This document shows, one piece after another, positions 1 to 44,399 of a stretch of DNA of 44,399 bases. Within the stretch, counting starts at the first letter, position 1. The number at the start of each line of letters is the position of its first letter. Both the position numbers and the translations under genes were made by a program. Under the pieces are notes generated by a model. The model made no database searches, had not been told where the DNA came from, and saw nothing but the letters and a program-made list of their open reading frames with translations. Origin of the DNA: Cytophagales bacterium (GTDB lineage: Bacteria > Bacteroidota > Bacteroidia > Cytophagales > Cytophagaceae); contig JAAFID010000009.1 in the NCBI GenBank assembly GCA_013297765.1, forward strand, positions 1 through 44,399. Direction: 5' to 3'.

Positions 1-761
1 CCACGAGAGTCGCCATCAAGTTTAGAAAGTACTACCCCATCAAAGTTGATGCGTTCCTTAAATGCTTTCGCAGTATTTACAGCATCTTGCCCAGTCATCG
101 AATCTACTACAAATAGCGTTTCTGTGGGGTTCACGGCTTTTTTAACCTCTGCTATTTCCTGCATCATGGCCTCGTCTATTGCTAGACGACCTGCAGTATC
201 TATAATAACTATATTTTTGTGGTTGACTTTTGCAAATGCTAGTGCATTCTTAGCAATTTGAACTGGACTTTTACTTTCTGGTTCAGCATATACCTCTACA
301 CCTACTTGTTGCCCAAGTACTTTCAATTGCTCTACCGCAGCTGGGCGATAAACATCGCAAGCTACTAGCAATACTTGGCGACCTTGTTTTTTTAAGTGAT
401 TGGCTAGTTTACCAGAAAAAGTAGTTTTACCCGAACCTTGCAAACCCGACATCAATATTACCGCTGGGTCGCCCTTAATGTTGATGTCTATCTTCTGCCC
501 ACCCATCAAAGCAGTAAGTTCTTCGTTTACAATTTTCACCAGCAATTGACCAGGAGATACTGAAATGAGCACTTCTCTACCTAGTGCTTTTTCTTTTATG
601 GTATCAGTTACCGATTTTGCAACTTTATAGTTTACATCGGCATCTATCAATGCTTTGCGTATTTCTTTAACTGTTGCCGCTACGTTAAGCTCTGTTATTC
701 TACCATCGCCCCTTAGGGTTTTAAACGCTTTGTCTAGCTTGGAACTTAAATTTTCAAACAT
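1..761 (-). CDS. ffh: Signal recognition particle protein Ffh (N-terminal NG domain; C-terminus lies beyond the left window edge)
   Basis: Reverse-strand translation MFENLSSKLDKAFKTLRGDGRITELNVAATVKEIRKALIDADVNYKVAK...GDPAVILMSGLQGSGKTTFSGKLA...LLVACDVYRPAAVEQL...IVIIDTAGRLAIDEAMMQEI...VVDSMTGQDAVNTAKAF; SRP54 P-loop and G-domain motifs. Not in the ORF list because it is open at the window edge. Confidence 0.95.
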   Translation of the reverse strand, partial: MFENLSSKLDKAFKTLRGDGRITELNVAATVKEIRKALIDADVNYKVAKSVTDTIKEKALGREVLISVSPGQLLVKIVNEELTALMGGQKIDINIKGDPAVILMSGLQGSGKTTFSGKLANHLKKQGRQVLLVACDVYRPAAVEQLKVLGQQVGVEVYAEPESKSPVQIAKNALAFAKVNHKNIVIIDTAGRLAIDEAMMQEIAEVKKAVNPTETLFVVDSMTGQDAVNTAKAFKERINFDGVVLSKLDGDSR

Positions 762-844
762 GAAGAATAATGATAATATTTTTTAGAATGCAAAATTAGT
801 AAATATTATCATTTATTTTTGATTAAAAATAGCACGAATCGAAA

Positions 845-1579
845 ATGGAACTTTCGGAAAATTTAAAATCTTCTTATGCTAATCAGTATGAGAACAGCAA
901 TACTTATCAGTGGCGAAATACAGGTGCAAAATATAAAGCATTTAATATTTTAGACTTATCAAAAAAAATATCTTTTAAGAATGTTTTAGAAGTAGGTGCG
1001 GGCGAAGGAAGCATTTTAGAGTGGCTTTCGAAATGGAATTTTTCAGAAAATTTACATGCAATAGAAATATCTGAAAGTGGCATCGAATCTATTAAAGGGA
1101 AGCATATTCCTCACTTGAAAGAAGTGCTCCTTTTTGATGGCTATCAAATTCCATATCCCGATAATTTTTTTGATTTGATAATTTGTTCGCATGTGTTGGA
1201 GCATGTAGAGCATGAAAGAATATTGCTAAGAGAAATTAGTAGAGTATCTAAATTTCAAATTTTTGAAGTACCAATTGATTTTTCATTTTATGTAGATAAA
1301 AAGCTAAAGCATTTTTTATCTTATGGTCACATCAATATATACACACCTGGGTTGTTCAGATTTCTTTTGCAGTCAGAAAATTATACAGTGCTAGATGACA
1401 TCACTTATTTCTATGATGAAGAGATTTTTAATTTAATTTATAAACATAATAGAATTGGCAAAGCAATTCAAAAATTAAAAAATAATTTTATAAAAATAAT
1501 ACCTTATTTAAGTGGCATAAAACCGAACTCGTACGCTGTACTTACTAAGAAAAGTAATGATAAGCTTTCGATATTTTAA
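845..1579 (+). CDS. Class I SAM-dependent methyltransferase
   Basis: LEVGAGEGSILEWL (motif I) and FDLIICSHVLEHVEHERILLREISRV (Methyltransf_11-like). Confidence 0.85.
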   Translation: MELSENLKSSYANQYENSNTYQWRNTGAKYKAFNILDLSKKISFKNVLEVGAGEGSILEWLSKWNFSENLHAIEISESGIESIKGKHIPHLKEVLLFDGYQIPYPDNFFDLIICSHVLEHVEHERILLREISRVSKFQIFEVPIDFSFYVDKKLKHFLSYGHINIYTPGLFRFLLQSENYTVLDDITYFYDEEIFNLIYKHNRIGKAIQKLKNNFIKIIPYLSGIKPNSYAVLTKKSNDKLSIF

Positions 1580-2844
1580 CTATCACTGAATAAATTATTA
1601 TAGAGTGATAAGTGTTTAGTTGCAATAATTTCTTCGTTATAATTTTCTAATACTTTAGCTCTAGCATTTTTTGCTAAACTATCGTTTTCTTTATCAACGT
1701 TGATAGCCCAGTGAATACTTTCAGCTAAACTCTTTGCTGAAATATCTGGTATCAAGTATCCATTTTGTAAATGATCAATCATTTCTGGAATACCTCCTAC
1801 TGGGTATGCAATTACAGGAGTGCCGCAAGCCAAAGCCTCCATGATGGTATTTGGCAGATTATCTTCCATAGCTGGTGTAATAAAAAAATCAGCCCCATTG
1901 TATAGTGCAACCATCTCTTCTTCACTTTGCACGTTACCAAATTGTACTGCATGGAAGGGAAAAAATGAAAGACTTAAATCCACTTGAGATTTTCCACAGA
2001 TGGCAAATTCTATACAATCAGACGAAAGTGGATAAAGAGATTTAAAGATTTGAATAGCTTCTTGCAATAAGCCAAACCCTTTTCTGTAATCATGCACATT
2101 GGCTGCTGCAAAAAGAATGATTGTTTTATGAATAGATAATCCCAATCGTTTTTTAGTTTCAGCTTTATTATAAGGTTTAAACAATTTCGTATCAATTGCA
2201 TTAGGGATATGTACAATATCAAATCTATTGATTAAACTACTTTTTTTTGCTTGATTTTGCATCCATTGGCTACAAGCTACAAAGGTGATATTATTTTTAG
2301 CAGAACTAAAAATTGCTTTTTTCTGAAGCCACAATTGATGAGAAATATCCTGTATTGATGGTTGTTTTAACATAAAACATTCGCCACATTCGTTGACAAA
2401 GTGGTCGCAAAGCCCGCTATAATGACAGCCTCCCGTAAAAGCCCACATATCGTGCAATGTCCATACGATAGGTTTATCTAAGTCAAGTATCTGCTGTAAG
2501 CCCTGCAAAGAAACAAACCCTTGATTAATCCAATGTAAATGAATAATATCTGACTGATTAATGGCATGATGCGAGGCAATGTCGGCTCCACAGTTGGCCA
2601 TAGAAAATGCAAACCTATATTTTTTTTCTTTTACAAATCTAAAAAATGAGATTCTTTCCCCAAAAAAGAACAGAAAGGAAAGCCAATTACTTAGGATTTG
2701 TAAATAATGATTCTTTTTTTGATAGTATTCTTTTTTTGTAAAGATGCTGATATTTTGTTTATGATTTAGTAAAGCACTTTTTAGGCGTTTACAAGCCGTA
2801 GCTGCACCGCCAGAAATTGTAGAATTTACCAATACGATTTTCAT
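1576..2844 (-). CDS. Glycosyltransferase family 4 (GT-B)
   Basis: NSTISGGAATACKRL start; PIVWTLHDMWAFTGGCHYSGLCDHF; C-terminal FFITPAMEDNLPNTIMEALACGTPVIAYPVGGIPEMI, typical of GT4. Confidence 0.9.
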   Translation of the reverse strand: MKIVLVNSTISGGAATACKRLKSALLNHKQNISIFTKKEYYQKKNHYLQILSNWLSFLFFFGERISFFRFVKEKKYRFAFSMANCGADIASHHAINQSDIIHLHWINQGFVSLQGLQQILDLDKPIVWTLHDMWAFTGGCHYSGLCDHFVNECGECFMLKQPSIQDISHQLWLQKKAIFSSAKNNITFVACSQWMQNQAKKSSLINRFDIVHIPNAIDTKLFKPYNKAETKKRLGLSIHKTIILFAAANVHDYRKGFGLLQEAIQIFKSLYPLSSDCIEFAICGKSQVDLSLSFFPFHAVQFGNVQSEEEMVALYNGADFFITPAMEDNLPNTIMEALACGTPVIAYPVGGIPEMIDHLQNGYLIPDISAKSLAESIHWAINVDKENDSLAKNARAKVLENYNEEIIATKHLSLYNNLFSDS

Positions 2845-3653
2845 TTGAGCGAAGTATTTACCGCAAATATGTTCAACTGTAAATCCATATTGGGGCCTTT
2901 AGCAATTATTTGCTCTAAGGGTTTATCAACAATTTTATTTGATGAAATAGAATATCGAAACCCATTGGTGGTAAGTATACCAAGCACTTGTTGTAGCACC
3001 TGAGGCTCATTCGAAAACGAATGATATTCTATAAATATTCTATGCACATTAATCAAGCTGTTTTTGCAATCTAGCAATACCTCATATTCTGCACCCTCTA
3101 TATCCATTTTTAAAAAATCAACTCTTGTATACTGTTCTAGTACATCCTTTAATCGAGTGCAGGGTACGGTTACTATGTTGTCCACCCCTTTCAAACTAGC
3201 ACCATCTGCCCCATCTGTACTTAAATTTATAGTACCATTATTTATCCATATGGCATGAGGTATTATAGTCGTATCGCTTAGCTTTAAATTATTAACATTT
3301 TCTTGTGCAACCTTTGCAATACTCGAATCTGCCTCATAGGCTATTATTTTGCAATCAGGGTAAATAGTTTTGTAATAAATACAGCTTGTGCCCACATTTG
3401 CACCGCAATCAATAATAAATGGGTTTCTTTTATTGGTATCAAAGTAGTAAAATTGTTTGTAAAAAATCTCATAATATTGCCATATAAATGATAATGAATC
3501 AATAATATGAATTTTATGTTTCAATATTTTTATTTTTTTGTGCACAAACCTTTCTTGGTGTCCTACTGTGGCCATCAATACTATAAAATTTCTATAGTTT
3601 TTATTGGTAAAAAAAAGATGGAAGTTTTTAAAAAGAAATTTAAAAATCAGCAT
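2841..3653 (-). CDS. FkbM family methyltransferase
   Basis: FIIDCGANVGTSCIYYKTIYPDCKIIAYEAD ... VDFLKMDIEGAEYEVL, FkbM hallmark motifs. Confidence 0.9.
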   Translation of the reverse strand: MLIFKFLFKNFHLFFTNKNYRNFIVLMATVGHQERFVHKKIKILKHKIHIIDSLSFIWQYYEIFYKQFYYFDTNKRNPFIIDCGANVGTSCIYYKTIYPDCKIIAYEADSSIAKVAQENVNNLKLSDTTIIPHAIWINNGTINLSTDGADGASLKGVDNIVTVPCTRLKDVLEQYTRVDFLKMDIEGAEYEVLLDCKNSLINVHRIFIEYHSFSNEPQVLQQVLGILTTNGFRYSISSNKIVDKPLEQIIAKGPNMDLQLNIFAVNTSLK

Positions 3654-3685
3654 AATCTGAATAATGATTAATGACTAAGATGTTT

Positions 3686-4987
3686 TTATGGTTTTGATAA
3701 ATGAGCAAACTTCTCATTTAATAAGGATGAATTATAACTAAAATCATAAGCAAGATATTGCTCATCGGTATATAAATTAAAGATGGAGTAATTTTTTAAA
3801 ATATTCTCAACTACTTTAGCCAACAAATGAGTCGATGAGGAAATAGGTAAAAATCTTCCCAAATAAAGCATTTGTCTATCTTTATATCTTGTAAAAACAT
3901 CTTGTGTAATATTTCCAATTCTATTTTCTGGCAGTAACTCTACAAATCCTCCTGCATGTGCAGTTGGCAATAGCATATTGGAGCCATGCACACCTATGAC
4001 CAGATGACTTTTTGCGTAAATAGCTGCCCACTTTTTTTCTGTTTCAAAATTTATATTTTGTTCTATGTAATTTGTTGCATTTGTAAATTTCAATTTTTTG
4101 TTGCCTATTCCAACAACATTTAGTTGAATACCAAAATCTAACTTGGCTATTAAGTTTACAAATGACTGAATTTTATTTTTTTGAATTTTTATAAAAATAC
4201 CTGCTATAGGCTTCAGAATTTTCTTTCGTTTACATATTTCTAGCAATTTATCTACATTTTGAGAAGAATTCCATAATCGATCTTCTCTGTAAATAAATGT
4301 AATTGTCAACGGTAAAAATCCAAATTTATGAATATCAAAAGGTTTTACGCCAGTAAAATCCTCAATATATAATTTATGCAAATTTGGATGCGAATAAGCA
4401 GGACTTATGTAGAGATTTGGAAACCTGTCAAATTCTGGTTGAAGTTTTTCATTAAGAGAACTATACCAATGATTTCCTTCTCTTAATTTGATATCTACAG
4501 ACCAAGTTTCAGCTACATAAGTAGGAACTAACCACTTAAAAGATTGTTGAATAAGTACAATAATTCCCAAATTTGGGTGAAATTGATTGTAAAATTGTGC
4601 ATTAAATAATTTAAGCAATACGTGACCATAATAACTGTCTATACAGTTTATAAAAACGTATGAATCATAGGTTTTACCATTGTTAGCTTTTTCAATTGAC
4701 AATTGTTTATGATTTTTTGATTGAAAAGCTTTTGTTAATGATTTGTCAAACCAATTGATAGGACGTTGCTTAGAAACAAACAATTTTCCATGTGTATCTA
4801 TTTTGGAGGGGTAATATGCTGCATGACCCACAGGCAAATCTCCGTAATATTGCTGACCGCAATCATTGCAGGCATTGAAAAGTAGTATTCTGTGTCCAGT
4901 AAATATAAGTTCTTTATTGATAGTAAGGCTACTTTGGCAAGTGGGGCAGCTAGATGTAAATAAAAAATGTGGCTTTAATTCAATCAT
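3686..4987 (-). CDS. GT61-like (DUF563) glycosyltransferase with N-terminal CxxC...CxxC putative zinc ribbon
   Basis: C-terminal HLVIGVHGSNMLLPTAHAGGFVELLPENR resembles GT61/DUF563; N-terminal SSCPTCQ...NACNDCGQQYYG. Confidence 0.65.
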   Translation of the reverse strand: MIELKPHFLFTSSCPTCQSSLTINKELIFTGHRILLFNACNDCGQQYYGDLPVGHAAYYPSKIDTHGKLFVSKQRPINWFDKSLTKAFQSKNHKQLSIEKANNGKTYDSYVFINCIDSYYGHVLLKLFNAQFYNQFHPNLGIIVLIQQSFKWLVPTYVAETWSVDIKLREGNHWYSSLNEKLQPEFDRFPNLYISPAYSHPNLHKLYIEDFTGVKPFDIHKFGFLPLTITFIYREDRLWNSSQNVDKLLEICKRKKILKPIAGIFIKIQKNKIQSFVNLIAKLDFGIQLNVVGIGNKKLKFTNATNYIEQNINFETEKKWAAIYAKSHLVIGVHGSNMLLPTAHAGGFVELLPENRIGNITQDVFTRYKDRQMLYLGRFLPISSSTHLLAKVVENILKNYSIFNLYTDEQYLAYDFSYNSSLLNEKFAHLSKP

Positions 4988-5742
4988 AACGTTGTTAAAT
5001 CTACAATCGAAGCGACATAATTTGCGTAATTAAAATTTTCCATACTTGGGTGGTAATTTCTCTTTTCAATGTTGTTAGGCATAATTTTGTAAATGCTATA
5101 GCCCAAAGAATTAAAAAACAAAAAGAAATCTTTTAAAAATGTTCTGGAATCTATATTTGCCCCACCATACTCAAACTGAATAGCTTTAATTTTCTTTTGT
5201 TCCAACAAATTTTTCATTCCCAAAAATGCAGCCAATTCATGACCTTCAATATCTATTTTTAAAAAATCTATATTATGAATATTATTTTCTGCACAATAAC
5301 TGTCGAGTGTTATTACTTTAATAAGTTCTTTTTCATAAGTTTGACCTTGAATATCTCTCTGATAAATAGAAGATAAGGAGTTATGATTGGTATTTGTATA
5401 TATTGATAATTCTTCATTTCTATCGGATATACCAATTTGATTGAGTATAATATTTTCTTGTTTGGATAGATTTTGGGAAAGTTGATCAAATGTCTGATTT
5501 ACTGGTTCAAAAGCATGTATAAAATATTTTTGAGTCGATTTCTCACAATATTTAATAATCATTTGGCTATAATGCCCCACGTTTGCACCAATATCGATGA
5601 ATAACATGCTTTGATTAGAAAATTTTGCTATGTACCTAGAAAGTAAATAACCTTCTCCGTTGGTAAGAAAATTAATATTATTATTATTTTCTATTTTATT
5701 AAATATTCGAAGAATGAGCGACCTTAATTTTGTGCTTTTCAT
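4984..5742 (-). CDS. FkbM family methyltransferase
   Basis: MLFIDIGANVGHYSQMIIKY ... IHAFEPVNQTFDQL ... IDFLKIDIEGHELAAFLGM. Confidence 0.9.
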   Translation of the reverse strand: MKSTKLRSLILRIFNKIENNNNINFLTNGEGYLLSRYIAKFSNQSMLFIDIGANVGHYSQMIIKYCEKSTQKYFIHAFEPVNQTFDQLSQNLSKQENIILNQIGISDRNEELSIYTNTNHNSLSSIYQRDIQGQTYEKELIKVITLDSYCAENNIHNIDFLKIDIEGHELAAFLGMKNLLEQKKIKAIQFEYGGANIDSRTFLKDFFLFFNSLGYSIYKIMPNNIEKRNYHPSMENFNYANYVASIVDLTTL

Positions 5743-6518
5743 ATTTTCTTGAATTGGTAGAGGCCTATTCCATACCCATTTTCTTTGATATACATGTTTA
5801 CCATGTCATTTTTATAAATATATCTTTCTTCTATTAATTCACAATCATAGAATTGCTCTAATATAAATTCTCTAGTAAATGCCCTATGAGCATTGAAATA
5901 GATTTTGTTAGCATCATTTATTGGAACAGAAAATAGTATAAAACCATTTTTTGCAGTAACTCTTATCAATTCTTTTATAGATTTTTCGCTACCAAAGGCA
6001 TCTATTGAATCGCCATACCTTCCCAAACCTATATGTTCTATAACACAAAGCGACGATATAGATTTAATGCTATTGTTTTCAAATGGTAAATTTAAAATGC
6101 TACCTTTAATGAACTTGAGATTTGGCAATTTCAATGCAATGGGTCTTATATCTATCATTGTGGTAGGCACAAACTGAGATATTATGCCAATAGTTTTGGC
6201 AGCACTACCTATATCAAAGTGTTCTAGAGGCGGGTTTTGAAAAATTTTTGACGCCGCCCAACTATCTTGATAAAAATAAACAGGATCTAAAGGAGTATTG
6301 GTTGTTTTATCCTGCAAACAAGGTAAAAAATCCTTTATATAAAATTGAAAATTGGAGTTTTTTAAATCATTTTTAAGTTTTATATAATCTGATATAAAAT
6401 TAAATAAATCTCTTAAAAAAGTGATAGGTTTAAATCTAAAGTATTGTTTAAGAGCTTGAATAAGATTATAAGCAATGACAAAGATTCCAATTTGTTTAAA
6501 TTTATTTTTAATACTCAT
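5739..6518 (-). CDS. DUF268-like / SAM-methyltransferase-fold protein of polysaccharide loci
   Basis: HFDIGSAAKTIGIISQFVPTTMIDIRPIALKLPNLKFIKGSILNLPFENNSIKSISSLCVIEHIGLGRYGD. The listed ORF starts at a TTG; the internal ATG (MSIKNKFKQIG) at 6518 is preferred because it sits just after the upstream stop. Confidence 0.75.
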   Translation of the reverse strand: MSIKNKFKQIGIFVIAYNLIQALKQYFRFKPITFLRDLFNFISDYIKLKNDLKNSNFQFYIKDFLPCLQDKTTNTPLDPVYFYQDSWAASKIFQNPPLEHFDIGSAAKTIGIISQFVPTTMIDIRPIALKLPNLKFIKGSILNLPFENNSIKSISSLCVIEHIGLGRYGDSIDAFGSEKSIKELIRVTAKNGFILFSVPINDANKIYFNAHRAFTREFILEQFYDCELIEERYIYKNDMVNMYIKENGYGIGLYQFKKI

Positions 6519-6520
6519 CT

Positions 6521-7246
6521 TTACATAGATTGGAAAAAAATCGCTGGTCTTTCTTTGTGAAAAACACAACGAAAAATTTTATTTAATTTATTTTTAATTA
6601 AAAAACTCTTTGTAGGATTTTTTAACTCAATGTTTGATAGGTATTTCGGTGCTATAAATTCAAAGAAATCAACTTCATTTTCAAATATTTTTAATTTAAT
6701 TTCGCTTGTAAATTCTTTTCCTGTAGCAAATAATCTTGGATCTACTTTTTCAATTCCTATTTTAGCAATCCCCCTCAAATGCATAGCAAAATCGGTATAA
6801 AGTTTCATTTTCTCAATGTTACTTTTATTTTTTGGTAAGCAAACTATCGTGTCGGCAACAATATCCATAAAGTTTAAGTGTACATTAAAATCATATATAT
6901 AATCGTAAAGCAAAGTTGGAAATTCAACGTATTTGGTTTTGGCAATTCGATTTAGTTCTTCAATTAAAACAGGTAAATCATTGACTGGCACATGCTCTAA
7001 AACATGCGAGCAGATAACATAATCAAAAGATTGATTATTAAAGGGAATTTTATTTTCTACAATTTGGAATAGAGGTTTTCCTTTGAGTTCCATTTTTTTA
7101 CCACCAAATTGTTTCAAATCAATAGAATCATCTGAAGGGTCATACTTATCTAGTAAACAGTCGCTACGCCAAAAAGGATAAGCACCAGGACCCAGCTCTA
7201 TTACTAAATCTGTTTTTTTAATATTCAATAAATTAGGGAAAAACAC
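6521..7246 (-). CDS. SAM-dependent methyltransferase (Methyltransf_11-like)
   Basis: LVIELGPGAYPFWRSD ... FDYVICSHVLEHVPVNDLPVLIEELNRIAK. GTG start overlaps the upstream flippase gene. Confidence 0.75.
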   Translation of the reverse strand: MFFPNLLNIKKTDLVIELGPGAYPFWRSDCLLDKYDPSDDSIDLKQFGGKKMELKGKPLFQIVENKIPFNNQSFDYVICSHVLEHVPVNDLPVLIEELNRIAKTKYVEFPTLLYDYIYDFNVHLNFMDIVADTIVCLPKNKSNIEKMKLYTDFAMHLRGIAKIGIEKVDPRLFATGKEFTSEIKLKIFENEVDFFEFIAPKYLSNIELKNPTKSFLIKNKLNKIFRCVFHKERPAIFFQSM

Positions 7247-8747
7247 GTAGCTTCTTTTTTAGTAAAATAATTGTTTGTTGGTATAAAGAATTCAAATCTG
7301 AAGATATATTCATATGATAGCAAATTACCAAAACAGAAGAAGTAATAACAATACATTTTAAAAATATAATTGCTAAAGCAAGGAATAAGCTAGATGGAGA
7401 GAATATAAAAAATTTAAAAATCAACACTATACTTATACTCAATAATATAATTTTTACTGTACCAATAGAAAATGGTTGAATGCCAAACTTGAACCAAATA
7501 AATATGAGCTTCAACATATTAAATATAAAAAGAGACAAAGCAAAAGATATCGCTGCACCATTGATGCCTAGATTTGGGATTAGCAATATATTTAAAACGA
7601 TTGTCATTGCCGATAACAGTAACATTGCCATTAAATTAAACTTAAAATATTTAGAATATAAAATTATTTCACTATTGACCCCTGTCATCATATCAAATAT
7701 TTTTCCTAACCCTATGAATAATATTACATATTTGCCTTGCATAAATATTTCATGATTAGGAATGATATATAGCAATTCGTCTACACAGCACCATACGCAT
7801 AGAAATAAGACCACCCCAGCAAATAATTGATTGATAGAAGATTTTTTATAAATATCTGCTATTGTATCTATGTCATTATTTTGCCAAGCCTGCACAAGTA
7901 TTGGAGTGCTTATTTGGGCAACTGCTCTTTTAGGAATTTCAATTACAGCCCCTATAAAAAAACCAACACTATAAACCCCTGTATTAGCTAAACCTTTGGA
8001 AGCTCCTATAAATATGGTATCAATTTTTGAAATCACCAGACTTCCAGCAGTGCCTGGAATAATAAAACCTACATAGCTAAATATTTGCTTTACTAAATTG
8101 GAAGAAAAAACACTCCAACAAGGTATTAAATATAATATTTTTAAGTAAAAGCTATATATAATCAATAAGATGACAGATATAAAATAGGTTGCCACAAATA
8201 AGTATAAGAATAGAGTAAGAGTAACAAATTTGAAGGCAAACAACAATATCAATAGAGAAAATAAAAAACGTTGAATTATTTCTCTTACTATCGTTGGCAC
8301 TACTATTCGGCAGTGTACTCTGCAATAAGCCTCAAAAATACTGGAATACATTTGAAAAAATGCCAATGGGACAATAAGGTAAAAATAATACACCAACATT
8401 GGTGATTTGTCTTGAAAAATGGAAAGTAAAAATTCATTAAATACTGTAAAAAATAGTATAAAGAGTACAAAACCAAATAGTGCATAGATGATTAAAAAAA
8501 ATAAAAAACCATTGTTTTTATTATCATCGGTTTTAAAATAGGGGAAAAATCTATCTGCTACATTTGCCGCTCCTAGCTGTATAAAAGATCCAAGCAAAAA
8601 TGGAATATCTTGCAACAGTCTCAATAAACCTATTTGTTCAATACTAAAAAACTTTGGAAGCAAAAATAATGTGTTCGCAATGCCAAAAACAATTCCAATG
8701 TACGAGAATATAGTACTCTTAATACTTTGTCTAATTATAATTCCCAT
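7233..8747 (-). CDS. Oligosaccharide flippase (Wzx-like, MOP superfamily)
   Basis: 504 aa, about 12-14 hydrophobic segments; start IIIRQSIKSTIFSYIGIVFGIANTLFLLPKFFSIEQIGLLRLLQD is typical of Wzx/RfbX proteins. Confidence 0.85.
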   Translation of the reverse strand: MGIIIRQSIKSTIFSYIGIVFGIANTLFLLPKFFSIEQIGLLRLLQDIPFLLGSFIQLGAANVADRFFPYFKTDDNKNNGFLFFLIIYALFGFVLFILFFTVFNEFLLSIFQDKSPMLVYYFYLIVPLAFFQMYSSIFEAYCRVHCRIVVPTIVREIIQRFLFSLLILLFAFKFVTLTLFLYLFVATYFISVILLIIYSFYLKILYLIPCWSVFSSNLVKQIFSYVGFIIPGTAGSLVISKIDTIFIGASKGLANTGVYSVGFFIGAVIEIPKRAVAQISTPILVQAWQNNDIDTIADIYKKSSINQLFAGVVLFLCVWCCVDELLYIIPNHEIFMQGKYVILFIGLGKIFDMMTGVNSEIILYSKYFKFNLMAMLLLSAMTIVLNILLIPNLGINGAAISFALSLFIFNMLKLIFIWFKFGIQPFSIGTVKIILLSISIVLIFKFFIFSPSSLFLALAIIFLKCIVITSSVLVICYHMNISSDLNSLYQQTIILLKKKLRVFP

Positions 8748-8750
8748 CTT

Positions 8751-9656
8751 TTACTTAAATATTTTCATAAACAAATAGATAAGATAACTGGGAAGCATTT
8801 TAATTTTAATTTTTAAATAGTAATTTTTTAATAATTTTCTAGCTATCTGATTTTCGGAAATTTTATTAGTAAAATTTGGTATTTGCTTTTGTAAAGTTGA
8901 ATGCTTGTATACACTGGTAGCAAAAGAGTGAACTCCACTATTGTCGTTCCCCGTATTATTTACAAAAGAGGTATTGGGAAAAAGTGTAAGCCCATTTTTA
9001 AAAAACATACTTGCATACCATCTAATGGCCCAAGAATCATTTTGCCCATTGGCACACTTACGAAGCATACGGTGGTAATTGAAGCTGTGACCGTAATCAA
9101 AGGTTTTTACAGCAGTATCGTCAAATTTTGATAGTAACACTTGAGCCGATGACTCAAAAGATTTCCATGATGCCGCCCATGTTGCCCAGCCCCAAGAGGA
9201 GCAATGCCTTAAAAAAAATGTATCTGGCAATAAATTGGCTTGTATGGGAAACCAATACCCAGATATTTGCATCACTTGTTCCTCATTTTCATATTTTTCT
9301 AGAGCTGCATTCATGTATTCCAAAAAAGTAGCGGATAGAACCAAATCATCCTCTAATACTATTATTTTACCGTATTTTTCTATTACACTTGTTACCCCAC
9401 TAATTACAGATTGGGCAAGACCTAAGTTGTATTCTTGAACAATAAACGTTAAAGACATAAACCCATAATTTTTATTAAATAATGCCCTAACTTCTTGTAC
9501 AGATTGAATATCAACATCTGATGCATTTACTTTACAACCATCGGCATATACAATTACGTCTGTTTCCTTTGCTAAAGTATTTTGCTCTAAAGAAGCTAAA
9601 AGCCTAGCGGTATGAACAGGGCGGTTGTAAACAAATAGTACTACTGGAGCAAGCAT
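8751..9656 (-). CDS. GT-A fold glycosyltransferase (GT2-like)
   Basis: APVVLFVYNRPVHTARLLASLEQN ... IIVLEDDLVLSATFLEYMNAALEKY ... SSWGWATWAASW. Confidence 0.85.
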   Translation of the reverse strand: MLAPVVLFVYNRPVHTARLLASLEQNTLAKETDVIVYADGCKVNASDVDIQSVQEVRALFNKNYGFMSLTFIVQEYNLGLAQSVISGVTSVIEKYGKIIVLEDDLVLSATFLEYMNAALEKYENEEQVMQISGYWFPIQANLLPDTFFLRHCSSWGWATWAASWKSFESSAQVLLSKFDDTAVKTFDYGHSFNYHRMLRKCANGQNDSWAIRWYASMFFKNGLTLFPNTSFVNNTGNDNSGVHSFATSVYKHSTLQKQIPNFTNKISENQIARKLLKNYYLKIKIKMLPSYLIYLFMKIFK

Positions 9657-12181
9657 TATTCAATATTGGATTGTTTATTCTTTTTCACTTCCACAACTCC
9701 AATTAACCCCACCCCTATAAACAAAATAATGGAGCATAGCATAGAAATATTTTCTCCTAAAATATAAGACCTTGGCTCAAATTTGAACTCTATTTTATGA
9801 TTTCCAGCCGGCACATTTAAGCCTCTAAGAATATAATTCACCCTAATATGATTTGTAGGTACTCCATCAATATACGCATTCCATCCTAAGCCCGAATTAT
9901 AATAAATTTCTGAAAACACTGCCAATTGTGGGCTGGTAGTTTTAGATTGATAAACCAAATCATCAGGTGCATAACTTGTTAATTGAATATTTGCCAAACT
10001 ATCGGTGCCTCGTACATTAATTGATTTTAAAGCATCTTTATATTGAACATTTACTACAGCGGTAGTTTTAGGATTTAAACCTTTTAAACCAGCTATCTCT
10101 TCATCTGGAGAATTTACCCAATTAATATTTTGTACAAACCAAGCATTGCCTAGTGCATCAGGATTACGCTGTGCGACTGGAGCAGTATTCTTTTGTTGCT
10201 GAACTATAAAATATTTTGTGTTCAACATATTCAAAACTGCCATATTATTATTACTAATATGTTGTTCTATCACATCTTGAACTCTCTTCATTTTTGCTCC
10301 AGAATATCCTCCAACAGATTTGTGAAAATAAGACGTGGTAGCGTCGTTGAATGTACTAACAGATGCATTAAATACCCTATAATTAGCGTCTGTATCTTTA
10401 AGAATTTCTAAATCTGCAGGAGTAGGCTCAAAAGTTTCTAAGGCTTTACGTTCATTCTTGAAATCTTCGTCATTCAAATATCGTTTACAAACCGCCCACA
10501 TATCAAATAATACTAATACTGCTGTAATGGAAAGTAGCAATTGATAATTGATTTTTTTTCTTACAAAAAGCCAAATTGTTATTGCTGCCAATAATACCAA
10601 TACCAATGACCGCAAAGCATCCATTTTAAATAGACTTATTCTATCTTCGATAAAAGATTGAAAAATATCTTCCGACAACTTTTCGTTCTGCGTTACTTGC
10701 ATCAAAACAGATTTAAAATAATCGTCCGATGTTTGAGCTATTTTACCTGTAGCGTCCACTGTTTCAGATATTTTTTGAAAATCCATTACTGAACTACCTA
10801 TCAGTAGAAATAGAATAAATATTGCAGAGAAAACTCCTGTAGAGATTTTGAGTTTTTTTTCTATTTCCTCATTAGTCAATTTGCCCGATAATATTTCCTT
10901 TGTACCCCAAATGCCTACCCATACAATGAATATGGAAACCAAAGCATGAATCATAGTTACGGCTCTAAATTTATTGTAAAGGGGAAAATGGTCAAACAAA
11001 AAGTAATTGAACCATTCCAAATTTTTGCCCCAAGCCATCATAGAAAACAAAACTATAACACCTAATATCCACCATTTTATTTTATCCTGAATGACTAGCA
11101 TACCTAGCAAAAACAAAAAGCAAAAAATGGCTCCCATATAGGCAGGCCCAGAAGTACTTGACTGCTCACCCCAATACAATTGCCCACCGTAGCCACCTAT
11201 ATTTTGAACAAAATCTTTGGCAGCACTTTTTGGCACTCCATTTTCAACCATTGTTGTATATACATTGGACTTTTCATTCAATTTTCCCTCTGAAGAACCG
11301 CCGTAAAAATTAGGTATGATGTAGGTAAATGTTTCCACTATGCCATAACTCCAACTATAGGCATAGTCTCTATCTAGTCCACCAATTTTTGCTTGAGCCG
11401 AAGATGATTTTAATTCTGATGGGCCTCTGGTCGAATATTTAGTATATTCATAAGTAGTCCAAAATCTTGAAGCCATACTTCCTATACACAAAATGCCTAT
11501 AGACAAGGCTATCATTGACGCATAAATAAACTGTAAAATTTTCTTTTCCTTAATTGATATTAATAGGTAATACAAAACCAAAACACCAATACCTATAAGC
11601 AGATAATAAGTAATTTGAATGTGATTGGCATAAAGTTCCATCATCGCAAAAAAAGATGTAACCAGTGCTCCTAATAAAAATCTACCTCTATAAAGAAGAA
11701 CAATACCAGCAACTAACGGCGGACAATAGGCAACTGCTACAACTTTAGACACGTGCCCAGCCTGGATGATGATAATATTATACGAAGCAAATGCAAACCC
11801 TACAGCACCAATAGCACTAAGCCAAGGATCGAAACCTAAAACAATGAGCATAATATAAGCACCTACCAACATCCAAAAGATAAGATTTACTGGTAAAGGC
11901 AAAATATAGGTAAGATAACTTGAAAGCCTAGAGGTATAACTTTTAGGAAATTCTCCTTTAATGGTATAAGTGGGCATTCCACCAAACATGCTGTTCGTCC
12001 ATAGGGGCATTCTACCTGTTTCTTTTTTAAATTGAGTAGCTTCTTGTGCGGCACCAGAGGCCTGCACCATATCATGCTGAAGAAGAATCTTGTGATCTAA
12101 TACAGGTTTGCAATAAAGAAAAGACAACACCAAAAAAATTGCCACCACTATTGAGTGTGGTATTAATGATTTAAAATTCAT
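9656..12181 (-). CDS. YfhO family membrane protein
   Basis: 841 aa polytopic; HKILLQHDMVQASGAAQEATQFKKETGRMPLWTNSMFGGMPTY and C-terminal YYNSGLGWNAYIDGVPTNHIRVNYILRGLNVPAGNHKIEFKFEPRSY are YfhO hallmarks. Confidence 0.9.
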   Translation of the reverse strand: MNFKSLIPHSIVVAIFLVLSFLYCKPVLDHKILLQHDMVQASGAAQEATQFKKETGRMPLWTNSMFGGMPTYTIKGEFPKSYTSRLSSYLTYILPLPVNLIFWMLVGAYIMLIVLGFDPWLSAIGAVGFAFASYNIIIIQAGHVSKVVAVAYCPPLVAGIVLLYRGRFLLGALVTSFFAMMELYANHIQITYYLLIGIGVLVLYYLLISIKEKKILQFIYASMIALSIGILCIGSMASRFWTTYEYTKYSTRGPSELKSSSAQAKIGGLDRDYAYSWSYGIVETFTYIIPNFYGGSSEGKLNEKSNVYTTMVENGVPKSAAKDFVQNIGGYGGQLYWGEQSSTSGPAYMGAIFCFLFLLGMLVIQDKIKWWILGVIVLFSMMAWGKNLEWFNYFLFDHFPLYNKFRAVTMIHALVSIFIVWVGIWGTKEILSGKLTNEEIEKKLKISTGVFSAIFILFLLIGSSVMDFQKISETVDATGKIAQTSDDYFKSVLMQVTQNEKLSEDIFQSFIEDRISLFKMDALRSLVLVLLAAITIWLFVRKKINYQLLLSITAVLVLFDMWAVCKRYLNDEDFKNERKALETFEPTPADLEILKDTDANYRVFNASVSTFNDATTSYFHKSVGGYSGAKMKRVQDVIEQHISNNNMAVLNMLNTKYFIVQQQKNTAPVAQRNPDALGNAWFVQNINWVNSPDEEIAGLKGLNPKTTAVVNVQYKDALKSINVRGTDSLANIQLTSYAPDDLVYQSKTTSPQLAVFSEIYYNSGLGWNAYIDGVPTNHIRVNYILRGLNVPAGNHKIEFKFEPRSYILGENISMLCSIILFIGVGLIGVVEVKKNKQSNIE

Positions 12182-12203
12182 TTGATCAAATAATTAATTT
12201 TTT

Positions 12204-13019
12204 CTAATAATTCTTCTTACCTCGCAAGTTAAAGATTATCGCTCTAATTGCTATAAAAATATGTGAGATAATGGTGCGAAACCAACCATAGTGGTTCAAA
12301 TATATAATAAATCTTTCTTTCCAAGCTAATTTACTATTTTGCAAAGAATATCCCCCTACCAAATATTGGCTTATAATTAGATTTGTATTCACTATTATTT
12401 TACTTTTTTTAAGTATGGCTATCACCCAATCTATATCGGCACTGCAACGGTATTTAGTATCAAACTTTGATGCTAAAGCGGTACGCACTATTATTGATTG
12501 GTGCGAAACCAACATTCCTTGCTGAAAACTTTTCCAAGTCAATGATGCTGGTAATTTTCTAGTCGATAATTCGCTTCTGGTGCCTAGTATATTACCCCAA
12601 TCATCTATCAGATTGGTTTCTCCAAAATAAACATCGGCATCTGTATTTTTACTTTTTATATTGGCCAATACTTGGGCATTATTTAACCTATCTCCAGAGT
12701 TGATAAATACAATGTATTTGCCTTTTACAATATCCAATGCTTTGTTCATTGCATGGTACAGCCCTTTGTCTGGTTCACTTTGCCAGTAATCTATCTTATC
12801 ATTATTTGCCCGAATAATGTTCAATGTATTGTCTGTAGAGTTCCCATCTATTACCAAATATTCGTAGTCTTTTTCCGTCTGACAGGCGATACTATCTATT
12901 GTTTTTTGAAGTAAATTTTCACTGTTGTACACCACCGTAACGATACTGATAAAAGGCTGTGCTATACCAGTATTTCTAGTGCCTCCTACGGTTTTGGTGG
13001 GTGTAAATTTGGCTTCCAT
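12204..13019 (-). CDS. Glycosyltransferase family 2 (WcaA-like)
   Basis: PFISIVTVVYNSENLLQKTIDSIACQTEKDYEYLVIDGNSTDNTLNII ... PDKGLYHAMNKALDIVKGKYIVFINSGDRL. Confidence 0.92.
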   Translation of the reverse strand: MEAKFTPTKTVGGTRNTGIAQPFISIVTVVYNSENLLQKTIDSIACQTEKDYEYLVIDGNSTDNTLNIIRANNDKIDYWQSEPDKGLYHAMNKALDIVKGKYIVFINSGDRLNNAQVLANIKSKNTDADVYFGETNLIDDWGNILGTRSELSTRKLPASLTWKSFQQGMLVSHQSIIVRTALASKFDTKYRCSADIDWVIAILKKSKIIVNTNLIISQYLVGGYSLQNSKLAWKERFIIYLNHYGWFRTIISHIFIAIRAIIFNLRGKKNY

Positions 13020-13024
13020 TATCC

Positions 13025-14053
13025 TTATTTCAATACCGAATTTGCAGCCGTATAAATTGCTTCTATTATCTCTACCACTTTCATTCCTTCTGCAGGTGTA
13101 GCGGTAATGGGCGTACCTACTTGTAGATGGTCGATTGCATTCTGAATCACAAATTCGTGATTGGCGGCACTACCTTTGTAAAAGCCATAATCATTAGCGG
13201 GCAATGATGGTGCTAGCGCTGGCATTTCATAATTTTGAATATGACAATATTGAATCTCATTCATGTATTGTCCACCTACTTTTACACTTCCATGCTCGCC
13301 AATGATACTAATGCTGCTTTCAAAGTTTTTATCCCAGGCGGTAGTAGTAAAATTAAAACTACAAGTTCCACCATTTACAAAATCAAATAGTGCAACACCA
13401 CTGTCTTCAAAAGCTATGCTGCTGCCATGGTTAAAATTATGGGTACGGGCAACGATATTTTTCACATCCCCAAAAAGCCAATATAGTGTATCAATGTAGT
13501 GGCTGAATTGGGTAAATAACACACCGCCATCAAATTCGGCACTGCCACGCCAAGGGCTTGATTGATAATACCTACTGTCTCTATTCCAAAAACAATTTAC
13601 AGCTACTAGATTAATATTGCCTAATAATTTATTTTCTATAATTTCTTTTAGCCACACCGCAGTAGGGCTATAGCGGTTTTGCATTACGCAAAAAATATTT
13701 TTTTTCATTTCCAATGCCACATTCAACATGGCTACAGCGTCTATTTTAGAAAGTGCCATGGGTTTTTCGCATACCACATGATGCCCCGCTTGCAGCGATT
13801 GTGTGGTTTGAATTTTATGATAGCCGTTAGGCGTGCAAATATTCACCACATCAATATTTAAGCCTGCTGCAAATAATGCTTCTATGGAAGTAAAAAATGG
13901 TATTTGATATTCTTTACCTATTTTTTCAGCTATAATTTTGTCTGTATCTACCACGGCCACCAGCCTCGCACTATGTGTATTGGCAATTACGCTACAATGC
14001 CTTTTGCCTATATGCCCTGCCCCTACTACTGCAAAATGAATGGTATTGTTCAT
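13025..14053 (-). CDS. Gfo/Idh/MocA family oxidoreductase, WbpB/WlbA-like
   Basis: HFAVVGAGHIGKRHCSVIANT ... VNICTPNGYHKIQTTQSLQAGHHVVCEKPMALS; NAD-binding Rossmann and EKP motifs. Confidence 0.9.
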   Translation of the reverse strand: MNNTIHFAVVGAGHIGKRHCSVIANTHSARLVAVVDTDKIIAEKIGKEYQIPFFTSIEALFAAGLNIDVVNICTPNGYHKIQTTQSLQAGHHVVCEKPMALSKIDAVAMLNVALEMKKNIFCVMQNRYSPTAVWLKEIIENKLLGNINLVAVNCFWNRDSRYYQSSPWRGSAEFDGGVLFTQFSHYIDTLYWLFGDVKNIVARTHNFNHGSSIAFEDSGVALFDFVNGGTCSFNFTTTAWDKNFESSISIIGEHGSVKVGGQYMNEIQYCHIQNYEMPALAPSLPANDYGFYKGSAANHEFVIQNAIDHLQVGTPITATPAEGMKVVEIIEAIYTAANSVLK

Positions 14054-14074
14054 ATTCTATTTGATGCCATTGAC

Positions 14075-15220
14075 CTATACATCGCTCTTTTGTTTTGTTA
14101 ATTTTTCCAAACCTAGCAATACATTTTTACAAATAAAAGCAATCTGCTCTTGGTCAAGTTCCGTGTGCATAGGTAGCGAAAGTACCGATTGACATAGGTC
14201 TTGCGATGTTTGCCCCATGGATTGATTATTCCATTTTTGAAATGCTGGCTGGCTGCTCAACAGCGATGGATAGTACACCATTGAGGGAATACCTTGTGTT
14301 TGCAAATACTTTTTCAATGCGTCTCTGTGCGGTGTTTGTATGGTAAACTGATTGAAGGTAGATGGAGTATTAATTCTTTCTTTTGGCAATTTTAATAATT
14401 CACTATTTGAAAGATATTGCAAATACTGGGCGGCAGCCATTTTTCTATTTGCCAAATACTGGTCAAAGTAGGTTAATTTGACATTCAATATGGCTGCTTG
14501 TAAACTATCCAGCCTAGAATTAATGCCAACAGATTGATAACTGTATTTGACCACCGAACCATGATTAGCCAATGTTTTGATGCGAGTTGCAAAGTGGGAA
14601 TCTTGTGTGCATACTGCTCCACCATCGCCCATAGCACCTAGATTTTTGGTAGGAAAAAATGAGGTAGTTCCTATATGCCCCATCGTACCTGCATAGTGCT
14701 TACTCCCATCTTGCCATTGGCATGTCGCACCTAAACTTTGAGCCGTATCTTCTATTACATAAAGATTGTATTTTTTTGCTAAAGCCAATATGGGTTGCAT
14801 ATCGGCACACTGCCCAAATAAATGCACGACTATAATTGCCCTAGTATTGGTAGTAATATTTTTTTCAATTTCCGCTGCTTGAATATGATAGGTATCGTTG
14901 CAGACCTTTGTAAATACTGGCTTGTAGCCTAGCAGTGCAACCACTTCGGCTGGTGCTACAAAAGTAAAATCAGGAACTATTATTTCGGCATCTGGTGGCA
15001 AGTCTAGTGCCATCAAGGCTAATTGTAGTGCATCGGTACCATTTGCACAACCAATCACATGATTTACGTTCAGTAATTTTTGTAGTCTTTCGCTGAATTG
15101 CTCTACTGCCGACCCACCAATAAAAACAGACGATGCAATGGTTGTAGATATTGCTAAATCTAATTCAGATTTTATTTTTAGATGCTGACCTAATAAGTCA
15201 ACCATTTGAATTTGTTGCAC
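14075..15220 (-). CDS. DegT/DnrJ/EryC1/StrS family PLP-dependent aminotransferase, WbpE-like
   Basis: HVIGCANGTDALQLALMALDLPPDAEIIVPDFTFVAPAEVVALLGYKPVF ... VIEDTAQSLGATC ... TTSFFPTKNLGAMGDGGAV (PLP lysine). Confidence 0.93.
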   Translation of the reverse strand: MQQIQMVDLLGQHLKIKSELDLAISTTIASSVFIGGSAVEQFSERLQKLLNVNHVIGCANGTDALQLALMALDLPPDAEIIVPDFTFVAPAEVVALLGYKPVFTKVCNDTYHIQAAEIEKNITTNTRAIIVVHLFGQCADMQPILALAKKYNLYVIEDTAQSLGATCQWQDGSKHYAGTMGHIGTTSFFPTKNLGAMGDGGAVCTQDSHFATRIKTLANHGSVVKYSYQSVGINSRLDSLQAAILNVKLTYFDQYLANRKMAAAQYLQYLSNSELLKLPKERINTPSTFNQFTIQTPHRDALKKYLQTQGIPSMVYYPSLLSSQPAFQKWNNQSMGQTSQDLCQSVLSLPMHTELDQEQIAFICKNVLLGLEKLTKQKSDV

Positions 15221-15534
15221 TAGAATTGAGTATAATGATTTTTATTTTTTTATGATAACCCAAATTAAGTTTATTTTATTGCAATAATATGTAAATAGAT
15301 GCTGGAATGCCCAATTGAATAAGCGTTATACTAGTTTAAAATTCTATCCAACTAAATTATAAAAACTACTTTAATATTATTTTATCTTTCAAATTAGAAC
15401 TAATAATAAGAATTCTATATTTTTTTTATTAAAATTGCCCTAGTTATTACAAGCAAAAGCTGTTTTCTAAAAATTAAAAAATCATAAATCAACAACACTT
15501 GAAGATAGCTGGAGAATGCTAGAAATTTTAAAAT

Positions 15535-16536
15535 ATGAAAAAAATGAAAAGAATTGCAGTATTTACTTCTGGTGGCGACGCCCCTGGTATGAATGCATGT
15601 ATTAGAGCAGTAGTACGTACAGCCAAATATTACGATTTGGAAGTTTTTGGTATAACCAGAGGTTATGATGGCCTTATCAACGGAGATATTGTGGAAATGG
15701 ATGAACGGTCGGTAAGCAATATTATTCAAAAGGGAGGTACCATATTGAAATCAGCTCGTAGTATGGATTTCAAAACAAAAGAGGGAAGAAAAAAGGCATA
15801 CCAAAATTTAAAAAAATTAAAAATAGATGGATTGGTAGCCATTGGTGGCAACGGAACATTTACAGGTGCAGAAATATTTTTTGATGAATATGGCATACCT
15901 ACGGTAGGTGCCCCTGGAACTATTGACAACGACTTATATGGAACTGATTTTACAATCGGCTACGATACTGCTGTAAATACTGCACTAGATGCCATAGACA
16001 AAATACGAGATACTGCCGACGCTCACGATAGAATATTTTTTATAGAAGTGATGGGTCGTGATACTGGCTACATTGCTGTAAGATCAGCCATATCAGGCGG
16101 TGCAGAGATGGCAGTGATGCCTGAAACAAAAACTTCTGTAAAAGATATCATTACCAAACTGAGATTTGGAAGTAGCCATTCCAAAGCTTCGCACATTATC
16201 ATCGTGGCCGAGGGCGACGAGCCAGGCAGGGCACAAATCATTGCTGACAAGGTAAAAAAAGAATTGCCAAACCTAGATACTAAAGTAACGATGCTGGGCC
16301 ATATCCAACGTGGTGGTGCACCCACAGCCGCCGACAGGGTTCTTGCAAGCCGCCTAGGCGTAGGTGCTGTAGAGGGTCTATTGAAAGGCAAGGCCAATGT
16401 AATGGCTGGTGTAATTAACCGCACCCTTACCTACACTCCCTTTCACGATACTATTACCAAGAAAAAACCATTGAATAAAGATTTGATACGATTGATTGAA
16501 ATATTAAATGGAAGAAAATACGCTACTGAAGCGTAG
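15535..16536 (+). CDS. pfkA: ATP-dependent 6-phosphofructokinase
   Basis: IAVFTSGGDAPGMNACIRAVVRTA ... GLVAIGGNGTFTGA ... GAPGTIDNDLYGTDFTIGYDTAVNTALDAIDKIRDTA ... FIEVMGRDTGYIA ... LGHIQRGGAPTAADRVLASRLG. Confidence 0.97.
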   Translation: MKKMKRIAVFTSGGDAPGMNACIRAVVRTAKYYDLEVFGITRGYDGLINGDIVEMDERSVSNIIQKGGTILKSARSMDFKTKEGRKKAYQNLKKLKIDGLVAIGGNGTFTGAEIFFDEYGIPTVGAPGTIDNDLYGTDFTIGYDTAVNTALDAIDKIRDTADAHDRIFFIEVMGRDTGYIAVRSAISGGAEMAVMPETKTSVKDIITKLRFGSSHSKASHIIIVAEGDEPGRAQIIADKVKKELPNLDTKVTMLGHIQRGGAPTAADRVLASRLGVGAVEGLLKGKANVMAGVINRTLTYTPFHDTITKKKPLNKDLIRLIEILNGRKYATEA

Positions 16537-16559
16537 TTTAGCCTATGTAACCTAAAAGC

Positions 16560-16592
16560 AAAGCAAGCATGCAATTTATGCTTGCTTTTTTT
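16560..16592 (+). terminator. Rho-independent terminator downstream of pfkA
   Basis: AAAGCAAGCAT-gcaattt-ATGCTTGCTTT followed by TTTT: perfect 11-bp stem with U tract. Confidence 0.85.
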
Positions 16593-16602
16593 ACCTCAAT
16601 TT

Positions 16603-17967
16603 CTAATATTTCTTAATCACAAATTCTACACGACGATTCAGTTTGCGACTAGCTTCTGTGGCATTGCTAGAGATAGGTTTAGTGCCACCATAGCCTTTCC
16701 CATCTATACGTTTTTTGTCAATTCCTTTGGATACTAAATAATCTTTTACAGCCTTTACTCTCTCTTCAGAAAGTTGAACGTTCATTTTGGCATTTCCCTG
16801 ATTGTCAGTATGACCGCTAAGTTCTATTTCCATCTTAGCGTTTTCTTTCATCATCACCACCAACTTGTCTAGCTCAGCAAAAGATTGAGGCATCATTTCG
16901 GCTATGCCTTGTTTAAAAATAATTTTGTTCAAGGTGACTGTTTTACCCACTTCTATTCTGCTCAATTCTATATCTTTTACTACAGGCATCGACCCATCGG
17001 CATAAGAGAGATCTAGCACATCGGTATAGCCCATAAAACCTTTGGCAGAGGCCGAGAAATAATATTGTGACCCTGCACGCAATTTTAAACTATAGTCGCC
17101 CGAAACAGCATTATTATCTACCGATTTTACAAGGCTATTATCTACTGTTCTTTCAAACCTTATATTGGCAGGAGTAGGAGCGCCATTTCGCTTATCTACT
17201 ATATTGCCCTTCACTATTATTTCTGGTTTTGGTTTTGGTGCTGGTGGACGTATGGCTAACTGCTTGAACAAAGGCAATATTTGATTAAAATTATCTTTTA
17301 TTATTTCCTTTGCAATCACATGGTCATATATTTTCAAAAGAGCTATTTTACCATCGCTTGCTTCATTGCCAATACTAAGATTGTCGTGAAATAAATTCAG
17401 AAAATTATGATTATCCAAAACTGCTAACTTTAGCGAATCTTTAAATTTATAAATGAGATTTCCATTTACAAAAATGGAGGTAAACCTAGTTGCAGAATCT
17501 CTAGTGAGAACATAGTGTACATAGTTACCGGGCTGTATGGGTGGCATGTCTGCCGACCCATATTTATAAAAAGCAACTTTTCGTAGGTAAATGTAAGGCC
17601 CCGTATCTGATTTTTCATTTTTAAAATCTAACACTCTTTTCCAAGCATTGTACATCTCTAATTTGAAATACAGCTCTACCGAAAACCCTTCTCTGATAGG
17701 GTTGCCTGCCTCCGCATTGTCAAATCCTAATCCGCTATTGAGACCAAAATGATAGACCTTTTTAGGATAGCCGCCCAATTCTTTAATAGTATCCACTAAA
17801 AATTTGCCTGGTTTTTCTAGTTCGACCAATGGTACTCTTTGGTTGCTGGTATCTGCCAACGTGCTATTAAAATCAAATACAAAAAGTTTCTGGGCACATA
17901 TTGGTGCAGCTGCAAGCACCAATACAAGAAATAAACTTGAAATAAAACTAAAAAAAATACGGCACAT
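16603..17967 (-). CDS. OmpA family protein with N-terminal LamG/ConA-like region
   Basis: C-terminal IELSGHTDNQGNAKMNVQLSEERVKAVKDYLVSKGIDKKRIDGKGYGGTKPI...RKLNRRVEFVI (OmpA_C); secretion signal; N-terminal LamG-like segment YVHYVLTRDSATRFTSIFVNGNLIYKF. Confidence 0.88.
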   Translation of the reverse strand: MCRIFFSFISSLFLVLVLAAAPICAQKLFVFDFNSTLADTSNQRVPLVELEKPGKFLVDTIKELGGYPKKVYHFGLNSGLGFDNAEAGNPIREGFSVELYFKLEMYNAWKRVLDFKNEKSDTGPYIYLRKVAFYKYGSADMPPIQPGNYVHYVLTRDSATRFTSIFVNGNLIYKFKDSLKLAVLDNHNFLNLFHDNLSIGNEASDGKIALLKIYDHVIAKEIIKDNFNQILPLFKQLAIRPPAPKPKPEIIVKGNIVDKRNGAPTPANIRFERTVDNSLVKSVDNNAVSGDYSLKLRAGSQYYFSASAKGFMGYTDVLDLSYADGSMPVVKDIELSRIEVGKTVTLNKIIFKQGIAEMMPQSFAELDKLVVMMKENAKMEIELSGHTDNQGNAKMNVQLSEERVKAVKDYLVSKGIDKKRIDGKGYGGTKPISSNATEASRKLNRRVEFVIKKY

Positions 17968-17978
17968 ATATGTTTTTT

Positions 17979-18413
17979 TTATTTGATAACGGGGCTAGAT
18001 GTTGTCGCAGGTAGCACATTGCATACAATAGTTACGGTTGCGGCATTATTAGTGGCATTAGACAATATAGTAATCACCTTATTTTGTCTCCCCATTTTAC
18101 CTTCTGAATTGAAAGTAGCTTTAATTTCGCTTTCTTTGGTGGGTGCTAAAGGTAGCTTGCTCCACTGTGTTGCAGTGCAACCGCAGGTAGTGATGACTTC
18201 TGAAACTATTAGCGGCTCTGTACCTGTATTTTTATATTTGAAAACATACTCTACTTTTTGACCTTGTACTAAGTCTCCAAAATCGTGGGAAGCTTCCGCA
18301 AATACAATCACAGCTCCATTTTTGGGACCTTGACTAGTTTGTGCAGCAATATGTTGTACCATAAAAAAAACTAAACCAATAAGAGCAAACAAAAAAGATT
18401 TCATAGTTGTCAT
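17979..18413 (-). CDS. DUF1573 domain-containing exported protein
   Basis: EASHDFGDLVQGQKVEYVFKYKNTGTEPLIVSEVITTCGCTATQWSKLPLAPTKESEIKATFNSEGKMGRQNKVITILSNA. Confidence 0.92.
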   Translation of the reverse strand: MTTMKSFLFALIGLVFFMVQHIAAQTSQGPKNGAVIVFAEASHDFGDLVQGQKVEYVFKYKNTGTEPLIVSEVITTCGCTATQWSKLPLAPTKESEIKATFNSEGKMGRQNKVITILSNATNNAATVTIVCNVLPATTSSPVIK

Positions 18414-18529
18414 ATTTTAATGAATAAATTTGAAAAAATTTGAGCTACAATAGTCAAATTTAAAGCATTCCAATTTAATGATTTTTATTATTGTAAGTAT
18501 ATTTTAAAAACATCTCTAAAAATTAATTC

Positions 18530-19015
18530 ATGCAAATAAATGATGAAATCGTACTTAAATTTGGCAATCGACTGCGTGTACGTCCCAGCGGTATAGTAAC
18601 TGCTGAAAATAGTGTACTATTGATAAAACACACTGCACTAAATGAGGAAGGTGTTTTTTGGTCGCCACCTGGAGGTGGTTTGCAGTTTGGTGAGAGTATC
18701 ACAGAATGTCTAAAAAGAGAATTTGTTGAAGAAACAAACTTAAAAATAAGCGTAGGAAACCTATTAGGCATATACGAATATAGGCACAACCCACTACACG
18801 CTGTGGAACTTTTTTTTCATTGTCATATTGTAGGCGGTAGCATCGCCTTGGGTACAGACCCAGAACTGAAGCCAGAAGTACAAATAATACAAGATATTCA
18901 GTTTATAGATTTAGAAGTACTGCAATCTTTGTCGCCTAGTATGGTTCATCCATTATTTCACGGTCTCAAAAATATATCAGAATTGCTGAAAGGGCTTGGA
19001 TTGGTTGAGCGATAG
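18530..19015 (+). CDS. NUDIX hydrolase
   Basis: Nudix box GGLQFGESITECLKREFVEETNLKI. Confidence 0.92.
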   Translation: MQINDEIVLKFGNRLRVRPSGIVTAENSVLLIKHTALNEEGVFWSPPGGGLQFGESITECLKREFVEETNLKISVGNLLGIYEYRHNPLHAVELFFHCHIVGGSIALGTDPELKPEVQIIQDIQFIDLEVLQSLSPSMVHPLFHGLKNISELLKGLGLVER

Positions 19016-19123
19016 ATAAAATATAAAATGAAAAATCTGTGGAAAACTTCTATGAATAATATATTTTATTAGCCCAATCATTTTATAACTTTGGAAAGAT
19101 AGAACATTTCAATATTGCTCAAT

Positions 19124-20017
19124 ATGCAAGAAATCGCCGTTGCATCTTATAAATTAAACAAGAAAATAAAAGACGATACTTTTAGTGTGGATCATCTATC
19201 TGAGTATTGTCTTTCATTGCAGATTAGTTCCAAACTTTTTAGGGTATGCATTACCGACGCTGCCCGCAATCGATGCTTGCTGCTAGAAGATTATCAATTT
19301 TCCCATGTACAGCACCCCGACCAGTTGATAGAGGTATTGCAAGAAATATATGACGACCATCATCTACTACAAGCTGGCTATTGGAAAAGTGTAAAACTGG
19401 CATTGAAAACACCTAATTTTTCTTTGGTACCCAACGCATTGTTTGATCAAGATTTTGCAAAAGATTATTTGAATTTAAACTGCACTACAAGTTCTATCAG
19501 CGGGGACGAAGTGCTATATTACAAGCAACATAGTTCCGATGTAGTCAATATTTTTTCAGCTGACAAAAAAATTATAAGTTTTTTTGAGGCGGCATACCTT
19601 GGTAAAAAATTAAAAATAGTACACCATACCAGCTCTTTGATAGAAGGTATCATGGTACAAAACTCGCATAAAGAACAGCGAGAAATGTATCTGTACATCG
19701 AGAAAGACCAATTAACAGTAGTAATCAAAAAAAACAGAACATTAGAATTTTGTAATTCCTTTTTCTTTACCACACCTGAAGACTTTGTGTATTATGTAAT
19801 GTTTGTTGCAGAACAATTAAAATTTAACCCAGAAAAAGATGAAGTAACGCTATGGGGAGATTTACTACCCGATTCGGCATTTATCAAAAAGCTAAATATG
19901 TATATGTGCCATATCAAATTTGGCAACAAACCTGCATCGCTCTATTTTGGGTATAATTTTGACGAATTACTAGACCATAATTTTTTCGATTTGTACAATT
20001 TGCACTTATGCGAATAA
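19124..20017 (+). CDS. DUF3822 family protein
   Basis: About 297 aa; resembles the Bacteroidota DUF3822 family. The listed ORF begins with TTG at 19115; the ATG at 19124 (MQEIAVASYKL) is preferred. Confidence 0.65.
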   Translation: MQEIAVASYKLNKKIKDDTFSVDHLSEYCLSLQISSKLFRVCITDAARNRCLLLEDYQFSHVQHPDQLIEVLQEIYDDHHLLQAGYWKSVKLALKTPNFSLVPNALFDQDFAKDYLNLNCTTSSISGDEVLYYKQHSSDVVNIFSADKKIISFFEAAYLGKKLKIVHHTSSLIEGIMVQNSHKEQREMYLYIEKDQLTVVIKKNRTLEFCNSFFFTTPEDFVYYVMFVAEQLKFNPEKDEVTLWGDLLPDSAFIKKLNMYMCHIKFGNKPASLYFGYNFDELLDHNFFDLYNLHLCE

Positions 20018-20257
20018 TAGATAAGTAGAAGAAATTAAAAAGATGTGTTGCTTATTTATTTACATTGATAGTCAATAAAATTGACAATAAGGGGGAGTTA
20101 TGACATGCTATTGATTTTTAGTAGTACTAGTTCACCATCCAAAATTAGAAAATTAAAATCGCCTATGTCTTACATTTTCTAAGGATAATAAATATATTTA
20201 CTTTCTACAATACACACCTAAATTGACACTGGCATACCCAACAGGTAGCTAGAACCT

Positions 20258-21559
20258 ATGATTTCAGATATTTTAATAACACTACTTTTTGTACTTCTCA
20301 ACGGATTTTTTGTAGCAGCAGAGTTTGCTATGGTCAAAGTACGAAGCTCGCAACTAGAACTAAAAGCAGCCGAAGGAAGCAGTACCGCACTCATTGCGAT
20401 GGGTATAGTAAAAAACCTCAATGCTTATCTGTCGGCTACTCAGTTAGGTATTACCTTAGCCAGTCTAGGCCTTGGCTGGATAGGTGAAAGCGTAGTTTCT
20501 CGAATTATTCTCAATATATTCGAGGCATTTCACATTGTAGCCAATCCTGTATTGGCACATCAAATTGCTATTCCAGTTGCATTTGGCATCATCACCATTC
20601 TACATATTGTTTTTGGCGAGCTAGCCCCAAAGTCTATCGCCATACAGAAACCAGAGGAAACTACACTTACGTTAGCATATCCTATGCGGTTTATTTACAT
20701 TGTTTTTAGTCCCTTTATTTGGTTTTTAAATGGATTTGCAAATTTGCTTTTAAGAATACTTGGATTCAACCTTTCACACAAACTAGAAACACATTCTTCT
20801 GAGGAACTGCAGCTACTGCTAGAGCAAGGGAAAGATACTGGTGTAATTGAACCTAGCGAACACGAATTGATTAAAAATGTATTTAGTTTTAATCAGATTA
20901 CTGCTCGGCAAATTATGGTGCCACGAACCAGTATCAACGCCATTAACAACGAAATGACCAAGGAAGAAATATTGACCAAGGTAATCAACGATGGCTATTC
21001 TCGCATGCCAGTTTTTAAAGATACGGTGGACAACATCATAGGACTAGTGTACACCAAAGACCTGCTGCGTATGCTAAACAGCGAACATGGTGTGGTGCTA
21101 GAGCAAGCCATAAGGCCGCCATACTTTGTGCCACAAACAAAAAAAATACACGAGCTATTGAAAGAACTTCAAAACATGCACATGCACATGGCAATAGTTA
21201 CCGACGAGTTTGGGGGTGTTGCTGGTATTGTGACCATTGAAGATATTTTGGAAGAATTGGTAGGCGAAATTCAAGATGAGCATGACGAGGAATCGCCTAT
21301 AGTGGATAAAATCAATGATAAAGAATATTTAATCAATGCACTCTCTACTATAGAAGACGTCAATGAATATTTGCCCGAACCCTTGCCCAAGAGCTCAGAA
21401 TACGATACGGTGGCAGGCATGGTAAGCATGCTTTTTGGCAAAATTCCCGAAATAGGTGAACGCATAAAACACCTCAATTACGAAATCACCATTCTTAGAA
21501 AATCAAAACAAAGGGTATTGGTAGTAAAGGTATTTCACGAAGTGGTGGTAGAAGAGTAA
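20258..21559 (+). CDS. Hemolysin family / CNNM-CBS-CorC_HlyC transporter-associated protein
   Basis: N-terminal DUF21/CNNM (LLNGFFVAAEFAMVKVRSSQLE), ARQIMVPRTSINAI, tandem CBS domains, VTDEFGGVAGIVTIEDILEELVGEIQDEHD, C-terminal CorC_HlyC. Confidence 0.93.
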   Translation: MISDILITLLFVLLNGFFVAAEFAMVKVRSSQLELKAAEGSSTALIAMGIVKNLNAYLSATQLGITLASLGLGWIGESVVSRIILNIFEAFHIVANPVLAHQIAIPVAFGIITILHIVFGELAPKSIAIQKPEETTLTLAYPMRFIYIVFSPFIWFLNGFANLLLRILGFNLSHKLETHSSEELQLLLEQGKDTGVIEPSEHELIKNVFSFNQITARQIMVPRTSINAINNEMTKEEILTKVINDGYSRMPVFKDTVDNIIGLVYTKDLLRMLNSEHGVVLEQAIRPPYFVPQTKKIHELLKELQNMHMHMAIVTDEFGGVAGIVTIEDILEELVGEIQDEHDEESPIVDKINDKEYLINALSTIEDVNEYLPEPLPKSSEYDTVAGMVSMLFGKIPEIGERIKHLNYEITILRKSKQRVLVVKVFHEVVVEE

Positions 21560-21877
21560 GTAGATTTTTATAAGCATGAGCTATTTTTGAGATGTAGGCA
21601 ATATTAAATACTCTTTCATTAATAATATCTTTTAGACTTATTAATTGATTAATATATAAAACTTTAATAAAAAAAATACTACACAGGCGAAAACAAACAA
21701 CTCCAATGAGCAGATGTAAACTAAAAAATAACGGTATTGTTTAAAGTAAAGTTTTTGATACAGGTATTACGATTTTTAATTTTACAACATCTTGCTTTAT
21801 TTTCAAAGTATTTTCGATTTGTGATACCATTATTTGAAATAAGATTTGAAAAACTATAAATATTCCTCCACTAAAAA

Positions 21878-23968
21878 TCAATAACTACCCTTATACTTCC
21901 TCACAAACCATTCAAGGCTTACCATTGCGAGTATCATAAAAAATATCCAAGGCAGGTTTACCAAGTCGCTAAGTTCTTCTGTGGTGTACATCAAACTTTT
22001 AAGGTCTTTTGTTTTAAGATTGTTTGCGAGTTGCTCCATATTTGTCTGATGAAAATAAGTACCGCCACTTTTTGCCGCTAAATTTTTAAGCATCTCATGA
22101 TCGGCAGTGTTATTCAGTGCTTCTAAATTGTAGGCTTGTATGGTAAACTCTCCTTTGCTTTTTTCTACTTTGCCCGAGAGTAGCGTAGTAGCTTCGTATT
22201 TGTATATTCCCTGTTGCAGCCCTTTTATTTCAAACCTTGGCGATTGCTGCGTGGTAACAAAAGAATATGGAACTACACGATTATTTTCATCGGTAATCTT
22301 CAAATCAATTTTATGATTGTATGTCTTTTCATACAAGTCGTTATAAATTTCAGTTTCAAAAAATACCGATTCGTAAGTACTAAATTCGTTGGTGGTGGGG
22401 TAGCATCTGAATTTTCGCTTGTCGTCTTTGCTAGAAACTAGCTGCACCATATTGGATATTAATTTATCAAAAGTCTTGCTATCAGTAGTCTCCATCATTT
22501 CATACAAACGCCATTGCCAAAAACCTTCGCCAAAAATGGCTCCAGTTTTCTTTCCATTCACATTGGCAATGGTAAATAATGGCTTTGAAGAAATGGTATT
22601 GCCTATTTTTTGATATAATATAACTCCACTATTTCCATTGGCGGGCATATTGAAATTGCCATAAGGTACCATCATGGGCGGGTAAGAGGCTATGGTCTTT
22701 TTATCGTCATCGGTCATCGAAAATTGTTGAAACTGCTCATTGAATGCAGTCGTTACATTGTCGGTTTGCCCAAAGCGAGCATTGATGGAGAGTTGTTTGT
22801 TAATGGTATTAAAATCATGCAAATTAGATTGATTGCCTACTACATAAAGTGCAGGTGTCTCTTTTTGAATCAGTTTGGCCAATATCTCTTTATTAAAGCT
22901 AATCACATTGGGCACTTGATAAAATATAACCAAATCGTATTTGGCATCTACATAAGTACCGATACCTGATATATAAAGCGAAGTTTCGTAGTTGTCTTTC
23001 TTTTCTAGTGCACTACACAGGGCTTTGATATCGGGATGGGGGCTTGCGGCAACAATTAATATTTTTTCTTTATTGTCCAGTACCTCTAGGTAGGCATGTG
23101 CCATATTGTTGTCTTTGGCAAACTCTTCTTCTTGGTATAGAGCCGTGATTTGATAGTGCTGTAGCCCTTTGGTAGCAGCATCTAGCAAAAATTCAACTTG
23201 ATAACTGCCTTTGGCATTGTTGGGCTGAATGGTTTTACTATCCAGTATTTTTTTATTTTGCGAAATGGTAATATTGATTTTTTTTCCTAAGAAACCATAT
23301 TGGAATAACTCTGCTACGATAGGAAATTTGTTGCCGATGTACGTAATTTTATTGTAGGAAAGCGATTTTATTCTAATATCTTTTTGCGGCACAGTATCGC
23401 CAAGCCCAATGGTGTATATAGGCACAGAGGGGGTGCTATAACTTGGGTCTATTCCTTGGTTGTATATACCATCGCTTGCCAACACAATTGCTTGAACGTT
23501 TTTATTGGTAAAGTCAGATTGAATGCCCTGCAACAACTGACTAAGATTGGTGGTTGGCTGGTCAAATTTTAAACTTTCAATATCGCTACTCACCTTACTA
23601 CCATTGAGTGAAGCTACTTTTAAATCTACAGTCAATTTGCCGAGTGTGCTTGCCAATTGCGACAACTGAACCTTGGTATTGGCAATGTAGGCAGTATTTT
23701 TGGGGCTAGAAATCGACTGCGAATTGTCTATAGCCAGCACGATGATAGGCTTTTCAAAATAGTTTTTGAAAATTTTTAACAAAGGTGCTAGTAACAGAAT
23801 GGTTAAAATCAAGCACACCACAAAACGAATTGTGGCCAAGCTATAGTTGATGTTGCGAGACCAAGAAGACTTGGGCGAATACAGCAAATGACTCACCATT
23901 GCCGATACCAGTACACATAGTATCAAATACCATGGAGAGGCTTGCCATATTAATTTTAGTGAGGTCAA
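21878..23968 (-). CDS. vWA-domain-like integral membrane protein
   Basis: N-terminal hydrophobic segments; MIDAS-like VLAIDNSQSISS and VLASDGIYNQGIDP; C-terminal TM FFMILAMVSLEWFVRKYKG. Confidence 0.8.
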   Translation of the reverse strand: MTSLKLIWQASPWYLILCVLVSAMVSHLLYSPKSSWSRNINYSLATIRFVVCLILTILLLAPLLKIFKNYFEKPIIVLAIDNSQSISSPKNTAYIANTKVQLSQLASTLGKLTVDLKVASLNGSKVSSDIESLKFDQPTTNLSQLLQGIQSDFTNKNVQAIVLASDGIYNQGIDPSYSTPSVPIYTIGLGDTVPQKDIRIKSLSYNKITYIGNKFPIVAELFQYGFLGKKINITISQNKKILDSKTIQPNNAKGSYQVEFLLDAATKGLQHYQITALYQEEEFAKDNNMAHAYLEVLDNKEKILIVAASPHPDIKALCSALEKKDNYETSLYISGIGTYVDAKYDLVIFYQVPNVISFNKEILAKLIQKETPALYVVGNQSNLHDFNTINKQLSINARFGQTDNVTTAFNEQFQQFSMTDDDKKTIASYPPMMVPYGNFNMPANGNSGVILYQKIGNTISSKPLFTIANVNGKKTGAIFGEGFWQWRLYEMMETTDSKTFDKLISNMVQLVSSKDDKRKFRCYPTTNEFSTYESVFFETEIYNDLYEKTYNHKIDLKITDENNRVVPYSFVTTQQSPRFEIKGLQQGIYKYEATTLLSGKVEKSKGEFTIQAYNLEALNNTADHEMLKNLAAKSGGTYFHQTNMEQLANNLKTKDLKSLMYTTEELSDLVNLPWIFFMILAMVSLEWFVRKYKGSY

Positions 23969-24035
23969 TGGATAAGTGATTATTTAAAAGAATAAGGGTG
24001 CAATCTACAAATTTTGATTACACCCAAAAAATATA

Positions 24036-24782
24036 CTAGGTAAGCATACCGCCATCTACTTGTATTACTTGGCCTGTGATGTAGGTCGATAAGTCGGAAA
24101 TTAGAAATACTACTGCATTGGCCACATCGGCTGGGGTTCCAGCTCTTTTTAGGGGTATGCTGTCTTTCCAGCCTTGCACTACTTTTGGATCTAGTACTTC
24201 TGTCATTTCTGTTTCTATAAAACCCGGTGCGACGGCGTTGCTGCGTATATTGCGAGAACCCAATTCTAATGCTACAGATTTGGTAAACCCAATGATACCA
24301 GCTTTAGAGGCAGCATAATTGGCCTGTCCTGCATTGCCACGCAAGCCTACTACCGAAGTAATATTGACGATAGAGCCATATTTCTGTTTCATCAGTGGTT
24401 TGATGGCAGATTTGGTAAGGTTGAATACAGATTTTAAATTGGTATTAATTACAGCATCCCAGTTTTCTTCGCTCATACGCATCAGCAACCCATCTTTAGT
24501 AATGCCTGCATTATTTACCAACCCATCTAATGTACCAAAATCTGCAATAAAATTGTTCAGCAATTCTTCAGCAGCAGTACTATTAGAGGCATCTGACTGA
24601 TAACCTTTGGCCTTCACACCAAGCGACAGTAGTTCGGCCTCTAGTGCTAGCCCTTTTTCTATGCTAGATAAAAATGTAAAACCAACATTTGCACCTTCTT
24701 CGGCACAACGCAAAGCAATCAATTTGCCAATGCCTTTAGAGGCACCAGTCACCAAAATATTTTTTCCTGTTAGTAAACCCAT
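24036..24782 (-). CDS. fabG: 3-oxoacyl-[acyl-carrier-protein] reductase
   Basis: NILVTGASKGIGKLIALRCAEEGANVGFTF ... LVNNAGITKDGLLMRMSEENWDAVINTNLKSVFN ... VVGLRGNAGQANYAASKAG ... VAPGFIETEMTEVL; 248 aa SDR. Confidence 0.95.
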   Translation of the reverse strand: MGLLTGKNILVTGASKGIGKLIALRCAEEGANVGFTFLSSIEKGLALEAELLSLGVKAKGYQSDASNSTAAEELLNNFIADFGTLDGLVNNAGITKDGLLMRMSEENWDAVINTNLKSVFNLTKSAIKPLMKQKYGSIVNITSVVGLRGNAGQANYAASKAGIIGFTKSVALELGSRNIRSNAVAPGFIETEMTEVLDPKVVQGWKDSIPLKRAGTPADVANAVVFLISDLSTYITGQVIQVDGGMLT

Positions 24783-24881
24783 TCGACTTGTTTTTATAAA
24801 TTTGTTTAGTTTTTAAAATTGTGAATTTATAGGCGGTTGTGCAATAAGAAAATTGAGTATTTGTACACGTTTCTATTTTTT

Positions 24882-25997
24882 TTATTGCAAATTTACCATT
24901 GCCTCTTTCTTCAAGGCTTCGTAAGACGACTCTTCAACGGTTTTTTTGAAATAAACTTCGGCATTTTTTTGCTCGCCTTTAAATTTAAAAATCCTAGCAA
25001 TACCAATGTAGGCATGACCTAGAAAATCATTTACTGGAAACTCTACTTGTTTCGCAATTTGAATCGCTTTGGCATAATGTCCCATAGCCAATTCCATATT
25101 TTTACTTTTTTTTTCATACCATATTCCTTTAAAAATATGGTAGGCCATGTCAAATACTTTTCGTTGTGTATTGGCCATTTGCGGCAGCAATTTTTCTGCC
25201 TCTTCATACTTTCCAGCCATCAACAATGCTTCAATATGCCGTGCAAAAAAATTGATATTTTGAGGGTAATTTTTGTACAAATATTCTGTATTGATAAGCG
25301 CATCTTGGTATTTGGAAAGGTATTTTATTCGCACTATTGCTAGGTAAAAATGTGCCTCGGTGCGGGTAAATATCGACGATTCAGATGCCGTTTCTAGTTC
25401 TTTTACTCCACGCACTTTGTTTCCTGGAGCAAATAGCCACATAAAAGATTTATATACCGAATGAGATTCGGGATATTGCTCACGATAAAAATCATAAATG
25501 CCGGCAGAAAAATACAACTCGTGGTAAGTGTCTTTGAGTGCGTAGCCTTGCCGCATATAGTCGTACGTTTTCTTGGCATAATTGATGGCTTTTAGGGTTT
25601 CCTTACGTTGCGAATAATACAGGGTAATAGTGCTATAGATAGACATATAAAAAAAAACTACTTCAGGATTATCAGGGTATTTGGCATCTATTTTCTTTGT
25701 CTTCTCTAGTGCCAGTAGCAACCAATTCAATGTTTCTGTCGATTGTTCTTTGTAAGTATTGTTGTAAAATATTTTTTGAAAGGTGTGCATCGACATCAAA
25801 AAGTCATACGCTGGGCTGCTGGGATATTTCTTTTTTACTTCCAAAAATAGTTTCTCAGAATCATCAAATTCCATATTGTACATCTTATCAAGCCCATGCT
25901 TCACTATAGCACACGTTTTTTCATCTTTATATACTAGGTCTTGCCCCATGGCGGTGGCTGAATAAAGACACATTAATAGTGGTAATATATATTTCAC
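24882..25997 (-). CDS. Exported TPR-like protein
   Basis: Signal peptide YILPLLMCLYSATAMGQ; helical repeats such as MAGKYEEAEKLL and ELAMGHYAKAIQIAKQVEFP. Confidence 0.7.
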   Translation of the reverse strand: MKYILPLLMCLYSATAMGQDLVYKDEKTCAIVKHGLDKMYNMEFDDSEKLFLEVKKKYPSSPAYDFLMSMHTFQKIFYNNTYKEQSTETLNWLLLALEKTKKIDAKYPDNPEVVFFYMSIYSTITLYYSQRKETLKAINYAKKTYDYMRQGYALKDTYHELYFSAGIYDFYREQYPESHSVYKSFMWLFAPGNKVRGVKELETASESSIFTRTEAHFYLAIVRIKYLSKYQDALINTEYLYKNYPQNINFFARHIEALLMAGKYEEAEKLLPQMANTQRKVFDMAYHIFKGIWYEKKSKNMELAMGHYAKAIQIAKQVEFPVNDFLGHAYIGIARIFKFKGEQKNAEVYFKKTVEESSYEALKKEAMVNLQ

Positions 25998-27997
25998 AGT
26001 TTAAATGTTTTTTTCCACGCCGCAAATTTTATTATTCTAAATAACCGCTGTGTAGCAGTAGGGTCTAGCCCTGCAACTATGCTATTCCAATTTTTATGTA
26101 GCGATTTTGAGTCAATATATTCATCCATATCTTTATTGATGTACTGTTTGAAAAATTCTTTCTTTTCATTCAACCACTTATATTCAGGGGTTGCAAAACC
26201 TAGCTTATCTCTCCTATTCACTATCTCTGTAGGCAATATATTTTTCATAGCAGCCCGCAGTAGTGACTTGCTTTCGTTTTGACGAATTTTGTAAACGGAA
26301 GGAATGCTAAATATTTTTTCTATCAGCGGCAAATCGTCGGCAAAGGGTACTCGAGATTCTACCGAGAATCGCATTGAATTTCTATCCCCTGTGCGTAATA
26401 AAACTTTCAAGCCAACGCCAGTAAATTGCTGAAATAATAATTGATTCAAATTAGGAACAAATTTTTCTTTCAAGCTATCGAGCTGATGGTTGTTGGTTTT
26501 CCAAAAATCATTGTTGATATAGCCAAACTCTTTTCTACTATTTTTAAATCCATATTTTTTGAAATAAGCTGAAAAATTAGCTGCCAAAATATGTTTGGCA
26601 CGAATGCCAAAAATATGTTTGTAATTTGAAAATTCGGTATCAATATGAGCAATATTTTCTCGCACTTGTTTCCAGCTTTTATTGCGAATGGCTTCATAAA
26701 AATAAGCAACAAAATGTGGAGAATAGCCTGCAAATAACTCGTCTGCCCCTTGCCCATCTAGCGTTACTTTAATGTTTTTTTGATGCACCAATTGCATTAC
26801 TTTGTACTGAGCATAAGTGCTAGAGGCAAGTATAGGTATGTCTTGTGTATAGGCCAAGTCTTCAAAATCTTGTACCAGCCCTTCTGCATCAGGATAGGTT
26901 TTATGCCAATTGGTCTGGGTGGCATCCACCACTTTGGCCGCCCAACTGGTTTCGTCTATAGATTCGTTGTGGTATGATGCGGTAAATACGTTCTGCCTCA
27001 ACCCTATTTGATTCATAAATTTATTTTTCATCAATAAATCTGTGGTACACACAATAGATGAGCTATCGATACCACCGCTCAAACAGCTACCAATAGGGGC
27101 ATCGGACCGTAGCCTTCTGCTAACAGCTTGTACAAATAGTTCCTTGGTTTCGGCAACATGAAAATCAAATTTCTTTGCCGAAAAATCTTCCCAATCATGG
27201 GTATATTTTAGCTGGTAGTATTGCTCTTTTTCAAATTGCCCAGTGGCTGTATTCAACGTTAGGTGGTGGCCTGGCAATAGTTCTATTACTCTTTCAAACA
27301 AGCCTTGCTCTTGCGACTCTGTAGTGCCAAGTGCTAGGTACTGAAAGGCAGCATTATTGTTGATTTTATTTTTTACAAAGGGCATTGCCACCAACGCCTT
27401 CTGCTCGGATGCAAAAGCAAAAATATTTTTATCAAAATAATAGTAAAAAGGTTTTACGCCAAACCTATCACGAGAACAGAAAAGAATATTTTTAGATTTG
27501 TCGTAAATAGCAATTGCCCACATGCCATTAAACTCTTGAAAACAATCTTTACCCCAGTATTGATAGGCTTTCAGCACCACCTCGGTATCTGTAAATGAGA
27601 AAAATTTTGCACCTAATTTTTCTAATTTCTTTTTAATTTCTACATAATTATAAATTTCACCATTAAAGACTATCCATAGACTTTGGTCTTGAATACACAT
27701 AGGCTGATGCCCAGTAGGATGAAGGTCTATAATACTGAGGCGACGATGTGCTAGCCCTAAGCAATAATTTGCACTATTGTCTTCTATATTTGTTTTCGGT
27801 GCATAAGGCAATTCTATATGATAACAATTGCGAGGAGTGTCTTGCCCACCCATGGTAGCATGGGTAGTATCATTGGTATAAAAAAAACCTTCATCATCTG
27901 GACCTCTATGTCGCAATATGTTTGACATAGCTTGCAAATGTTTTTTTACATCTACAAAGCCAGCATTCAAACTTACAATACCCGATATGCCACACAT
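25994..27997 (-). CDS. asnB: Asparagine synthase (glutamine-hydrolyzing)
   Basis: MCGISGIVSLN (N-terminal Cys nucleophile), RHRGPDDEGF, AHRRLSIIDLHPTGHQPM, FNGEIYNYVEI, SCLSGGIDSSSIVC, DGQGADELFAGY. Confidence 0.93.
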   Translation of the reverse strand: MCGISGIVSLNAGFVDVKKHLQAMSNILRHRGPDDEGFFYTNDTTHATMGGQDTPRNCYHIELPYAPKTNIEDNSANYCLGLAHRRLSIIDLHPTGHQPMCIQDQSLWIVFNGEIYNYVEIKKKLEKLGAKFFSFTDTEVVLKAYQYWGKDCFQEFNGMWAIAIYDKSKNILFCSRDRFGVKPFYYYFDKNIFAFASEQKALVAMPFVKNKINNNAAFQYLALGTTESQEQGLFERVIELLPGHHLTLNTATGQFEKEQYYQLKYTHDWEDFSAKKFDFHVAETKELFVQAVSRRLRSDAPIGSCLSGGIDSSSIVCTTDLLMKNKFMNQIGLRQNVFTASYHNESIDETSWAAKVVDATQTNWHKTYPDAEGLVQDFEDLAYTQDIPILASSTYAQYKVMQLVHQKNIKVTLDGQGADELFAGYSPHFVAYFYEAIRNKSWKQVRENIAHIDTEFSNYKHIFGIRAKHILAANFSAYFKKYGFKNSRKEFGYINNDFWKTNNHQLDSLKEKFVPNLNQLLFQQFTGVGLKVLLRTGDRNSMRFSVESRVPFADDLPLIEKIFSIPSVYKIRQNESKSLLRAAMKNILPTEIVNRRDKLGFATPEYKWLNEKKEFFKQYINKDMDEYIDSKSLHKNWNSIVAGLDPTATQRLFRIIKFAAWKKTFKL

Positions 27998-28132
27998 AGT
28001 TTAGTTTCACATAAAGTCTCTAAAATAAACAAAACATTAATTTAAATAGCTACAACAAGCGAAAATTCTGTCGAATGAAAACATCTCAAAGCCAGTATTG
28101 CAAAACCTCTCTATGAAGACTTATATTGCAAT

Positions 28133-29386
28133 ATGCAATTATTAAAATCTTCTTTTTGGACCTTATTATGGATAGGAGTCAAAGTCGTATGTAGCTTTTT
28201 TATTAATAAAATCGTATCTGTTTTTTATGGTCCTTTAGGCATAGCATTGCTGTCGCATATTCAAAACTTTTTTGCCGCTTTTTTAATTCTTTGCCAAGAG
28301 GGCATCAACAAGGGAATGATAAAATCCTTATCACACCCCAATTTAAGTAGTATCAAACAAAATACATTTATTACGGCTGGTGCTGTTTTTAGTGGGCTTG
28401 CATACCTAATTATTGCTTTGTTAAGCATTATTTTTATTCATCCGCTAGCAACATTATTCCATGTATCACAACCCTGGCTATGGCTAGGCTATGGCTTGCT
28501 AGGCATGGGCTTGCTTGTAGTGCATTTTTTTGTAATGTCTATATTTTTAGCTTGGCAAAAAATAAGACTATATAGTCTCCTCAATATTGCTGGCAGCATT
28601 ATCACTGTGCCTTTGGTATATATTGCTAGTAAATATGGGAAAATAGATTTTATGCTCTTGGCCGCCACCTGTGGAATGGGTTTCATGGGTATTGTGGGCT
28701 TTATTATTTTTAAATTTAATATCCATAAAACTATTGCCTTTTCATTTGACAAATTAGGTAGTGCCTACAAAGATATTTGGCAATTTGTAATCATGGCGGC
28801 AGGTATCATGATTTTTGGCAAATTTACCGAAATAGGGCTTCGCCAATTTGCCATAGTTCAATTTTCCTTAGAAGAAGTAGGCTTGTGGCAATCGGTAGTA
28901 AAACTATCCGATTATTATACCGCTGCATTTACCTCATTACTTTCTGTCATATATTTTCCTAAAATAGCTTCCTTACTCAGTGAACCAAGGCAATTGCGGC
29001 AGTTTGTGTTTCAAATAATTTCTTGGTTTGTGCCTATCATTATCATTGGGCTTTGTATCGTATATGTTTTAAGAAAGGAATTAATGGTATTTTTTTTCAA
29101 CGAATCATTTCTTGCAGCTTCCAACTTTGTATTGTGGCAGGTAGTGGCCGACGCCCTCAAATTAGCATCATTTTTCTTCGTATTTATTACCAATGCAGAA
29201 GGTCGTACCAAACTATTTTTAATCTTAGACGCTAGCTCTGCTATCGTTTCTGTGGTATTTTCTTTTGCTTTTGCCAAAATTATGGGAATAGAGGGCTTGC
29301 TAGTAGCACAGGTAGTTCGATATGTTTTTTACTTGGCAATACTTATTTTTGTTTATAGAAAATTAATTTGGATGAAAGTAGAATAA
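28133..29386 (+). CDS. O-antigen translocase / lipid III flippase-like (Wzx/WzxE-type)
   Basis: 417 aa polytopic; LKSSFWTLLWIGVKVVCSFFINKIVSVFYGPLGIALLSHIQNF ... FGKFTEIGLRQFAIVQFSLEEVGLWQSVVKLSDYYTAAFTSLLSVIYFPKIASL. Confidence 0.85.
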   Translation: MQLLKSSFWTLLWIGVKVVCSFFINKIVSVFYGPLGIALLSHIQNFFAAFLILCQEGINKGMIKSLSHPNLSSIKQNTFITAGAVFSGLAYLIIALLSIIFIHPLATLFHVSQPWLWLGYGLLGMGLLVVHFFVMSIFLAWQKIRLYSLLNIAGSIITVPLVYIASKYGKIDFMLLAATCGMGFMGIVGFIIFKFNIHKTIAFSFDKLGSAYKDIWQFVIMAAGIMIFGKFTEIGLRQFAIVQFSLEEVGLWQSVVKLSDYYTAAFTSLLSVIYFPKIASLLSEPRQLRQFVFQIISWFVPIIIIGLCIVYVLRKELMVFFFNESFLAASNFVLWQVVADALKLASFFFVFITNAEGRTKLFLILDASSAIVSVVFSFAFAKIMGIEGLLVAQVVRYVFYLAILIFVYRKLIWMKVE

Positions 29387-29462
29387 TGGAAATACCAATA
29401 AACTAACTGAAAAATTATAACGATATTTTGAACTCTTATTCATCCCCTAATAAAAAAATTCC

Positions 29463-29798
29463 ATGAACTGGCACATACTAAACCAAACCGACCAATTAAA
29501 AGAGATTGATGTACTATCTCAAACATGCAAAGTTTTTATCTTTAAACACAGTACACGATGCTCTATTAGCTCGGCTGCTCTAGGACGAATAGAAAGAAAG
29601 TGGAAAGAAACTGATGAAGAAAAAATAACCCCTTACTTTTTGGATTTAATCAAATTTCGAGACGTTTCTAATGCTATCGCTTCACACTATGGTGTAGAAC
29701 ACCAGTCGCCACAACTGCTGGTCATTGAAGGGGGAAATTGTACTTTTTCAGAAACTCATTTCAACATCACTTACGAATCGCTGATGCAACATATCTAG
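29463..29798 (+). CDS. ytxJ: Bacillithiol system redox-active protein YtxJ
   Basis: 111 aa; CKVFIFKHSTRCSISSAALGRIERKW ... YGVEHQSPQLLVIEGG, thioredoxin-like YtxJ/DUF2847 pattern. Confidence 0.85.
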   Translation: MNWHILNQTDQLKEIDVLSQTCKVFIFKHSTRCSISSAALGRIERKWKETDEEKITPYFLDLIKFRDVSNAIASHYGVEHQSPQLLVIEGGNCTFSETHFNITYESLMQHI

Positions 29799-32642
29799 CT
29801 AATGCTGTGCAGGGCTGCTGGGCGAACTACTGCCGCCTGCAAATTTTTTAATATTGTAGGTAAGTGTAAGCATGTAGTAACGCTGCAATACTTGCGTGCG
29901 GTTGTCTTCCGTATAAGTTTCAGTCACTGTGCGGCTGGCACTGTTATTTTGATTCAGTAAATCAAATACAGTAAGCCTTATTTCTGCCATTTGCGATTTT
30001 AAAAATTTATAACCGATACCAGCATTCCACAACCAAAAATTTTGATTGTACGCCGCACCTAGTCCTGTATAAAGCGTGTTGTTTATATCGCTACTAAGTA
30101 CCAAGCCTCGCCACGGCAACCAGTTTGCCTTAAGGGAAGCAGTTGAAAAATAATAATTATTGTTCAACTGCGGCTGAATAGAATTTTCAATAATATTGTA
30201 ATTGGGGCTGTAGGAAACATTGAAGTCTATTTTCTGACTTATATTGCTGCCTATGCCCACACTACCATTAATATTGTAGTTATTGGAATGGTTGCTCACT
30301 TGATTGATTAGACCTGGGGTTCGGGTATAGTTAAATCCAGCATTTAGGTTTAGGTTGCTTTTGATAATTTTGATGGGCATGCTGTAATTTATAAAGGTTC
30401 TATAGTTCCAGTACCCAGCCAAATTAACTGGTTTGGTCAGTTGAGAACCTCTTTTCAGCATTATGCCTTGGGGCAGCATGGTGTCTTTTGGGGCTATCAA
30501 TGTAGCATTTGCAATATAGTTTGTGCTGATGTTTCCACCCATAAATATAAAAAATGAAGTGCCTTTTTCTACCTTGCTGATGTTGTACCTAGCCATGATA
30601 AAATTTGAATACTCTTGCACCAAATCTGGATTGCCCGAGGTGAGCGAAAGCGGATTAGCATTATTTACCACATTTTGCAATTGTGTTACTGAAGGGGCAT
30701 TGGTATTGGTGCGGTAATACATTCGTAGATTTCCCTTATTGTCAAAATTGTATTGGTACATGGCTGTAGGCAATATGTTTTCAAATTTCTTTTTTACCTC
30801 TAGCACCAAAGGAAAAGTCTGCTGGCTAGACAGGTTTACTGTTTGATAGTTTGCTCCAAAATTGAAATTGTACTTTGCCCCTTTTTGCCTATAACTGAGC
30901 CCACCCGATTGAGTGGTAATGTTATTCACAAAATTATTGGAAAGCTGCGTATCTAAAAGGTTGTAAGATTGTGTGGCACTGTCATATTTATTGGTCAATT
31001 GGTTCGATATATTTCTATTCCATGATGGGCTGTACGAAAATTGTAATGAACCAACCTTGCTTATCGGCTCGGTGTATGAAATGTTGGTATTGTAGGTATT
31101 GCCTTTGGATGTTGCTACTGCCTGCTGGTTTACAGCCTGTGTCGTAATGGCATTTGCTACATAAAAACGATTCAACGCATTTAGATCATTGTCTGCATCT
31201 CTAGTATTGATGGTGGTTCCCAAATTCAAGGTAAATGTCCTACCATTTTTTTTAAATTTGTGGTTGTACATCGCATTGTTTGAAAAATTAATTGCATCTG
31301 AGGTGGCTCCATAATCATTGGCAGTGCTGTTCAGCAAGCTATTATTGCCTAGTGTAGTAGTCCCGTTGGTCAAGCTATTGGCATACGATTTTTGATAACT
31401 GACCTGTGGGGTAATGAGAATGGTATTATTGGTATCTATATTGTATTCCCAGCGAGCATTAAATCTATGGTTTAGATTATTGCTGGCATTGGTATTTTCT
31501 TGGTTAAAATACTGATTCGTACCATCGGGCAAATAGTAAAATCGTTTGGTAATACCGCCTGTAACATTGACTGATTTATTAAAAAAATAACTTGCCGTTA
31601 CATTTATTTTCTTGCCCCAAGTATCGGTATAATTAATACCATAAGCATGGGTAGTATTGATGCCCCCAGCTTGCCCTACCATAAAATTATTGGCTGGTCC
31701 GCCACCGCCCGGGCCTCCCCTACCTGGTCCGCCACCACCTGGCCTACCGCCACCACCCTGCCCACCTCGCTGCCCACCAGCATTGATACCAGACAGGTCT
31801 TGTGAAGAAAAATTTTGTTGATTTACATTGTTGCTCTGCCCTACCAACGATATGCGTTTGGTCTTATCGAACGAATTGTAGCTGCCCCCCAAAGCAAATC
31901 TATCATCTGTGCCGTAACCTGCATATACTCTACCAAACTGTCCATTGCTCATACCAGGCTTGGTGGTAATGTTGATGCTCTTTTCGGTATTGCCATCATT
32001 AAAACCCGACAATCTTGATTGATCATTCATGCGGTCAAACACCTGCACCTTATCTATGGCATCAGCAGGAATATTTTTAAGTGCCATAGAGGCATCGCTT
32101 CCAAAAAATTCTTTCCCATCGACCAATACTTTTTTAATATCTTCGCCCTGGGCCTTCACAGTACCATTTTCTAGGGTCACTCCAGGCATTTTGGTAATCA
32201 GGTCTTGGGCATTGGCATCTGGGTTTACCTTGTATGCACGGGCATTATACTCTGTAGTGTCGCCTTTTTGTTTAGACCGCACTTCTAGCCCTTCCACTTT
32301 CACCTCTTTCAGCACACGGGCATCGGCCTCTAAAGCCAATACACCCAAATCTGTTTTACTGCTAGTTACATTGATATTTTTACTTAAACTTTTATAGCCT
32401 ATAAAATCAGATTGAAGAAAATATTGGGTAGATTTTAAATTTATAAAAATGAATTTACCCGCCGTGTCGCTCACTACTGCCATTCGGTCTAGTGTATCAG
32501 AAACGTTGGTAAGCCTTAACACAACACCTACCTGTGGCGACTTGCCTTCTGCATCTATCAACCTACCCATAAGGCTAGATTGCTGTGCTATTGCCACCGA
32601 GCAGTAAACACATAAAAAGAAAATTGAGTACAAAAATTTCAT
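29799..32642 (-). CDS. Outer-membrane beta-barrel / TonB-dependent receptor-like protein
   Basis: Signal peptide; CarboxypepD_reg-like SSLMGRLIDAEGKSPQVGVVLRL; plug-like DLITKMPGVTLENGTVKAQGEDIKKVLVDGKEFFGSDASMALKNIPADAIDKVQVFDR; long beta-barrel region. Confidence 0.92.
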   Translation of the reverse strand: MKFLYSIFFLCVYCSVAIAQQSSLMGRLIDAEGKSPQVGVVLRLTNVSDTLDRMAVVSDTAGKFIFINLKSTQYFLQSDFIGYKSLSKNINVTSSKTDLGVLALEADARVLKEVKVEGLEVRSKQKGDTTEYNARAYKVNPDANAQDLITKMPGVTLENGTVKAQGEDIKKVLVDGKEFFGSDASMALKNIPADAIDKVQVFDRMNDQSRLSGFNDGNTEKSINITTKPGMSNGQFGRVYAGYGTDDRFALGGSYNSFDKTKRISLVGQSNNVNQQNFSSQDLSGINAGGQRGGQGGGGRPGGGGPGRGGPGGGGPANNFMVGQAGGINTTHAYGINYTDTWGKKINVTASYFFNKSVNVTGGITKRFYYLPDGTNQYFNQENTNASNNLNHRFNARWEYNIDTNNTILITPQVSYQKSYANSLTNGTTTLGNNSLLNSTANDYGATSDAINFSNNAMYNHKFKKNGRTFTLNLGTTINTRDADNDLNALNRFYVANAITTQAVNQQAVATSKGNTYNTNISYTEPISKVGSLQFSYSPSWNRNISNQLTNKYDSATQSYNLLDTQLSNNFVNNITTQSGGLSYRQKGAKYNFNFGANYQTVNLSSQQTFPLVLEVKKKFENILPTAMYQYNFDNKGNLRMYYRTNTNAPSVTQLQNVVNNANPLSLTSGNPDLVQEYSNFIMARYNISKVEKGTSFFIFMGGNISTNYIANATLIAPKDTMLPQGIMLKRGSQLTKPVNLAGYWNYRTFINYSMPIKIIKSNLNLNAGFNYTRTPGLINQVSNHSNNYNINGSVGIGSNISQKIDFNVSYSPNYNIIENSIQPQLNNNYYFSTASLKANWLPWRGLVLSSDINNTLYTGLGAAYNQNFWLWNAGIGYKFLKSQMAEIRLTVFDLLNQNNSASRTVTETYTEDNRTQVLQRYYMLTLTYNIKKFAGGSSSPSSPAQH

Positions 32643-32820
32643 CTAGCAATTTATACAACCATTACCAAAACAATTGAAAAAATAGATGTATCAACGACAA
32701 ATAATAGAAGAAAAGGGCAAATTGATAGATTCAAGAAATAGCAAATAGCAATGTAAATTACAGCAAAAGCTATTGCAATCTAAAAGTGGAAGTGCTAAAT
32801 TGTTGCAAAGCCAAGTAACC

Positions 32821-33363
32821 ATGACCGATAAAAACATACTCCTCTCTGAACCTTTTTTGGCAGATGCTCATTTTTCTCGCTCGGTAGTATTACTGTGCGA
32901 ACGCAACCAAGAGGGGGCTATGGGTCTAGTGCTAAACAAACCTACAGAAATACAAGTAGGCGAGGTAGTGGCAGAACTGATAGATTTTGAAGACAAAATA
33001 TATGTTGGGGGGCCTGTAGCACAAAACACGTTGCACTTTATACACCGCTACCCTAATCGAATAGAGGGCGACATCCCTCTCATGAAAAATCTATACTGGG
33101 GCGGCAATATCAATGATCTATTGTACAAATTAAAAAATAGAGAAATAGGCACCGAAGACATTCGTTTTTTTCTAGGCTACTCGGGCTGGCACAACGGGCA
33201 ACTAGACGAGGAACTAAAAGAAAATGCCTGGATAGAAAGCCAAGCCACTACAGAAATGATATTTGAAAATTTACCTCAAGATTTGTGGCGGGTATTATTA
33301 AAAAATATGGGCGGCAAGTATAAAGAACTGGCCAACTACCCTATCGACCCTAGAATGAATTGA
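32821..33363 (+). CDS. YqgE/AlgH family protein
   Basis: NILLSEPFLADAHFSRSVVLLCERNQEGAMGLVLNKPTE ... IYVGGPVAQNTLHFIHRYP ... FFLGYSGWHNGQLDEELKENAWI. ATG at 32821 chosen over the upstream non-ATG start. Confidence 0.93.
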   Translation: MTDKNILLSEPFLADAHFSRSVVLLCERNQEGAMGLVLNKPTEIQVGEVVAELIDFEDKIYVGGPVAQNTLHFIHRYPNRIEGDIPLMKNLYWGGNINDLLYKLKNREIGTEDIRFFLGYSGWHNGQLDEELKENAWIESQATTEMIFENLPQDLWRVLLKNMGGKYKELANYPIDPRMN

Positions 33364-33437
33364 GCAATACAAACATTATTTATAATATTAATTCTATTTA
33401 CAAACCAATTGATCAATGGTTATTCCAATTAAAACAA

Positions 33438-33445
33438 TATTTTTG
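33438..33445 (+). promoter_or_regulatory. Possible Bacteroidota -7 element upstream of the DUF349 gene
   Basis: TATTTTTG matches TAnnTTTG, 18 nt before the ATG at 33464; no well-spaced -33 TTTG seen. Confidence 0.35.
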
Positions 33446-33463
33446 CTTTAGAAACTTTAGCGT

Positions 33464-35254
33464 ATGACAAATTATAACACTACCGCCACCACTTTGCAAA
33501 ATACATCTACTAACGAAGAAAATTTTGCAGAAGATAACGATGCCATAGATTTGAGTAAATCTAGCAAAGCAGAACTGCTACAAATGCTACAAGACCTCAA
33601 ATTGGAAGAAGGTGCATCAAAAGCCAACGCAATGCTGAAACAAATCAAATTTAGTTTTGACCAATTGGTAGAAGTTGAAAAAGAAATAGCCTTGCAGCAT
33701 TATCTATCAGAGGGGGGAGACCGTACAGATTTTGAATTTAAGAAAGAAGAAATTCAGCAAAAATTTGAAAAATTGCACGATACGCTAAAAGAAAAAATAT
33801 CCAGCATTTTCTCAAATGCAGAAAAAGAAAAAGAAAAAAATTTAGCAACAAAAAAACACATTCTAGACCAACTGCGAGAATTGATTGCTAAAGAAGAAAC
33901 AAATGAAAGCATTATTGCCCTGAAAGAATATCAAGAGCAGTGGCGAAAAATAGGGGCTGTACCCAATGTAGCACACCAAGAGCTATGGCAAAACTATACT
34001 GCCCTTATCGATCGGTTTTACAACAACAGAACTATCTATTTTGAGCTAAAAGAGCTAGATAGAAAGAAAAATTACGAGTCTAAAGTAGAACTAGTAGATA
34101 AAGCCGAAAAACTTTTACAACACGAATCTATCAACCACGCCGTACGTGAATTGAAAAACTTGCACGATGAGTATAAGTCTATAGGCCCAGTACCCAAAGA
34201 GCAGCAAGAAACCTTATGGCAAAAATTCAAAGATATTTCTGACAAAATATACGAGAAGCGAACCGAATACTTGAAAGAAATAAAAACAAAACAAGACCAA
34301 GCACTTGTATTAAAAGAACAATTGCTCGAACGTCTTCAAGCCTTGGCTACCTACCAATCGGATAGAATTGATGATTGGAAAATAAAAACCGCAGAGTTAC
34401 TAGCACTGCAAGAAGAATGGAAACTAATTGGCAATGTTCCTTTTGAAGTCTCTAAAGAAATATCAAAAAAATTCTGGGCTGCAGGAAAAGCCTATTTTGC
34501 TAATAAAGAAGCATTCTTCCATATTTTAGAAGCCAAAAAACAAAAAAATCTAGAACTAAAAATCGCCCTTTGCGAGCAAGCAGAAGCCCTACAGCACAAC
34601 GAAGACTTAGTAAATACTACCAATACCTTCAAAGAGTTGCAAAAACAATGGGACAAAATAGGCAGTGTACCCATCAAACAGAAAGAAGCTATTTTCTTAA
34701 GATTTAAAAAAGCCTGCGATGCATTCTTTCAAAAGAAACGAGATATTTTTACTGAACAAGAGAGACAATACGAAACCAACTTGACTCAAAAACTTGCTAT
34801 ATGCGAGCAAATAGAAACTCTAGCAAAAGAAGGCAAGCAAGATGAGGCCGAGTTGCGCAACCTGCAATTACAATACAATGCTATAGGCTTTGTGCCTAAA
34901 GATAAAATCAAGCAAGTGTATGACAAATACAATGAAGCCATCAACGCCTTTATAGCATCTATAGACACCAATAGCGATGGCAAAAAAAATGCAGACCTAA
35001 AACTATCGCTAGAAATATCTGCCTTGAAAAACTCGCCAGATGCCGAAAAGAAAATTATGAAAAGAGAAGGCGATGTGATTAAGCAAATAAATACCTTGAA
35101 AGGCGAAATAGATCAGTACGCTACCAATATGGAGTTTTTTGGACGCTCGGCTACCGCTGAAAAAATGAAAAAAGAAATCCAAGCAAAAATAGATGAAGCC
35201 AAAGTAGAATTGAAAAAACTAGAATCACAATTGAAAATAATTAAACAATCGTAA
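33464..35254 (+). CDS. DUF349 repeat-containing protein
   Basis: Repeated coiled-coil units ending in W...IGxVP: LKEYQEQWRKIGAVPN, LHDEYKSIGPVPKEQQETLWQKFK, LQEEWKLIGNVP, LQKQWDKIGSVPIKQKEAIFLRFKKACDAFF. Confidence 0.92.
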   Translation: MTNYNTTATTLQNTSTNEENFAEDNDAIDLSKSSKAELLQMLQDLKLEEGASKANAMLKQIKFSFDQLVEVEKEIALQHYLSEGGDRTDFEFKKEEIQQKFEKLHDTLKEKISSIFSNAEKEKEKNLATKKHILDQLRELIAKEETNESIIALKEYQEQWRKIGAVPNVAHQELWQNYTALIDRFYNNRTIYFELKELDRKKNYESKVELVDKAEKLLQHESINHAVRELKNLHDEYKSIGPVPKEQQETLWQKFKDISDKIYEKRTEYLKEIKTKQDQALVLKEQLLERLQALATYQSDRIDDWKIKTAELLALQEEWKLIGNVPFEVSKEISKKFWAAGKAYFANKEAFFHILEAKKQKNLELKIALCEQAEALQHNEDLVNTTNTFKELQKQWDKIGSVPIKQKEAIFLRFKKACDAFFQKKRDIFTEQERQYETNLTQKLAICEQIETLAKEGKQDEAELRNLQLQYNAIGFVPKDKIKQVYDKYNEAINAFIASIDTNSDGKKNADLKLSLEISALKNSPDAEKKIMKREGDVIKQINTLKGEIDQYATNMEFFGRSATAEKMKKEIQAKIDEAKVELKKLESQLKIIKQS

Positions 35255-35348
35255 TACGAACAAGTAGCTAAAAATCAAATTTTTATACAGATAAATAAAG
35301 ATTAAAGAAAATATTTTTAATGATGGGAAAAATAAAATCACCAAATGT

Positions 35349-35379
35349 TTTGTTATTTAAAATTGTAAAACTAGTTTTG
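35349..35379 (+). promoter_or_regulatory. Bacteroidota-type promoter for tRNA-Thr
   Basis: TTTG (35349-35352), 19 nt spacer, TAGTTTTG (35372-35379) = TTTG-N19-TAnnTTTG, ending 17 nt before the tRNA. Confidence 0.7.
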
Positions 35380-35396
35380 CACTCGCTTTAACAAAA

Positions 35397-35469
<73 letters not shown>

Positions 35470-35478
35470 CTTATATCT

Positions 35479-35515
35479 AGGTTTACAATTAAAATTATTG
35501 TAAACCTTTTTTTTT
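35479..35515 (+). terminator. Rho-independent terminator downstream of tRNA-Thr
   Basis: AGGTTTACAAT-taaaatt-ATTGTAAACCT followed by a T-run: perfect 11-bp stem with U tract. Confidence 0.88.
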
Positions 35516-35727
35516 GCATTTTTTATCATTTTTAGCAAGCTGATAACATAGCTTAAATAATTATCTGTAAATTGTTTAATAATTGTAGAAAGTTTTAAAA
35601 AATAGCTAATTTGCTACTAAATACATATTAGTTTCAGTATGATTAATTCATAAAAAAATAAACATAACTTTATTATAAAACCCAAAAATTAAACCAATAT
35701 ATTTTTTTAATTAATTTCAATTAGCTC

Positions 35728-36663
35728 ATGGTCAAATACTTTATTATACTTTTCATGTGTATAATTCCTATAATCGGATGGGGACAAACTGCAGAACAAT
35801 ACATTGAACTGGCCAACAAAAAACAAAAAGAAGGCAAAAGTAAAGAAGCGGTTAATTTATATTCCAAAGCTATAGGAATCTGTAAAGATAGCAGCCAGTA
35901 TTTTATTAAAAGATCACATGCCTATTTGACCTTAGGGTTATCTGTTGAAGCTTTTGATGATATCAATACAGCTATAAAATTAAAGCCAAAAAATGCAGAA
36001 GCATATATGATGAGGGGCTACATCTATTATATCTTAAAAAAAGCCGACAAATCAATAATAGATTATACCACTACTATTGAGTATGCGCCCACTGATTCCA
36101 TGAAAGCTTTTGCTTATACCAACAGGGCAAGTGCTAAAATATTGAATAGAGATTTCGTGGGTTGCCAAACAGATTGTAAGCAATCCCTATTGTTAGACAG
36201 TCTCAATATTGGTGCTTTAAATAATTTGGCAATGTCAATGGATGAATTAGGGAGAGGAAAGGAAGCTATTGAATATTTGGAAAAAATAATAAAAATAGAT
36301 TCGAATGCCACGTTTGCCCTTATGAACATTGGCTACAAACTTTCAGAAGAAAGCAAATTTAAAGAAGCTTTAGCGTATTACAATAAAGCAATAAATGCAG
36401 GTTTTAAAGAAGCATATGTGTTTAACAACCGAGGTTATTCAAGACTTAAACTAGGCGATATTGATGGTGCTAAAGAAGATATTAATAAGTCATTAAAATT
36501 AGACCCATCAAATTCATATGCTTATAGAAATTTAGGATATGTGAATCAAGCACAAGGGAAAATAGTAAAAGCCTGTGAAAACTGGAATGACGCAGTAAAA
36601 TATGGTTTTACAAAATATTACGGTAAAGAAGTTGAAGAATTATTAAAAAAACATTGCTTATAA
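35728..36663 (+). CDS. Exported tetratricopeptide repeat protein
   Basis: Signal peptide VKYFIILFMCIIPIIGWGQ; TPR units such as AEAYMMRGYIYYILKKADKSIIDYTTTIEYAP and SYAYRNLGYVNQAQGKIVKACENWNDAVKYG. Confidence 0.92.
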   Translation: MVKYFIILFMCIIPIIGWGQTAEQYIELANKKQKEGKSKEAVNLYSKAIGICKDSSQYFIKRSHAYLTLGLSVEAFDDINTAIKLKPKNAEAYMMRGYIYYILKKADKSIIDYTTTIEYAPTDSMKAFAYTNRASAKILNRDFVGCQTDCKQSLLLDSLNIGALNNLAMSMDELGRGKEAIEYLEKIIKIDSNATFALMNIGYKLSEESKFKEALAYYNKAINAGFKEAYVFNNRGYSRLKLGDIDGAKEDINKSLKLDPSNSYAYRNLGYVNQAQGKIVKACENWNDAVKYGFTKYYGKEVEELLKKHCL

Positions 36664-36682
36664 ACCTAGTAATTAATACTTT

Positions 36683-39600
36683 ATGATTTTAAGATTTAAA
36701 ATTTTAATTGGAATATTTTTATATTCTATCCATTTATTTGCTCAAGTATCAAAACCTATTGATTCTTATGAAATATTTAATACAATTGAAGAGCTAAGTA
36801 AGCAATCTAAATATGAGGAAATAATACAGGAATTAGATAAAATAGACCGCAATGATTCTAATTATGTAGCCAGTTTGCTTGAAAAATCGGTGTACTATAT
36901 TCAATTGAAAAAATATGATGATGCTATCAAACAATGTTTATTAGGTTTAAAATTTAAATCAAATTACAGACATAAATTAATTATAAATCAAGCGGTGTCT
37001 TTAAAATTGCTTAATAAACATGAAGAGGCATTAAAAGTTATTGAGAATGGCTTAAAAACATATCCAAATAACAACTTGTTATGGTACAATAAAGGCAATA
37101 TTTACACCAATATGGGCAAACATAAGGAAGCATTGGAGATGTATAAAAAATCACTATTGCTGAATCCATTTTACCCAAGTTGCCATTTAAGTTTAGGATT
37201 GATTGCACTTGAAGAAGGTAAAATTACTCAAGCTATGCTGGCACTCAATATGTTTTTAATATTAGAACCTGCTACTAATCGATCTTTGGGGGTATTAAAA
37301 AAACTTGACGAAGCGGTATCATCAAAATATGAATTAAATGTAAAAAATATTGAATTATCAGATCAAGGTGATGATTTCTCAGATTTGGATATGATTATAA
37401 CCAACTATGCTGCATTGGCCAAAAATTATAAAACCCCTATTAAACTAGATTTAGCAATTGCAAAACAAAATTATGCAATGCTCTCAAAACTAGAATACAA
37501 CAAAAATGAACAAGGCTTTTGGATGCAAACCTATGTACCATTTTTTAAAGCACTTTACACTGAAAACAAATATGCAGAATTTACTTATTACACTTTACAA
37601 TCTAGCGGTACCGAATACCATCAAACACTAATCAATAAAAATAAAGAGTTGTTATTAAAATTTAAAGATTGGGCAGCAATCAATATAAATAATATACAGA
37701 AGACCAGAACAATCACTTTAAATAACAAAGTCGTTCAAGCAAATTGCAAATACAATTCAAGCAATAAATTAATAGAAAGTGTAGGTGCAATAAACACTGC
37801 AGGAAAAGAGGTGGGGTATTATGAATACTACCAAAATAACGGAGCCATGCGTGCATTTGGAAATTTTAACAATAATGGTGAAAAAGATGGGCTATGGAAA
37901 TATTTTTACTACAATGGAGAGCTGCACCAAGATATAAACTACACAGCAGGCAAAGAAAATGGTAAGTACAGGGTATATTTTGAAGATGGTGTATTGAAAA
38001 AAGAAGGTGAATGTATAAATGGCAATTATGAAGGGCTTGAAAAAGAATACAATGCAGCAGGAATATTAATAGGGAAATCTAATTATAAGAACAACAAAAA
38101 TGAAGGTGCTATAATTATAAATCATGATTTTAATGCCAATGCTAAAAAATTCGAAGGAAAATTTAGCGATGGAGAATTGAATGACACCCTGTATGAATAT
38201 TACGACAACGGAAAAATTAAAAATTATAAAATAATGGTAAAGGGCAAGAAAAATGGCCCAGAGAAACAATTCTATAGAAATGGAAACATTTATACAGAAT
38301 TTGTAAATATAAATGACTTAAAAAGTGGAAATTATAAAATATATCATGAAAATGGCAAACTAAAAGAAGAAGGAAATTATGTTGCAGACATGTTGGTAGG
38401 TCCATTTAAAAGTTTTCATAACAATGGAACTATAGAAGATGAAGGTGTTTATAATGAAAAAGGGAAAGCAGAAGGAGTAAGAAAATACTATGATAGTGAC
38501 GGGAAAATATACAACGAAGTAGAATACCTTAAAGATGAAATTATCAGTTACAAATATTTTGACAAAGACGGCAAGATATTAAAGGATGAAAAGCGAAAAA
38601 AAGGCTCATTTAATTATACAGGATATTTTCCCGAGGGAAATAAAAAACTTGAAGGGGTATATACTGATAAAGGAAAAGTAGGCAGTTGGAAATATTACGA
38701 TGAATATGGTAATGTGACTACTGAAGAAAATTTTAATTCATTAGGTGAACTTGATGGAGTTGTGAAAAATTATTATCCTGGAAATATATTAAAAGACATT
38801 ACTCAATATAAAAATGGTATAGAAGACGGATATTATGTAAAATACCATGAGAATGGTAAAAAGAAATCCGAAGGATATATGATCAATGGTTCAGCTCAAG
38901 GATATTGGCAATATTATAATGGTGATGAAATTTTAGAAACTAAAAAATACTATTCTGGAGGACAACAGCATGGATATCAGCAATTTTTTGCATGTACAGG
39001 GGTATTGACAAATGAAGAATATTTTGAAAATGGCATGAAAACGAAAATCATTTATTACGATACCCTTAATGCTGTAACTCAAGAAATCATACTGCCTAAT
39101 GGTACTGGGGAAATTAAAATGAGTTATAACAACAATGCACCAAGAATGAAAGGACAATATATTTTAGGTTTGCAACATGGTGATTTTAAATGGTACTATT
39201 ATAATGGCAAACTAAGAATGGGCGGTATGTTTCTTAATGATAAAGAGACTGGTAATTGGAAATGGTATAATGAAGCAGGACTATTAATCACCGAAGGAAA
39301 TTATGAAGATGGCAAGAAAACCGGCAAGTGGTTATATTATCACGACAATGGTAAATTAAAACAATCAACATATTATCAAAACAACAAGGTGCAAGGAGAG
39401 CAAGTGTGGTATCATGAAAATGGAAAAGTTGACGTAAGCAAAACTTATATTGATAATGATGAAGAAGGAAAATCATTTGCATTTGATGATAGTGGTGAAC
39501 TTCAAATTATGCGCTATTACAAAAAAGGTATTCTAGTTGGCTACTCTTATTATGATAAAAATGGACAGTTGGTACCTAATATTAACGTATCAAATGGTAA

Positions 39601-39973
39601 TTACAAAGTACTTTCATATTATAAAAGTGGTAAAAAAGGAAGAGAACATGAAGTGCTCAATGGACAATTCACCAAAACTTATTCAGAATATAACTCTAGC
39701 GGTGTTCTTTGTGAATCAATAAATTATAAATTTGGGGAGTATGATGGAAAATGTTTAAAATACTATACAAACAATGTTTTAAAATCAGATGAGTATTATA
39801 CCATAGGAGAATTAAATGGAAAATGTAAATACTATTATGCTAATGGACAAATAGAAAAAGAGCTGAATTACAAATTTGGATATTTGCATGGTAAGGCGAT
39901 TTATTATGCTAATAATGGAGCAATTAAACTTACACAAACATATTATTCAGGTGTCGTTTTAAATGAAAAATAA
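36683..39973 (+). CDS. Exported TPR plus YwqK/MORN-like repeat protein (1096 aa)
   Basis: Signal peptide FKILIGIFLYSIHLFAQ; N-terminal TPRs (NNLLWYNKGNIYTNMGKHKEALEMYKKSLLLNP); then many YYxNGxLxxxxxYxxGxxxGxxxxY units. Confidence 0.88.
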   Translation: MILRFKILIGIFLYSIHLFAQVSKPIDSYEIFNTIEELSKQSKYEEIIQELDKIDRNDSNYVASLLEKSVYYIQLKKYDDAIKQCLLGLKFKSNYRHKLIINQAVSLKLLNKHEEALKVIENGLKTYPNNNLLWYNKGNIYTNMGKHKEALEMYKKSLLLNPFYPSCHLSLGLIALEEGKITQAMLALNMFLILEPATNRSLGVLKKLDEAVSSKYELNVKNIELSDQGDDFSDLDMIITNYAALAKNYKTPIKLDLAIAKQNYAMLSKLEYNKNEQGFWMQTYVPFFKALYTENKYAEFTYYTLQSSGTEYHQTLINKNKELLLKFKDWAAININNIQKTRTITLNNKVVQANCKYNSSNKLIESVGAINTAGKEVGYYEYYQNNGAMRAFGNFNNNGEKDGLWKYFYYNGELHQDINYTAGKENGKYRVYFEDGVLKKEGECINGNYEGLEKEYNAAGILIGKSNYKNNKNEGAIIINHDFNANAKKFEGKFSDGELNDTLYEYYDNGKIKNYKIMVKGKKNGPEKQFYRNGNIYTEFVNINDLKSGNYKIYHENGKLKEEGNYVADMLVGPFKSFHNNGTIEDEGVYNEKGKAEGVRKYYDSDGKIYNEVEYLKDEIISYKYFDKDGKILKDEKRKKGSFNYTGYFPEGNKKLEGVYTDKGKVGSWKYYDEYGNVTTEENFNSLGELDGVVKNYYPGNILKDITQYKNGIEDGYYVKYHENGKKKSEGYMINGSAQGYWQYYNGDEILETKKYYSGGQQHGYQQFFACTGVLTNEEYFENGMKTKIIYYDTLNAVTQEIILPNGTGEIKMSYNNNAPRMKGQYILGLQHGDFKWYYYNGKLRMGGMFLNDKETGNWKWYNEAGLLITEGNYEDGKKTGKWLYYHDNGKLKQSTYYQNNKVQGEQVWYHENGKVDVSKTYIDNDEEGKSFAFDDSGELQIMRYYKKGILVGYSYYDKNGQLVPNINVSNGNYKVLSYYKSGKKGREHEVLNGQFTKTYSEYNSSGVLCESINYKFGEYDGKCLKYYTNNVLKSDEYYTIGELNGKCKYYYANGQIEKELNYKFGYLHGKAIYYANNGAIKLTQTYYSGVVLNEK
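37778..39970 (+). repeat. Array of about 23-aa YwqK/MORN-like coding repeats
   Basis: For example NGELHQDINYTAGKENGKYRVYFEDGVLKKEGECINGNYEG, NGKLRMGGMFLNDKETGNWKWYNEAGLLITEGNYEDGKKTGKWLYYHDNGKLKQ. About 28-31 units by eye; degenerate at DNA level. Confidence 0.85.
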
Positions 39974-41903
39974 ATTATACACAATCAATCAATATCTAAT
40001 TTTATTAATTGTTTCAATCGCTGTAAGCAACTGTTATGCACAGACAAATTTAGAGTATAAACGATTAAAGGCACAATATCCAGGCGAACAAGTTGTTACT
40101 ATAATGAACAATGAAAAATTGAACATTAGTATAACAAATGGAAAAATTGATGTACAATTAGATTCATATTTAGAAAAAATATATTTAGAAAATACAGCAG
40201 GACTTTATTCTGAAGGCTCTGTGGATTATACAGATTTTGGTAAAATAATAAAAATAGAGGCAGGTAGTTTGTTGCCTAATAATGACAAATACAAAACAAT
40301 ACCTGTAAAGGATTTTACAAAAACTGAAAAAATAAGCAACCATGTTTTTTATGATGGATTAAAGAATATTTCTTTTTTTTATCCATCATTACAAAAAGGA
40401 GCTAAATCATATTTGAAAATAAATAAGCAAATCTCTGAACCCAGGCTTATCAATGCCAATTTTTTTCAAGAAAATAATCCAGCATTAACTTCAGAATATA
40501 GTGTTTCTTTTCATAAAGATATAGAAATTGATTTTCGATGTTTTAACATCAACGACACTACAATTTCATTTACAAAAACTATAAATAAAAACATAAATAC
40601 CTACAGTTGGAAAATGAACAATGTAGCAAAATATCAATACGAGGCAGGAGCACCTGATTTTAATTATTTTACACCTCATATTGCAGTTTGGATCAAATCT
40701 TATACTATCAATGGAAAGAAAATAAATGTACTTAACAGTTTAGATGATTTGTATAATTGGTATTATAGCCATACTAATAAAATAGATGAACAATATAGTT
40801 CTGAGTTAAAAAACATTGTAGATTCTTTACTAAAAAATGAAACTGTAGAAATCGAGAAAGTAAAAAAAATATACTATTGGGTACAAGAAAACATTAAGTA
40901 TATAGCATTTGAAGATGGTATGGCTGGTTTTGTACCAAGAAGTGCTTCTAAAGTATGTGAAAAAAGATATGGTGATTGTAAAGATATGGCCAATATCATC
41001 AAACAAATGCTGGCATATGCGAATATTAGAGCGCATTGGACATGGATAGGAAGCAATTCATTGCCATATACCTATAAACAACTACCAACTCCATCGGTAG
41101 CTAATCATATGATTGCTACCTATATCAACAATGGTAACTATTACTTCCTTGATGCTACCGGTAAAAAAACACCGCTAGAAATTCCCACTGATTTTATACA
41201 AGGGAAAGAAGCGATGATTAGTATTGACAGCAATCGCTATGAAATAAAAAAAGTAACTACAGTACCATTTGAAAACACACAATTGGTAGATTCTGTGAAC
41301 ATATATATTGATCAAAATAATATTGTTGGCAATGGAAAGTCATCATTAACAGGCTATGAACACATCTCATTGTATTTGCAACTTTATGATACCAAGGAAG
41401 ACACCTCACAAATATTGAGAGATTATTATAATAAAGGAAACAATAAGTTCTTAATTTCAAAATTTTCTATTGCTCAATTAGAAGATCGGAATCTTCCTGC
41501 AATTGTAAAATATGACTTTAATATAGCTGATTATGTAAAAATAATTGATAATGAAATATATGTAAATTTAAATTTGGACAAAAACTATCAGCATGAAGAT
41601 TTAAATGCTGACAGAAAATTGTCGCTTCAAAAAGATAATAAAGAATTGCTTAAGTCTATAGTGACCCTGAAAATACCTAAGGGTTACGCACTTCAAGAAT
41701 TGCCTCAAAACAGCACTTATAACAATGAATATTTTGGATTTAAGGTAGAATACACTAGTTCAAAAGATGAAGTTATCTTAAAAAAAAATATTTATATTAA
41801 TTTTTTACTTTTAGAAAAAGAAAATTTTGAAGCCTGGAACAACATGATTAAACAATTAAACAAAGTATATCTTGAAATAGTATCGTTAAAACAAATAAAA
41901 TAA
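39963..41903 (+). CDS. DUF3857 plus transglutaminase-like domain exported protein
   Basis: Signal peptide ending CYAQ; WVQENIKYIAFEDGMAGFVPRSASKVCEKRYGDCKDMANIIKQML ... VANHMIATYINNGNYYFLDATGK, giving Cys-His-Asp transglutaminase-like residues. Confidence 0.9.
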   Translation: MKNKLYTINQYLILLIVSIAVSNCYAQTNLEYKRLKAQYPGEQVVTIMNNEKLNISITNGKIDVQLDSYLEKIYLENTAGLYSEGSVDYTDFGKIIKIEAGSLLPNNDKYKTIPVKDFTKTEKISNHVFYDGLKNISFFYPSLQKGAKSYLKINKQISEPRLINANFFQENNPALTSEYSVSFHKDIEIDFRCFNINDTTISFTKTINKNINTYSWKMNNVAKYQYEAGAPDFNYFTPHIAVWIKSYTINGKKINVLNSLDDLYNWYYSHTNKIDEQYSSELKNIVDSLLKNETVEIEKVKKIYYWVQENIKYIAFEDGMAGFVPRSASKVCEKRYGDCKDMANIIKQMLAYANIRAHWTWIGSNSLPYTYKQLPTPSVANHMIATYINNGNYYFLDATGKKTPLEIPTDFIQGKEAMISIDSNRYEIKKVTTVPFENTQLVDSVNIYIDQNNIVGNGKSSLTGYEHISLYLQLYDTKEDTSQILRDYYNKGNNKFLISKFSIAQLEDRNLPAIVKYDFNIADYVKIIDNEIYVNLNLDKNYQHEDLNADRKLSLQKDNKELLKSIVTLKIPKGYALQELPQNSTYNNEYFGFKVEYTSSKDEVILKKNIYINFLLLEKENFEAWNNMIKQLNKVYLEIVSLKQIK

Positions 41904-43873
41904 TGATGAAAAATATCATAATCTCATGCGCCTTTTTGCTTTTCAATTGCCACATAATTGCTCAAGATATAGTTTACGCTGGGTATGATTGGAGCAATAA
42001 TCCAAAACCTAACAAATTGTCAACTAACGAGAAACAATTGGCTGAATTGATATTAAAAGAAAAACAAGCTATTGAATATCTCTTTGATGAAACTACTAAA
42101 CAATTTTTGCAGTATGAATTATTACACAGAATTTTAAGGGTAAATTCTAATGTTGCTATTGAGCAAAATAATCGTATTTATATTCCTTCTTCCAAAGAAG
42201 CCGAATTTTTAAAACATAAAATAAGGGTAATTAGCCCTAATGGAAAAATAAAAGTATTGTCAAATGCTGATATTAAAGAAGCGGAACATGAAGAAACCAA
42301 AGTTAAATACAGTTATTATGCATTAGAAGGTATAGAGTTAGGTAGCGAAATAGAGTATTTTTATTTGAAAAAATCTTATGCAGAATACACAGGAATAAGA
42401 GAAACAATCCAATCAGATGTGCTAAAAAAAAATGTTGAGTTTGAAATTATTTCTTCACCTCATTTAATATTTAAAGCAAAGTCTTATAATGGTTTACCTG
42501 AATTTAAGTCAGATACTAGTATACCCAACAAACTTAATTTGTCTCTAAAATTAGATTCTGTAGTGGCATTAAAAGAAGAAAGCAATTCTGCATATACTTC
42601 TAATCTTCAACAATTTATATACAAGCTAGAGAAAAACACAGCCACTGGAAAAAAAGACATAGTTTCATACGGAGCAGTTTCAGAAACTATTTATAAATCT
42701 ATAATGGTGTGGGACAAAAATATTTCCAAAAAAGTTAAAAAAACTTTAGATAAAATTGATATCAAATATTCCATCGATGAAGAGGACAAAATTAAAACCA
42801 TTGAAAATTACTTAAAAGTGAATTTCAATATATTAGATAATAATAATGCTCAACTGGAAGATATATCACAAATACTGGATACAAAAGTTGCAAATAAGCC
42901 AGGAATGACAAAACTATTTGCAGCAATATTTAACGAATTAAATATTGATTATCAAATAGTTTTAACTTGCGAACGAAACAAATTAAAATTTGATACAAAG
43001 TTTGAGTCTTACAATTTTTTGAACAATTATCTAATTTACCTGCCTAAACTTAACACCTTTTTATCTCCTTCTGACCAGTTCACATGTTTAGGATTTGTAC
43101 CTTATTATTTAACAAACAATTATGGTCTTTTTATTAAAAAAGTAAAACTAAATGATTTTGAAACAGGAATAGGCAAAATAAAATTTATAGACCCAGTTGC
43201 TTATGACAAATCGTATGATAATTTGAAGGTGGAAATTGTCACAAATTCAGAAATCATAAAGCCATTGATAAATATCGAACGACAAATGGGCGGCTACTAT
43301 GCAGAATACTACCAGCCTTATTATAGTTTCTATACTGATGAAGACAAAAAGAAAGCTACTGAGGGAATAATGAAAGATTTTATTGAAGGCATTGACATTA
43401 AAAAAGTAACGGTAGAAAATGAAGGTAATGATTACTTTGGCAAAAAACCCTTTATAGTAAAATCTTCATTTGTGGGTGATAATCTTGTAGAAAAAGCAGG
43501 TGAAAAATATTTATTTAAAATTGGTGAATTGATAGGTAGGCAAATGGAAATGTATAAAGAAGAACAAAGAAAACTACCCATAGAGTCTTCATTTAATAGG
43601 TCTTATCATCGACTATTAAGTTTTGAAGTACCTAAAGGTTATAAAATTACAAACTTAAATTCCTTAAATATGAATGTTTTTTTAGAGAAAAATGGTGAGA
43701 AAATTTTTAATTTTGAATCAAAACATACTTTAAATGGGAATAAACTAGATATTGAGATTTCGGAAGTTTATAAGGTAATTGAGGTTTCTTTAGAAGATTA
43801 TGAAAACTATAGAAAAGTGATTAATGCAGCAGCCGATTTTAATAAAGTCACTTTATTTTTAGAAAAATTATAG
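41903..43873 (+). CDS. DUF3857-like exported protein with degenerate transglutaminase-like region
   Basis: Signal peptide IIISCAFLLFNCHIIAQ; same organisation as the preceding protein but with KVANKPGMTKLFAAIFNELNIDYQIVL and FLNNYLIYLPKLNTFLSPSDQF where the triad should lie. Confidence 0.75.
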   Translation: MMKNIIISCAFLLFNCHIIAQDIVYAGYDWSNNPKPNKLSTNEKQLAELILKEKQAIEYLFDETTKQFLQYELLHRILRVNSNVAIEQNNRIYIPSSKEAEFLKHKIRVISPNGKIKVLSNADIKEAEHEETKVKYSYYALEGIELGSEIEYFYLKKSYAEYTGIRETIQSDVLKKNVEFEIISSPHLIFKAKSYNGLPEFKSDTSIPNKLNLSLKLDSVVALKEESNSAYTSNLQQFIYKLEKNTATGKKDIVSYGAVSETIYKSIMVWDKNISKKVKKTLDKIDIKYSIDEEDKIKTIENYLKVNFNILDNNNAQLEDISQILDTKVANKPGMTKLFAAIFNELNIDYQIVLTCERNKLKFDTKFESYNFLNNYLIYLPKLNTFLSPSDQFTCLGFVPYYLTNNYGLFIKKVKLNDFETGIGKIKFIDPVAYDKSYDNLKVEIVTNSEIIKPLINIERQMGGYYAEYYQPYYSFYTDEDKKKATEGIMKDFIEGIDIKKVTVENEGNDYFGKKPFIVKSSFVGDNLVEKAGEKYLFKIGELIGRQMEMYKEEQRKLPIESSFNRSYHRLLSFEVPKGYKITNLNSLNMNVFLEKNGEKIFNFESKHTLNGNKLDIEISEVYKVIEVSLEDYENYRKVINAAADFNKVTLFLEKL

Positions 43874-43907
43874 TTTTCATTTACAATCTCTTGTATACTT
43901 GAACTTA

Positions 43908-43960
43908 TAATAATAAAAATCTCCGATAGAAATCAAACTATAGGATTTTTTTATTATATA
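43908..43960. terminator. Putative bidirectional terminator hairpin between convergent genes
   Basis: TAATAAAAATCTCCGATAG-aaatcaaa-CTATAGGATTTTTTTATTA, imperfect inverted repeat with A tract on one side and T tract on the other. Confidence 0.6.
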
Positions 43961-43967
43961 TAGTCTA

Positions 43968-44399
43968 TTAAATATTTACAATTAAATTGCAAAGGTTTTT
44001 ACCTATACAATTTTCGATTTTAAAAGTATCCATCAATTGATTAAACTTCTCAATTCTATCCTCCATGGTTTCAAGGTATCTATTGTGTCTGATTTTTTTT
44101 CTCATATACCACCATATTCTTTCGATAGGATTTAAGTCTGGAGAATAAGAAGGTAAATAAACCAATTCTATTCGATGTTTATATCTCTCTAAAATCGGTT
44201 TCAGTCTTTTTGCATGATGATATCTCACGTTATCAACCACCATTACTACTTTCTGATTTGGATAAAGTAACACAACTGCAATTAAAAATTGAAAAAAAGT
44301 TAGTGTATTACCTTTTTCTGCAACTTTAGTTGTTACAATCCCTGTTGCTGGATTCACGCACCCAAACAGGGTTTTTCGTTCTCTTCTTCGTTGCTTTTG
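43968..44399 (-). mobile_element. IS630-family transposase, C-terminal DDE portion (truncated by the window edge)
   Basis: Frame open to the edge: QKQRRRERKTLFGCVNPATGIVTTKVAEKGNTLTFFQFL...KVVMVVDNVRYHHAKRLKPILERYKHRIELVYLPSYSPDLNPIERIWWYMRKKI (IS630 DDE_3 motifs). Confidence 0.88.

Follow-up and report, generated by a model that had tools for sequence, protein, structure and literature searches.

A probable enzyme-pseudoenzyme module in Bacteroidota, formed by a DUF3857-transglutaminase and its catalytically dead paralogue beside a TPR-MORN_2 protein

We propose that three neighbouring genes of the locus analysed here (genes 2, 3 and 4) encode a periplasmic module or complex in which an enzyme and a pseudoenzyme are held on a repeat scaffold. 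We think this reading probable. It draws on gene order, likely export signals, the state of the catalytic triads, co-inheritance, matching copy numbers and selection, all of them read from sequence.

Results

The genes lie near the end of a 44,399-nucleotide stretch of DNA (the window), with the following features:

35479..35507, plus strand: terminator-like hairpin with a T-run, after tRNA-Thr and upstream of gene 1 (a consensus match only)
35728..36663, plus strand: gene 1, likely exported TPR protein of 311 aa (Pfam TPR)
36683..39973, plus strand: gene 2, likely exported protein of 1096 aa with N-terminal TPR and MORN_2 repeats, the putative scaffold
39963..41903, plus strand: gene 3, DUF3857-transglutaminase of 646 aa, triad Cys339/His382/Asp397 intact
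41903..43873, plus strand: gene 4, predicted dead paralogue of gene 3, 656 aa, all three triad positions replaced

By their ORF coordinates, genes 1 and 2 are 19 nt apart, genes 2 and 3 overlap by 11 nt, and genes 3 and 4 overlap by 1 nt. This is exactly the arrangement of four same-strand genes (spacings of 19, -11 and -1 nt) given in the initial annotation. A consensus search found no terminator-like sites between genes 1 and 4. A minus-strand fragment with a match to the DDE_3 transposase family (window positions 43968-44399) lies 94 nt past gene 4 and runs off the contig end; its placement in the IS630 type is our own assignment. At the other end of the window, positions 1-15220 contain glycosyltransferase, FkbM methyltransferase, DegT aminotransferase and GFO/IDH/MocA oxidoreductase genes, a set that suggests a surface-polysaccharide cluster.

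The products of genes 1-4 are likely exported. Judged by crude hydropathy, all four N-termini carry a hydrophobic core, with Sec cleavage plausible just ahead of a Gln, and a hydrophobic N-terminal stretch is present in nearly all homologues by the same measure. The four proteins had been predicted to be periplasmic or outer-membrane partners; hydropathy is consistent with the export part of that prediction, but an outer-membrane anchor was not found. A lipobox-like motif occurs in only 3 of 70 gene 3 homologues. Genes 3 and 4 have no NCBIfam match of any kind, and the listed matches of genes 1 and 2 (25 of 26 for gene 1) include no model of a Type IX sorting domain.

No DUF3857 genes besides genes 3 and 4 were found in the 3.56-Mb genome. 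By score, both belong to DUF3857 (PF12969, curated cut-off 24.6 bits): gene 3 matches it at 52.9 bits (6e-14) and gene 4 at 26.6 bits (7e-6). Only gene 3 belongs to the Transglutaminase-like superfamily (PF01841, cut-off 23 bits) on both score and Cys-His-Asp triad. It matches Transglut_core at 32.2 bits (1.4e-7) and keeps the Cys, His and Asp of the superfamily, whereas gene 4 scores a sub-threshold 18.6 bits and is without all three residues. These differences extend to the homologues. Among aligned gene 3 homologues, the Cys is present in 72 of 72, the His in 74 of 74 and the Asp in 73 of 73. At the aligned triad positions, none of 80 gene 4 homologues has the Cys, 1 has the His and 4 have the Asp. 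The earlier suggestion of a pseudo-enzyme beside an active enzyme is thus borne out at the level of residues, with the triad intact in gene 3 and the Cys lost in 80 of 80 gene 4 homologues.

In the predicted structures, gene 4 has the same fold as gene 3. The AlphaFold models have pLDDT values of 88.5 (gene 3) and 84.8 (gene 4), and the best PDB match for both is 3KD4, with TMt of 0.78 and 0.74, respectively. 3KD4 is BDI_1141, a DUF3857/transglutaminase protein from Parabacteroides distasonis whose sole annotation is that of a putative protease, and over the aligned part its domain order is that of genes 3 and 4. Its aligned catalytic motif, YGTPLE as opposed to YGDCKD in gene 3, makes it resemble the dead partner. 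A profile search found no other DUF3857 relative in the PDB; since this sole relative is Cys-less by its aligned motif, it is possible that no structure of the active form has been solved.

The order of genes 2, 3 and 4 is conserved. A scan of named genomes with a gene 4 profile gave 435 relatives, and we kept the best 80; these are the closest relatives, and fractions of them are not a census. Genes 2-3-4 occur in this order at 61 of these 80 loci, with all three near full length at 57, and the ordered loci span Cytophagia, Flavobacteriia and Chitinophagia. At 14 further loci of the 80, gene 3 is upstream of gene 4 and no gene 2 was called, 6 of the 14 being cut by a contig end. Spacing is tight, with medians of -17 and +4 nt, and lengths are nearly constant, with medians of 1096, 647 and 656 aa. 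At one locus (L112) the cassette is preceded by an additional gene 4-type ORF. A search of the openly available literature, which takes in few subscription papers, gave no description of such a cassette; DUF3857 itself turned up in one paper.

Gene 1 is an optional member of the cassette, as judged from these loci. Its full-length homologues directly adjoin the cassette at 7 of the best 80 of 435 loci, with 28-35% identity, E values of 1e-37 to 1e-52 and most of their length aligned, and they lie upstream, downstream or on both sides. The remaining gene 1 profile matches in the 80 loci are far weaker and mostly come from the TPR region of gene 2. In same-family relatives gene 1 was not seen at the 2-3-4 loci, and two genomes of that family have unlinked gene 1 homologues. 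Of the four-gene operon put forward in the initial annotation, the 2-3-4 part is conserved, but gene 1 is optional and found on either side of the cassette. We rejected a strictly four-gene unit, with gene 1 at only 7 of 80 loci, in favour of three genes plus one optional gene.

The three core genes have a nested distribution. Among 242 genomes of the surveyed order, gene 2 is carried by 24, gene 4 by 62 and gene 3 by 80, and the genomes with gene 2 are a subset of those with gene 4, themselves a subset of those with gene 3, with zero exceptions and without correction for shared ancestry. In a draw of 396 genomes from the phylum, which overlaps the order sample in including some genomes of that order, gene 3 is present in 13 of 13 gene 4 genomes and gene 4 in 8 of 8 gene 2 genomes. 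Rare co-occurrence of the homologues, named in the initial annotation as a finding that would refute its four-gene proposal, is clearly contradicted by this nesting, by the 61 ordered loci and by the matching of copy numbers described below.

Gene 2 itself has Pfam matches to TPR and MORN_2 (2.3e-33). In each of the 24 gene 2-bearing genomes of the order it immediately precedes gene 3. It is absent from most gene 4 genomes, and many genomes that carry genes 3 and 4 lack it; the scaffold is therefore dispensable. Gene 2 shares its MORN_2 repeats with YwqK/MORN_2 proteins and LIC20035-type adhesins, but differs from both in its additional TPR region and in its tie to the transglutaminase pair. 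Assignment to the LIC20035 family (NF033566) was rejected: the match is partial and, at 76.3 bits, far below the 250-bit cut-off. That partial match would be the starting point for a different explanation of the locus, as a surface adhesion or matrix module in which an adhesin-like MORN_2 protein is cross-linked or matured by the transglutaminase, and MORN2 is reportedly mentioned in papers on Fusobacterium adhesion and vesicles. We consider such a module improbable, given the low score, the many genomes with genes 3 and 4 that have no gene 2, and the fact that a surface anchor was not seen.

Copy numbers of genes 3 and 4 match even where the genes are apart. The two genes are neighbours in 43 of 62 genomes and unlinked in about 19, some of these through contig breaks. 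With the unlinked genomes included, copies are equal in 60 of 62 (1:1 in 54 and 2:2 in 6). For this count, the score that divides cassette-type gene 3 paralogues from the others was set after the list had been seen, and a few fragment hits were added by hand. The other two genomes, G108 and G154, have fragmented assemblies. In the one-contig genome G053, genes 3 and 4 are each present twice, and the copies lie at four separate places (L168-L171).

Gene 4 is under purifying selection. Its omega ranges from 0.014 to 0.080 over six close pairs. Five of these pairs give a value for both genes, and in four of the five gene 4 has the lower omega. In the Sporocytophaga-type pairs L032/L033, L032/L035, L033/L035 and L032/L034, which share genomes and are thus not independent, gene 4 has an omega of 0.014-0.031 and gene 3 one of 0.035-0.056. 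The pair L036/L037 shows no greater constraint on gene 4 (0.080) than on gene 3 (0.073). For L038/L039 the gene 4 value is 0.065, while gene 3 is saturated and gives no value. With omega this low, gene 4 is constrained and therefore not decaying.

In a 66-row tree, live and dead members fall into separate clades that recur as pairs. The tree requires 3 changes among the labels live, dead and 'dead?', compared to a shuffled mean of 23.8. A single origin of the dead state is possible. That the dead members form old, separate clades also fits another reading, in which gene 4 descends from an enzyme but now acts as a binding protein (its ligand a peptide or glycan, for example) that serves the same pathway as gene 3 without contacting it. 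The genomes in which genes 3 and 4 are unlinked are in keeping with that idea, as is the persistence of the DUF3857-transglutaminase fold without a catalytic Cys in proteins such as 3KD4. We nevertheless regard it as unlikely: a fixed-ratio complex fits the equal copy numbers, which hold even in unlinked genomes, better than a loose link through a pathway.

Tree distances correlate (r of 0.86-0.94, against at most 0.25 in shuffles, with shared ancestry uncorrected). Vertical descent would itself give such agreement, and the genes might be ordinary neighbours, an operon for exported proteins kept by descent with no functional coupling. This is very improbable in our judgement. Both in same-family relatives and at the best 80 loci the flanking genes change while 2-3-4 stay together, and the nested distribution and the matching of copies hold when the genes are unlinked.

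Live-dead pairing recurs across the phylum. In the 11 clusters of the phylum draw with all members aligned (L165, L178-L185, L187 and L188), each has one Cys-bearing member and one or two Cys-less members. The partners in L186 and L191 are unaligned and are labelled 'dead?'; by eye, both have the motif KGDA and no Cys. Counting against the pairing, L189 has a dead-only and L190 an active-only DUF3857 gene in the 7 kb read around each. Two dead paralogues accompany each live one in L165, L180 and L187. Live members of the clade comprising L165, L178-L185 and L187 have Cys-His-Glu, with Glu replacing Asp at the third aligned position.

Three further loci (L192, L194 and L195) encode single-chain fusions of TPR, DUF3857 and transglutaminase, about 1250 aa long and with the motif G-D-C-K, in which TPR and live enzyme are joined. 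Unlike in the cassette, neither MORN repeats nor a dead copy was seen within these chains. They link TPR scaffolds to the live enzyme.

Discussion

We postulate that the product of gene 3 is a thiol enzyme with a Cys-His-Asp transglutaminase fold and that gene 4 supplies its obligate, catalytically dead partner. The gene 4 product probably binds that of gene 3 and could thereby activate it, stabilise it or aim it at its substrate. Gene 2 probably serves as a scaffold for the pair or displays the envelope substrate of the pair, and gene 1 may be an extra TPR adaptor used in some lineages. In bacterial proteins with a Transglut_core domain, hydrolysis is at least as likely as cross-linking. We infer a physical complex, regulation by gene 4, a periplasmic location, and a reaction, either acyl transfer or hydrolysis, that has a peptide or protein as its substrate.

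More tentatively, we speculate that DUF3857 transglutaminases of Bacteroidota in general might be obligate enzyme-pseudoenzyme heteromers, in which the live subunit needs its dead paralogue in a fixed ratio. Such an arrangement would be old and shared by several subfamilies, and in the present locus it would be carried on an exported TPR-MORN scaffold. We hold this broader form to be possible, though somewhat short of probable. If true, it would provide a function hypothesis for a domain that is still "unknown" in its Pfam entry, and DUF3857 proteins could be tested as live-dead pairs.
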